Below are positions 1 to 64,000 of a DNA stretch of 64,000 nucleotides, in pieces. Under the pieces are notes generated by a model. That model was given only the letters and a program-made list of their open reading frames with translations, was not told where the DNA came from and ran no database searches. Origin of the DNA: Nereocystis luetkeana (Eukaryota; Sar; Phaeophyceae; Laminariales; Laminariaceae); assembly GCA_031213475.1 (NCBI GenBank), contig JARUPZ010000034.1, forward strand, positions 434,001 through 498,000, in the 5' to 3' direction. Each line of letters opens with the position of its first letter. Positions within the stretch are counted from its first letter, which is position 1. Position numbers and translations under genes: made by a program.

Positions 1-3000
1 GGGATTCCCAGCCGCTTCAGCGTGCGGGAGATCGCGTGAACCAACGGTTGATGTTGGTTCACCTGTACCCCTGCTCTGGGACAGATGCGTACGTGGCGTG
101 TGTCTATGTCGACTGCCTCGCAGCAGGGGCACCTCACCGTCACGTGCTCCTCGATGCCTATGAAGCGCCTTCCCATGCCCACGAACTCCTCTGCTGGTAT
201 GACCCGGAGCGAGTCTGTTGGCCTCGCCCGAAGGCAAGCAGTGGCTCCTGCTCCTTGTAGGCTCCTGTAGCGAGCTTTGGCGAAGGCCTTGGTCTCGCTC
301 CCCCCCAGCGGGTCGCCTGGTCCAGGTGGGCGTGCAATCTCCGGTAGCCCCTCCAGCGAAGCTGTGTGTGCAGCGTGTCGACCCTGATTCACCAGCTTTC
401 CCAACCTCCGTTGAGCCTTCCGGGAGTTGGTGGTTGCGGCATCATGCGCCGCCAGCATGTCGGCTTCAGGGGGCCCTGGGACCAGGTCCCCCTCTGCACC
501 CATGCTCCATTCCAGCCAGGATTCGGGGACGATGCCCTCCATCGCTTCTTTTGTCACGCCCCACGTGTCCCTAATCTCTCGCAGGCTGCGACCGAGCTCA
601 GCAATGATGCTCGAATGAGGGAGACCCCTCTTTACCCTGTCTCCTAGCGGGCCCGTGAGGTCTGCTAGAACCTCCGGCAGGATGCCCACCCTACTCCCAA
701 TGGAGGCAGACATTCGCCTCGCTTCCGTCGACGGCAGCCCTAACCCTCCTGCTCCCGTAGAAAGGCGTGCTTGGGCTTGTTGGTAGGGTTTCAGAGTCAG
801 TTGGCTGGCCGGGCACCCCTCCTGGAAAAACGACTGTGCGTCCGCCGCTCCCGGTAGCTCTAGGATATTTTCGTAGGCCCTCTGAGCCCCGTTGTCGGCC
901 CTTCGGCATGCTTCGAGTGACAGCCCCGGGTCCAGAGCCCTTTCGAGGTAGCCCGTCCGCTGCCCGAGGGATTCGACGGAGATGAGGGCCGCCGCTTGCT
1001 TGTCTGGCATGTTAGCGAGGCAGCGTGCAAGGCGGTCCGCGCCTCCGTCCCTCACTACCTCATTTGCTCGCCCCGGCACGTATTCATCCGAGCCGATCGG
1101 GACACCAACCACCGTCACCCCTCCTTCGTCTGTGATGCGGACGTCAACGCTCTCCAGGAGCGATATCTCCTCCGCCGTCGGGACGTGTCCTTTGGGTGGT
1201 AGTGCTACGGTCTTGGCGGGGTTGACCACAATGCCAATGTCGTCTAGCTCTCGCCGGAGGAAGGCAAAAGCTCTAATCGTGTTGGCCGTGACCCCCATAA
1301 GGCCGAGAGATACATCGTCCATGTAGGCGAAGGCTTCCACTCCTTCTCCTTCGAAATCCTGTCGGAAACGCTTCAGCCCTGGTCTCAACGCCAGACAGAA
1401 CATTGCTGGCCCCATGGGGTCCCCTTGCTGGACACCGCTGGAGCAGGCGATCGTCCTTGTCTCCCCTGAGTCCATCCGGAAATACACGTCGGCGGGTCTT
1501 GTGCCGTAGCACTTCGCCACAAACGGCGTGAGCGCTGGAACGCAGTCCGTTTAACCCGTGTTGAAGGCGTTGGAGCAGTCCGTTAGGACGACCCAGTTGC
1601 CCGTCTCGTGTAACGTCCTAGCCCTCAGTCCCACATGCTCCACTCCTCCGGGTACGGCGACCCCAAACTGCCTCACCTCTCGGTTGACCTCCTCCAACCG
1701 CGGCCGCCACTGTCGCATAGCCCCCGCGGTGATGAGCCGCCTCCAAGTCATGCCCACGCAGACCGGCCGGCACTTTTCCCCCAAGGCAGTGAGGCTCGAC
1801 TGCAAGAAGACCTGCCAGAATTATGGCGGGAACGCGTCCGGCTCGTCGACGATTCTCCGCCAGAAGGCTGTCATGCCCTTTCCGAACTCTTCCCGCCCGA
1901 TGTCGGTGTGGATGATGGATTGCAGGTGCGCAAAGCGTTGACCATCGTTTCCGGGGCCTGAAAGGGCACTGCGGGAACTGATGACGTCGAAGAGCACCTC
2001 GGAGGCGTACTCATCGTCAGGGCGCCACGGAGGGGCGTTTCCGTCTTCCACCTCGGTGGCGGTCGCCAACACCGCAGCCGCCGCCGCCGCGGACACTGCG
2101 GCGCGATCTTCGGAGGGGAACTTGGCCACAAGTGTGCTCCACGTCGTTTCGTTTCCAGCTGATCGTGGCTCTGCTAGCAGGTTCCGAGCTGCCACTTTGA
2201 CCCCTCCTGCGTGGCGACACGCCGACGACGCCCGTTCAAGCTTCGTCTCCTCCTAATCTTCTTGGGCGGCATCCCGTCGCTTCAGGTCCCCTCCCCTGGT
2301 GAATGCTATCAGCCATGGGAGCAGGAGTACTATATCCCCGCTCTCCACCAACGCGAACCTCTGTCGCCTCTTGATTCGGCCGTCCGGTGAGTGGAGCAGG
2401 GCTGACATGAGGTACCATAGCTTGATCGCCCGTAGGAGCGAGTTCGGCGTCGCCGACTCTCGGTTCGGACTGTGCTCACCCATAGCGTGGTTGAGGATGC
2501 CGAGCACGTGAATGCTAATGCGCGCGTGTGCGCCAGCCAACTGCGGTTGCACAGTTTTCCCGGTTGCGAAACGTTGGCCCAGGTCTTCCAAGGAAACGGC
2601 ATCAAGTGGTGGCCCTATACCCAAGCTGTTCTGGTCCCACCCGTACCAAAGCCCCCGGCTGCGAAGGTTCTCGTCACCTATGGTCCCCCCTCCCATCCTC
2701 GCGGCCCGATTACGAAGCCCCGGGTCCGCTTGGACCGCTGCCTGCAGTGCTTCCCGTCTTGGATGTTGTGCCCCGCAGTTGGTTGCTGGGCAGCGGAGAG
2801 GTGCCGGTGCTGCGCCTCTCGCAAGGGCCTCCACCACACACCGGGCGTGAAGCACGTGGCGCCCTTGTCCACATGGAAAGCGTACCGCCCGGTGCCATTG
2901 TTGTAGCGTTACACCGCAGACCCCGCACGCCACTTCCCCTGTGGTGTCGCCAAGGAAGGCCCTGGGGCGCGTCCCGTTCCCGGGTCTCCTCCCCGACGCC

Positions 3001-3989
3001 CTGGGAGATCCTCCGGTTGGACCCTCGTCGTTTGGCATCCCGGACCCCCTGTCTTCCATTGCGGTTCCTCTCCCTCCACTTCTTTGGCCCGTCTCTCTCC
3101 CTTCTCTCCCCCCTCTTCCCCCCCCATTCCGCGGCCCTCCCGTTTCCGGTTCTCCTCTACCCTCACTATCTCTCTCCTCTCTGGTAGGTTCGCTCCTGGT
3201 ACCCCTCCCCACTCCCTCCGCTTCCCCCGCCTCCCTCCCTCCCTCCACCCCACCCACCCCCTGTCCCCTCGCTTCTCTCGCCCCCCCCCTCGCCCCCGCT
3301 CCTCCCTCCCACCCCCTGCCTGCTGACGAAGGTGGCGCACTACCCCCTCTCCCCGCTCTCATCGCTTCCCCCGCTCCTCCCGCTCCCCTCGCTGCTCCCG
3401 ATCCCCCCGCTCCCTCCGCTCCCTCCGTTCCCCCCGCTCCCCCCGCCCCCCCCACTCCCTCCACTCCCTCCGCTCCCCTCGCTTCCCCCGCTCCCCCCGC
3501 TCCCCCCGCTCCCTCCGTTCCCCCTTCACCCCCCGCTCCCCCCCATCCATCTGTCCCCCCCGGTCCCCACGCTTCCCCTTCTCCCTCCGCTCCCCCCACT
3601 CCCTTCCCCCCTCGCCCCTCCCCTCTCCCGCCTGCTGAAGAGGGTGGCGCACTACCCCCCCGCCTGGCGTTTCGCCCCGTACTCGCGTCGGTCCCTCTCC
3701 CTGCACTGCTTCCTCGTGGACCCCTCCCAGAACCTCTCGATCGGCCTCCTCTACCCCTTGCGATCGTTCCCCCCTCCCTCACGTTGGTTGGCGCTGTCGG
3801 TCCGGGGGTTGTCGACGCTACCTCGGACCTTGTCCAAGGCGTTCTGGGTTGTTCTGCTGGCGTGGTATCCCGGCTTCCCTCGTTTTGGTGGCTCTCTGAG
3901 GTACTCGGAGCTGCGCGTTCTTGCTCCAGCTGCCCTCTCCTCATCGGATCTCTCTCTAGAGCCGGCCCTTTTCCTCCCGGCGAGGGCAC
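1..3989 (-). pseudogene. LINE second reading frame with reverse transcriptase (partial)
   Basis: A single frame runs from 3989 to the window edge, cut by stops at 2253, 1821 and 1551. Order: a Gly/Glu/Arg-rich low-complexity stretch; a Cys/His module (CGVCGV, then HARC, then CPATNC); the conserved LINE block around LWYLMSALLHSPDGRIKRRQ; then reverse transcriptase with motif A (LTDCSNAFN, near 1560-1585), motif B (SSGVQQGDPMGPA, near 1405-1445) and motif C, YMDD at 1314-1325. After the polymerase comes a CPCC...H...C cluster (about 70-130) typical of LINE C-terminal ends. No RNase H or endonuclease domain is visible within the window. From 1550 to base 1 the frame is open, so its true end lies outside. 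Confidence 0.85.
3050..3665. repeat. Pyrimidine-rich low-complexity tract inside the LINE
   Basis: The + strand is almost pure C/T in short units such as CTCCCCCCG. In the LINE sense strand it reads as Gly/Glu/Ala repeats. It gives long spurious Pro-rich frames on the + strand. Confidence 0.85.
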
Positions 3990-4060
3990 CGCCTCTACCG
4001 GAAAGGGAGGGAGCGCGCTACTTTCCGCCAGCGCGTTTTGAACGCCGAGGGTCTATCTCG

Positions 4061-6799
4061 TCAAGCGTTCCTCACACTCAGCGTCGAGGCCCGCCAAGTA
4101 TTCTTGAACTCTTGAACATGGGGCCCAATGTAGATCCTCCAGTTAGCTAATCGAAGCGAGACATCCTGCGGTCGAATCCCGAGCGCGGCGAACCGCGTAC
4201 GGTAGCGGCCGACGGCCACTTCCCATTCCCTCGAGCGTGGAAAATCAAGGTAGGCCGCTTGAGGCAGGCCCAGAGCATCGCTGAACAGGGAGCACAAGAG
4301 GAACGAAGAGGTTGGGCTCCTCCCGTGGGCACGTACCATGTGCTCGAATGAGCTGTATACGCCGGTTGTCAGGTAACTAACCGGCCCCGGTCCTGGGGCG
4401 TCCCGTTGAAGGAGGCTGGCGAACTGCATGGTGCTCCTTAACGTTGCCCATCTTCCCCCCGACCCCTCCATTGGTAAGCCACTAGCACGCTCCGCCGGGT
4501 GGGGGGGTCGTCTTCCCCCGTCCCCCTCGTGGCGGCATGCGTCGCAGGACCTCGGGTCTGTATGCCCTCTCGCGAGGCGGTCTGCTCGTTCCAGCATGCA
4601 ACTGGCGTGCACAAGCCCCCCGTGGGAGCTCGGGACGGGTACTTGCCTGTGAATGCCCCTCGACGCCTCTGCCGAGTCTTCCAGAGCCTGTCCGCAGTAC
4701 GTGCACTCTGCGTCTTCCTCCTCTCTCTCCCTCCCTTCTGCCTGTTGGGTCTGAGCTGGGTTCACGACGTCCTCATCCTGCGAAATCGCTGACCGCCACG
4801 ATCTTTCCAGTTGTCTCCTTCTATGGGCGCCCATCACTGTAGCGCCGTCATAACGTAGGTGTAGCCTCGGCAGTATCTGGGTGAGACGAAACGCTCTCCG
4901 ACGGAGCGGCCCATTCCCTTCTGGGATGGCTACCCCGAACCGATCGTCTCCCCTTCCGGAGGCCCCCTGTACGTTCTCCACGGCGCACTCCGTATGAGCG
5001 AGCCAACCTGCGAAAGAGAACCTGTTACGGTCTGCAACTCGCTCTCCACAGGCCCCGCACGGCGCTTCCACTTGTTCTTGCTAAGGGGCCGTGCCACGCC
5101 AATCTCCCCAGATATCTTCCTCCCCTCTCTCAGTTGCACTCCTCGGCAAATCTATCGTTCCAGTTGGGGTGGTGGACCCCCCGTTGAGGCGGAGCTCCGC
5201 AGCGTTGACCCTGGCACCTATGGCTCTCTCTTCCGCCGTATCCGCCGATCTACCGAGACCCCTGATCTGTTGGAGAACAGGGTGAAGATCCACATCTTGG
5301 TGTACCGCATGTAGAGCCGGGTTCGGGCACGTGACCTGGTGTGTGATCGTACGTGTCGCGTTGGCCCTGGCTCGGGGGATTGCATCTTCAACAAAGCCTA
5401 GGGCGCAACGTCGGTGCACCTCGCATGAGCAGGACACACGCACAAAGGCGATCTCCTCCACCAGTCCGTGGCAGATGCTGCATATCACTCGCCCTCCCCT
5501 ACCGTTCCGTGTGGCCCTGGTGGATGACCCCCCTCCTCTCCTAACCGGCACCTCACGCCGTGCGACCGCCATCGCCTCTGACATGATCTCTTCGCTGTGC
5601 TGTCGGAGTGCTATTATGTCGGCTTCTTCGACTGTTGCGGTAGCTCTGCATGCCGGGCATCGTAGGTCGGTTGCCGCTCTGACGCGAAGGGCGGCATAGC
5701 AAGGCAGGTGGAGTCGGTGAGGGCAGCTGCCGAGATGGACCATTGGGGCCACCAATGCCTCGTAGCACACGCAGCAGTCTTCCGGGGGTTCCACTCGGGG
5801 CTGCCCATTCTCTGCGGGTGGCGGCGGCGGCGGCGGCGATTCTGGCGTCGACGCTGATCCCGAGCTCCCCCCCTCCAGCGCTCCTCCGGGCATCGTCGGT
5901 GGCGTCCTTGGTAGCGGCGTCCGCGCCGGTCCGGTCGCTGGCTGCGATGACGTCACATTCGCCGGCACCGCTTCCGGTGCCAAGAGCGGCGTCCCTGTCG
6001 AAGGGGGTGCCCCTGTCGGCAACGACTGGCGTGGCTCTGTCACAGGTGACGGCAGGGGTGGCGTGTCCGGCTGTAATGCGGTCGGTGGTGGTCGCGGTGT
6101 CTCCGACGGTCACGGCGCGCGTATCGAGCTTGCTGGTGGAGGCCGTGGCTCTGCTTGGGACTGCCCCGTTGGCTGAGGCTGCCTTGGGCGCGGCTCGAAC
6201 ACTTCCGGTCGTCGTACTGTTGGAGATAGGGTTGGAGTCTCCTGCAGCGTCTGTGACGGCGGCTGTGGGGGCGTGGGAGGCCTTTCTTCAGAGGTGGGTT
6301 GCAGACGCGCTGGTGTAGGGGTCGGGGAGTGAGTCCCGGTCGTGGCTGGTGGCGCTGAGAACGAGGGGTCTGGCGCCTGGACCGGTGCAGGTACCATCCG
6401 TGGCGGAAGCGGCGATGTCCTCATCGTCAAAGCCTCCAGCCCACCTTCTGCTCTCGACTGCATACCCGTTGACGAAAGAGCCCCACTCGACGTCCTTGGC
6501 AGGGCGGGCGATATCATCGACCGAAGTTCTGGCGGCGGGGAAGCCGTCTCCACCGGCGACCGCAAAGGGTCCTCTACCGCTACTCTCGATTGCCCCAATG
6601 GACGTGTACGTATCGTAGGCAGCCCCTGCCTCGTTGGTAACGGTGGCCTCAGGATCCCCTGCCCCGGTTGTGGTGGGAGAGGCACCCCTGAGGGTGGTTC
6701 TCGCTGGGACGGAAGTGGCCCCCTCTGTGATGCCACCGGGGTCGTCCGCTCTATCACCTGTTCCAGAGGGGGAGCGCCGGATGACTGCCTATTGCACAT
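4061..6799 (-). pseudogene. LINE first reading frame, Pro-rich with RING-like zinc modules
   Basis: One frame holds three blocks (6799-6110, 6043-5081, 5071-4061) separated by two in-frame stops (TGA at 6110, TAG at 5081), about 910 codons in all. The first block is mostly Pro/Ser/Thr. The second holds two RING-like modules: CVCYEAL, then CPHRLHLPC, then CPAC; and CSIC, then CSCEVHRRC. The third holds two further Cys/His clusters (CGACGE; CTYCGQ). Such modules in LINE first proteins usually bind nucleic acid or act as protein-binding fingers. The absence of frameshifts suggests recent loss of function. It could be mistaken for a host RING ubiquitin ligase, but it is continuous with the reverse-transcriptase unit. 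Confidence 0.7.
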
Positions 6800-6805
6800 T
6801 TATTA

Positions 6806-7330
6806 TTATTATTTCTCTTGCCATCCGACAATGTGCAGCGTGATGATCTGTACCAGGTATACATTTATTGTTGTCGGATGGCAAGCATAAGAATAATAAT
6901 ACATTTACCTTTCATACAAAAAATATGGATCATACAACTTGTTGTGTGTGAAGACCAAACAGCATCAATCAGTCCTTACATTTGCGCCCACGGTGGTACC
7001 GGTATCCGCTATGCATTTACATATACTATTATGTGTATATACAGCAATATTTTTGTTGCAACACGGGGCACACTGCCAGCGGAAGCGTTGAGCTCACGCG
7101 GGCGGACGCGCGGACAACACCCGGGGTGGGGCAAGTTGTACTACATGTATGTCATCGAGTATAAGCATAATAAACAGTTTTAGGTCCGCGGCCGGCGTCC
7201 CCGGCCGATGGCTTGGTAAGGTGGTCCGCGTGCCTATCAAGATCAATTTCGTTGGTTCAAAAGTCTCACCGAGTGCATGCTGGTGGGGATTTTTTCTTCC
7301 ATAAAAAAGTTCTGATTATTAGCCGAAAGC
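6806..7330. other. AT-rich spacer after the LINE, no gene seen
   Basis: Composition shifts abruptly from GC-rich to AT-rich. It holds a TACCAGGTA motif at 6855 and otherwise nothing recognisable. Confidence 0.5.
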
Positions 7331-7377
7331 GCGAGAGCGTGAGTTGGCTACATTCGATGAAAACCGACGAGCACGGT

Positions 7378-7510
7378 GGGAATGCTGAACTCTCTATGTG
7401 CGCGACAAAAAATAAAGGCACGTACCGGGGGGGAGACAGGACGACACCTGTGACCACGGCTTGTCCAGAAGATCGTTGAGGGTAAAAAAACCTTCTACCA
7501 GTATAGGGCT
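7378..7510 (+). repeat. SINE-related fragment (type B body)
   Basis: It shares the block AAGGCACGTACCG with the tRNA-derived SINEs at 31.2 and 60.1 kb, then follows a second body, ACACCTGTGACCACGGCTTG, also found at 45.75 kb. It ends in an A-rich tail. The tRNA-like head is missing. Confidence 0.6.
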
Positions 7511-7537
7511 GGAAATTAAGTAAAAAAGTGATGAAAA

Positions 7538-7624
7538 AAAAAAATGTCCCGTTTTGGGGACAAACTACTCGAAATTTGTGTGGGTTGTCCCCAAAACGGG
7601 GCTGCGAATGTAGAAGGGTTAAGG
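7538..7624. repeat. TTAA foldback element, decayed left arm
   Basis: Inverted arms around GTCCCGTTTTGGGGACAAAC match the ~95-bp piggyBac-like family best seen at 35877-35974. The left outer arm is lost, and the right end keeps AAGGGTTAAG. Confidence 0.65.
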
Positions 7625-7635
7625 TGAACCCGCCT

Positions 7636-7679
7636 CCAACAACAACAACAACAACAACTATACAACAACAACTAACCCT

Positions 7680-7716
<37 letters not shown>

Positions 7717-7726
7717 GCAACAACAA
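7636..7726. repeat. (AAC)n microsatellite
   Basis: AAC units are broken once by CTATAC and once by a CTAACCCTAAC piece that resembles a telomere-type unit. Confidence 0.9.
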
Positions 7727-7929
7727 GGGGGGGCATAAGGTGGAAACGAGCATGAAATCGAATGCGCGGCATGTGTTTGCAACGAGCGGCGTGCGAGGCG
7801 TGGGGAGGGGGGGAGACTCGATATCATGGGAGGGGGGGGGGGTGAAATAACTATGCTACAAGTACTCTCGGGGCAGCATTGCACTCGAGTTGGAGACGAC
7901 AGCCCGAAAGAGGTCATGATCAACAAGTT

Positions 7930-9415
7930 CGCACCGCCACCGCTTATTTACCGATCCTCACACTTATTCACAGTTCATGCGCACCGGCTTCACCCCCGCG
8001 TTTGGAGGACAAACGATATACCGGTAGGGTTTCAGCCAAAATCAGGTATACCTGGCCACACTTTTCGGCTAAAATCAGTTTCCAGTACCAGGTACATGCT
8101 TAAAACAAGTACAAAACACACCCCAGGAGCCCTGCTATTGGCCAGGGATATCGTAACTCGTGACTGATTTTGTGGCTCGAAAAGGCCACGGTATACGTGA
8201 CTTTTTCTACTCTGTCTAGCTTTCGACTGATTCTGGCCAACTCTGAACCAATCAGAGAGGTCATACGACGTACGAGTACGTACATTGTTGTTTTCTCTTC
8301 GTATGCGTCTGCCCTGCCTCGGTTGAAATCCTTCTGCATTAAAACTCTGTACTCGTACGTCGTACTTGCTACGTAAAAGTACATTTTTATACACATGCCA
8401 TACGCTGGTTTCACTTTTATTTTTTTCTGGGGTATTCGATGCGCTTCAGTTAGTTGTTGCGGTGTGTACTCTGTCTGTTGTTTTCTATGGTCACAGCGGT
8501 CTATACAGCACCATGGTCACACGGTATTTCGTCTGTACCACCCCGCGTCGAGCTGGCCTCAGGTTTGGTACGGCAAGATAATTTCGTGCCGAGCAGGCGG
8601 TTCTGCGAGGACAGTCTAGAAGTTTTAAAGCTGTCAACGGGGGGGGTGCGAGAGTGAATACTCTTAGCGCTCCCGCCGTAGCGAAACAAGCGAAGCTTAT
8701 TAATAGTGACTCTCAGCAGGAACCCGTGGTACCTACACCTTAAAAGAAAAGAAAACAATTCAGATTTTGGAGGCCATGTGGCACGCTTAATGCTTTGAGC
8801 GCATTCTTTTTTCACCAGATTTTCATGAGCATAACACCGCTCGTGGCGCGCGTTAGTTACTTGGATTTAGAATGACCTGATTTTGTATCAAACGGATCAG
8901 GTTTACTTGATTTAGGCATTTTCCCAACGATATACGATGCTTGGAATTAGAACTGGAAGCGTCTTAAGGAGTGGGGGGTGCTTGTCGTCGGGGGTTGTGG
9001 ACGGGTCCGCCTTGTCAATAATTATCCCCGGCTTTCAACTTGTTTACGATTTGCGTATTGTTACACCAAGGGGTTCATCCCTATATATATCGCGGCGATG
9101 CCTCGTTTCGATCAGAATGCCCACTTCGACGATTTTTCGGTCGGGCGGGTTGCGTTTGAATAAGATACTGTGCACTGAGGGGAAGGGCCTTTCCCTTTTC
9201 CCCATCGGTATGTGACCAATACTTTGAAGCATCAACGTTGAAAACCATACCGTACGTCTACATAGAACACGTGAGGAATCTGAAAGCAATTGCAAAGTGT
9301 CGTCGTCAACATGCTGCCCGTAAAGTAGGAGGTTGCTGAGTTAGGGGCGTGCTGCTTTTGATTTGGGCACGCTGTCCTTGACGCAAGATATGGTTATCCC
9401 CGTTGCTTTTTTATC
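7930..9415. other. Spacer without a recognisable gene
   Basis: No coding signal is seen. It contains a perfect 16-bp inverted pair, TACGACGTACGAGTAC at 8264-8279 and its complement at 8349-8364, and a TACCAGGTA at about 8087. Confidence 0.5.
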
Positions 9416-9416
9416 C

Positions 9417-9485
9417 AGGGGGGGGGGGGGGGGAGGTGTGCTCAGGCCATGCATGGCCGTAGTCGTTTGACCATTCACCCTCGCA
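9417..9485. repeat. G-tract plus CATGCATGGCC repeat, short copy
   Basis: A 16-base G run is followed by CATGCATGGCCGTAGTCGT. The same combination recurs at 12885-13030 and 25155-25340, so this is a dispersed family and not a chance G run. Confidence 0.6.
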
Positions 9486-11225
9486 TCCGTACCCAAATAT
9501 ACCCCGCAACCTTTGCATGGCTTCACGAATAATACTCCTGTGTAGCGCATACTGGGAGCCGCAGACACAACCAGGCGTGAAAAAAACATTCCTGTATGGC
9601 GCACAGACTGGGCTGAGCAGGCGTGTCACTAATAAAACATTCACATGCCCGTGTGGGGCAAGAACTGGCACGCAAAACAGAGGCACACCTGGGACAACAC
9701 AAGGAGCAACTTCACCCGCGGCCTATGCAACACGCAAGGGGAGCGGTGGGGCGCTATCGGCTTACATGTTCGAACGGTGCGGAACGCACGAATAGGGGCC
9801 TAGCCGTGGAATGTGGCATGCCCTAGGCCCCGGTTGAGACGTTGTCCATAACAGCAACGGAAATAATTCATGGCCGTCTTGAGTTGCTACACACCCCATC
9901 CTTCGTGTCGGCAACCTACTGTTGTACATACAGTAGTACACCGGGTGGTTTCGTCGTTGCGTAAAAGTTTCCCCACCCTGCTCCTACGAACAAAATCTTC
10001 GCAAAATCGTGGTCTCATTGGGCCGGTCGCTGTCGATGATTAGACAGCATCAGTATCATATGTGTACCCGTCAACGGGGGCAATATCAATCTTCACAGTG
10101 TGTATGTAAAACCTACCTTACTGGCGATCCCTCATACGCAGACAGCTAGAGAGAGAAATAAGACCAAAACCAAGGCAAACGAAAAATGATTATACACAAA
10201 CAGTTATGTTGCTTTTGTGTCGGCATGCCGCCCAGAGATCGACAGCAATATATCCGCCGACGTAGTGCTTTGCGGGAGAAGTCCATATATGCCTCCAAGC
10301 ACCACGCTCGCGTGGACAGTATGCTCACCGCGCATGCTAACAATTCAAAGCAAGCAACGTATATGCATTTCCTCCTGGAAAACTGACGAGACACAATGGC
10401 AGTTTTTGCGACTTCCGCTCAACACCGTTCACGTTTTAACACAAAACAATACCGCGTGCCAACCAAGACGCTCTACATAAGGAGCCATCCCCAGCTCGCT
10501 AAGTGGCCAGCCTTTTCCAGCTACATGCTGAAAGCATGTACGCACCACATGTATACACTATTATAGGGTAATGTTGACCTGACGCTGTGCTGAATATCGG
10601 TACTATATTGCAACCTGAACGCATGGCCTGGTTATCTTGACGTTGCACTTTCTACCAGCGCGGGAGGGGGGGGGTCTGTTTATCCGTGTACTATTACTAT
10701 TATGCTTGCCTTCCAACAATATTGCGTAGATACCATTCCAATATAAACCGAATATCCTTCTGTAAATCAACAGTATTCCTCATACGCTTCTCTGCCAGCC
10801 GTTTCCCAATTTCCATTCCCCACATCATTTCATCTTAGCTATATATCATATTCTATCATCCTCATGCCAAGTTGCAATAACATGCGCCAAGCTTGTTGGT
10901 GATCTCTCTAGCATCTCCCCCGCTTGGCGCTGTTTTTACCCTGCCCCTACGTCTCCGCCCTCTCCTTTGACACCCAATCCAGTTACCGGTTAGGAGCTGT
11001 TCAGGCAGTTGACTTTCTCGGTCCTCATTGTCAAGGCCAATATTTCTACCGGATACGCGCTTGGGTACCTCACTGGTTAGCATTTTAGCAGGGCTCTCGG
11101 GGGCTCCTTGGTCTTGTAAGCTATAAATGTAATGCACGCACGGTTTTGGGCGCCACAGCCTTCTACACAGACGGCCGGGACCCCCCCCTCGCACAATGTG
11201 GGCACAACACAAAACCTTGTGAAGG
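9486..11225. other. Spacer without a recognisable gene
   Basis: Only short open frames without family resemblance are present. No repeat copy of the families described elsewhere was found here. Confidence 0.45.
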
Positions 11226-11254
11226 CATTGAACAAGGCAGTAAGTACACCACGA

Positions 11255-11375
11255 GGCGTACCGAATTGAGAAGTTGTCGGCACTTCGTGGGATTTGCCAC
11301 ATTGTTGTGGACACGTTGAATAATCTACTATATCAAACCCCACAAGGTGTCGACAACCTCTCAATTCCGCACTAC
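11255..11375. repeat. Imperfect inverted repeat
   Basis: ACCGAATTGAGAAGTTGTCG near 11259 faces GTCGACAACCTCTCAATTCC near 11347. The arms are about 32 bp around a ~50-bp loop, a foldback shape like a small transposon remnant. Confidence 0.55.
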
Positions 11376-11429
11376 ATTGATCAATTTCTCCACAAGGATT
11401 GTTTTACGCCTTTATTGTGTGTGTGTGTA

Positions 11430-11448
11430 GGGGGGGGGGGGGGGGGGG
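11430..11448. repeat. 19-base G tract
   Basis: It follows a (GT)n run. Long G or C homopolymers recur across the window. Confidence 0.95.
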
Positions 11449-11741
11449 CGGCCGCCCGTGAATACATATTGCTTCATGCGGTAAACGCCTGGGAGTGTCC
11501 TAGTTCGTTCCCGACGGATGGACACCCCTCCCCCCCTCCTGGCCACAACGTCGAGAACGATACCAATTGCCTTGAGGACCCGCTGCGAAGCTATAAAGCA
11601 TCTCGACTGGACGCGTTATGAATTTCAAAATCCCCACAAAGTGTCTGCAATGTTTACAGCACCTAGTACCTGGCATGTACAAAGGCTACTGCTGCGCTGG
11701 CGTTGTGTTATCGTGATCACTTTCAGCTTGGCAGCGTGTCG

Positions 11742-11826
11742 TCAGCATTGTTGTTGTTGTTCTCACATTAACTCTCTGACGAAGGGGTCCGTGGTCACAT
11801 GAAGGTGCTGGAGCCCTAGGAAGATC
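11742..11826 (-). repeat. GTT-ended repeat, left copy of an inverted pair
   Basis: (GTT)n then CTCACATTAACTCTCTGACG and on to GAGCCCTAGGAAGAT. The complementary copy is at 13886-13973. Confidence 0.8.
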
Positions 11827-11921
11827 GGAAAAAACACTAACAAACAATAGTCGGGAAGCGTGTGCACCTAATAAAGACGAAAAAGGCGCACACATGAAAT
11901 TAAATCAAAGTGCAAAATGAA

Positions 11922-12032
11922 CTATTACGGGGGGCCATAGTTAACAGGACCAAATATTGTTAGTAAAAATCGTTAAACATATAGGTTTTGATGTATACCA
12001 TAGGTCCTGTTAACTATGGTCCCCCGTAATAG
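11922..12032. repeat. CTATTACGGGGG foldback element, copy 1
   Basis: The near-palindrome starts CTATTACGGGGGGCCATAG and ends CCCCCGTAATAG, with arms of about 45 bp around an AT-rich loop. It codes for nothing, so it would need a transposase from elsewhere. Arms still match closely, so the copy is young. Confidence 0.88.
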
Positions 12033-12627
12033 CATGGCCGCGGGTATCCACTTAATTACAGCATGGAGTTCCCCCCGTTCCCACAAACCAACTCGTGGCT
12101 ACTAATTACAGCGGTTGCTGTCTGGAGTGCTGCCTCTACCGTACGGAACGCACGGTAGTCGTGAACATAGAGAGGAAAACACCTACCTGCTGTCTGGGGT
12201 GCTGTCAGCGTGGCGACTCGCCGACATGCGTATCATAGACTGGTATGGCATGGTTCACCACGTTGCGACTAATGACGAGGGCTTCTTCACCCCGCGACTA
12301 TTCTGGTCGTTGCGCATTCTCGGAGGTGGAGGTGATCCAGCGAGGGTCACCGGATACGAAAAGTACGAGGATGTGTCGTGGCCACAGCTGCGCTAGCTGT
12401 GCGCGGAGGGCCTAGAGAGATTGAATGGGGGCCAAGCGGTCAGGAGCTCCTCGCTGCAATATATGGGAGAGGAAAGGTTTTCCGAGATATGAGGCGCCGT
12501 TTAAGGACAGGGGGTCATATTTCCGGGGCTTGGTCGACACCCTCCTATCTACTTGATACGGCCTCGCTCCTGTTGACGCCACGTGTAAATGTACTCACAC
12601 TGCGCTACTATCACTACGTACAGCTAC

Positions 12628-12857
12628 CGTAAAACACGCGTGACAAGATGACACGCCCCCTCGGACGATTTTCAAAGCTGGTTATATCTCGACAACCCCG
12701 GGGCAATGCAAACGCCGAGCGACGTGTCTGTGAAGAGACCGCAACGAGGTCTTCCCGGAGCGGCCACTTTCGTTTTGTCCGCCCCCCTTCAGGCATCTTT
12801 TGGAGAAAATAGGATCTGAAATTCATCTCAAGGGGTGTGTTGTCTTGCGTGCTATGA
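12628..12857. repeat. ATAACACMCCC element, copy 1
   Basis: Ends ACAAGATGACACGCCCCC and GGGGTGTGTTGTCTTGCGTG face each other. The inside shares GCCGAGCGACG with the copies at 38.2 and 17.9 kb. Confidence 0.65.
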
Positions 12858-12879
12858 CTGCTGCTACACAGTAGGGGAT

Positions 12880-13030
12880 GGGGGGGGGTGTACTCGATAG
12901 GAGAGATGTACTCGATATCATGCATGGCCGAAGTCGTATGCCTATTATAGTAGAGGGGGTGTGGGCGTACTCATTTTTTGCTTGCCTTACGTAGTGATTT
13001 GGCCATTGACGACTACGTATGTATCCATTT
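12880..13030. repeat. G-tract plus CATGCATGGCC repeat, second copy
   Basis: CATGCATGGCCGAAGTCGTA is followed by a CTTGCCTTACGTAGTGATTT block. Both blocks recur at 25.2 kb in the opposite order. Confidence 0.55.
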
Positions 13031-13885
13031 AGAGACGGATCACCGTTCCTACTCCTAATAGAGACACCTCCAACAATTTGGGCGCCCATTACGTTGGTTC
13101 CCTGTATTACATACTTGGTACCTGGTATAGTTTTTCAAGGCTATTCTTATCCCCTTTCTGTTTCGTCGCCTGCTGTGGCCACCATCTATCTCGTAGGATA
13201 TCGATCGTTTTCTTGCTGCTATCTAGTGTGCCAAACTCCCCCCGTGTCACGTTCGTCTCTTCCCCTCATCTACTCTTCTAACGAGTCCCGCCGTTTCTCC
13301 TTGTATATTTTTACATCATCCTACTCATGTGAGTTCCACTCTCTATTGCTTTGCCACACGGGCACATCTCTCTCTGTACATCTACTTCCTCTCGGCTACT
13401 AATAGTAGACACCTCTTTCTTCTACTGTAGGGGGGTGATGTTATACCCATCAATACAGTAAGCCGATGAGAGTCACTCAGCCGAGAGACCCCACCCTACT
13501 AAGGTATCTCTCGGAATTCTCGAGCCTTTTAAGCTTTTTTGTTTCGCGATTTGCACCGGCATGCATTTCGTGGCTTCTCTGCGTCAACATACTCACTCCT
13601 GTTAAGATCAGAGCATGCGGGACACTTTGTATCCCTGGGGAGCGAGGTCTGCCTATGAAGTCGGCGGTACTCATTGTGGTACTCACGTTGGCGTCCAAAG
13701 TTGAGTGGGATACAGAGCCACACGTCCGCGTGAAATAAATGCGGTGCCAATAATAGCGAGAATGGGAGTACCCCCGCTCCCGTATAGCACCAGTCTTGCA
13801 CGAGTTTGTACGGTGTACTATTAATATTATTCATGATACTACAAAGTACGTCCTGTTTGTCCTTCTATTGGCGGGGGTATATATC

Positions 13886-13973
13886 TTCCTAGGGCTCCAG
13901 CACCTTTGTGTGACCACGGACTCCTTCGTCAGAGAGTTAATGTGAGAACAACAACAACAACAACAACAACAAC
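13886..13973 (+). repeat. GTT-ended repeat, right copy of an inverted pair
   Basis: TCTTCCTAGGGCTCCAGCAC leads to an (AAC)n run. It is a close complement of 11742-11826. The 2.1 kb between the two holds unrelated repeats. Confidence 0.8.
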
Positions 13974-14419
13974 ATATCTGTGGGTTGCTCTGTGGTTGCC
14001 TAATGATCTCATGATTGATGTCGCATGTGGGGGTCAGGTCGGAGTCATCGGGGGTGGCTAAATCCAATAATCCTCGTCCCCGTTATCCCGATCGTCGGCT
14101 CCAAAAAAGATCCTCACTACGAACAGCAGTATGTACAGCAGTACGTACGCAGGTATAGATGCCTTGTCATCAATGGGAATGGCTATAGTCATTCCCATTG
14201 CTTGTCATCCTGAGGAGAAGAGCTTGTATGAACATTCCCTACCAGGTACCTGGTACTTTTTTTTAAGACCCCACTGAGAACATATGAAACTACTAAACAT
14301 CCTGGTATCATCTTCTATTATTCGTATATAATAGCACGCGATAGCTCCATAGCATCTGCGTGTGTGCGTGGTATACTGTAGAACTTTAGGAGCATATCCT
14401 CAGGGCGGAGATAACAAGC

Positions 14420-14490
14420 AGTGCAGCAGCAGCAGCAGCAGCGGACTAGCACAGCAGCAAGCGAGCAGCAGCAGCAGCAGCAGGCAGCAG
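14420..14490. repeat. (CAG)n tract
   Basis: Two CAG runs are separated by ACTAGCACAG. No conserved reading frame surrounds them. Confidence 0.85.
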
Positions 14491-14499
14491 TGTGTCATA

Positions 14500-15229
14500 C
14501 ACCGCTGGCGTCACACGGCTGGAGCGTTTTATCACACGAAATAGTGTGCGTGTCGCACAGCAACCGTCACAAAGACAACACGACAGGCAACAAACATCAT
14601 GCACACACATACACACACGCGCTTTGGGTACGCCACGAAGTTCATGTGCGAGAGTGTTCATGGCCTACGAAATTACCAACGATTCGGTCGTGGGTACGAG
14701 TGATGCATCATGCAGCTTCCGATTGTGATGAGATCGTACCGGGTACGCTTGCGATGATTGCACACCGTCGGTTTTGCAACATGTACCGCCCAGCGCTTGT
14801 ACCTTGCGGGGTACCGTGTTTCCTGCTTTATAATTCCACGTGGTACAAATAGATAGCGCGTTGCGGTCTACCTTCTGCTGAGTCGAGGTACCTAGAGGCA
14901 CCCCAGGGCGCCTTGCCAGCTGTCAGCTGTCAGGTGTGAGGTGTGCCCTTCGATACCGAAGCAGGCAAAAAGGAAATTGAAACTGCTGCTGAGAAATTTG
15001 AAAATTGTACCAAATTACGGAGGCCCCCAAATTTTGTTGTTTTTATCTAGAAAAAAGGCGTGGTTCCAGAATTTAGAACGTTCGTCTTGAAGAGATCCAG
15101 GTGAAGGACGTCATCGAAATCGGTGCAGGCTCTAGGTCTGGGCAAAAAATTGTGCTTGCCTCGCGTAGTTCTTGACTATCGACGATCGACGACACCTAAA
15201 TCTCTAAGCGTAAACTTCCGGACAATATC
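14500..15229 (+). promoter_or_regulatory. Upstream region of the light-harvesting gene
   Basis: No gene is seen between the CAG tract and the start codon. ACGTCA at 15108-15113 is the complement of TGACGT, the core bound by aureochrome bZIP photoreceptors of ochrophytes (known from the family), about 117 bp before the ATG. Its use here is inferred. No clear TATA box was found. Confidence 0.35.
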
Positions 15230-15331
15230 ATGGTGAACTCTCTCGCTGTTGCGGCTGCCTTCTGCGCTTCGGCGTCTGCTTTCATCACACCCACGCCGCT
15301 CGCGCGCACGGCTGCTCCTCAGCAGAGTGGG
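15230..15331 (+). CDS. LHC exon 1: plastid targeting peptide
   Basis: 34 codons ending in phase 0 at donor GTGAGT. It encodes [18 protein letters not shown] and a short Ala/Pro-rich transit part, so the targeting sequence has an exon to itself. Confidence 0.93.
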
Positions 15332-18300
15332 GTGAGTCTTGAGTGGCATTGAGTTTCTGTTTTTGGGCATGTTTTTTTGTAGTGATGATAATAATGAGTA
15401 GTTCTGTGGTGTCGTTTTGGATCCCTGCATGCCCGCCAAACCCACGGCCATGCATGAATGGTTCTAGCTAAACGCAGTGATGCGGAGGCACGCCGTGCTT
15501 CTGTGGGACTGGTTTAGGTGTGCTGCCTATTCGTTCCTGTAGATCTTTGTGGCAGCAATACTAAGTGAGGATGTGTACATGCAACATCTGTTTGTGGATC
15601 GATCAACTAAGCGAAGCCCGCATCTCTCGTACCTGGTAGGCTGCTTGTTGGGAGTGAAGATGTGCATATATAAGGCAAGTAAGACCACACCACGCTCCAG
15701 AGCGACACATGGAGCAGCCGGCATATCGCTGACACAAGCTCACGCATGAAACACAGCAGAGGAAGCCTCGCGAGCTTACGGAATTTCCTCTATATTTCAG
15801 CCACCCCGCGTAACACCCTCCCCGTCCCTCAGGTTTTCGATCAAACTTGGGGTACGTATCTTGTCTCTTATCTCATCTCTTTGACTCAGATGACTCAAAT
15901 GTCTCGTTCGTACAAGGGACTCTTATCTTTCATGTCCGTGTGTGCTACCTGTTGTGTGCATGTTTTTTTCGTCGAAATACTCGAGCCCTTCGCGTGTCAG
16001 TGTTGGGTAGCTGCTGCCTCGAGGCCGCGTAATACCCACAAACCTGTGTTCTCGAGACGATGCAAGAGGCTTGGGCTGCGTTCCCGATACGCATCCATGA
16101 CCATCAGAGCATATCGACTCCTGTTTATTCCAGACCTGAAATGTGTCAATCTTACAAAGCCTACGTACGTCCCATATATATGCCATGTCTCATGTTCATT
16201 GAGCATGTTTCTTCACAAAATCGAGCGATTCGACCGAATTGCACCTCGCAGAGGTCACAGCTGCTTTGCATGCACAGGTATTCATAGCCTCCCTCCCAGT
16301 CAGCTAAAACGCTCAAACCCCATGCCACGTGAAGCTAGATCCGAATGTTTGAGTACGTAGTGCTTGATCGTGTAATGGAGGCCCGCAGCACGCTCGCTAC
16401 TCGTAGTATTAATATTAATACCTGGTATTATTAATAGAAACTCAAGAAACTCTTGAGACAACCTGTGGCAAGTCGCACGGCCCACAAAGACTGCTGTCGC
16501 TACTGCTGTGGCTTTGGGTATCGCTTCACTACACAGTAATACACTAGTACCTGGTACACTAATACAACATTGATACGGCTGCACGAGTAGGCTGTATGTA
16601 CTACTGCTGTACGGGGCCCTCGTATCGGTTTCCTCCCTTTGACGAAACAGAAAGGCATCAACAACACACGAACGTAAGTAAATACCTGCACTCTCACCTC
16701 TCTCACACACTGTAGTCAGCAGCACCAATACGACGCATGTAATAGTAGCTACTACAGGCAGCAATGCAGGTTTCGTACCCGTACTCGTATCTGGTACCTG
16801 GTACGAGTTTTGAGCTCCCCACGGCAGCCAGCCACGCAGAACGAACAAACTGGTGTGTGCGTTTGTGATGGTATGATAACCTCGGGTAGAGAGAGTAGAA
16901 AAGAGATGCACGTACGCGACATGAAGCCATCGGAAAGTATGCTACTGCTGCGTAGTGTAGAGTGTAGATACTGAACACTGCTTTGTCTCTGGTACCAACT
17001 GCTGAACTACACTATGTATACACCTGGCCCTTACATTAATTCAGCAGCAGTAACACGTACTTGAACCAGTACCTGATTCTCTCTGTCCGGAAATGTAAGG
17101 AGTGTAAGGTATTCATACCAAAAATCAAACGGTCATTACAATTCCGGACGGGTATATAGTCCACTCGTACTCGTACGTACTGCAGGTCGCATCGATGCAC
17201 CTGGTGTCGAGTATTGGTCAGTTTTACATATAAAGCAGTACGAGGAGACGCGTTTTTACTGTGGAGGCTTTCTGCAGGTACTGGTGTATACGGATGGCGT
17301 GAAACAGCGCAAGAAAACAGAAGCATGACTCTTTGGAGTTCCATATGCATGTCTGCGGAGGCTTTCTCCAGGTACTGGTGCATACGGATGGCGTGACACA
17401 GCGCAAAAAAACAGAAGCATGACTCTTTGGAGTTCCCATATGCGTGGGTGCGGAAAACCTCCCCATGTACGAGTAGGAGTCGAAGTTTTCGGTACTCCTC
17501 GTCTTTTTAGCGTATTGACATGCTTTAGGTGGCGTGTTTGTATGCATCTCGTGAAAGCAACGTTTGTGGGGCTCAAGCAACTGCACCGGTATTTCGTAAA
17601 ATTATGAACTACGTCAGCTGTGATTTCGAGTGAATACATAGTCGATGCTCAACTGTGCGAGCTGCCTAATGCGCACAGCAGTGGTCGTATATTTATTTGT
17701 AGGCTCGATGCAGTGGGAGACAACGCAACACCAAAAGTATACAAGCATGCGGGTGTGCCGGTTGCAGCAGTTTCTTGCTTGCTCGGTGTTTGCGGGTGGT
17801 GGGGTGACCCTCAACTACCTGATAACGGTCACCCCTACCGTCTAACACTGCAACACTCTTATCACACTGGGTGACAGGGTAACACCCCCCCTCGGCCGAA
17901 TTTCGCAATTGGTTTTCTCAATAACGGGGATAGCGTACCGAATACGCCGAGTGACGCGTCTATCGAAATATCTGGACGGGATATTTTCGAAGGCACCATT
18001 TTCGTCGTGTATGTGACCCCCTTTGGAACCGCAGTCCCGTTGTGGGGACAAACTACTTGAGGTTTGACTGGTTTGTCCCCACATTTGGGACTGCGGTTCT
18101 AAAAGGGTTAAGGCATTTTTTTGGACAAAATCGGTTCCGAAAATCGTTGCTGAGGGGGGGGGTGTTTTCCTGAGTGTTCACGGTAACCCTGTACCCCCAA
18201 TGTTAATATCGGTCGCAACAACGCCAACCTATACCAAGTACCGTATACCTTACCTGGTACCACTTTTTTGGCTGTCTGGTTCCCTCTCACTCCCTTAATC

Positions 18301-21300
18301 CTAGTATCAGCATTGGGGTTACTCCGTTTGTGTGCGGGTTTCCTTTGATACTGCTGTGGCTGGTGCATATTTGCCTTTTACCCCTCACGGCCGTTTTGTT
18401 TATGATGTTTCCCTCTGCTATCATGTCTAGCACTCTGGACGGAATTACAAGGAGCGCTTAGGTATTGGCTTGAAAACTAAACCATCCTTATATTTCTGCC
18501 CAGACCGGTACCAGGTATTAATATCAGTATTACGTACCAGGTACTTACTATGAGTAGTATTAATAGTCTGTGGTAACATTTTCGGGGCAAAAAAGAGAGG
18601 ACGAACAGAATGACTGGATTAACAAGAATCTAGAGTGTGCGACCTTACTATAAATAAGTAATCATAACCAATTTGTGGTGTGTAAGCACAGGGGGATCCA
18701 ATGTTTTTGGGTCCTCTCTGGGTTGTGACAACGATATACAGGCAGTAGTATTTATATGTCCCCCAGTAATAGTTCGAGCTCGCGGACGTTGCCAAGATGA
18801 TGCTGCGCGCGAGTGGTCCGAATTAAACTTGCATCCCCTAAAAAAACCAGCAGCTATGTAAAGCAGCGCTGCGTTGTGTGAGGGATGCTGATTATAATAT
18901 CATCGTGCTGTTTTTATCTGAGGTTTCCCCTGTATGCAAGTTCGTCAAGTCCTGGAGGGGCCCTTCGCAAAGAAAGGGCGATCTGTCGTCCTTCCTGCAG
19001 GCGTAGTACGAACCGCCTCGTCGTATAGTGTAAGCAGAACGCACGGAACCCTGTCTTTCATGTACTTGGTGGACTCGTATGCCCGTAAGTGGGGCACAAC
19101 GTGTCATGGAACAGAGCTTCATGTCACGTGGTATCTTTTGCGAGAGTTTTGGTGTAGTAGGCCCTCCCCACTCTTGCTAACGCTACGAACTACGTTATTA
19201 CGGGGGACCATAGTAAATAGGACCAAATATTGATGGTAAAAATACGGAAATACATAGGTTTTTGAGTGTACCATAGGTCCTATTAACTATGGTCCCCTGT
19301 AATACTATACCAGGTACACCATTAATACCAGTACCAGGTACCGGTACACACCAACCCACGTACGTACTGGTGTAGACCGTCACCCCACCTCGAATAAGAA
19401 ACCCCCGAAAATGCAGCAGAGTATTAACAGTACTACTGCAGGTATCAACATGAACACAGTATTAATAGTATAGATATGTACTGCTTGCTACGCGTACATG
19501 CATGATACTCGTGAGACTCGAGTTGCTCGAAATGTTCATATCAGACTCGTGCATCAGCAGGTCTGTTGTTTTGTATTGGTACTTGTACTGGGCATTGACC
19601 TGAGCATCGACGTTACCGCGCTCTCCCTTCGGGGTATTAGTTGGTTTTCTCTCGTTGAACGTTCTTACGGGTCGCCTTTGGTCGCACCTCGCTGTTCCAG
19701 AACGCTACGATTCGGGGCGGTACGAGCCCTTGAAGCTCAATAGGTTGTGGTTCGGTTCCGACGGCACTGAGCAGAACCGAACTGTCGGGACACGGTGATT
19801 TCATGAATACCTGGTACTCGGAAGATAGTACTGCTGTAGTACTATTAACCCCTTAAGTACCGCAGTCCCGATTTGGGGGCAAATCAGTCTGATTCCAAGT
19901 GAGTTGTCCCCAAAACCAGACTGGGGTCCTAAAACTGTACCAGGTAGCATGAAGCTGCACAATACGGGTTGGAACCACGGTGCTGCAGGAGCTGGAGTTT
20001 TCACGGGTCGATTCGGTCCGAACCGAACTTACGATACTCCTATTTGTATACCTAGTATGCGTTATGTCGGGTACTCTTACAACTCGAAATGAAGCATGCC
20101 AGGGGTGTCCTATATATGATGCCGGTATGACGTCGGTACGTTCTGGTGTTGGGAGGGGGTTGGTTTCTCTTCATGCTGCCTCGCGAGCGGCAGGCACTAG
20201 AGTATATTGGCAGTAACACCACTATTCTAAAACACACTACAGCAGTAGGTATCACCTTACACACAATATCGCTGGGGTTGAGTACCGCATACCAGATACC
20301 TGGTATGCAGGAGTTGTGGACGCTGCTGGCGGTCTGCACCAGGAACCAGAGGGCGGTAGGCATTTGAACAGAATTCCGTCGGGCGTTGGGCAGCAACAGG
20401 CGCAACTGAGTGGTGGCAAGTGTTGGTTTCTGACCATCACAGGTGTGGACAAGACTCCGAAAGCTTGAGCGCATGACACGACTTCCTTGGATTAAATTTC
20501 GAAAACATTGGATGTCTAGTTCGCGTACTTTGTAGGAATATGTTTGCCAAGAAGTGACGGAGGTGCTGTTTTAGCGTTTCCGCACCTCTGACAGTTCATG
20601 ATCTATCTGTCTGTCTACAGTAGATCATTTAGTTCCTCACCTGCCGGTGTGAGAGGTTGTGCAGGATCTTCATAGAACAGATCGAACTCAGGAAACGTGT
20701 GGTATTCATAGATCATGCAGGTTATCCCACTCCCACCCGACAACACGAGCCAGATCATACAATGTCAGGATTACATCTTCCTTGATAGATCTAGACCGTG
20801 AAGATGAGAATCCATGATTTTGTCCTACTAATAGGTGTGAACGTTTCAAACTTCGACAAGAATCCTTTCACATTTCCCCACGTACCCACTAAACTTCGAA
20901 GCATTTATAGCTTCTACGAGTACGTAGGTGCAGTTCCGTGAGGTGCCTCGTCGCCAGCCGCCAACCATATTATAGCAGTAAGTACCAGGTAGGATTCAGC
21001 TCTGGAGGTAGACCCCCCCCCCCCCATCTTCTTTCCTCCTACGCCTTCCCTCGAACGGGATATTTTTCCCTCTGCATAATACACGCTGTGAGTACTGCTG
21101 TAGCTCAGGATCGAGGGGTATGCGGTAAAACCGTCGGGGGCACAGCAGCAGCTGTGAAGATATTCGATATTTATAGGAAAAGAAGCGCATCACGCCATGT
21201 GAGAACATTTCCTTGTGCTCCAAATACCCTTTATTTGTCTAAAATGAAGTACGTACGGCTGTGTACTGGAACTGCTGTCGAGGCCCTGAGAAGGGGTTAA

Positions 21301-24300
21301 CCCTTTTAGAACCGCAGTCTCATTTTGGGGACAATCAATTCAAATTTCAAGTAGTTTGTCCCCAAATCGGGACTGCGGTTCTAAAAGGGTTAAGGCAAGA
21401 AACGCATGGAATTACTATTACTAGAACCCCCTCTTCCTGTGCCAAAATCACTGTACGTATTTATAACAGGGATGTGAACTACCGCAGATTTCAGAGCGGA
21501 CGTACGGGTAAATATTGTCCGAGTGTCAAAATCGCTCGCAAGAACCGTAACCGCAACGAAAGCTACCTACCAGGTACCAAGTATACATTTTCAACAGTCC
21601 AAAAACATTTAGGGATCCAGTATATGTTTCGGCGTTTTTCACCGGGCACCAGCACAATAATCCCGAAACAGCTTGTTCTTTTTTCGAGCCGCATGTGAAT
21701 AGTTTGAACAGAGGAGAACCTGCTACGGGCATTACGCATGCCTGATATGTCTAAAACCGAGTTTATAGTGCATGGTGAGCGTGTACTCACTATTTGCGGG
21801 GGACCATATTAAATAGGACCTACGGTACACACCAAAACCTCTTTATTTCGCTTTTTTTACTAACAAGATGTGGTCCTACCTGGTATTTACTATGGTCCCC
21901 CGTAATAGTAATACTAATAGTGTGTGGTGAACGTGTGCTCAAAACCGTGTGTTGGCGTTGGTGATGGGTTGTAACTTACCAGGTATATACTAACCCTTTT
22001 GGAACTGCCGTTCCGTTTTGGGGTCGAAGTCACTCAAACTATATCAGGGTACGTACCTGGTAAGTAGTATGCCCCCCAGACGTGACTGCAGTTTCACCAG
22101 TCTCTGGAGGAAACGCATGAATGAAGCCTTGGTGCGATTTGGTGGTGGTGGTACGTACCGACGACCTACAAAGACGCACATGCCGCTGTAAACCCAATGT
22201 TTTTGTCACTCCTACCCCTCCCCTCCCATGCTATTCGTACGTACTAAAGTAAAGTAGTCGTACGCATACACAACGCCTGACGCTGATTTTTTAGTATACC
22301 CACTGGTACTCCGCAGTCTAATTTAGCAGCGCGTTTGTCGCAAAAGTTTACGGCGTGCCCTACGTCGCGAAGCACTTTCCTCTTGCAGCTCGCTGCCTGG
22401 GGGCGTTCATTTGTCCGTACCAGGTATATAGGTATATATGTTGAAAGTTTCGACCGTTGACATTGCTATCTTGACATTGCTATCTCTCAAAACCTCCGAC
22501 GTCTGGCCGAGTTTTAGCTGCTCGTATTCTGCTCCTGGCATTTGATTCACTAGTAGTGACCCCTCCGGGACTCCGAGATGACGAACAGAGCAGGAACGTT
22601 TGTGTTGTGTCAACTTCCTATATGCCTGGCATGTAAGAGGAGCCTCAGCGCCCAGCGGTACGGGTGGGGTGGGGTAATGTCGCGCCCTTGCCCTACGACT
22701 CCTTGCATTAACCATGTCACTGAGACACCAATTTGTGACATGCCCCAATCTTGCAGTTGCCGATGTTGTAACCGCCAGTGCCTGTGGTCAATTTGCCCGT
22801 CTCAGATGTGACGGGGGTCACTACTATTAATATTGTTGTTGGTAGTATTACTAGTAGGGTTTTAGGGCAGACTTTAGACCAACAACGTTGGTGATGCGCT
22901 AAACCTCGTTTGTTTGCTGGCCGCATTATAGCTGCTTCAATATTTTCTTTGCCTTTTGGCCTCTTGCTGTGTTTCGTTCGTGTGTTGTCGCCGTCCTCCA
23001 CTGCTTCAAACTGTGCGATGGTTCGTCAGATGACGATGCAGGCAGCGAAGTCCAAGTCTCTGCCATTCATGCCGCAGCCTGCTGCGCTTGACGGATCCAT
23101 GTCCGGTGAGGTCCAGATGCAGCTACACACCGCAATTGTGGTTAGGTCGAACGTATCGGCTTTGTGGAGACCACGTCCAGACCACGTCCAACTCCTTACC
23201 TCTTAAATCGTACCGCCTCCTTTCTCGTATGGCCTTGTCCCCTCGGCGGGATCTCTCTGAGATTGATTTCGTTGCTGACCGCCCCCCCCCCGTTGCTGAC
23301 CGCCCCCCCCCCCCCCCCCCCCCCCCCCCCCCACCGCCGCGAGTGTGGTCACGCGACACAACCCAACTCGGTGCGTCTCCACACCCAAACCTACACAATT
23401 GACTTCACAGCTCGGACAGGCGGTTAATGATCCATCTATCTATCTGATGTATCTGATCTGTCTACTGTAGATCATTTAGTTCCTCATTTTTCTCGTTTTT
23501 GTGAAAGTCTATACAGGATCTGTATAGTACAGATCCAGCCCAGAAAAAAGGAATGTCGTGCTGATTGTGCGGGGGTCCCACCCGGCATCCTGAGCTACAG
23601 TAGATATTACGAAACTGGGAATAGCTTATTTATCTGCCTTGAAAGATCTATGTAGATCATGAACTGTGAATGATCTGTAGATGATCTGAGATGATCTGTC
23701 CGCGGATTAAACGTTTGTAATATCACAACACCGCGCATGTGGTTATTTATCCCTTAGTCTCTGACCACGTTGTCACAATACCGCACGTGTATTTGTTCGT
23801 CGTTTGTTGTAGCCTCTGACCACATTGCTTGGTATCTCTCTACTTCGACTTACGACACACCCAAAACCTGAACAAAGACGATAATATCGCAATACCGCGC
23901 GTACATACATAATCGTTGTCGCCCAGTCTGTGGCAATCTTACTTTGACCCCCTCTACTACTAATATTATCGTCTGCTACTTGCGGGATGAAAAATCAGGA
24001 CGAACATTGGGTGTGCCGATGTCTTGCTGCATCTTAACACTGTCAATAAACAACGTACGTAGGTAGAACACCACAGTTTAGTTTGAAGACAACACACGCG
24101 TACGTGTATACTCGTACTCCTACGTAAAATATTCAAGAAAGTGGATGAGGGTGCTGCTGCCTCTGATGCTGTGTCTTCGCATCATTTACCGTAGTCATTG
24201 TCGGCCTTTCTTCGTACCCTGGCGATGGTTCGAGAGTTTTGTTGACAATTTGGAAGGACTAACGCGGCGCTAGGATTGTTCACAGGCTGGGCTTGTGGGA

Positions 24301-27300
24301 TATCCGTCGATATAGTGGGTCTCGGAGGTGGAAACTATATAAGGTCTTCGACTACATGTTCGGTTAGTTTGTTGTTTTTCCCAGTGAAATCGTTTGGTTG
24401 TGCTCATCACAATACACCATCAGTACTTGCACGATTGATGCCGCTACAGATAGACCGGTATTAATAGTAGTGTGTAAACAGTACAAAGTGGCTATTCAAT
24501 AGACTCAAAAAAAATCTGGTACAAGTATAGTTCTGTGTTGATCGCGGACAATTGTGCAAGAGTCAAACTTCAGCTCAGAAATAGCTGACAATGTGTCGTT
24601 CTTGCCCCACGACATGATTCGCTGACCAATCAGGCGACGTCGGATTCGACCCCATCGGATTTTCGAGCTTCATCCCCCTCGACTTCCTGCGAGAGGCGGA
24701 GCTTAAGCACGGGCGCATCTGCCAGCTAGCCGTTGTCGGCTTCGCTTCGACCGACTTGGGCCTCCACCTCCCCGGTGCCATGCACGACGTGAGTCACGAC
24801 TTTTTTTTTTAAATACCGATGCCGTGTACGCAGTCGTCAAAAGGGTGGTGTGGAGTACCTCAACCTTTTCAGGCACTTTAGTTTTCTTTTTCTGTTTTGT
24901 TACCATGCACGATACGCGTTTTCTTAGTTAAGGTCGTACCTGGTATATAGAGTAGGTACCTGGCATTACGGACCATTTGCGAAACGAAGGCTCTTTTTCT
25001 TTGTCGGTTTCGTTTGGACCGCCGTGGGCCTTCGCACACCCCCGGTGCCAAGCACGACGTGAGTTATTTCTTTGTTCTTGGAATAGGTTGTGCGGTCGTA
25101 GTCGTGCAGAGTACCTGGCACTAAGCTTCGTGTCCTGAAGGGTTAGTTAGTGGTGGTCGGCGGGAGGGGGAGGGGGGGTGGTGAGGGGTACTCGTTTGTT
25201 GCTTGCCTTCGTCATTTGGCCATTGACCGCGCATCCCTTTCGAGACAGGACGGGGGGGGGGGGGGGGGGGGGGGTACTTATGTCGTGCATGCATGGCCAT
25301 AGTTGTACGACCATAGGGGAGGGAGGGGGGTGGAATTTAGGGGGCGATTTTTTTTTGTCAACAATCTCGAGCCCCTCAGAAGACCCTTGTAGGCACGTTT
25401 TTTTTTTCTGGTTCATGACCGTGCACGCTACCAGGTATGAGTGAATTCACAAGCATGTCGCGTGCTGGTGTAGGTAACGGGCTTTTTTTTTTCTTGCGCA
25501 CTCTTTTGCGTTGCCGTACGTGCAGCGCGAGTTCGGCAAAATGCGATGGCACGTCGATTATCGGCAGGAAAATCCGATATGATTTACCAGGCACGCCCTA
25601 CCTCTTGTTTGCCACGTTTCCCGTCTGAAGGCCCGCAAAATTTATGCGGGGTTGTCTGAATCGAATATGTTTCCGGGAAACGGCGTACCTGGTAGTTGAT
25701 ACTGGTACATTATTTCACGAGAAATCCTAGAACCCTGCACCAAGAACGCCTGGTCAACCGCCTCTGGCACGGGCGAAGACAAGCGTCGTCGCGGGCTGGT
25801 AGAATTGTTGGTTTGCTAGTTCAGGCTACGAGTATTAGGCTATCACCCTCTGGATATTGATATCTTGGGTCGGCGAAAGTAGCGCTGGAACCTCACGCGC
25901 GGGATAGCGACGCCGATGCAGTTATCGCGTTGAGTGCCCTTGTGCTCTTGGTCGATGCGTCGATGGTCGCGTGATGCCCACTGAGGGTGCAGCGGGATTT
26001 GGATTTGCTGCGGCCTTACTCGTTCAAAAGGCGCGACGGTCGATCTTCGCTGCGCTACGGGGGCCTATAGCCCTCGTACTGCGGCTGTTCCATTTGCCTT
26101 TCTTTGAGGTTCGTGCTATTAATAGCCCCGTCATCACCGGCCGGAGTTCGGTTCTCTTGGCTCAATCGATCAAGATTTTTGTCGCGGCCCGTTTTTTTTT
26201 TGTTTTTCGGAAAAAACTATAAATCGGCTTCTTCGCCGAAGTGTGTTCCCAGTTTCACGAATATATTGTACATGTGATCCCAGGTAACAATCCCAGTTAA
26301 GAGGTATATAGTATCTATGTATGATGCTTCGCGCGCATAGAGAGGAGCAAAAATATTCTACTGGATTCTACCATGCTACAGACGTGTTTTGATAGCGGCT
26401 GTTGTGTACCTGTCTCTTGCATTCCATGCTCCCCCTCGGTGTTCATGACTACACAGGTATCGTCGGTCGCCGCGCACGATGCCGCTGTGGCCTCCGGAGC
26501 GATGCCGCAGATCCTGCTGTGGGTCTCGGCGTTCGAGGCAATCTCGACCGTCGCGGTGGTCCAGATGCTCGAGGGTTCCGGCCGCATTCCGGGAGACTTC
26601 GGCTTCGACCCCGATGGGCTCTACAGCAAGCCCAGCATGGCGAAGAAGAAGGTGCGCCACACCTCGCTCAACTCAGCAACTAAACCCGTATGTATAGATA
26701 GCTCAAGAAATTTCTGTACCCGTGTGCCTATGTGACGCCTAGCGCCCCTCCTCAACCCAAGTCAACTCCCTTCGTATCTCAGGAATTTTCTTACGAAACA
26801 CCTTCAACTATTGTTAATAATAGACCCCCTTTTTAACCCAGATTTATATTCACTTGAATATAAACTCAAATCAACTCTCACACCAACCTTGAAGTGGCAT
26901 CTGGGGCATCCCAGCGGGTTTCCTACTGATATGCAGGCATGCATGGATACTTGTCGGGGTGTAACCAAATAGTATCACTACTGCCTGTGCTTGCTTCTGC
27001 GAGTCCACCTATCTAGCCTGGTGCGCAGCGATCGATGCTGGCCCCAGGCTCCTGGTGACTTCAGGGGTATACTTAGTATATGTGGAGGTGTGGGCGACCA
27101 GTTCTTTGCGTGCCCCATATTGACCTGCAGCTCTCGCACCCAAACTCTAGATGGGCTAAATAAAGCTACCGCCCGCACTGCACCCACGTTTTCAGGCGAG
27201 AAGGCTGTTCGTGCGATCGGTGTGGGGTAGTTTTTTTTGCGGGCGTATTGGAGATTTGTTGCGTTTCCTATGTACACTTACTGTCGATCTGTTCGTAGTA

Positions 27301-28633
27301 TCGTGTTTTCCAAAACACGTCTGTCAAGTCTGCGCTGCAGGCAACCCCGCTCTCCGAGCTGTTTCGTCCGCTCTATCACATACCCCTCAAGGGGTTATCA
27401 CTGCTCTGTTGTTTTGTCTCGCCCAATCGGGCACATGTTTTGAGTTAGGCTTGCTCTCGACAGGAGTCACGATCAAAACGATGCTGGCCCTCTTGTATTA
27501 GGGTGTGTGCTTGCGAAGAATGTGGTTGGGTCGTGTTTCTTGTCGTCTGTTTTCTGTACATTATTGACAAAATTTCAACCCGCGAGAAACGAGGTGCTGT
27601 GGGAAAAAGGGACCATAATTACGTTCGCGGCCTTAGCACTTTTTGGGTGAACAACCCCGTGGGCTGGTCAGCAAACGGAGCAACTTATGATTCGCCTGTA
27701 TAAGCAGTCAGCTCCTCATTTTTTGTTTTGTTTTTTCGTGTTTAATCCCAACAAATTGGACTCCGTACATATCGCAAGCACCCTATTCGTACGGGACGGG
27801 GTGTTATTTTGGTGTCGGTACCCAGTAACATGCCGTACTGAATTTTGCGGCACAGTCGCGTTTTATGACAGGACCAAGCATTAGATGCTCATACATTTGC
27901 ATTCGCACAAGCGGTTTTTTTTCCTGCTTAGGCTGCGCCAAGCTAAAATATGGTACCTGGTATATATGTACTGGTATATGGTATGCACAAAGGGTTACAT
28001 CCGTCGCGGTTTCATCTAGGGGGATCGCCGCATTAGTCCCCCATTGACTGAAGTTATAGATGTATGATACATAACCGGATACATTCGTGGTACACACCAA
28101 AATGATGCACCGGAGACGAAGGCGGGGTGTTTCACATTTTGCCATGGATACTACCGAGTAAACAAAAGGAAAATGTGTTTTGAATTTATACCGTAGCAGT
28201 CATGTCCCCTTCCAAGGCATTCGGACGTGGGGCGACGCACAATCAAATCCGATGACGTTTTGTGCGGCCGAAAAAAAATGATAGGTCCACCAGCCGTTAC
28301 TTTTTTCGAATCTGAAAAGCCCAAAACGACAAGTATAACGACCAGAGAAAGAAATTGAGTACGGGCATGTGTCTACAACCAACCCCCTCGTTGACGCAAA
28401 TCCGTTGGGGTGGACGTACGTGAAGGCTGACATTTTTTGCCGACCCCGCCCCCCCCCCCCCCCCCCCTAACGCTCCACTCCATCCGGAATGTTTTTCTTG
28501 CTTTTGACGCTGTGACAACCAGGCAAGCATGGAGCTGAAGGAGATCACCCACTGCCGTCTTGCGATGTTGGCGTTCTCCGGCATGGTAACCCAGGCCGTA
28601 CTGACCGACGGCGGTTTCCCGTACACTGGCTAA
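15230..28633 (+). CDS. Plastid chlorophyll-binding light-harvesting protein (red-lineage LHC), 5 exons
   Basis: This gene encodes a thylakoid antenna protein that binds chlorophyll and carotenoid and passes energy to a photosystem. Exons 15230-15331, 23030-23105, 24634-24788, 26457-26651 and 28523-28633 join in phase to 212 residues, the usual family length. All introns are GT-AG. Residues 1-17 form a signal peptide followed by ASAF (15-18), the stramenopile plastid-import signature. [12 protein letters not shown] precedes helix 1, [18 protein letters not shown], with chlorophyll ligands in E82-x2-H85-x-R87. Helix 2 lies in exon 4. [10 protein letters not shown] precedes helix 3, [17 protein letters not shown], with ligands E183, H186 and R188. 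The start context ATCATGG is favourable. The [15 protein letters not shown] stretch before helix 1 resembles Lhcr/Lhcq proteins more than Lhcf, but the subgroup is a judgement. Introns total 12.8 kb. Confidence 0.94.
17256..17452. repeat. Tandem duplication, ~97-bp unit twice
   Basis: GGAGGCTTTCTGCAGGTACT and GGAGGCTTTCTCCAGGTACT start two nearly identical units that share GACTCTTTGGAGTTCC. It lies in LHC intron 1. The small number of differences means a recent duplication. Confidence 0.88.
17850..18176. repeat. ATAACACMCCC element, copy 2, carrying a nested element
   Basis: CTTATCACACTGGGTGACAG and AACACCCCCC open it, and GGGGGGGGTGTTTTCCTGAG closes it. A TTAA foldback element at 18015-18111 lies inside, so this copy is older than that insertion. 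Confidence 0.65.
18015..18111. repeat. TTAA foldback element nested in another repeat
   Basis: Arms GGAACCGCAGTCCCGTTGTG and GGGACTGCGGTTCTAAAAGG, closing with GGGTTAA. The left TTAA has been lost. Confidence 0.8.
19196..19304. repeat. CTATTACGGGGG foldback element, copy 2
   Basis: ATTACGGGGGACCATAGTAA to GGTCCCCTGTAATA. Its loop reads AAATACATAGGTTTTTG, the empty form of a site that is filled in the copy at 49374. Confidence 0.85.
19845..19937. repeat. TTAA foldback element
   Basis: TTAACCCCTTAAGTACCGCA to CAGACTGGGGTCCTAAAA. The right end passes directly into TGTACCAGGTAG in place of GGGTTAA. Confidence 0.75.
20585..20835. repeat. GATC-rich dispersed element, copy 1
   Basis: It holds CTACAGTAGATCATTTAGTT, CAGGATCTTCATAGAACAGA and a terminal TAGATCTAGACCGTGAAGAT block, all recurring at 23.4, 35.2 and 43.7 kb. 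Confidence 0.65.
21013..21025. repeat. C tract
   Basis: A 13-base C run in LHC intron 1. Confidence 0.9.
21297..21393. repeat. TTAA foldback element, full length
   Basis: TTAACCCTTTTAGAACCGC to GGTTCTAAAAGGGTTAA. Both TTAA ends are kept, arms match at nearly every base, and there is no coding capacity. Confidence 0.88.
21791..21908. repeat. CTATTACGGGGG foldback element with a TACCTGGTA insertion
   Basis: The right arm reads TGGTCCTACCTGGTATTTAC where the copy at 37903 reads TGGTCCTATTTAC. The seven extra bases CCTGGTA lie at 21879-21885 directly after TA. Confidence 0.85.
21992..22095. repeat. TTAA foldback element, rearranged
   Basis: The left arm AACCCTTTTGGAACTGCC is clear. The loop and right arm are disturbed around a GTACGTACCTGGTAAGTAG stretch. 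Confidence 0.6.
23030..23105 (+). CDS. LHC exon 2: mature N-terminus
   Basis: Acceptor GTTCGTCAG, donor GTGAGG, ending in phase 1. It encodes [14 protein letters not shown] and [10 protein letters not shown], the stretch that in Lhcr-type proteins precedes GDVGFDP. Confidence 0.88.
23282..23332. repeat. Paired C tracts
   Basis: Runs of 10 and 30 C are each preceded by GTTGCTGACCGC or its like, so the unit GTTGCTGACCGCC(n) is itself duplicated. It lies 180 bp after LHC exon 2. Confidence 0.9.
23428..23710. repeat. GATC-rich dispersed element, copy 2
   Basis: CTACTGTAGATCATTTAGTT and ACAGGATCTGTATAGTACAG match copy 1. It ends in GATCTGTAGATGATCTGAG-type units. Confidence 0.65.
24634..24788 (+). 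CDS. LHC exon 3: first chlorophyll-binding helix
   Basis: It takes up the phase left by exon 2 (G|GC gives Gly) and ends HD at donor GTGAGT. Helix 1 with its HGR motif is complete. Confidence 0.95.
24790..25140 (+). pseudogene. Decayed tandem copy of LHC exon 3 end and donor
   Basis: The stretch 24999-25068 resembles 24733-24800: TTTGTCGGTTTCGT against GTTGTCGGCTTCGC, and CCCGGTGCCAAGCACGACGT against CCCGGTGCCATGCACGACGT, including the GTGAGT donor. By eye about four in five bases match. Similarity fades upstream, so helix 1 is not preserved. It is a broken exon duplicate inside intron 3, about 270 bp downstream of the real one. Confidence 0.75.
25155..25340. repeat. G-tract plus CATGCATGGCC repeat, longest copy
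   Basis: CTTGCCTTCGTCATTTGGCC, a 23-base G tract at 25252-25274, then CATGCATGGCCATAGTTGTA. It lies in LHC intron 3. Confidence 0.6.
25341..26456. other. Rest of LHC intron 3, no second gene seen
   Basis: Holds TACCAGGTA at about 25432 and TACCTGGTA at about 25687, T-rich runs and no repeat family copy that I can place. Confidence 0.45.
26457..26651 (+). CDS. LHC exon 4: helix 2 region
   Basis: 65 codons in phase 0. It begins [20 protein letters not shown] and ends PSMAKKK at donor GTGCGC, and includes [16 protein letters not shown], the family motif before helix 3. Confidence 0.95.
26652..28522. other. LHC intron 4, no second gene seen
   Basis: AT-rich. A TACCTGGTA at about 27953 is followed by several GTATA units. 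The acceptor side carries the 19-base C tract. Confidence 0.5.
28523..28633 (+). CDS. LHC exon 5: third helix and stop
   Basis: 36 codons plus [21 protein letters not shown] carries the second ligand set. The acceptor AACCAG follows a 19-base C tract (28449-28467) by about 55 bp. Confidence 0.95.
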   Translation, partial: ASMELKEITHCRLAMLAFSGMVTQAVLTDGGFPYTG

Positions 28634-31156
28634 TTTTTTTATCTCGTCTACCACAACAGCAGTAGAAACCAGCGTCGTCGTCGCTTCCCGCAGATACGTG
28701 GAGCGTGGAAGGATGTACAGCGAGGGAGGGGATCGGGGATGGGCCGTCCCATCAGCCAGGCCGTGACGTCAGGCTGTGCTGTACTTTGTTACCTTTATAC
28801 ACGCGTTTGGAGCACTAGTCCGCGGGTTGGTCATCGTAGCGGCGGTATTCTAGTCGTGCTGCATTGCGGAATGGCTGACTTCGAGGCGATCGAGAAAGAA
28901 GCCTGTGGCCTGTGTGTGGCCAGTATCATCACAAGGATTTGACTAACCTGAGCTGTGCTTTTTTTGTGTGTGTGTGTGCTTTTTTTTTGTTGGGCGCCTC
29001 TTGCGAGGAACTCACCCGGCCGCTGTTTGAACGCGGCGACCGGTTTTTGAGACGGGGGGATGGGAAGAGTAGAGAAAGGAGACGTGCGGCGAAGTCCTAC
29101 GTTGTTTGGACAAAAAAATCTCCCCTTTTCTTGGCCGGTTCGTCCGCCAGTCGTGCTACGTTACGCTTCTGCACAAGAAAGACGACCCCCTTTTTGCCTC
29201 GTCCTATCTCGCCCTCTCGGCTTTCTCTTAAGGGTAAGACCTGTCTTGTGAGGGTAGGTTATATTTGGCTCGGCCTTTAACGCCGTCGCGATACCATGGC
29301 GCGGGTGCGTGTCGGCGACTTCCCGTAGACTTATTGCTTGTGTTGGTGTATGCAAGGTCTGGGGGTCGGCCACAGGGCGGCGACTTATTAATATGTGGCA
29401 TTTCATTGTGACATTCATGATCCATTGTGGCTAATTTTCGCGAGGGCTGTTTTTCCTCGCCCTCGGCCAGAGGAGGGTGCTAACTGAACACACATGATGC
29501 AGCGGCAATAGCACGCACTTGTAACGACTTTTCTTTTGAATTGTGCCACTGATTAGGGTGTGCGCCACCGGCCAACGCGTGTGCCACCGGCCACAGGGCG
29601 GGCGGGTGGTTACTTTTCTTGCAACCCACCTCGTACACAGTAGTACGTGCGCGCCATTACTTAGCCGTTTACACCTTAGCGAAGCCTGTGATTTTTAAAA
29701 ACAAACTTCATTACTGCATGCGTATTTACAGCAGTAGGGGATATATATACGAGGTATATATACTTCGAAGTATATACGTTGTTGCTGATGCTTATCTTTG
29801 AACATATACATGGTTGATAAGTACCTCCTGCGATCAACCTTGAACGGTGTAAAGCGTCGGGAATATCGTCACAACACAGCACTCAATGCTCAGTTTCGCG
29901 GGGGCCCTCGACAACACTGCAGACTGTACGAGTACTCGTATAGTGTCCAGGTTTATGGGTTTCTGACTACGGAAAGTCCCGCGTCGATGAAAGAATACGT
30001 CGTAAATCAAGAGTCATCTTGGTCAACGCAAATAAATGCTTCAATCGAACAAATCAAGACGTACGTGAGTTTTTCACATATCGGACAGAAGATCGATTCG
30101 CACATGATTATCTAGATACCTCAAATGTAAAGCAGATCTGTGCCCGATCTTGCATGGGACCCGAAAAAACGTGATCCATGAGTACAGCAGTACGCGTACC
30201 TAAATTTGAACGTGGAAATGTGGGGAGCTCAAGTTTTGTTTTCACCAATCCGCCGGAGGATATACGTACATAAATTTAAAATATATATCCTGGGTTGGAC
30301 CTGCACTTTGCAGATAGATCCAGGTATATACCTGGTACTGCACAACCTTTCCCAACAGCTGGCGAGGAGCTACTACTACTGCATTATGTGGATAATCTAG
30401 ATCACTATCTGTCCGAGGCGTGTGTTAAGACACTCAGGACAGTACATATATACAGCGGCGGCAGTATATCGCACACAACAGACATCACGACGGCACTGCC
30501 CTAGGCGTGTTGAGAGTGCCGTAGACGGCAAGTTAAGTTGGCTGTTCCCTTTTAGGACCCCAGTCCCGTTTCGGGGACAAAACGACTTATTTTTAGACTG
30601 TTTTGTCCCCTCATATGGGAGTGCGGTTCTAAAAGGGTTCAATAGCGTCTCGCTTCTGACAGGTGGTTCAAATGCTTGTACAAAAGGCGATCGTTGCACG
30701 TGTAAGTACGTCCCTGTTGAAGCATCGCGCTCTTCGATCACTGCTTCTTCTGTTTCTTCTGTTCCTGCCCCCTTCTTGATTATTTGTGTTTGCTGTGCCT
30801 CCGGTATATAGAGTTGTACAACTGAATTACTTCAATAAATTAAGCAGTAATACGATGGGCAGACTACTATTGTAGCACCGAGGGGACACCTCTTTACACA
30901 TGACACCGTCGGTATGGACCAGTCGTCGCTGTATAATAACAGTAATACGATGGAAAGACTAGCACCGACACCCCTGCGTCCCCGCACGGGATACAGTTAC
31001 TGCACACATGACGTCGTCGGCATGGACCAGTCACCGCTGAAAAGGATTTCTCTCTCCGTCGGAGTCTTCCGTACTCCCTCCTTTCCGAGCCCCGTTTATT
31101 TGTCTTGGGTTATCTAAATGACTAAATGGTACCTGGTAGGTAATTAAATAAATGCA
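28634..31156. other. Convergent spacer between LHC and TFIIS, left half
   Basis: No gene seen. It contains T tracts, a TACCTGGTA near 30330, GATC-element fragments near 30065-30185 and 30390-30415, and a foldback element at 30546. No clear polyadenylation signal could be assigned to the LHC gene. Confidence 0.45.
30546..30642. repeat. TTAA foldback element
   Basis: CCCTTTTAGGACCCCAGTCC to TGCGGTTCTAAAAGGGTTC. Arms are good but both TTAA ends have changed, so it is older than the copies at 21297 and 35877. Confidence 0.8.
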
Positions 31157-31502
31157 TGGTCGCCCCAGTGGTTCAAGTGGTTAACCTCGAATTCTACTTG
31201 TGTTTGAGTCCTGGGTTCGAGCCCCAGGTGGGTCGGACTTTGACTTTATTTGCAAAAATAAAAATAAAAATGAGTCAATTGTTGAGAGCGCCTTGCAGCG
31301 TGGGTAGGCACAATGCGATGCGAGTCGACGAGGAAAGAAAAGGCTGAAATATTCTCGCGATAAAAATGAAGGCACGTACCGTAGCGGGGAGGGGGAAGAA
31401 GAGCCTACTATGTGACCCCGGATCTGAGTTACGAGTTGGAAGAGAGAGAGAAGAAGATTCGCGAAGATAATAAATGGGATGAGCAAAAAATAAAAAAATA
31501 AA
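31157..31502 (+). repeat. tRNA-derived SINE, full length (type A)
   Basis: The first ~80 bases are tRNA-like: a box A-like GTGGTTCAAGTGGTTAA and a box B GGTTCGAGCCC inside a T-arm with paired CTGGG and CCCAG. A ~260-bp body with AAGGCACGTACCG and CCCCGGATCTGAGTTACGAG follows, then an A-rich tail. These are the parts of a Pol III-transcribed SINE that depends on LINE enzymes. The near-identical copy at 60.1 kb shows recent activity. Confidence 0.85.
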
Positions 31503-32297
31503 TGCGTTACCGATCCTGCAAGTAGTAAGTTATTTATATCCATTCATCATTGTTTTGCCGTGGGTGACACGTGATATTCAGAGAATTGTCGTCAACCAAA
31601 TAATCCATACCAGGTACATTAATACTACTGCACATCGCCATCTGTAGTAGTATGGTCTTGTATGCCTGGCACACAATTAAGCTTCAGTTTTTGTCGCAGG
31701 CTATCACTTGGTTTTGAACTTTCGATTTTGGAGTGATGGCGCTATTTTTACTAGTTAGTTAGTGCTACAAACTTCAAGAGGATTTTTTGTGTGCTGGATG
31801 ATTGGATCTACCGTACTGCAGTGGTGATGTATATCAGGTAGACACTACAGCAGTAGTAGCATGCCAGTGTCGCAAGCAGGGCGGCTGCAGGATTTTACGG
31901 TTACTTGCGTCAAGGTCGACTAGGTGTTATTCCTGTATGTATGAGCTGTACAGCAGTAATATGTACGTACGGGGATGCGGCGGGTTGCGCATTTATTTCC
32001 CCGAATGGGAGCTGCTTACGTGTGGGATCCCAGCTTAATTGTTAATCGGTATGAGAGAGGACAGGATGCTGTCCGTCTTCACTGACTTAACAAATTTGAT
32101 GATGCATTGGTTCACATATTTCTTTTTGCCTCATAGCAACCCTTGCTTTTCGACCTACCCCCCCCTCGTGACTGACGCAAAATCCCATGCACGAAGTGTT
32201 CGATTATTACTTCAAATGTACTCGGAACACATGGAAATATCGAAAGTGGCTCCTACAAACGATACGATGGTCCCAACCTGAAAACAAAAAGAGCACA

Positions 32298-32408
32298 CTA
32301 TTACGGGGGGCCATAGTTAACAGGACCAAATATTGTTAGTAAAAATGGTTAAACATATAGATTTTTATATGTACTATAGGTCCTGTTAACTATGGTCCCC
32401 CGTAATAG
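32298..32408. repeat. CTATTACGGGGG foldback element, copy 4
   Basis: Nearly the same sequence as copy 1 at 11922, including the GGGGGGCC variant in the left arm, so the two are close relatives. Confidence 0.88.
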
Positions 32409-33587
32409 GGAGCAGCAGGCCCTTGCCATCCATTGGCGCTGCACTGCAAAACAACATAATCTATTAAACCGTTTGGAATTGTTGTGTAATAACATTGTGG
32501 TAAAATAAAAGCTACCAGGTACCAGGTACGAGCTAGGTACCACGGTTTATGGTCATCAGGGGACATCCGTGGTACATGCCCGGGTTTCGTGGGTGGGCAT
32601 GGATCTTGGGGTATAAAATATGTTGTTCAATGGTTGCAGTCGCAGAACATCGCCCACAGCATTCGGTTTGATCTTTCTTCCTCAAGCTAATTCGTGTCTA
32701 TCTTTCATTGGTGCCGGCGAGGGTGATCACCTCACTCGGGTGCTTCAGCGGTGCTGGCCTTGACTCGGCCTTGGTCAACCCGGCCCGTCCGAAGAATTCT
32801 GCAGATTTCTCATGGGTAATTTTTTTTTCGATGAGGCAGTATGGGACGGACCCGACTCCGCAATTTACTATGTGAATTACTACTGTATCCCCTACTGCTG
32901 CTGTTGTGGCATATGCAGTTTCCTCCGGTTGTTTACTAGGTCACTCGCGCGTGGCAGTAAGTACCATAGCTCTTCTGACTGCCAGAACGGGTGAGTGTTT
33001 CGTCTTGCAACGGCAGAGTGAATACGTGGTGTAACAACAAAACATTCAAATAGAGGGGGTGCGGGGATACCATAACGTTAGCCTACCCTGGAGGGTCGGA
33101 TAATATATACCTGGTAGGATAGACGCATATATTCGCGATCAAGATGGAACAGCATCCATCTGGAAAAAGTAATATATCGAGCATGCAGCGTTTCACAACC
33201 CGCTACAAGCACTCCACACACCTCTGTACATTTGCATATAGATGTAAATTATTTAATGTAGGATTATACTGTACGGTATGTGTTTAGGATTATCTAACGC
33301 AAGTATGAAACCGACGTCATTTGTAACCGCTCGTCGGATAACAGCAAACCCAACGTCGCCTCGACTCGCATATTACATACCAGGTACCAGGTGCCAGGTA
33401 CCATGTATCAGGCATCAGGCGCACCCAGTCCGCGTGTGTCGTCAGTTATCAGCCGTTCGAGCCATGGTCAATTGCTGGCGACACTCGAAGGGTGGGCGAG
33501 CGGCGGCATTGTTAGCCAGCTCGTGTATCGCGCATCACATCCCCCAATATTAAATAGTTGAGTAATACCTGGTATAGCTGCATAGAA

Positions 33588-33603
33588 TAGGGTTAGGGTT
33601 AGG
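33588..33603. repeat. Short interstitial TTAGGG run
   Basis: TAGGGTTAGGGTTAGG, about 2.5 units of the TTAGGG telomere type. Confidence 0.8.
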
Positions 33604-34071
33604 AAAACTATACGCACGGCAATATGATGAATCTGATTCCGATCCTGCAAAAACGCCCCATCGTTTGGCGTCACCTGACGTCCGTCCCATCGGTCGCCCT
33701 GGTATAACATACGGTAGCAGGTGCCAGGTAAGTCACAATGACGTTCCATTTGGCTGAAGTGGATGTTCGCAGTCGCTAGGTGACCGCAACTACGTATTGT
33801 TTCATTGTTTCCTTGACGAATAAAAAATACCAAAATCTAACGAAAATGTACCACTTTGTACGAAAATATAAGGAATGTTTGGGATTCAACGTACGTACCC
33901 AGACGTCCCTTATACGTTGATACTCAAACGGTCTCCACGCTCAACGACAGATGAGTATATAGTACATGGCTAGCATGTCGGCATAAAAATGTACCAGGCG
34001 GGGTATACTAGCAGACCGAAGCGACCGCGCTCAGCGCGCACGTACCCGCGCTCGCGCACGGGCCGGCAGCG

Positions 34072-34203
34072 TCAGCAGAACTTCCATCGGTTCTTGCAGT
34101 TGCCACATGTGACGAACGTCGTCATCGGTTCATCGGCAGATCGCGTCTGCTTCTGCGTGTACGTAGTCTTCGTCGATTTGCACCTCCCGCACTCGAACAT
34201 GCC
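34072..34203 (-). CDS. TFIIS: TFIIS last exon: zinc ribbon
   Basis: Acceptor GTGATCCAG, then [20 protein letters not shown] and the family signature [13 protein letters not shown], ending WKFC and TGA. All four zinc cysteines and the Asp-Glu pair are present. Confidence 0.96.
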
Positions 34204-37200
34204 CTGGATCACAAACCAAGCGTGGAACACGGCACGAGGAAAGAAAATATTCAAGAGGACACATCAGCGGGCTCACAACAAAAAGACAAAACGACACCAC
34301 ACTCCTAAACAGGCTATACTTAAAATGTAACAAGTGGGGTGATATTTGTCGGCGACATCAAGCACCAGGTGCGAAAAGCGTGTTTATTATTTTCGCTTTA
34401 GAATGACGTTCCCCTTGTCTGGGTCGTGGTGTGTCGGGTTCAGTTTGTTTTCCTGCACCCCTTGGCACATATTAGCTATTAATAGCACATATATGCATGT
34501 AGTACAGGTGTCGCAAGGAACTCGCGAAAGCAGGATACTTGTAACTGTCGTCAACTTGTGTGCGTGCGTACGTGCGGCATATATACGTCGGGCGCTTAAG
34601 GAAACTCGAAATGGTTTCTCTCATTTTTTCGGCGCCGTCAACGGCTAAAAGGCACACTCGCTTATAAAAACATGCACTTTGCATTATATATGTTTTATAC
34701 CTGGTACGCAGCATCTCCGGGAGTTTATTTTTGTCGCGGGTTGAGTGTCTGATACACCCTCAGTTCATTCAGCTACAAATACAATTTCGATATATGATGC
34801 GCAAATTTAATCGCTCACCTCCGTTTCCTTGATCCCGCATTGTTTATTTATCTTGTCCTGATTCTTATCGTACCAGTCCAGCCTGTAATTGTTGCAAAGG
34901 CCGAACAGCAAGTAGTGCGCGTATTTGCATGTCAGTTTGCTTAACAGTACAGCTCATCATGTACCGCTCCGGACTGCTACGCTATGACGGAACTGCAAGG
35001 AGCGTTTAGTCTTCAGTCTTCGTTTTGATGCCTGAACGATACTTCTATTTCCGTCATACCAGTCCAGAGTGGTACCCGACACCATGGTTGACGCACACTG
35101 GGTAAGAGACGGAGATGACCAACCCTACACATCTGTTGGTTCGTCAACCATTGGGGGTAGGGTTATCCTGGCCTGTCATCATGAGATGCTGTGCAGGATC
35201 CGTACAGTAGTACAGATCCCAATCAAGGAACATGCCCTACAGTAACGCATGCAGTGTAAACGGCTCCCGCCAGACAACATGAGCTACTGTAGATCATACA
35301 GATCAGGAATATACCTATCTGGTGTATTCACTCTGGAAAAATATTAACACAGATCAGGAATATATCAATCTGATATATTCACCCAGAAAGTTCTAGATAT
35401 TCAAATGGAAATCGATGATCTGTCCAATAGAGATACCAGGTACACTCTAACCACGGAGTTAAACAGTGAGCACTGGCTGCTGCTAGCTCGGTGATAAGGT
35501 TGCATCTCTAATATAAACACAATCCGGGGTCCACTGGGGTGACTATTAGCTCAGTGGTTAGGTTGCCTCTCTAATATAAACACAATGCGGGGTCCACTGG
35601 GCGCTAAGCCGGGACCTCGGACTTACTCAAGGGTTGCAATCCCTCTAGTCAGCACTGCCCTGAACAGGAGATATTAGGGCGTTTATTCTTGCCTGGAAGT
35701 GTGTGCCATGCCTTCAAGGTGTATGTTCCCGTAATTTCAACGGCTTTCAGGAAAAATGGCAAGAAGGACGTTGGAGACGTTTGAACCCCGACTTGTGATT
35801 TTTATCAGAGATACACCCTAACCACCGAGCTAAACAGTCAGCGCAGGCTGTTGGCTCAGTTGCTAGGGTGTATCTCTTAACCCTTTTAGAACCGCACTCC
35901 CATACGTGGGGACAAAAACCTCTAAATATGAGTATTTTGTCCCCAAAACGGGACTGGGGTCCTAAAAGGGTTAAGTAACTTGCCTGTGGATTAGGGTGTA
36001 CCTGGTATCTCGATTGCTGTCCGGGTTGTGGAGTAATCGTTGCCGTGATATTAATAGTACTACAGTACAAGGATGGATTTCCCTTCAGATACTTGGAACA
36101 GGACACAAATCACAAAATTAATTGACTCGGGAGGGCCAACCACTTCCAAGACTACTGGAGAATTGAGTACTTGCTGCTGTGATACACGGTTCAAAACCAT
36201 CACCGTACTGGCTGCTGCGATACACCGTTCAAAAACCATCACCAGGGCTATACTGCAATTATTAGCTGGCTAGGTTTTACACTTACTGTAGTTACGTGAG
36301 GTAGTTAATCACAAAGCGGAGACCTGCGCTCTTGTGTCTGACTGGTTGGGTCGACATGTGTGTACCAAGTGTTTTTCCCATTAAACCAAGCCTTACTTCG
36401 CCACCCAACTACAATAAGTAGCCGTCCCGTCCAGCCAAGGCCTGCCGTATTTATGCGCAAGGCCTAAGTTACTCACAGACCTGTGCAGTATTTATAACCC
36501 TTAAGAGGCTTGAGAGGGAGGAAAGGGGCCTCAACAAAAAACGATCGCAGATCCTTTTGGGGTTCAGAAAACGATCAAAACTATTGACGGCTGTCAAGGG
36601 AGAATCAAAACAAGAAAAAAAACACCACAAATCATTCTAGAGTAAATAAAACGGCTAAAACAGTTGACGACTGCCATACAGCGCCGACCACACCACATTT
36701 GACGCGTGCTACCTCACTAGAGGTGTCTCTTCTACCACTTGCCCGCCAAAACACTTATTTTCGACGGGGAACAGTTGCCCTTTTAGGACTGCAGTCAAAA
36801 ATTACTTACTGTAGAATTTGAGTGATTTGTCCCCAAAACGGGACTGCAATGGAGGCTAAAAGGGGTTAAGACACTGACGGCAGTGGCAGCACTGAGGAAC
36901 TGCCCACTGAGGCATGCCCTATCGTTGGGAACACATTCGTATTTTGTTAAGAGTTCAATTCAGAAAAGGACCAAAACAATAGACGAGTGTCGTACAGCGC
37001 AGTCTTTAAAAGGGTGATGATCCTCAGAAAAATGCAGACGCACCCCCCTGCGGTAGCATGCGTCATTACACAGTGCAACTCCTCACAGTCTGTCGGTCAC
37101 ACATGGTCTGTTTGACTGTCTGTCTGTCTCACAGTCTTGTTTGTTTCGCAGTCTGTCCGTCTGTCTGTCTCGCAGTCTGTCTGTTTCAAAGGCTGTCTGT

Positions 37201-40200
37201 TTCACAGTCTGTCTGCTTCACAGCCTGTCTGCTTCACAGCCTATTTGTCCGTCGGTCTCTTGTCTTCCTGTCTGCCTGACTTTCCAGTCTGTCTGCCTGC
37301 CTGTCTCACATTCGCGCCTCCGTCCTTTCGCTCACGGCCTTGTCCATCGCCTCCCGTTTGTCCTTCGACATCAGCTCCGTCGAGGTCATCACGACTAGCC
37401 TCTCTGGCGCCACGAGTCCCTCCCGCACGTCTTGCCTGGGCGACGCCAAAAAAAAAAAAAAAAGCGACACATTGTGAAAAAATGATATTTTTCTCGGAAT
37501 GGGTTGAAAAAAGAAAAATGTTCTCGGACAAGAAAAGAGGTAAATTTCCTGGACTATGCAGACCCTGCACTACACCTCATAACGGCTACAATCTGGGATA
37601 TCCGTAGTAAAGAACATGACGAACTCTTCTCGCGATTAAAAAGAACTCGAACACACCACACCATAAAATTCCACTATGACAAGCACACGGTCGACGAGCG
37701 AGCGCGTCTAACTAATCTTACAGCAGGAAGAAATTAGTTTCAACCTCTCAATCGGTCGCACTCACAGCTGACGTAATTCAACCATTTCATTTATTTTTCA
37801 AAATGAAGGCGTGCACCGTAGTCGGGGGGGGGGGGGGGGAGGATTGCCCGGTACGTGAGCTTCGAAAAGTCAAGACGACTTTGGCGAGAAACAAGGGGGT
37901 AGATATTACGGGGGACCATAGTTAACAGGATCTATGGTACACACAAAAAAACAATATATTTGCCCATTTTTCCTTACAATATTTGGTCCTATTTACTATG
38001 GTCGCCCGTAATAGAGCAGACTGAGACATTTTTGTCTGAAAACGTGGGTCAAAGTCGATCAAACCCCGCGCTCGTTGGCGAGCACCTTTGGCGTGCTGCG
38101 GCTAGAACATGTTTTGGGTTGAAGAACACTTTTTTTTTGTAAAACAATATCCAACCTTTTCCGAGAAGAGGCTCCCACGCGGCAGCATGAGCTACGCAGA
38201 TCATACAGATCAGAAATATACCGTGAAACACGCATGCATGATAACACCCCCCCTCATAATACTGTAGCAGTAGTTCCGAAGCTGGGTCTCTCGACAATGG
38301 AGAAGGCACAATCGCCGAGCGATGCGTTTATGAAAACATCTCGTCGACATCTCTCCAAAGCCAGCATTTTCGTTGCAGATGCCCCCCTTGGTTTTGAGGA
38401 AACCGGCTGGGAAAATTCGAGCCAGGGTAGGGGGTGTGTTATCTTATCACCCGTGTGATAGTCTTCTACGGTAATACATACCTGCCCTGAAATATGTGGA
38501 TAATGAGGTGGGAACCGACGATCTGTCCGAGGTGAGTAAGGTTGTTGACTATAGTTGGTAGTTGGTTGATAACGGCTTGTGGAGGGTGTATGCCGCACCT
38601 GAGCTGCTCGTTCTTCTTCAGGTTGAAGGCAAGCTGGCGGGCCTTCGCCAGGTAGTCGTCCTTCTTCCTCGCATACGGGGTGTTGTCGTCCATAGCGCAC
38701 TCCACGTCCGTCGCCACTCTCGCCGCCGCTGCGTGAGGCATACCTGGTAATAGACGTGCGTTCAAAATAATGTCATATTACACCTGGTACAGTAATAGCC
38801 CTTCACCTTATGAGTTATCAGGCAAATCCGTAAGGTGATCATAAGGTGAAGCCGATGGGTTCGACTAAAAATCCATCGCACTACATCTTACCACTGCAAG
38901 CCCTCGTACCCAGTACTGACTCATCAGGAATACCTACTGTGCGAAGTCGTTAGTTTCATACTTGGTATGATACCTGGTATACATTACTACCCATCACAAT
39001 TCTTCACACCATTACGTATACATCTCATAATACTCCTACAAGCTACATACGAAGAAAACCCTTAAGATGACCCTGAACTTAAGTTCAAGTACCACCAACA
39101 CCCATGAGTAGACGTGTAATACGGCACAGATAGCGGGCGTCTATGTTTTCAGAGGCCGCTAACTCGAGAACCTCTTCATCTCTCCCACAAACTGAATTTG
39201 AGAAAAAAATCAACGCTTAATCCTCTTAGGACCTCAGTCCTGTTTTGGGTGCAACCTGCTTAGTATTTGAGTGCTCTTTGCCCTCAAAGGGACTGCAGCC
39301 TTAAAAGGGGTAACCTCGGCCTATCGTATTATTAACGGGGGACCATAGTTAATAGGACCTATGGTATACATAAAAAAAACTATAGGGTTAACCATTCTTA
39401 CTAACAATATTTGGTTCTACTAACTATGGTCCCCCGTATAAATAGGCGTTCGAAAAACATTGTGAACAAAATTGAGATTCACGATGCAATGGTTGGGTGG
39501 TTCTTCAGTTGAGGATTGACGTCGGTCAAAAACGTTTTGCCTTGGAAGGCAAAAAGGTGCTATAACCTATCTATCTATTGATTGCATCTCTATGGTACAG
39601 CAGTAAGCCATCACAATACGGGTACCACATGGGCCTGCCAAGCCTCTGCCGGAACTGTTTTTTGGCCATGCCGCACTCAACATTACGCATCTGGGCCCGA
39701 AATCTTGACACTACTACTATTAATAGTGCTACTAGTGCTATTACGGGGGACCATAGTTAATTCCTCGTAGGACCTATGGTATACATGAAAACCTACCTGG
39801 TACCAGTATGTATTTAACCATTTTTACTAACAACATTTGGTGCTATTAACTATGGTCCCCCGTAATAGTACTACTACTATCGTCTTGTGCATTCAGTGAC
39901 TGACACATTGCCTGCTGGCGTTTTTTTGTTATATGATAAACTAAACGATCCGAAACAAACAAAAAAAAGCGACCGTAAGACCTTTGCCAATGGAAACGCG
40001 AAGTTCAAAAAAAAATATATATATATATATATACATTGCTTTAAAAAAACAGCCAAAAAAATTATCGGACCGCCGCTGTTGGAAAAAAAGAGTTTTTTTT
40101 TTTTTTTTTTTTTCCCCCAACGGCTGCAGGCGGCGCAATTTGTTTTTTCATCTTGCAAATTGTCAACACGGTGATCGAAACCAGCTCGTGCGACGATCGA

Positions 40201-43200
40201 CGCTCGATCTCGACATAGACTCAGCCCACGGCCAACCCGCTCGGTATCTGGCAAGGCCAACGACTATAGATGAAGGCCTTGAAGATATCAGGTGGATCCA
40301 TGGTCTAGGGGGCGAGAGCTTGCCGGCGGCGTCCCACGGTATCCTCCCAAACCTGAAAAAAAGTCTATTTTTTGCCGTTCGAGACGGATGGAGAAGTTTT
40401 GTCTTCTGTTTTGTGCAAACCAGCGGCCAAATGTGTTTGTATCATACGCCTGGTCAGCTCCCGCCACATGACACCTGCCATGGTGTGAAGACAGTGACCC
40501 TAGGGTGGGTCGGAGCCCCTAACGAGCGCACTCCGTTCAGAATTCACGACGCAATCGTTGGTTTTGTTGATCGATGTCTGTCGAGGACTCAGAATCTCGC
40601 CGCTTCGCCAAAGATCGGCCTGAGTTTTTCTCAAGCCGATATTGGCCCAACATCGGCCCCAGATTTGCTTTTTTCGGGCTTTTCCAAAAGCTAGGAACTT
40701 TTTTTTTTTCACGTGGCCCATAGGAAGCGCGTTCTGAATTTTTTTCGCGGGTATCTTTGAAATTCAACCTTTTTATTGAAACTTCCGCTGTCCCATTGGC
40801 ATAGGTCTAAATCTCCTGAAATAAAAACGAAATAGTCCAGCACCGAATAGCTTTGCAACACGTGCGTCGCAAACATGGGGTTAGGGTTCGGGTTAGGGTT
40901 AGAATTTGTGTATTCCGGGTACGGGTATGCAAGACTTACAGAACTTACAGGAGTTCCGGGTATCGCGATACGGGCGTACCGAACTCACAGAAGTTCCGGG
41001 TACGGGTATGAACGTCATACATGACTCACAGAAGTTCCGGGTATCGTGGCGCGGGCGTACCGAAACTCACAGAAGTTCCGGGCAGGTAAAAAAATGTTGT
41101 ACCCGTATCCCGGGTATTGTGACACACACGGGCATACATAACATACATAACATACAGAAGTTCCGGGTACGGGTATAAATTTCGTGTACGGGAAATGTCT
41201 ACACAACTCCAAGAAGTATCGGGTATGGGTAATACCCCGGGTATGGTCCTGTACATACCCTACAGAAAACAGCCTTGAAAATTCAGATCGAAATTCGCAA
41301 AATGGAGAGCAGGGTGGCTGTAGTACCATTTGTGTTCGATATCAATTGCTAATACAGGGGACTCGTTTATTGGTAACGCATTTCGATGGGTGACGGATTG
41401 AGCACATAAACTGATACCAATCCTCTCATTGTGTCTTTAGTACCCTCCACACCAAATTTCACTCTGATATACCTCTGATATATAGAGGCATGCCGTGAAG
41501 AGCGTTGGCATGGTGTATGATCGTATTTCGACGCTCGATTATTCCAGCGCGGGCAAGCTGCTTAAAATACCGCACAACAACACCGAATAAGGTGTTTTCG
41601 GAAAGAGCCGGTCGAGAGTCTTCCGAAAATACCACAGCAGTGATCGACTTTAGCACCCTTGGCCTCGTTAACACTTCCGGAACTGTTAGGACTGCAGTCT
41701 CGTTTTGGGGACAAACCATTCAATTTCTTAGTAGTTTCTCCCCAAAACGGAACTGCAGTCCTAAAAGAGCGAGCGCTGAAAAACGATCGCACCCTTGTGC
41801 GAACCCGAACGCTAAACCTTACCGAAACGCTAAACCTTACCGAAAACACTGAACGACGCGAAATCGGGAACACATTTTTTTCGGCCCTGTCACACTTGTA
41901 TACCACTCTGAAACGGAAATAAAAGGAACGCTTCGTATGAATATTGCTGTACCAGTAGTACCTAAACGATCCTTGCGTTTCCAGGCGGAGGGGCAATGGG
42001 AGTTCTGTGCACGGTACACGGTACAGCAGCATTTGGACGGGTGACGAATAGAGCAAATAAACTGATCTCGATCCTCTCCCCCGTGTCTTCAGCGCGGTCT
42101 ACACCAACGTTCACCTTGATCCGGAACGCCGACGAGTTTTGGACCTCCTTGTGATACGGATGTTGTGCGCACCGTATTCCGTACCTACAGTAGGTATTGT
42201 TCCACTCACGTAACCGATCGCCCTCCGTAAACCCCAAGATGAGGGTGTCGAAGATCTTCCTCCTCATCTTCAGACGGAACGGGGCTACGCCGACCTCTGT
42301 CAGGGCCTCATCGATCTCCACCTCCGCCGATAGCTGCTCGTGGTACAGGGCATACATATTTTTTTTTGGGGGGGAGGGGAAACATCAGCTGTGACATCAA
42401 GTCTTTTTCGTCTAAACTCATCTTTGTCAGGTGTGGGTATTACTATTACCCGTGACCATAGTTAATAGGACCAAATATTGTTGGTAAAAATGGTTAAATA
42501 TATAGGTTTTTATATATACCATAGGTCCTGTTAACTATGGCCCCCCGTAATAATACTGCTATCGCGCGTACTACGGGTTGTTACACGACGTCGTGCATAC
42601 GTTAGTGGTACAGGCTGGTTCATACCTACCGCCCCGAATTGACTTCACCTCCGATGTACACGCCTTTTTTAGGGGGATAACACCCTCAACTTTCGCACGT
42701 GTGTTCTATACCTTTGCCCACCCGTTACCGAATGTGTTTGTGTTTTTTTCGCCAGATACTTTCTGTTCGCGCATTTTTTTCGAGTATTTGGGTCTCAAGA
42801 CATCCGAACGTTCCGGCGAACGGCGAAGAAAAGAAAAGAAAGCCCACTCGGGAGCGGCTTGACACCGGTTCATAGAATACGTGTGCCAAATTTCAGATTT
42901 CTATGATATCTCCTACAAACGGCGTGGACATTGGGACTTTTGTGCGGTGAAAGTGCAAAAAACACGGCGTCGCCTCGAAATGACTTAATTTCAGTATGTG
43001 ATGAAATTCCAGCGCTAGACATGACTTGATATTCATTCCTCCGGAGTCAGCTGTTCGAGTGTTCGCGCGAAACGTTTTACAGACATGCTTCGGAGAAACC
43101 GGAACCGGTTCGCCTACAAAAACGTATACAGGTACCAGGTACATGACAACAACAACAAAAAATGGTGTACCGACGCGGAAACGCCTACTGTTTCTGACCG

Positions 43201-46200
43201 TTTTTTTAGGCCCATGGTTGGTCGAGGGGTATTGTTAGCCGCTACATAGCCCCACCTCTAGGACCCCAATTAAAAAATCTGGCTATAGATGCCGCCCTCT
43301 TCCGCATTCCAAGGCGGTCGGCATGTTAACACCTACCAGGTACTCGTGCAGTAGGTGGAGTTTGAGTAGATACTGCGATCGGCATTCGCGGTGGATAATT
43401 TTTTTGGGGGGGGTGATAAGGCTAAAACCAGCTACTACTGTAGTAGACGAAGTAAGACTCTGGGCGGCAATGTGAGGACCGTTTGGTCTTCACGTCAGGG
43501 TTTAGGCGCTGCTTATATTGCCGTTTGCGATGGCGCACACATCACCGTCACGGTTGAAACAAAAAAGATATGGGAGAATGGCACGTGAAGATTTTAGAGC
43601 GAACCAAAATAAATGGGAGAATGATAACGCCCTCCGCGGACAGCTGCCGATATGGTACGCGCGTGGTACCGTATACCGGTATGTTAGTGGTGTACACGCG
43701 AAGCTTTCGCACGTCGGACAGATCATCTACAGATAATATACAGATCATCTACAGATCCTCTACAGAAAATGAGCTAGATCTTTCATGGCAGATCTACTGT
43801 AGATCTATTCTCGATATTGTATGCATGACCTACAGTAGCTCATCTTGCCGGGTGGGACCTGTCTAATCTGCATGGTTTGAATAGGACCTGTTTTCTGGGT
43901 TGGATCTGCACCATGTAGATACGTCGCAATCTCTCACAACGGCAGCTGAGGAACTAGATGATTTAGATGATTTACATGATCTATCGTATGCAGACGACGT
44001 ATCCGAGGTGTTGAAGGTGAGGAGTGCAACGAAAAAAGTGGGAGAATGATAAACGACCTCCGCGGACAGCTGCTGGTATGTTCGGTGGTACCATGTAAAT
44101 CAAAAGGTCCACAGGTCGGACAAACAAATCGTTTACAGATAGATCATCCTCTGAATCGTCTACAGATATATCTTGGTCTGAATCGTCTACAGATAGATCA
44201 TGATCTAAATCATCTACAGATAAATCATGATCTAAATCATCTATAGATTTTAACCTGCCCTTGTGATACTTTGTGCAATATTCGTCTGTACGGTACAAGT
44301 TCAACCCCAAAAACATACATTTCCCTACATCATGCAGGTCATAAGCCCGGCAACAGCAGCACATGAGTTGGATCCTACAGATCAGGAATGTCTCTTCCCC
44401 GAAGGATCTAGATCATGCATTGGGAAGTGATGATGATCTGTCAGATGATCTGTCCGGCGAGTGAAAGTACGAGTTCTTAACCCTTTTGGGACTGCTGTTC
44501 CGTTGTTGGGACGTCTTGTGCTTTCAATACTTACAATTAGGGTCAGACTTAGGCTACTACTGTGCTTACTCTGTGCTTACTCTGTGTTTACTCCGTGCTT
44601 ACTCTGTGCTTACTCTGTGCTTACTGTGTGCACTCAAGTCCAAAGATGGTTGATGATGGCCTATTCGATGTTTTCTGCCTTCGACGGAGACGACATGTTA
44701 TGATCAGTGCTGCAAGCAAGCCACACAAGGCGGCGGATCATCGGCTTCAGCATGTCACAGAAGTTACACCCGATCAGATGTTGATGTTTGCTGTATAGGG
44801 TTCCGAGTGGAATAGTATTAGTAACACACCCCGGTACTGGGATGAATGAGATTCAGGGGGAAATCAAGATAACATAAAGCCATTCGGCGGGGGAAGAAAG
44901 GGCTCGAGTCTTTTCGCAATAAAAACGCCCTCCAAGGCGAGAACCGTAGTGGGAGAAGGGGGGAGGAAAGCCTGCTTGGTGACTCAACCCAATGGTTGAT
45001 CTGAATTACGACAAGGGGGGAGTGGGTGAACAAGAGCGAATATAATACATGCGGTGGAAAATGGGGGGAAACACACACACACAATGGAGACCTCTGTGTA
45101 CATATTTGCGGGCACTGTCCTACTCGGCACTTCCATCTTCGAGCGAAACTCGTAAGTTTTGCCCTTAATTGGAGTGTTGGACAAGCCGGGGTCACAGCTG
45201 TCATCCTTGCCCCGCACCGGTGCTCGCCCTCATTTTTATCGCGCACGGGCTTCAGCATTCCCTCTGCGCGTGGATTTTCACCTGGTTTCGCCAAGCCAGA
45301 CTCTCGCATTTTCGTATACCAGTACTGTTAGGTACCTGGTATGTTTTTCCAGTATTTCCTATGACATTTTTTAATGGTTTGTTGTGGTCAAATCGTCCCC
45401 GACAGCGTTCCGTTTTTTTTCATGCAAAAATCGAACACACGTGGCATACGTACGGGGGTTACCATAACGTCAACCAAAAAGGCCAAAACGCGAGACTCTC
45501 CGTACACCGCCGTGCGGCACACTGTGGTTATATTCCGGTAGTCAGATTCAAATTTGTACGGCTGTGAGTTGGCTGACTGTTACTCACAAAACGAAAAAAA
45601 AAACAGCTGTGAGATCGATTATCTCGTCGAAACTGATATTTGCACGCTGTGCGTGATACTTCGATATGCAATAAATCGGCGACCGTATATTTAGTTGGCA
45701 TTAGTTGGCTACTGGACCCTATGCGCGATATAAAAAATGAAGGCACGTACCGGGGGGGGGGGGGGGGGAAGGGACGACACCTGTGAACACGGCTTGTCCA
45801 GAAGAAGACCGTTGAGGGTAAAACCTCCTACGAGTTGAGCTGGAAAGTGAACGTGATGATACAAAAGAGGAAGAAAAAAAAGTAGGCACTACAGCTGTAC
45901 GTACGTATAGCCGCGTCCGTTTTTTTTTGCGGAGTTCGGCTTCTCTGTGTGTATGGGCTTGACGCGTTCGAGGCTCGAAGTGTGTTTTTTATCGATGAAA
46001 ATGAACCAGTTAGTTATTTAATAGTTTGTTTACGTTCGCCATCCAACCAATCCAACCAATCCAACCAATCCAACCAATGCGGAACAGCAGTGATGGCCCC
46101 TACATTGTGCCTGTATGCGCCAACCAACAATACCGGCACTATATGTAGCGCCAACCGGCACTATTTACCCCGCACACTGCCTCACTGGCCAATCCCATCT

Positions 46201-47051
46201 GTCCCAAGCGAGTTCACCGACACCACAGCGGGCATGCGGCACTATATATAGAGAGCAGGTGGCCCTATATAGGGGCCACCACTACTGCTGTACTGCTGTG
46301 AAGCCAACTCACAGCCCCCACAATTTTGTCTGCCGAACCTCACCTTCCCTCCAGCGGCACCCTTCAATGCCGGCGGCGGCGACGCTGCTGCCGGCCCCGA
46401 CCCCGCCCCCGCGCCCCGCCCGACGCCAGCCCCAGCATCAGCACCAGCAGCGACAACCCCGCCCCCCTTGCCCGCTCCAGTGGCCTCTGCTCCTGCATCC
46501 CATGTTGTCGTTGGAACCCCAGAAACGACAATAACAGCAAAATTCATGCCTCGTCAGACAAAAAAAGGCCTTGGCAACAGCAGTCTGCTGGCACTGCTAT
46601 ATACCTTGAAAGTTCATTCACCCTCTGGGGGCTTCAGGCACCAACGTTGACGCAAACAAAACTGACGACGAGAGCTATACGCGTAGGTTAAATTGACACA
46701 CGACACGAGAACATGGAAGTGTGGTGACCTTAAGCTTTATTTTTACCAAAATCCGCCGAAGGAACAAAAAAAAAGAAAAAGAGAGCAACCACGGTCACGG
46801 TCACTGCTGTGATCGGGGGGTGGTATACTGTTACCCACTGGTGTCCGAGTTAAAACGCAGGGGAGTCGTCAGGCACGGGCGGGACATTATCCACCCGTAC
46901 TGCTGCTGGGCGGTGAGGCTGCCAGGCATGGTTGATAACCCTAAGATACGGGCTATCATTTTTTCTGGTCGCATTCTGAGGGTCCCAAGTCCCGTTAACG
47001 GCTCCTCCGCGATCCCCCTTTGCCGGGCAGCAAAGCCATCAGAAGCGAAAC

Positions 47052-47083
<32 letters not shown>

Positions 47084-50000
47084 CACGCTTTCTTTTGCTG
47101 CTGTCTCCGCACATTATTGCTTTCATTGACGCGTGCTTGACTCGCGCGATGACAATTGAATTCTACAAATCCCGCCAGCCGTGACCTCTGACCGAATACG
47201 TGGATGGGATACTCAACTTGGCGAGCTGCGTTGCATTACATGTTTGCACCATGCGTCGGTGCGAGGCGGACGCCTGCGGACGACGCCACGGTGTGTTGGG
47301 CGCCCTGGGCGGACTCCTCTCCTGTGTGATTAACCCATACCTGGTATAGGACTGCCGTCCCGTTTTGGGGACAAACTACTTGGAATTTGAGTGTTTTGTG
47401 CCCATAACGGGACTGCACTTCTAAAAGGGTCAAGGTTATGGTGTGGAGTACGCAGCAGGGTGGGTCGGTACCTCGGGTCTACCCGGAACGCAGTGCCACG
47501 CCTTGGGTGTGACCTCAAAACATGCGTAGAATGAGGCGGCACTATCTGGGGGAAGGGGACCTGGCATCCACATCGGCGAATTTATTTTATTTCCAAGAGA
47601 GCTTGGTTGCTGCATGAATTGTCCGCTAACGCTTATATTTAGGGGCATAGTGGTACACTACACTAGGTGACACACGGCACCGTTTCTGGTCGACGCCAAT
47701 ACGGGGCTTGCAATCGATTTATTGTTCACGTACAGTAGTACCGCTTCCCTCCCCGCCGTGGGTAGCGTGGAGTAGGCGCCGGATGTATGATAAGCATGCG
47801 CAAATCAGATACGGCTGTTAATATCGTACGAATGAGTACCATGTGTACAACACGCACACACACCCTGGATTGATTTTCCGTGGTGATTAAAAAAAAAATA
47901 GAAGGGGCACACATACACACACAAAAATGGGGGCTTTGAAAAGATCTTGCCGATATCTTTCCATAGACATCGCTCGGTGTGCGCACTATACCGGTTGGGC
48001 AGAAAGCACATCCATCACCTTGAAAATTCGTCTGAGGGATCACCCTAGTGTGATAGTCTGTTGGCTGTACTCAGGAACACGACACATAAGATCCATCGTA
48101 GATTGAGGAGTTCCATGCTGGAAAGGGATTCTGGTAGTAGGGTATTGGGATATATTCTGGTAGTAGGACGTTGGGATGTCGGGGTAATGTGTGCCCACCA
48201 ATGGCACTCGTTAGGTGTAGCTCCATATGAGGCGAGTCGACTCGACAGCTCGGATATAATATGAGAGGAGTTCCGTGTTATTTGTCTGGAGCCAACCACG
48301 CGTTCCCGTGCCATCTGCGTCGGTACCTTGAGACATCAATCAACAGAGTCTTATAGCGACATTGGTGCCAGGTACATGAGAGTGGCGAGAGGGCTGTCTC
48401 GCCTAGGATTCCAACAATCTTGCGGCGCTGTCAGTCACTACTTGCCCACAGGGCACCGCCGTATTCTACGAACGACAACACAAAAAACATCTGGGAATAC
48501 GAACAACCACACAGCAGTACAATGGTTGCAGTACAAACATCCACGACCGCGGTGAACTGGAGGCCTTCGCGGAAGATCGTCGTGATATCATATACCAGGT
48601 ACCTGGTACTAGTTTATCAAACGTGTGATAGGGTATCCAACGACGGTTGGGCGAGAGCCTGTGGCCCACAGTAGTTTAGGAGAATACCTTTAGGTGACGC
48701 AGTCTTCTCGGTCTTGGCGGTCCCCTGTACCCCCGACGCCTCGGCCACCTTTTTCCACTTCTTCACCAACGCCTTCGCGTTATTGGAAACCCGTTCGTCG
48801 GCGTGTTTCTTCAGCTTAGAAACGGTCGACCCGACCTTGCTCTCCTTGAGCAGCGCCAGCGACATGTCGACCCCTGCCAGTGACCCCAACACGTCGCAAA
48901 CGCGCTCGGCATCCTGGACAGCGCGCGCGGGCGAAGTGGTCGACGTTACGGTACAGCTGTACAGTAGTTATAACACGACGGTTTCAAACCGAACAGTTTG
49001 AACAAGTAATACGTTAACCCCTTTAGAACCGCAGTCCCGTCGTGGCGACAAAAATACTTGAAATTTGACTGGTTTGTCCCCAGAACGGGACTGCGGTTCT
49101 AAAAGGGTTGAAGCAACATACACTATAAATAGGTTTCCTCAGACACCGCGAGCCTTTGTACCCCCGCCCCCCGGCTGAAAAGGAGATATCGCCTAGGGGG
49201 CATGTCTATTTTGTCATTTTCACGTCAATTTTCAGGGTTTTCCGTTGTATGGGATGGCGCTTAGCGAGACGCACGCAGATTTCAATATGATTTGATACGC
49301 ATTGGTACCGAGTACGGCGGTTCATTCTATTGGTCCTTACGACGTCCGTACACATATCGCTGCCCGCATAAATCTATTACGGGGGACCACAGTAAATAGG
49401 ACCAAATATTGTTGGTAAAAATAGCGAAATACCTACCCGGTACAGGTTTTTGTATGTACCGTAGGTCCTATTTAATATGGTCCCATGAAATACTGGCAGC
49501 AAGTATATCATGGTATACCGCCCGTACGCCCGCACCCTGCCCTACGGCCTGTGGTGTGTGCGACTATTATACTGACTGTACTATGAATAGTGCTAGATCT
49601 ATACCGCCGTATCACACTGGGTGGTAAGATAACGCACACCCTGGGACGAATTTCAGACCCCGGTTTTCTGCTAAACATCGGGGGCACACACAACGAAAAC
49701 AGCAGTGGCTCCGGAAAGATTTAGCGAGAAGGTTGCATATTGCATATACCCATCGCTCGGTGTATACGAGCACGCCTTCCCCTTGTCGAGAAACCCAGCT
49801 TCGGAAATGGTCCGAGGGGCTGTGTTATCTTATGTATAAGGTACTCGTACACGATCTGTATGAAGCTACAAGTATGCAGCTCTTGTTTACTGGCAAGAAT
49901 TACCTTGCTGCTGTGCTGCATCTAATAAACTTACTCATAGAGTATCATACCTGGTACTCGTACCTGGTATGTAAAATACACCGACACGACCCATATGCTA

Positions 50001-50603
50001 CGCTCTGCGTGTTGTAAAACAAGAATCATAAACTTGGACACCCCCAAGGGTTCGAGAGCGGTCATACGTCGTAAGAGGACTCAAAGTCTATCATGTCCTG
50101 ACAATACCCGGTCCTGGTCTATGTACAACATCGCGCGACAAGCATCGAGAATTACGCCTGTTTCTCAGTACGTAAAGCACAGCAGGATTTGCACATTGAC
50201 GTCACGAAGGGGGTGCTACTTTGCCCAGGGGCCTTGGTGCTACTACGAGTATTACGGGGGGAAAATAGCACCCTATTTTCCTTTCTTGGGTCTCACAAAA
50301 GGATTGCACTGCTGTCGCATGGCACTATTAATATACCAGGTAATTGGTATCAATATCAGGGGACGGTGGCATGCTAATGGTACTCGCATCGTTTTGCGGT
50401 TTATTGGGCCAAAACTATCTGTAAAGTTGACAAAGGTCTATCTGAAGCCCGTCTGTATCGTCCAGGTCTCGGGGTCATATCGATTTTCACTCGCAGAAGT
50501 CAAGACAAACCAACCTAGAACGGCTTGCGCTCTGACTCACCTCACTCGAAACCGCCTTTTCCAACTGACGGCGAAGAGCCAAAGTTTCCGAAGATGTGTC
50601 CAT
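34072..50603 (-). CDS. TFIIS: Transcription elongation factor TFIIS, at least 8 exons (one small exon not found)
   Basis: TFIIS binds arrested RNA polymerase II in the nucleus and triggers cleavage of the backtracked transcript. Exons, in order: 50603-50541, 48913-48688, 46492-46344, 42336-42210, 38728-38599, 37435-37310, then 34203-34072. Phases match at each of the first five joins. From 37310 to 34203 they do not, and about a dozen residues usually present there are missing, so a small exon is unseen. Domains: N-terminal LW/TFS2N ([26 protein letters not shown]); Ala/Gly linker; central TFS2M ([35 protein letters not shown]); C-terminal zinc ribbon with C-x2-C pairs (CGRC, CGNC) and the catalytic acidic pair in [12 protein letters not shown]. 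About 317 residues plus the missing exon, close to the family's ~300. It is divergent from eIF3a. Confidence 0.93.
35165..35432. repeat. GATC-rich dispersed element, copy 3
   Basis: GCAGGATCCGTACAGTAGTA and GAGCTACTGTAGATCATACA match the other copies. A ~60-bp piece with CAGATCAGGAATATA is repeated twice at 35305-35375. Confidence 0.6.
35430..36015. repeat. Cluster of tRNA-like SINE fragments (second family)
   Basis: At least five pieces share a box A-like TAGCTCRGTGGTTAGGGTG and a following TATCTCTRATA: about 35425-35465 (-), 35480-35540 (+), 35541-35605 (+), 35760-35842 (-) and 35845-36015 (+, split by an inserted TTAA element). The 35760-35842 piece also has GGGGTTCAAAC, a box B-like block. 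The pieces are decayed tRNA-derived repeats and not working tRNA genes. Confidence 0.6.
35877..35974. repeat. TTAA foldback element, type copy (piggyBac-like MITE)
   Basis: TTAACCCTTTTAGAACCGC to GGTCCTAAAAGGGTTAA. It interrupts a tRNA-like repeat right after TATCTC, with TTAA on both sides. piggyBac elements use exactly TTAA targets and have ends starting CCC (known from the family). No transposase of that family is in the window. Confidence 0.85.
36775..36869. repeat. TTAA foldback element
   Basis: The left arm CCCTTTTAGGACTGCAGTC is intact. The right arm carries extra bases in CTGCAATGGAGGCTAAAAGG. Confidence 0.75.
37080..37310. repeat. CTGT-rich tandem repeat
   Basis: Irregular units such as CAGTCTGTCTGTTTCA and CTGTCTGC fill the start of the TFIIS intron after exon 6 and touch its donor. 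Confidence 0.85.
37310..37435 (-). CDS. TFIIS: TFIIS exon 6: end of central domain
   Basis: Acceptor CGCCCAG|GC gives [20 protein letters not shown] then [20 protein letters not shown], in phase with exon 5. Donor GTGAGA, phase 2. The CTGT-rich repeat at 37080-37310 begins at its 3' edge. Confidence 0.9.
37795..37885 (+). repeat. SINE-related fragment
   Basis: AAAATGAAGGCGTGCACCGTA followed by a 16-base G run at 37824-37839. This is the same place in the SINE body where other copies carry expanded G tracts. Confidence 0.5.
37903..38014. repeat. CTATTACGGGGG foldback element, copy 5
   Basis: TATTACGGGGGACCATAG to GGTCGCCCGTAATAG. It shows the empty form TGGTCCTATTTACTATGG of the site that is filled in the copy at 21791. 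Confidence 0.86.
38225..38462. repeat. ATAACACMCCC element, copy 3
   Basis: GATAACACCCCCCC opens and GGGGGTGTGTTATCTTATCA closes it. The best preserved end is ATCACCCGTGTGATAGTC. It lies in TFIIS intron 5, 137 bp from exon 5. Confidence 0.7.
38599..38728 (-). CDS. TFIIS: TFIIS exon 5: central domain core
   Basis: [14 protein letters not shown], then [20 protein letters not shown], the most conserved part of TFS2M. The acceptor CACGCAG| is used here. A second in-frame acceptor 15 bases upstream (exon start 38743) lies inside a TACCAGGTA motif and would add RMPHA in place of P. Confidence 0.9.
39217..39313. repeat. TTAA foldback element, diverged
   Basis: TTAATCCTCTTAGGACCTCA to GACTGCAGCCTTAAAAGG. 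Several arm mismatches make it one of the older copies. Confidence 0.7.
39328..39445. repeat. CTATTACGGGGG foldback element, copy 6
   Basis: ATTATTAACGGGGGACCATA to ATGGTCCCCCGTATAAATAG, only 15 bp after a TTAA element. Confidence 0.82.
39738..39868. repeat. CTATTACGGGGG foldback element with a double TACCWGGTA-type insertion
   Basis: The loop reads AAACCTACCTGGTACCAGTA where sister copies read AAACCTATATG or similar. The 13 extra bases follow a TA at 39794-39795. A second small insertion, TTCCTCGTA, sits in the left arm. Confidence 0.82.
39976..40809 (+). mobile_element. Terminal-inverted-repeat DNA element, copy A (~830 bp)
   Basis: The ends TAAGACCTTTGCCAATG and CATTGGCATAGGTCTA face each other. 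The sequence between is matched along its whole length by 59022-59842 in the opposite orientation. Differences are mainly (AT)n and poly-T lengths and scattered bases. A ~110-codon open frame in the middle (about 40300-40640, [20 protein letters not shown] onward) is largely kept in copy B, but no known domain is seen. Most likely it is non-autonomous. Confidence 0.82.
40878..40902. repeat. Interstitial telomere-type run
   Basis: GGGTTAGGGTTCGGGTTAGG plus GTTAG, directly before a degenerate tandem array. Confidence 0.85.
40905..41250. repeat. Degenerate tandem array built on AGAAGTTCCGGGTA
   Basis: Six or more units of roughly 50-65 bp contain ACTCACAGAAGTTCCGGGTA with variable CGGGYGTACCG or CGGGTATG parts. 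It lies in TFIIS intron 4. Unit decay suggests age. Confidence 0.75.
41685..41771. repeat. TTAA foldback element
   Basis: GTTAGGACTGCAGTCTCGTT to AACGGAACTGCAGTCCTAAA. The outer TTAA ends are no longer recognisable. Confidence 0.75.
42210..42336 (-). CDS. TFIIS: TFIIS exon 4: start of central domain
   Basis: [20 protein letters not shown] then [16 protein letters not shown], matching the first helices of the TFS2M domain. Donor GTGAGT. The acceptor is either GAG|CAG or CAG|CTA, a difference of one codon. The tract before it is C8A9, an odd splice region. Confidence 0.82.
42440..42553. repeat. CTATTACGGGGG foldback element, copy 8
   Basis: CTATTACCCGTGACCATAG to ATGGCCCCCCGTAATA, 104 bp from TFIIS exon 4. 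Confidence 0.82.
43705..43990. repeat. GATC-rich dispersed element, copy 4
   Basis: GGACAGATCATCTACAGATA opens a run of ATCATCTACAGATC units, then CTACAGTAGCTCATCTTGCC in reverse sense to copy 1. Confidence 0.62.
44118..44462. repeat. GATC-rich element, copy 5, with internal tandem units
   Basis: Four ~30-bp units of the form CTACAGATAGATCATGATCT at 44137-44250, then the usual GATC blocks ending GATGATCTGTCAGATGATCT. Confidence 0.68.
44477..44530. repeat. TTAA foldback element, left half only
   Basis: TTAACCCTTTTGGGACTGCT, then the match stops at GGGACGTCTTG. The right arm is absent. Confidence 0.55.
44565..44632. repeat. Tandem TGCTTACTC repeat
   Basis: Five units of TGTGCTTACTC or TGTGTTTACTC, 10-11 bp each. 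Confidence 0.85.
44868..45030 (+). repeat. Decayed SINE body (type A)
   Basis: TTTTCGCAATAAAAACGCCC, ACCGTAGTGGGAGAAGGG and CTGAATTACGACAAGG follow the order of the SINE at 31.2 kb at low identity. Confidence 0.5.
45130..45285 (-). repeat. SINE-related fragment (type B), reverse orientation
   Basis: Read on the - strand: GCGCGATAAAAATGAGGGCG, then ACAGCTGTGACCCCGGCTTG, then TTACGAGTTTCGC, in the same order as at 45.75 kb. Confidence 0.5.
45728..45885 (+). repeat. SINE-related fragment (type B) with a 17-base G tract
   Basis: AAATGAAGGCACGTACC, G17 at 45752-45768, ACACCTGTGAACACGGCTTG and an A-rich tail. It closely matches the fragment at 7.4 kb. Confidence 0.65.
46042..46080. repeat. Tandem CCAACCAAT repeat
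   Basis: Four 9-bp units. Confidence 0.88.
46344..46492 (-). CDS. TFIIS: TFIIS exon 3: Ala/Gly/Pro linker
   Basis: Between acceptor GGATGCAG and donor AAG|GTGAGG, 149 bases complete the split Gly codon and stay in phase. The content ([18 protein letters not shown]) is low complexity. Its place rests on splice signals and phase, not homology. Confidence 0.65.
47054..47085. repeat. (CAG)n tract
   Basis: A run of about ten CAG units in TFIIS intron 2. Confidence 0.88.
47330..47433. repeat. TTAA foldback element with a TACCTGGTA in its left end
   Basis: TTAACCCATACCTGGTATAG stands where other copies have TTAACCCTTTTAG. The rest of the arms, GGACTGCCGTCCCGTTTTGG and GGGACTGCACTTCTAAAAGG, is normal. 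Confidence 0.8.
47925..48062. repeat. ATAACACMCCC element, partial
   Basis: CATCGCTCGGTGTGCGCAC and a CACCCTAGTGTGATAGTCTG end match the right portion of the copies at 38.2 and 49.6 kb. Confidence 0.5.
48688..48913 (-). CDS. TFIIS: TFIIS exon 2: N-terminal LW domain
   Basis: Acceptor GTCCAG, then [17 protein letters not shown], then the conserved KKH and KKWKK blocks. It ends in phase 1 at AAAG|GTATTC. This domain docks TFIIS to partners in the elongation machinery. Confidence 0.93.
49014..49111. repeat. TTAA foldback element
   Basis: TTAACCCCTTTAGAACCGCA to GGGACTGCGGTTCTAAAAGG. The left TTAA is kept and the right one reads TTGAA. It lies 101 bp upstream of TFIIS exon 2. Confidence 0.84.
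49374..49492. repeat. CTATTACGGGGG foldback element with a TACCCGGTA insertion
   Basis: The loop reads GAAATACCTACCCGGTACAG where copy 2 reads GAAATACATAG. The added block is TA, CCCGG, TA at 49434-49442. Confidence 0.8.
49608..49840. repeat. ATAACACMCCC element, copy 4
   Basis: TATCACACTGGGTGGTAAGA to GGGGCTGTGTTATCTTATG, with the shared CATCGCTCGGTGTATACG inside. Confidence 0.66.
50541..50603 (-). CDS. TFIIS: TFIIS exon 1: start
   Basis: 21 codons, [17 protein letters not shown] onward, ending in phase 0 at a perfect GAG|GTGAGT donor. Chosen because it lies upstream, fits the helical TFIIS start and joins exon 2 in phase. An ATG further upstream is not excluded. Confidence 0.8.
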
Positions 50604-50813
50604 GACTCCCTGAGGTACGGCCTGCACTCTGCTCTCCTCTTTCCTATCTCTTGCAGCTACAGTGGGGATGGAACCGAGCAATCCCCTAAAGGAGTTCCAT
50701 AATCACGTTTGCATGTTTTTGTCTGATTCTGTTTGTGGTAGGGATTGCTCACTCGTACGCTTTGAAGGAAGGGGCTCGAGACAAACGGCGCGAGCAGCTG
50801 GACCGGAAACGCC
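50604..50813. promoter_or_regulatory. Short divergent promoter region of TFIIS and eIF3a
   Basis: Only 210 bp separate the two start codons, so both 5' leaders and core promoters must lie here unless an untranslated exon sits further out. A C/T-rich run, CTCTCCTCTTTCCTATCTC, at about 50635 is the most visible element. No TATA box is clear. Confidence 0.6.
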
Positions 50814-50865
50814 ATGTCTCAAACATGGTTCCACAAGCCGGAGAACGCCCTCAAGCGAGCCAATG
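50814..50865 (+). CDS. EIF3A: eIF3a exon 1
   Basis: 17 codons plus one base. The ATG is placed by the conserved PENALKRAN 8 residues in. Donor GTGCGT. Confidence 0.95.
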
Positions 50866-53800
50866 GTGCGTGCGCATTACATCCCATTGTTCGAACGCAA
50901 TCGTTTAGTGGTTGTGAGAGTGCCTTGAAATTGAAATGCAAGAAGATGTGGTATGGGGTGCGGGCGCGCTACCACTGCTGCTGCTGGTGCTGCCTGTACG
51001 TAAGCCGATGCAACCCACACGCTGTGCGAGTCGAGCCCATTGAGTGTGGATAAGGGTGGGATCTAATGCATGGCTTCTAGTCTGAGAGGCAGACGGGCGC
51101 GTTGAAAGTTCGGAACAGCATGCCTTTGTGTTGGGATTCGTACATAGTGCAGCCCCCTCTCTCTTCCTTCCTTTCGTCCGATATAGGGTAGGCACAATTC
51201 GATGCGAGTCGACGAGGGAAGAAAATGCTGAAATCTTCTCGCGATAAAAATGAAGGCACGTAGCGGGAAGGGGGGAGAAGAGCCTGCTATGTGACCCCGG
51301 ATCTGAGTTACGAGTTGGAAGGAGAGAGAGAAGAAGATGTGCGAAGATAATGAATGGGAGCAAAAAAAAAAATATCGTCACACACTCATACTCCGCGACA
51401 ATCCGATATTCATTCAGGGGGCGCTCGTGAGTCGGGATGTGATATTGCTTCCCTGCAGCCCTGACGTACTCGTATACCAGGTACCTGGTATAGCGTTGCA
51501 CGACGTATAATAGAATGCTGCATTTCTGCATGCTTGTGGCGCGGCATTTGCAGCTCGAACGTGTGTACCAGCCTTGTTGAAAAGCGATCGATCAGCCTTC
51601 ACACAGACGGGAGGGGTTGGCATGGCGGTACGTACGAGTACTTGCATGGTGGTGTACTTGGACCGGCATTGTCGGTTCCCCAAAGCTGTTCTGCCTCCTG
51701 CACTCCATGCTCTATTACGGGGGACCACAGTTAATAGGATCAAATATTGTTAGTAAAAAAGGTCAAGCATATAGATTTTTATGTATACCATAGGTCCCAC
51801 TAACTATGGTCCCCCGTAATAGTTATTATAGACGATACACCGATATCATGACGCTGCCGAGAGCGTTCTGAAGAAGCAATACGCAGCGCCTTTATTTGGG
51901 CTCCTCCAGGAACATCACAGCAGCTGTTGCGCTTACTTTCTTTCGACCACGATTACTCTCCTTGATTGAGGAAGCTGGAAGGAGAGATGTGCACATGGTC
52001 TCAATTCTTGATGTCTGGGAGCGTACTCGTACATGCAGCAAGCAGCAACAGCAGCAGTAGTCTACGGGCTCCTTTCCCTTGCGGTCATGGCCCACACCTG
52101 GTATCATACCTGGTAGGCAGTACTCTTAGGCAGTAGTAGTATTGGCCCCACGGAACACGAAGATAGCCCCCCTATATTGCGTAATCCTGTCAGGACTGCA
52201 GTCCCGTTCCGGGGACAAAGTACTTGGAAGTAGACTGGTTTGTCCCCAAATCGGGACTGCGGTACTAAAGGGGTTAAGTGGGCGTATATCAGGCACCGGA
52301 CATCTTTTAGAGAGTACAGGCGCTAAGCGGCTCGAATGACGGTGCGAGCTTACCATAATTTTTTCGACCGAAAACTAAGATACCACCAGGAAACAGCAGT
52401 AGGGCGCTGTGTCTATCTATCACCCCGCCCCGCAAACAGCAACCTATCGTATGTCGGAGTACGTACAGCGTACAGTTTCAAACGAGCACCGCAAAGCCTA
52501 GATAGACCATGCGCGCAAAATGACGAGCTTTTTTGTTTTTTTTTCGTACTTGGTCCGAACTACGCAACGCTACGACTCCTCTCACTGCTGTCACAGCTGC
52601 TATCTTGATTCTTGATCTCTTGATATATCTTGAGCCCCGACGCCTCCGCTCTCTCATCTTCGGCACACACAGGTACCAAGCTCTGAAAGTAGCTTGTGTA
52701 CGTAGGGATATACAGACTCCGGTATCCCCAGGGCTTCGATGTGCACCACTCCACCACTATTCTCGTTGTATACCCAGGCATGATCGAATACGCATCGGCC
52801 TAGTGATGATGACGTCAGTTTAGCTCTAGTTGGAAGTATATCTTCGATTGCCATAGTCGCCGCATGCGGCATCCTCGACCCCAGATGATTTCATGGCAAC
52901 CACCATCGCACGCACGTTCTCGAGTGTCATGTGGGCCGCATCGAGCATTCACCAATTTCATAGCCGCCGCATTGAGCATCCTCAACACCTTGCAGCCACG
53001 CCGCGGACTATTGACTGTCATAATAGCCATATTGAATTATAGTCCCTACCAAAGTCGCCAAATCGGGCATCGTGAATCTTCCTATCCGTCGCATCGGGCA
53101 TCCTCGACTACTCTATCTACTCACTGTACCAAAGTCACGATAGCCATGTTGAGCACCCTCGATAGTCGTACCGACAGAGTATCATCGCCGCGTTCATTCT
53201 CCTCAACATGCCATCGCGTTCCGCACATTCTTTAAATCCTTACACCCATCACCTGGGGGCAATGGACACCCCCGGCAGACTCACCCCCGCCCCCGTCATC
53301 ATTTCCCGCGGTAGTAGATGATATGTTAAGCCCATCTCAGAGGCGGCGTAGACGCTTTCCGTGAGTGTTCTATTAGTAGCGCGCCTAGAAAGGGTGCGCC
53401 GCAGTACGCTAGTACGCCTGTCACCATTCTGCGCAAGTGTTGCCCAACTCGTTCCATTGCTGTATCAGTGTTGAGTGCCGAGGCATTCGTTCCCTACGTA
53501 TCTCCTACGCCCGTAGCCGGGGCCGCCTGATGTGGCGTTGTGGCAGATGATCGGTCCTGTAGTCCGCCATTTAGCAGGTTGGGCACCTGCCTCCCCCCCC
53601 CCCCCGCCTCGTGTCCTCACTTCCCAAAGGACTTTATTGCGCCCTTGGTTCCTGTCCCCACATTCTTGCTTGGTCACTTTGTTTGCTCAAGGTTTTGCTC
53701 TCTCTCTGTTTGTCCACGTTATTGTTGATGAATGCTGTATTGATCATCTCTTGTTATCACCTTGTTGTTGTCCACTTTCTTGTTATTGTCCGGTGTTCTT

Positions 53801-56800
53801 CTCCACCTTTTTTTCGTCTCTTCCTTGCTTACTGTTGTTGTTTTTATTGTTGTTGTTGTTGTTGTCCGCTTTTGTTTGCCACTTTTTTGTTCTGCAGAGC
53901 TGATCGCGATCAACAACAAGCCCGCCGCCCTGGAGTTGCTGCACAGCGTCTTCACCACCAGGCAAGCTTCCTATTAATACTACGGGGGACCATATTAGAT
54001 AGGACCTACGGTATACACAAAAATCCCATATATTTCGGTATTTTTACCAACAATATTTGGTCCTGTTAACTATGTTCCCTCGTAATAGTAATAACGATAG
54101 CGATAGTAATAGCAAGAAAATGGCACTACTAATACGAAGTTAATACTGCCGGGGAATATGCAGTAGTAAGCAGAATCAAGTAATATGGTTGCAATACTAA
54201 TAATTGAGGGATATATACATCTGAGTCCGTCGTGGGTTCATCCTTATATGCATCGCTGCCAGGTATGTACTATTATGTATTACTATCGCCCCTCGTAATA
54301 ATACTACAGCGGTCGGTATTTCGGGGGACCATAGTTAATGGGACCTATGGTATACACAAAAACCCATTTATTTACCTATTTTTACGCTCAATATTTGGTT
54401 CTATTTGCTATGGTCCCCCGCAATAGGACCTCGCGCAGCAGGATATTTGTAACTGTCGTCAAATTGTGTGCATTGGTTGATACATAAGGATCGGTCGGTC
54501 GTCCGGTCGCCTCAGGCATCTCGAAGGGGCATATTTAGTACCTTTTTTTGTTTTCCTGGCGCCGTGTGAATTATATAACTGGGACTTTTTTCCGCTCGCA
54601 GTTCTTCAAATACATGGTATGTACATCATACCTCGTTTGTTCAGGAGTATCAGAGTGCCTCTGGCACCGTGAGGGCATCGTCTACTTCTGGCATGCCCAT
54701 TTTCCTGTATTTGTGCCGGGTACATCAAAGGTTGTGAAGTACCTTGTTCTTTTTGTTCAGAGTCGAAACATTCCGATTTTCTCCCGAGTAATATTGGAAT
54801 CTATCGCGCTTCAAAAAGAGAGTGTGGGTGATGCTCCAGAACCCTCAAGTCGCCTTTGGAGCGCTACTGGCACCGTGAGAACATCCGCTCATCCCGAAAC
54901 ATGTTTTTGTTTAATTTATTTTTCTCCGATTTGTCTTGTAGTCAAGAAGGTGTTTTCCATGTATTTTTTTTATATTTTCTGGTACCCTCGGGGCGATTCT
55001 GGTGGAACTGGGCTAAGCAAAGAAATCAACAATCCAAGACTACCGCGCCCCGGGCCTCAAGTACAAGCGTTTGCCTTTAGTTGACAGGATGAGATGCAAG
55101 GTAAAAGCACAGACGAAGAGAGGGACAAGAAGGAAATGGGCTCTTATCGCGCCGTGAGCGGTCATATCGACAGCACGATTGACGATATCAAGGACTACGT
55201 GGGTGAAGAACTTTTCGGGTAAGGCGCCCATCAAGGACGCCTTCCCCGGACGTGTCTTATTCGTCTTGTCGTCCTCGATGTCGTTGAACTTCCGCCGAAA
55301 CTTCTGCTTGGACATCCCCCACGAGTACTCGAGACCCACTCCCGCCACCTCCGGGTGAAATTTCGGCGAAAGCAACAAGATGTGCCCGCGGCTCTCCACC
55401 AAGTGCTGCAGCGCTGGTCTTTCGTTCCTGAAGTCGGGCTGGTTGCCGAGAACGATGTCGATATTCATCTCCGGCGAAACGGTCGCCGCCGTTGACATGC
55501 CGTCGAGGAACCACCCGCGCTCCCAGAGCACCTGCTTCTTCCCCTTGGCTTTTCCAACGTACCCCTCCCGGATAACGCGTATCTCGGACTCGGCTCCTCC
55601 ACTGCCCCCGCCACCTGCCTCCTGCGGGGAGTGCTTGGTCCGCTTGTCACGTGCCCCCCTCCCCCTTACGTCCGAGATTGGGGCGTCACACGCGTAGAAC
55701 GGGGGCGGGGCGTACGGGCCAAACGACATGGTCTGCACCTCACCCAACTTGGGCTTCAGGTCCAACGTCCTCGTCGTGACCCCTTCGATGAACTGCGTGC
55801 TCCACATGCCGCGGTTGAGGTACATCTTCGCCTGCCCCGGGCCCAAGCACCCTTCCACCATGACGGTATCCCGCAGGGCCCTCTGCTTGCCTCCAAACCT
55901 CACGTTCATGTTTCCCACGTGCAGGCCATCCTCTCGGTACTTGGCATGCCCTGCTGAGTGGTCCACCTCGATCATCAACTGGTGGTTTGGGTAGAGGGCC
56001 TCGAGGACGTCCATCACGTCTACTACCTGCTCCTCGAACTGGACATACCCCCAATACCCTTCCTTATTCTTGCCGTGCACCAGAAAGCGCGTCCCTGGAG
56101 TCGTCTCCAAGTCCAGGTGGCCCTCGCCTCTGCGAAGCGACTTCACGGTGACGAGCTCCTCTGCCGAAATCACAAGACCGAAGCCACGCTGCTCGTCCTG
56201 GAATGCGGACACCATCTCCCCCGGTCCTTCAGTTTTTTTCCTTAATCCCGTCACTCCCCGGATGACCCACTCGTTCCCTTCCCGAGCGAATGCCTGGTAG
56301 ACGGACTCGTCCTGCCCAATGTGATACACCGGTTTGTGACACTTGCACACCTCGGGCTCGTGCGAATAAGCGCAGGGCGCGCCCGACGCTTGGTCAAACC
56401 GAACGCTGTACCACCCGCCCTCCTCGCCCAACTCCTCACGAAGAGCATCGTACCTCTCGTTCGATTTGCCGCCCATAAAGTCGACGTGGAACTCGACGTA
56501 TTCCTTTCCGCCGCTCTCGAAAATGAACACCTCCGCAAACGCTGCCTCCTCACCCTTCTCCATCAGCTTCTCGAATGCGGCCTGCTCTTGCGACGTCAAC
56601 GAATTCCACTCCACCTTTTTCCAGCATGGTTGCCGCAGGGCCAACCGGTGCTTCTCCCTCACGTAGCACCCGCGGTTTTCCACGACATCCTTCCTCTCGT
56701 GTGCATCCGTGTAAAACGACTGGTGCGCGCGGTCGTATTTGCAGCCGATTTTGATCATGCACGAGTGGGTCGTGGACGTAGAGATGGGCAAACTCAGGCC

Positions 56801-59800
56801 GTACTTATCCAACGCCTCCATCCCTCCTTCCCTCGCGAGCAGCACGTTGTTGATGTACTCGCGAACCTTTTTGACCGAGACTCGCTTCAGGCTCTTCAGC
56901 CACTTCAACAGCTTAAGCAGCAAGTCTTCCTCGAACATAATCCAATTCCTCTCGTGTAAACCTCGGCCGTCACGCTTCAGATGACCGTCGAGTTTTTTCG
57001 AAACTCGCGAACCCACTGGAGTAGCGTCCTCGGCTTGTACGTCAGCCCAACGACCGAAACGACATTTATTTTCGGCAATCGCCAGGAGCGTATACCGTAA
57101 ACGAACGAGCGAAGCAGCGTCCATGTGCTTCCACACCTTTTCGTCTAACGCCTGCTGGGCGGCGGGCGTGGAGGTGGCTTCCGGGGCGTCGGAGGCTTGC
57201 TTGGCGTCTTCGAGCTCACCCAGCTGGAGCGGATCCCGGTCGCGTAGTTGCTGCAACACCTCCATGATCGCCATCGCTTGATCGACCAACCAATCGCGCT
57301 GTGTGGCACTGGTCTCCGGCGGGAGTGCGCTGTCGCCTGTGGGGTGTCCGCCGACCTCTGTGCCCCCGCCCTCTCCCTCGCCAACAACGTCCTCGTCGTC
57401 GGGTTGGAGCAACTCGGTGATGTCCCCCAACAGGGCTCTTCGAAGACGGAAGATGTATGCCGCGCCTGTCTGCACTCTGGCTTCCAGCTCACTGACTCGC
57501 TGCCCGAGATAGGACTTCCGGAGTGTGAACTGCCTCGCGACTTTCTCCTCACCCCTAGCCCATGCACGCGTGACGCACCGCTTCTCTCGATCGCTCAGGA
57601 CCGTCGAAGCCATCCATTCCCCACGCGTCACGTTAGCCCCTTCCCTGCGTTGTCGCTTGAACTCCTGTTCCGGCGGGCCGCTCAGACGGTGCAAGCTGTT
57701 CTGAGATTTACCTGACGCGTGTTGGACAGCAGGACGGGGAGGACGGGGACACGGTCAAGCCATACACCAACCGCAGCAGTAAAATTAGCAGTACCACAGT
57801 CACGTATTCGTACATCGTGTAACAGCAGAGTGACAGCAAGGGGTACATCTGTGGACAGCACTGCTGTAACGGAACCAAAATCCACGCAGACATCTTGACG
57901 GAGGGTACAAGCCACGTGAGACACCAGGGGCGATGTCTAAAAGGAGAACAACAGCAAACGGCGGTCCGACGGGGGCAATTGCACACAACTGGCAAGAACC
58001 AAGACATACACGGCATTTGGTATTTAAACGTGAAACAGCACGGACGACGTGACGCGGAGAACACACACGGCACGAGCCATCAGTGTGCCAGGTACTCCTA
58101 CACGTACCTTAACATATAGGATTTAGTATTGAAAAGCGAGACAGCAGGCACGACGTGGAGAGGAAAACAGCAGCAAACAGAACCAACGCACAGGGCGCGA
58201 GACAACACAGTAGTTCTCCAGGTACAACAGTACTCCTACGCGTACCTTAACATAAAGGATTTAGTATTGAAAAACGAGACAGCAGATGCGACGTCGACCA
58301 GGAGAACAGCAGAACCAACACACACACACCGCACCAGACAGTAAAGCACCACTCCGGCCGAGAATATAATACACGTATTATGTTGGTATTAGAATTCAAA
58401 CGGAGCTTAATATTTCCGGCCAAATGTAAGACCAGGCTCGTACAGCAGTACCTTAACATATACGATTTAGTATAGAACAGCAAGACAGAACGGATGACGT
58501 CGCACAGCAAAAAAACAGTCCGGAAAATTGTACAATTTTTCGTGCGAACCAACACACCCACAACTCGCCTGGCGGGAGAGCGGCAGCCACCGAACTTGAT
58601 GCAGGCGCGGGGCCTGAGCTTCGCTCTTGGCCTGGAGGTGTGGACGGGTCCACCTTCTTGCCTCTGTGCCCCTGCTCCGAACCCAGCCGCCACCATGGTA
58701 CCATGGTATCGTTGCTTCCACCTCCTCTCTTGTGCTAAAATACACCGATCTGACAATCTCGGTCCGCTTCTTCGAACTCGCTGTGTACTTCATCCTCAGC
58801 CTCCATTTCCCCTTGGTACGATCAAACTCGACCTTGGGGTCAGAGGTCTTCTTCCACTGGTTAGCGCCAGACGAGCTCGACGCCATGTCTCAGCGCGAGG
58901 TGTGCAACAGCAGGAGTGTGCTGCAGCGCGCGCACAGCTCACATTATTTTTTTTTGAATTTTGTGCGTACGAGCTATTCCGCCGCAAAAAAAACGGTTTC
59001 AAAAGCCAATTTAATACTCAGTAAGACCTATGCCAATGGTACAGCGAAGTTGCAATAAAAAGTTTGAATTTCGAAGATACCCGCCAAAAAACATCAGAAC
59101 ACGCTTCCTATGGGCCACCTAAAAAAAAAAAAAGTTCCTAACTTTTGGAAAAGCCCGAAAAAAGCAAATCTGGGGCCGATGTTGGGCCAACATCGGCTTG
59201 AGAAAAACTCAGGCCGATCTTTGGTTCGAAGCGGCGAGATTCCGAGTCCTCGACAGACATCGATCAACAAAACCAACGATTGCGTCGTGAATTCTGAACG
59301 GAGTGCGCTCGTTAGGGGCTCCGACCCACCCTAGGGTCACCATCTTCACACCATGGCCGGTGTCATGTGGCGGGAGCTGACCAGGCGTGTGATAAAAACA
59401 CATTTGGCCGCTGGTTTGCACAAAACAGAAGACAAAACTTCTCCATCCGTCTCGAATGGCAAAAAATAAACTTTTTTTCAGGTTTGGGAGGATACCGTAG
59501 GACGCCGTCGGCAAGCTCTCGCCCCCTAGACCATGGATCGAGGCCTTCATCTATACTCGTTGGCCTTGCCAGATACCGAGTGGGTTGGCCGTGGGCTGAG
59601 TCTATGTCGAGATCGAGCGTCGATCGTCGCACGAGCTGGTTTCGATCACCGTGTTGACAATTTGCGACCAGAAAAACACAAATTGCGCCGCCTGCAGCCG
59701 TTGGGGGGAAAAAAAAAAAAAATCAAACATTTGTCTCTGTTTTTCCCACAGCGGCGGTACGAGAAATTTTTGGGCTGCTTTTTGAAAGCGATATATTTGA

Positions 59801-62800
59801 AAAAAATCTTTCGAACTTCGCGTTTTCATTGGCATAGGTCTAAATACAAGTATGTTTTCGTACGAACTGATCATTTGGATAAATGGCGCCCAGTCACCTC
59901 CAATCACCTGGCCACGTGGAGCTGCATATTCACGATGATATGCCGATTACAGCGGTGTATTTTGTTCGGTCTAATTCACAGTGGTTCACAAGATAGGACC
60001 TCACAACAAAAAATCCGTTTTATAGCTGGCCCAGCTCGTATGGCACAACGTTTTTTTTTTTTTCATCATGGTCAAGTATTTTGTACACACAGTACTAAGC
60101 CGGTCGCCACGGTGGTTCAAGTGGTTAACCTCCAATTCCACTTGTGTTTGAGTCCTGGATTCGAGCCCCAGGTGGGTCGGACATTTGACTTTATTTGCAA
60201 AATAAAAATCAAAAGGATTCAATTGTTGAGAGCGCCTTGCAGCGTGGGTAGGCACAATTCGATGCGAGTCGACGAGGGAATAAAAGGTTGAAATCTTCTC
60301 GCGATAAAAATGAAGGCACGTACCGTAGCGGGAAGGGGATAGAAGAGCCTGCTATGTGACCCCGGATCTGAGTTACGAGTTGGAAGGAGAGAGAAGACGA
60401 TGTGCGAAGATAATGAATGGGATGAGCAAAAAAAAAAAAAAAGTACTGTAGTTACTTTTGTCGATTTTTGATTAGCTCATTTTTTTTCCATAATATCCAG
60501 TTAGTTGTTCGCCCCAAGAAGTAGGCGGCACTTCATTTCGTCGATGATGCACCCTGCGCACGAACGACCCTACTGTCACGCATTGTACACAGTAGTAGTC
60601 ATGCATGACGTTCACAAAGCGGATGGTAGTACGAGTACGACGTGTATACATAATGCTATGATTTTCGCTCACGAAGTCCAAGTATTAATAGTACCGTCAC
60701 CGCGCTCGTCCCGTATGAAGCACACTACCACCGTGGGGGCCCGTTCCCGTCCAAACAATACCGTGCTCCCGTGCTTCCCGTTTCCCGTATAAATAACGTC
60801 AAGTATCATGGTGGCGTGTTCGCGTCCAAACGATATCGTCGTTGCCGTGCCCCATGCAATGAAAAGCTTTAAGCACCGGGGTGGCTTGTACCCGCTGGAA
60901 TAACGCCATCTCCAAAGATAGTAACCGAGGATGGAAGTACCTGTTTTTTTTACTGTGATTTTTGTTGTTCTCTCTTTTTTCGTTTGTGCTCTGTTTCGTT
61001 TTTGTTTATCAACCGCAGACGCTACAAGACATGGCAGACGGCGTACGAGACGATCATGCTCAAGTACCTGGACCTCTGCGTCCAGCTGCAGCAGCACAGG
61101 CAGGCGAAGGATGGTCTGCACCAGTACCGGAACATGGCGCAGCAGCAGGCACCTGGATCGCTCGAGGTGCCCATGTTTTCATTGCTTGATGTTCGGGCGT
61201 CGGGTTTCAGCATAGCGAGGTTGACGGTTTGCCCCCGGTTTTTTATCCTGTTCGAGCGTGAACGTATGCCGTGGCTGTTTTTCGCGTAGCCATATTCTCT
61301 TCCCTGTACCGGTAGTTTCTCCTGCTTGAGCAGCTCACTGCATAGTCTACTTTAGACGCTGACTTGTTTCTGTTGTTGATGTCATGTTCTCGTGCTGAGT
61401 TTTCACCAATTAATAGCACATTTTGTTTTTCGGGGTGAATGGCAAAACAAGCAGTGTTGCTGTTTCAGGTTGCGATCGATCGCAATATCGAAGTACGTTC
61501 TCGTTTTGTCGTCTCTCGTTTCGATCACCATGGTATTGCAATACAGCTTATCTTGACGCATGTCTTCCGAAAATGTTACAGGTGATCATTAACTACCTGG
61601 TAGACCAAGCCGAGAAGCGCGCCACCACCAGCAGGAAGAAGGCTGACCAGGTGAGCCAAAAGAGGACAGCGTGAATGGGGTTGAGCAGCAGAAATCAGAA
61701 GTGTAAACTAAACAATTTGTCAGGTGATGAGACAATACCAGGAACAGAAGAAGGAAATTAATTTGACAAATGGATTGATTTGTCAGTAAGGTTCGCTCGT
61801 GCGTACCCAGCACATATGCAAGGCTATCAGCGCTGTTCCGTGAGGAGTAAGGCCTTCAGTTATGTTGATTCAATCGTAGTTGACGTTTTTGTGGAGGGGG
61901 TGACATCTCCTCCTTCCGTTACTCCTGTTCTACGTAGTTCCAGTATGTAAAGCTGCCGACTGTGATGAGCACCGCACCCTTGCACCGCACCCTTGCATAG
62001 TTGGCTATGTTTTCATCCCTTACACCCACGCATCTATCATCCATCCATCCATCCATCCATCCATCCATCCATCCATCCATCCATTCATTCATTCATTCAT
62101 TCATTCATTCATTCATTCATTCATTCATTCATTCATTCATTCATTCATTCATTCATTCATTCATTCATCCATTCATCCATCTATCCATCGATCCATCCAT
62201 CTATCCATCCATCCATCCATCAACCCACCCACTCACCATCTACCCCTCCATGGATGTATCCCATCAGATGTCCTTGATGGAGGCCGCGAAGGTGGGAGAC
62301 CTCGAGGCCGAGGCAACCCCCGAGAGCATCATGCTCTCCACCATGACGGAGGACGGAGAGAAGGAAAGAACCGACCGCGAGATGGTGGTGCCCTGGCTTA
62401 AATTCCTCTGGGAGACCTACCGCGCCGTCCTGGACATCCTGAAGACGAACACCAAGCTCGAGCACGTCTACCACGCCACTTGCATCAAGGCCTTCAACTT
62501 CTGCAGGTGGGCGTTTTTTTTTTTCATGCACCAGTATTATTTATTCTGCTCAAATACTTCGACGTATGAAAATTAGACAATCAGATGTGAGATGGAAGAT
62601 TTTGTCGAAACTCATTAATGCAAGCTGTGTGTGTGACACTATTCTATACCTGGTATAGTAGTGCAGGTTGTGACAGTAGTAGTATTCCGATTGTAGTACG
62701 TGTTTGACGTCCCGAGTCGTGTTGCAGTTCGATTGATGTGAAGACGTCCCAAGCTTGGGCATGTCCTTGACCCTGTCACTGCAAGGAGTGATAAACCCAT

Positions 62801-63408
62801 ACTTGATCCAAGTAGTTTGCCCCCATATACTGCTGTATGTGGATGCAGTTCTGAAGGGATTATTGACTCTTTTTTTTTTAACCCTTTGGGGCTGTAGAGG
62901 CCCCAATGAACGAAAAATGACAAAAAAAAACATGCAGCGTCGGCCACGCTTAACCGCGGCTGGGTTTCAGGTAATGTATAGTGTGTCGGCACTATCCTGT
63001 AAGGGGTTGAAGTTACCCAGCGGCATTGTTGTCAAGGTGGGGGCAGTCAAGTCCTACGTACCTACTCGTAGACGCTTGGAGATGTAGTGGTCGTTGTAGG
63101 TGGTGGATGGTCGTTGTATTCTGTGAATGGGTCGTTGTACGTGGTGCGTGGTCGTTGTACTTGGTGGAACGGTTGTTGTACTTGGTGAACGGTCGTTGTA
63201 CGTTTGTCCCCAAAAGCTTGTATTGAACTCCCCGGATAATTTTGCACTGCTGCTCACTCCACGTCATCAGATTCATGACCGGTTTCGTCCCCTCTTTTGT
63301 GACGGTTGTGGCTGAAACAGGACGTACGAGAGGACCACCGAGTTGCGCCGCCTCTGTGAAACCCTGAGGCAGCACATCTCCAACCTGCAGAAACACTCCG
63401 CCGCACTG
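50814..63408 (+). CDS. EIF3A: Translation initiation factor eIF3 subunit a, first 6 exons (3' end off window)
   Basis: eIF3a is the large scaffold of the eIF3 complex, which loads mRNA on the 40S ribosome in the cytosol. Exons 50814-50865, 53898-53961, 61019-61166, 61582-61650, 62268-62506 and 63321-63408 join in phase into 220 codons. The start [17 protein letters not shown] matches the family's conserved PENALKRAN. Then come [75 protein letters not shown] and [19 protein letters not shown], all in the order found in plant and animal eIF3a. The PCI domain and charged C-terminal part lie beyond the window. The intron after exon 2 is 7.06 kb, starts with GC and holds a transposase gene in antisense. 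Confidence 0.97.
51186..51372 (+). repeat. SINE (type A), 5'-truncated
   Basis: It begins at GGGTAGGCACAATTCGATGC, well inside the body, and runs to GGGAGCA(n). Loss of the tRNA-like head is the usual result of incomplete reverse transcription. Confidence 0.8.
51712..51822. repeat. CTATTACGGGGG foldback element, copy 10
   Basis: CTATTACGGGGGACCACAG to CCCCCGTAATAG, in eIF3a intron 1. Close to copies 1 and 4. Confidence 0.87.
52181..52276. repeat. TTAA foldback element
   Basis: CAGGACTGCAGTCCCGTTCC to GGGACTGCGGTACTAAAGGG and TTAA. The left CCCTTTT end is replaced. Confidence 0.78.
52860..53225. repeat. Degenerate tandem array around CATAGCCGCCGCATTGAGCA
   Basis: About six loose units carry GCATCCTCGAC or GCATCCTCAAC spaced 50-65 bp. 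It is a decayed minisatellite in eIF3a intron 1. Confidence 0.6.
53593..53605. repeat. C tract
   Basis: A 13-base C run, 290 bp before eIF3a exon 2. Confidence 0.9.
53898..53961 (+). CDS. EIF3A: eIF3a exon 2, followed by a GC donor
   Basis: Acceptor TTCTGCAG. It encodes [20 protein letters not shown]. The exon ends ACCAG|GCAAGC: a GC-AG intron, since only this cut keeps the frame into exon 3. Confidence 0.93.
53978..54088. repeat. CTATTACGGGGG foldback element beside a splice donor
   Basis: ACTACGGGGGACCATATTAG to TCCCTCGTAATAG starts 16 bp after the GC donor of eIF3a exon 2. Confidence 0.84.
54316..54426. repeat. CTATTACGGGGG foldback element, copy 12
   Basis: TATTTCGGGGGACCATAG to ATGGTCCCCCGCAATAG, 228 bp after copy 11. 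Confidence 0.84.
55040..57694 (-). CDS. DDE-superfamily transposase inside eIF3a intron 2
   Basis: An intact 884-codon frame (ATG-initiated product from residue 28 would be 857) lies antisense in a host intron. Residue order: charged helical N-terminus; [39 protein letters not shown] (D462); [34 protein letters not shown] (D578); [34 protein letters not shown] (E789). This D, D, E spacing with DAHERKDVV and GGKQ...RD blocks is the layout of a group of IS630/Tc1-mariner-like transposases common in fungi and algae; that placement is from memory of the family. The enzyme would cut and paste its own element. No flanking inverted repeats were found. An open frame upstream reaches 57752, and an acceptor TCTCAG at about 57704 could join a 5' exon near 58.8 kb. 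Confidence 0.82.
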   Translation of the reverse strand: MHRLSGPPEQEFKRQRREGANVTRGEWMASTVLSDREKRCVTRAWARGEEKVARQFTLRKSYLGQRVSELEARVQTGAAYIFRLRRALLGDITELLQPDDEDVVGEGEGGGTEVGGHPTGDSALPPETSATQRDWLVDQAMAIMEVLQQLRDRDPLQLGELEDAKQASDAPEATSTPAAQQALDEKVWKHMDAASLVRLRYTLLAIAENKCRFGRWADVQAEDATPVGSRVSKKLDGHLKRDGRGLHERNWIMFEEDLLLKLLKWLKSLKRVSVKKVREYINNVLLAREGGMEALDKYGLSLPISTSTTHSCMIKIGCKYDRAHQSFYTDAHERKDVVENRGCYVREKHRLALRQPCWKKVEWNSLTSQEQAAFEKLMEKGEEAAFAEVFIFESGGKEYVEFHVDFMGGKSNERYDALREELGEEGGWYSVRFDQASGAPCAYSHEPEVCKCHKPVYHIGQDESVYQAFAREGNEWVIRGVTGLRKKTEGPGEMVSAFQDEQRGFGLVISAEELVTVKSLRRGEGHLDLETTPGTRFLVHGKNKEGYWGYVQFEEQVVDVMDVLEALYPNHQLMIEVDHSAGHAKYREDGLHVGNMNVRFGGKQRALRDTVMVEGCLGPGQAKMYLNRGMWSTQFIEGVTTRTLDLKPKLGEVQTMSFGPYAPPPFYACDAPISDVRGRGARDKRTKHSPQEAGGGGSGGAESEIRVIREGYVGKAKGKKQVLWERGWFLDGMSTAATVSPEMNIDIVLGNQPDFRNERPALQHLVESRGHILLLSPKFHPEVAGVGLEYSWGMSKQKFRRKFNDIEDDKTNKTRPGKASLMGALPEKFFTHVVLDIVNRAVDMTAHGAIRAHFLLVPLFVCAFTLHLILSTKGKRLYLRPGAR
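57900..58490. repeat. Imperfect tandem repeats upstream of the transposase
   Basis: The marker TTTAGTATTGAAAARCGAGACAG ends units at about 58143 and 58281, with a decayed form at 58490. CAGCAAACNG and TACCTTAACATATA blocks repeat with them. Units are about 138 and 207 bp. They may be part of the transposon. Confidence 0.65.
58728..58886 (-). CDS. Possible 5' exon of the transposase
   Basis: ATG then [20 protein letters not shown], then [20 protein letters not shown], basic and helical, to FSTREE at a possible GAG|GTGGAA donor. It lies 1.0 kb upstream of the transposase in the same direction. Beyond the donor the frame loses its character. The link is inferred from position and composition, and it could belong to another gene. 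Confidence 0.4.
59022..59842 (-). mobile_element. Terminal-inverted-repeat DNA element, copy B
   Basis: The ends TAAGACCTATGCCAATG and CATTGGCATAGGTCTA are more alike than in copy A. It lies in reverse orientation to 39976-40809. Its left end is 135 bp from the possible transposase exon, so a shared mobilising enzyme is conceivable, though the transposase sits outside the element. Confidence 0.82.
60102..60445 (+). repeat. tRNA-derived SINE, full length (type A), second copy
   Basis: Head GGTCGCCACGGTGGTTCAAG, box B GGATTCGAGCCC, the same body and a long A tail at 60430-60442. Only scattered differences from the copy at 31.2 kb. Confidence 0.85.
61019..61166 (+). CDS. EIF3A: eIF3a exon 3
   Basis: Acceptor AACCGCAG after a T-rich tract. 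49 codons from [10 protein letters not shown] to APGSLE, donor GTGCCC. Confidence 0.96.
61582..61650 (+). CDS. EIF3A: eIF3a exon 4
   Basis: 23 codons, [20 protein letters not shown] onward, phase 0 on both sides. TACCTGGTA at 61594-61602 is read in frame as Tyr-Leu-Val. Confidence 0.92.
62034..62225. repeat. (CATC)n/(CATT)n tetranucleotide array
   Basis: About 11 ATCC units, then about 22 ATTC units, then mixed ATCC/ATCT/ATCG units. It ends 43 bp before the acceptor of eIF3a exon 5. Confidence 0.95.
62268..62506 (+). CDS. EIF3A: eIF3a exon 5
   Basis: 79 codons and two bases. It includes the near-invariant TPES...RTDRE and [11 protein letters not shown] blocks. The acceptor lies 43 bp after a 190-bp tetranucleotide array. 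Confidence 0.96.
62788..62862. repeat. TTAA foldback element, decayed, with a TACTGCTGTA insertion
   Basis: CCAAGTAGTTTGCCCCCATA, then TACTGCTGTATG, then GATGCAGTTCTGAAGGG. Sister copies read CCCCAAAACGGGACTGCGG at this place. Confidence 0.55.
63321..63408 (+). CDS. EIF3A: eIF3a exon 6
   Basis: Acceptor [27 protein letters not shown] onward, matching the family's FRKLCDNLRMH block, donor GTAAGG in phase 0. Confidence 0.95.
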
Positions 63409-63618
63409 GTAAGGACTATGCAGTTCCAAGGACAAATATCTTGACACTATTAATGGAGTGTTGGATGGATTTTAGACAATCTTGGTTAATTTCAGACTAG
63501 GGTACAAAATGTGTACTTTTTGTGGTGTTGGTGACCGTAGATAACACTTGAGGTGCCCAGCCCTTGGAGCTCTATTCCCCCCCCCTCCCCCACGTCCGAC
63601 TTTAAGATAAAATAACTT

Positions 63619-63725
63619 TTAACCCTTTCAGGACTGCAGTCTCTTTCGTTTGGTTTTGGGGACAAACTGCTAATCATTTGAGTGGTTTGTCCTCCAAATG
63701 GAAACTCCGGTTCGAATGGGGTTAA
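63619..63725. repeat. TTAA foldback element
   Basis: TTAACCCTTTCAGGACTGCA to CTCCGGTTCGAATGGGGTTAA. Both TTAA ends are present but the arms have diverged. Confidence 0.78.
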
Positions 63726-64000
63726 GCCGATACACAATGGTGATTGCGATAATCCAATTCGGTTGGGTTGTAAAAACAACTGAAACCTGTAAACACGAGG
63801 AGCTGGCGGTGAATGTCAAGGGTAACCGACAGAGTTAACCCAGCATGATGATATATAGGTTGAAAACGCTGTTTCGGTCACTTTTTGCCCACGGCGTTCG
63901 GGAGGATCCTATTTTTTCGTGGGTTGGGATTACTGTCTTCTACCGGTAGGAATCAGACAACTATTTATTAGAACCCAACCAAATTGGTACCAACCAAGTT

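Follow-up and report, generated by a model that had tools for sequence, protein, structure and literature searches.

Introduction

Transposons of the Sleeping Beauty/Tc1 type target TA, and their first nick falls three nucleotides inside the element, generating 3-nt 3′ overhangs; end-joining after excision is reported to leave a small footprint (PMC7827188). Scars of Triticeae Stowaway elements are described as retaining end pieces of 1–4 bases, in several kinds (PMC1925063), and in a survey of all rice DNA transposons perfect excisions are given as 8 of 94, the others carrying deletions or filler (PMC4423477). In the brown alga Ectocarpus, abundant and mostly non-autonomous Tc1/mariner elements are reported (11,912 copies in 17 families), and the words "footprint" and "excision" are absent from the main text of that study (PMC12477816). 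In genome sequence, traces of excision are often untidy or difficult to interpret.

Here, we analyzed a 64-kb stretch of the Nereocystis luetkeana genome (the window; C34:434001-498000 of an assembly whose largest contig is 21.9 Mb), in which the 9-base palindrome TACCWGGTA recurs. Two nested samples were used, one of 264,000 b (the window plus twenty 10-kb stretches taken at one fixed offset, L031-L050) and one of 315,559 b, which adds 51,559 b (L001-L030) picked for holding the motif; because of these motif-picked stretches, counts in the 315,559-b sample are not density estimates.

Results

TACCWGGTA is abundant and sharply defined

The window contains 57 copies of TACCNGGTA, in which the middle base is W in 55 and S in 2, compared with a dinucleotide-shuffle mean of 0.91. 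Across the genome (465,085,209 bases, 1,987 contigs), TACCWGGTA occurs 182,395 times, a mean of one per 2,550 bases, and the reversed word 1,744 times, so the genome-wide excess suggested by an earlier, sequence-only reading of the window is borne out, the count staying far above chance. TACCWGGTA is its own reverse complement, and forward and reverse counts are therefore identical sites. The density is uneven, with 55 copies in the window where the genome mean predicts 25, and 54 in the twenty other 10-kb stretches where it predicts 78. The window also contains, at 3343-3603, an array of 29 copies of the 9-base unit CCCGCTCCC, very C-rich on one strand.

The word tolerates little variation. 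In the 264-kb sample, the exact word has 109 copies against 0–11 for each one-base variant outside the W pair, and the ratio of W to S at the middle base is 109:11. In the 315,559-b sample, TACC-N1-GGTA is observed 151 times (140 W, 11 S) against 6.2 expected, while TACC-N0-GGTA is observed 18 times against 4.9 and TACC-N2-GGTA 26 times against 5.7; spacings N3 to N6 are close to expectation, and N7 and N8 are raised again, mostly from tandem scars and repeats. The W joint makes up 140 of the 195 occurrences of TACC-N0..2-GGTA, and the spacer and variant counts together indicate that a single joint dominates. Eight tandem pairs are found among the 140 copies of this sample, and tandem scars in the window lie at 14240..14255, 48593..48608 and 51475..51490 (TACCAGGTACCTGGTA) and at 32513..32528 (TACCAGGTACCAGGTA).

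Several other TA-bounded words also exceed a second-order model in the 264-kb sample, including TATTAATA (58 observed, 2.1 expected), TACTCGTA (49 and 8.6), TACAGCAGTA (28 and 0.9) and TACWGTA (107 and 36). These words are possibly scars of other TA elements, though the model under-predicts such words generally. TATTAATA fits a 105-b MITE, TA|TTACGGGG...CCCCGTAA|TA, which is present in the sample and whose ends are wrong for a parent of TACCWGGTA.

TACCWGGTA arises by insertion of exactly 7 bases at TA

Our analysis of repeat-borne copies shows that TACCWGGTA is an insertion of 7 bases at TA. The 7 bases were removed by script and the joined flanks were searched in the 315,559-b sample, where 15 of 140 copies lie in repeats by a strict rule. 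Specifically, 11 of the 15 have an empty sister lacking exactly the 7 bases at TA and 5 have a second filled copy, one copy having both states; among other TA-N5-TA sites, which served as control, 102 of 1,093 lie in repeats, and an empty sister exists for 12 of the 102 and another filled copy for 95. The difference in empty sisters (11/15 versus 12/102) gives a Fisher p of 1.4e-6, and of 2.5e-7 without the 3 of the 12 control sites that overlap or adjoin a CCWGG copy. The best pair, filled L035:1888 and empty L043:2417, is 98.8% identical over 82 b, and the TACCTGGTA scar at 21877..21885 of the window (plus strand) is matched in the sample by 15 empty sisters. In a separate alignment scan, TA+CCWGG+TA accounts for 7 of 33 distinct 7-base indels between repeats, and the only other TA-type indel is a single occurrence. 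Some copies are ancestral in their own repeat, as in the units C1_85904:3377, 6357 and 9023 and C1_58040:3186, all of which are filled. Thus, the 7-base insertion at TA that the sequence-only reading had proposed holds, and its suggested comparison of copies with and without the 7 bases does not show the motif to be ancestral in each repeat family.

That reading had drawn the insertion from two filled sites, TACCAGGTA at 35434..35442 (7-base insert CCAGGTA) and TACCTGGTA at 35999..36007, both given on the plus strand, which it matched with empty TAs at 35812..35813 and 35871..35872, respectively. The sites and the TAs are present as described, although the resemblance is short. The 35999 site matches the 35434 site when read on the opposite strand, and the two align to each other (92% over 26 b); hence the two pairs are probably a single insertion event in a duplicated hairpin unit. 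The flank search in the 315,559-b sample returns no empty match for either site (0 and 0), both lie outside the 11 repeat-borne copies with an empty sister, and the case for insertion rests on other copies. The variable middle base, formerly cited as support, loses its force, since TACCAGGTA and TACCTGGTA are reverse complements and A or T reflects the strand only; the informative contrast is W versus S, and the preference for A/T over C/G fits CCA ends.

The hairpin-like repeat units at 35440-35510 and 35806-35877 include tRNA-like stretches (GCTCAGT). ARAGORN calls no tRNA and Rfam gives no match (0 and 0), and the "tRNA-like repeat cluster" of the sequence-only reading is therefore a likeness only. 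Short inverted-repeat elements, (T)TAACCCTTTTAG...CTAAAAGGGTTAA, resembling piggyBac MITEs, are found at 35877-35974 and 21298-21392, the former with TTAA at both edges.

A MITE family carries CCA...TGG ends and TA flanks

The genome contains a MITE family, TA|CCACTCTG...CAGAGTGG|TA, with a usual TA-to-TA span of 83 b. With TA included in the pattern, both 10-base ends are perfect in 202 copies genome-wide against 0 for the control, in agreement with the earlier prediction of full elements with TA flanks and CCA...TGG ends. The CCACTCTG MITE has short terminal inverted repeats and the duplicated TA of a TA insertion. Among 50 places listed, the span is 83 b in 26 and ranges over 70–90 b. Single ends, TACCACTCTG, number 5,814 genome-wide against 549 for the control. 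Longer ends number 253, and their outer flanks vary in the 100 listed, indicating that TA|CCAC is the element edge. In addition, HNNNNACTNTGTCCGGAAA has 426 genome-wide matches against 4; in this search, whose query lacks TA, TACC precedes ACTNTGTCCGGAAA/ACT in 42 of 88 listed matches, 12 of 100 having been left out as coming from one duplicated segment.

The family is eroded and heterogeneous. A profile search yields 17 pairs of ends, of which 8 have TA at both edges, four of these 8 being one duplicated locus, and the other nine have eroded or ill-placed edges. Of ten sites that were read, four (L051-L054) share a common flank and six (L055-L060) differ, and several right ends are eroded. 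In nine copies picked for perfect 10-base ends, arm-to-arm identity is 0.71 over 36 nt, the majority sequence of the 18 arms is TACCACTCTGTCCCGAAATATAAGGACCGTTTGGTT, and the inner sequences are only 56% alike, which points to an old and diverse group. TA-flanked inverted repeats beginning with CCA form 11 pairs in the sample, against 1 to 7 for control words. One of the 11, TA|CCACAATGTCCGG...CCGGACAGAGTGG|TA (L038:244-411), folds far better than its shuffles (z −6.0), and ends related to it are spread through the sample, the window included.

Members of the family are also present in the window. An old MITE of 113 b TA to TA, TA|CCGCTCCGGACTG...CAGTCCAGAGTGG|TA, at 34962..35074, is 360 b from the focal sites. 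At 18428..18510 lies an 83-b MITE, TA|GCACTCTGGACGG...CTGCCCAGACCGG|TA (end E-values 0.11 and 0.0032), whose right-hand TA also opens a TACCAGGTA scar at 18509..18517 (plus strand). Probable MITEs are located at 17076..17158 (83 b, ends eroded; 8.2e-5 and 0.29) and at 41901..41995 (left end reading TA|CCACTCTG, the right one eroded; 0.015 and 0.89), and MITE ends at 33849..33892 (TA|CCACTTTGTACG, plus strand, 2.7e-8), 6961..6999 (TA|CCACCGTGGGCG, minus strand, 6.1e-7) and 47614..47658 (TA|CCACTATGCCCC, minus strand, 2.7e-5).

Candidate transposases and autonomous parents

The DDE_3 profile (PF13358) has no match among the 30 candidates scored; RVT_1 and RVT_2 reverse transcriptases are present. 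The open protein P0001 (55043-57754, minus strand, 904 aa), with 56 matching stretches in the genome, has no Pfam match over the cut-off and no PDB match; presumably it resembles IS630/Tc1/mariner-type transposases, and it was set aside as the source transposase as it has no convincing TA-flanked inverted ends. A high-copy element of ~820 b with ends GACCTATGCC...GGCATAGGTC, at 59022-59843 and, on the minus strand, at 39978-40808, was rejected as parent on account of its TAA duplication and GACC...GGTC ends, which are Harbinger-like. Of 5,009 candidate places 40 were scored, and the 39 near-full copies listed are 94–95% alike. The edges of the match at C8:8091547-8091550 point to an empty site there, and the element looks like a non-autonomous PIF/Harbinger element.

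Scars and MITEs share end sequence and possibly TA spacing

CCA and TGG overlapped by one base give CCWGG, and each scar keeps both TAs with element-end bases between them (TA-CC W GG-TA), as a footprint does, in a genome that also holds CCA-ended elements. We infer that CCACTCTG-type elements are the source of the scars. A MITE docked on a scar at one common TA, TACCWGG-TA-CCACTCTG, occurs 127 times genome-wide against 0 for the control. Of the 1,151 MITE ends preceded by a TA at a distance of 7 bases, these make up 127 (11%), a share equal to that of CCWGG among all TA-N5-TA in the 264-kb sample (109/1,024), so that no attraction beyond the spacing is needed.

The spacing itself is suggestive of a tie between scars and MITEs. 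Of scar half-sites, 33% have a TA at a distance of 7 bases, versus 7% for TA in general; without tandem scars the value is 27%, other distances of 2–14 from scars give 8–17%, above base, and seven other TA-bounded words give 5–12%. At MITE ends, a TA lies 7 bases away in 1,151 of 5,814 cases (19.8%), but the spacing-8 control is also raised (809/5,814, 13.9%, not 7%), in part through a duplicated GTACGTACCTACC flank with a TA there that is still in the count. When 100 listed MITE flanks were thinned manually to 57, 9 of the 57 have TA at −7 (p 0.037); A stands at −6 in 28% of MITE flanks versus 46–49% of scars. The raised spacing-8 control and the differing base at −6 make the link weaker.

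Lesser joints compatible with CCA ends are also in excess over the second-order model in the 315,559-b sample (observed/expected: CCGG 18/4.9, CCAG 26/10, CCATGG 3/0.3, CCA 78/43), but so are non-fitting TA-bounded words (TA-C-TA 802/432, CCG 74/43, CCACGG 4/0.5); since the model under-predicts TA-bounded words generally, the lesser joints are weak evidence. Scars outnumber exact MITE ends in the genome by ~35 to 1, and 109 scars compare with 8 profile-found two-ended MITEs in the 264-kb sample. A search of the flanks of 17 MITEs in the sample yields no locus seen empty, with a MITE and with a scar, and a genome-wide check of one repeat for these three states gives 3 matches, none of them informative.

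Discussion

We consider it quite probable that TACCWGGTA is the excision footprint of a TA-inserting, Tc1/mariner-like MITE group with CCA ends, as the sequence-only reading supposed; insertion, excess and CCA...TGG elements are all found. Given such a footprint, the CCACTCTG group is reasonably likely to be the main parent. The element would be short, carry CCA...TGG ends, move by cut and paste, and duplicate the TA into which it goes; the likeliest source of the scars is a large old group of ~79-b palindromic MITEs, TA|CCACTCTGTCCCGAAATATAAGGACCGTTTG...(inverted)|TA. A Tc1/mariner-type transposase would cut in such a way that each flank keeps three element bases (CCA) as a 3′ overhang, the departing element leaving TACCA and its mirror image. 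These overhangs would be unable to pair except tip to tip, with A meeting A; the 2-base gaps would be filled and the A/A mismatch (TACCAGGTA) repaired either way, to A or T, giving TA-CC(A/T)GG-TA, the empty site plus exactly 7 bases. As CCA overhangs do not pair, the predominance of CCWGG over CCATGG (140 to 3) needs unusually regular repair. The same joining rule acting on TTA-ended elements would give TATTAATA.

The chief rival, which we think unlikely, attributes the scars to a different TA element, rare or lost, whose own termini are CC(A/T)GG and whose excision leaves 5-base overhangs. Such overhangs would pair fully except for a middle A/A, which would account for the one dominant joint (140/195), and a separate parent would explain why MITEs and scars differ somewhat in the flanks they prefer. 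However, no convincing CCWGG-ended inverted-repeat element is present in 315 kb, the pairs found being scar pairs or at chance level (for example, L045:6568-9378 has CCAGGGTC at both ends with 4/16 mismatches, and control words give 1–7 pairs each). Apart from TA, each sequence that follows TACCWGG among the words listed occurs at most twice, and we know of no 5-base stagger in the Tc1/mariner superfamily. Known footprints of other superfamilies fit poorly: PIF/Harbinger (Tourist) elements make a 3-base duplication and excise mostly precisely, whereas the insert here lies at TA and adds 7 bases, and piggyBac elements target TTAA and excise seamlessly, whereas the insert lies at TA and the scar flanks lack TTAA.

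Two readings dispense with a parent element. That a repair or editing process inserts the heptamer directly would suit an insert so tiny, uniform and common, but it is very improbable given that the genome holds TA-flanked elements whose ends match and that the target preference spans ~7 bases on each side, as for a transpososome, the symmetry of this preference following from the reading method. CCWGG is a known methylase site in bacteria, and the great excess of a short palindrome, carried by four tandem units at the same place, would be in keeping with a conserved site for binding or processing that was spread by selection or inside ancestral repeats. We find this account scarcely credible, as the word is mostly present or absent in repeats by exactly 7 bases and its contexts are otherwise diverse.

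If the scars are excision footprints, they could also be self-seeding. Each scar is itself a TA-N5-TA, and scars favor a TA with another TA 7 bases off, so that every excision would write two new favored targets and growth would be autocatalytic. We hold this idea tentatively, as possible rather than probable; if true, it would account for the tandem scars (8 pairs per 140) and the scar-docked MITEs (127), and would imply that repair has long resolved almost deterministically to a single joint.

As a class of trace, footprints are already known, and what is unusual here is their number and regularity; none of the literature titles listed concerns a scar of this sort at comparable copy number. 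Nearly identical scars, about 180,000 in all and ~35 per exact MITE end, would record where elements left, and would allow excision versus insertion, the joint rule of end-joining and the target preference to be measured. The scars amount to small-indel variation in 0.27% of the genome, and would show the share of such variation made by one element group.

The TACCWGGTA scars share features with known systems and depart from each. In Sleeping Beauty, CAG overhangs pair save for a middle A/A mismatch and the scar is 3 bases plus TA, whereas CCA overhangs would meet only tip to tip and the scar is 5 bases plus TA. The Ectocarpus element TcMar-N1_Ec32, likened to the ~83-b MITE by description rather than by sequence, is reported as 217 bp (PMC12477816). 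Submariner MITEs of Pandoravirus salinus and Acanthamoeba, also likened by description, are near-palindromic and TA-flanked in the same way, but are given as 243 bp in 30 copies, and the main text of that study does not use the word "footprint" (PMC4495683). Stowaway and Osmar, the plant mariner-like MITEs, are described as sharing the short element, the TA duplication and scars that keep both TAs and end pieces (PMC1925063, PMC4561436). Unlike the excisions reported for Stowaway and for rice, TACCWGGTA scars are dominated by one joint.
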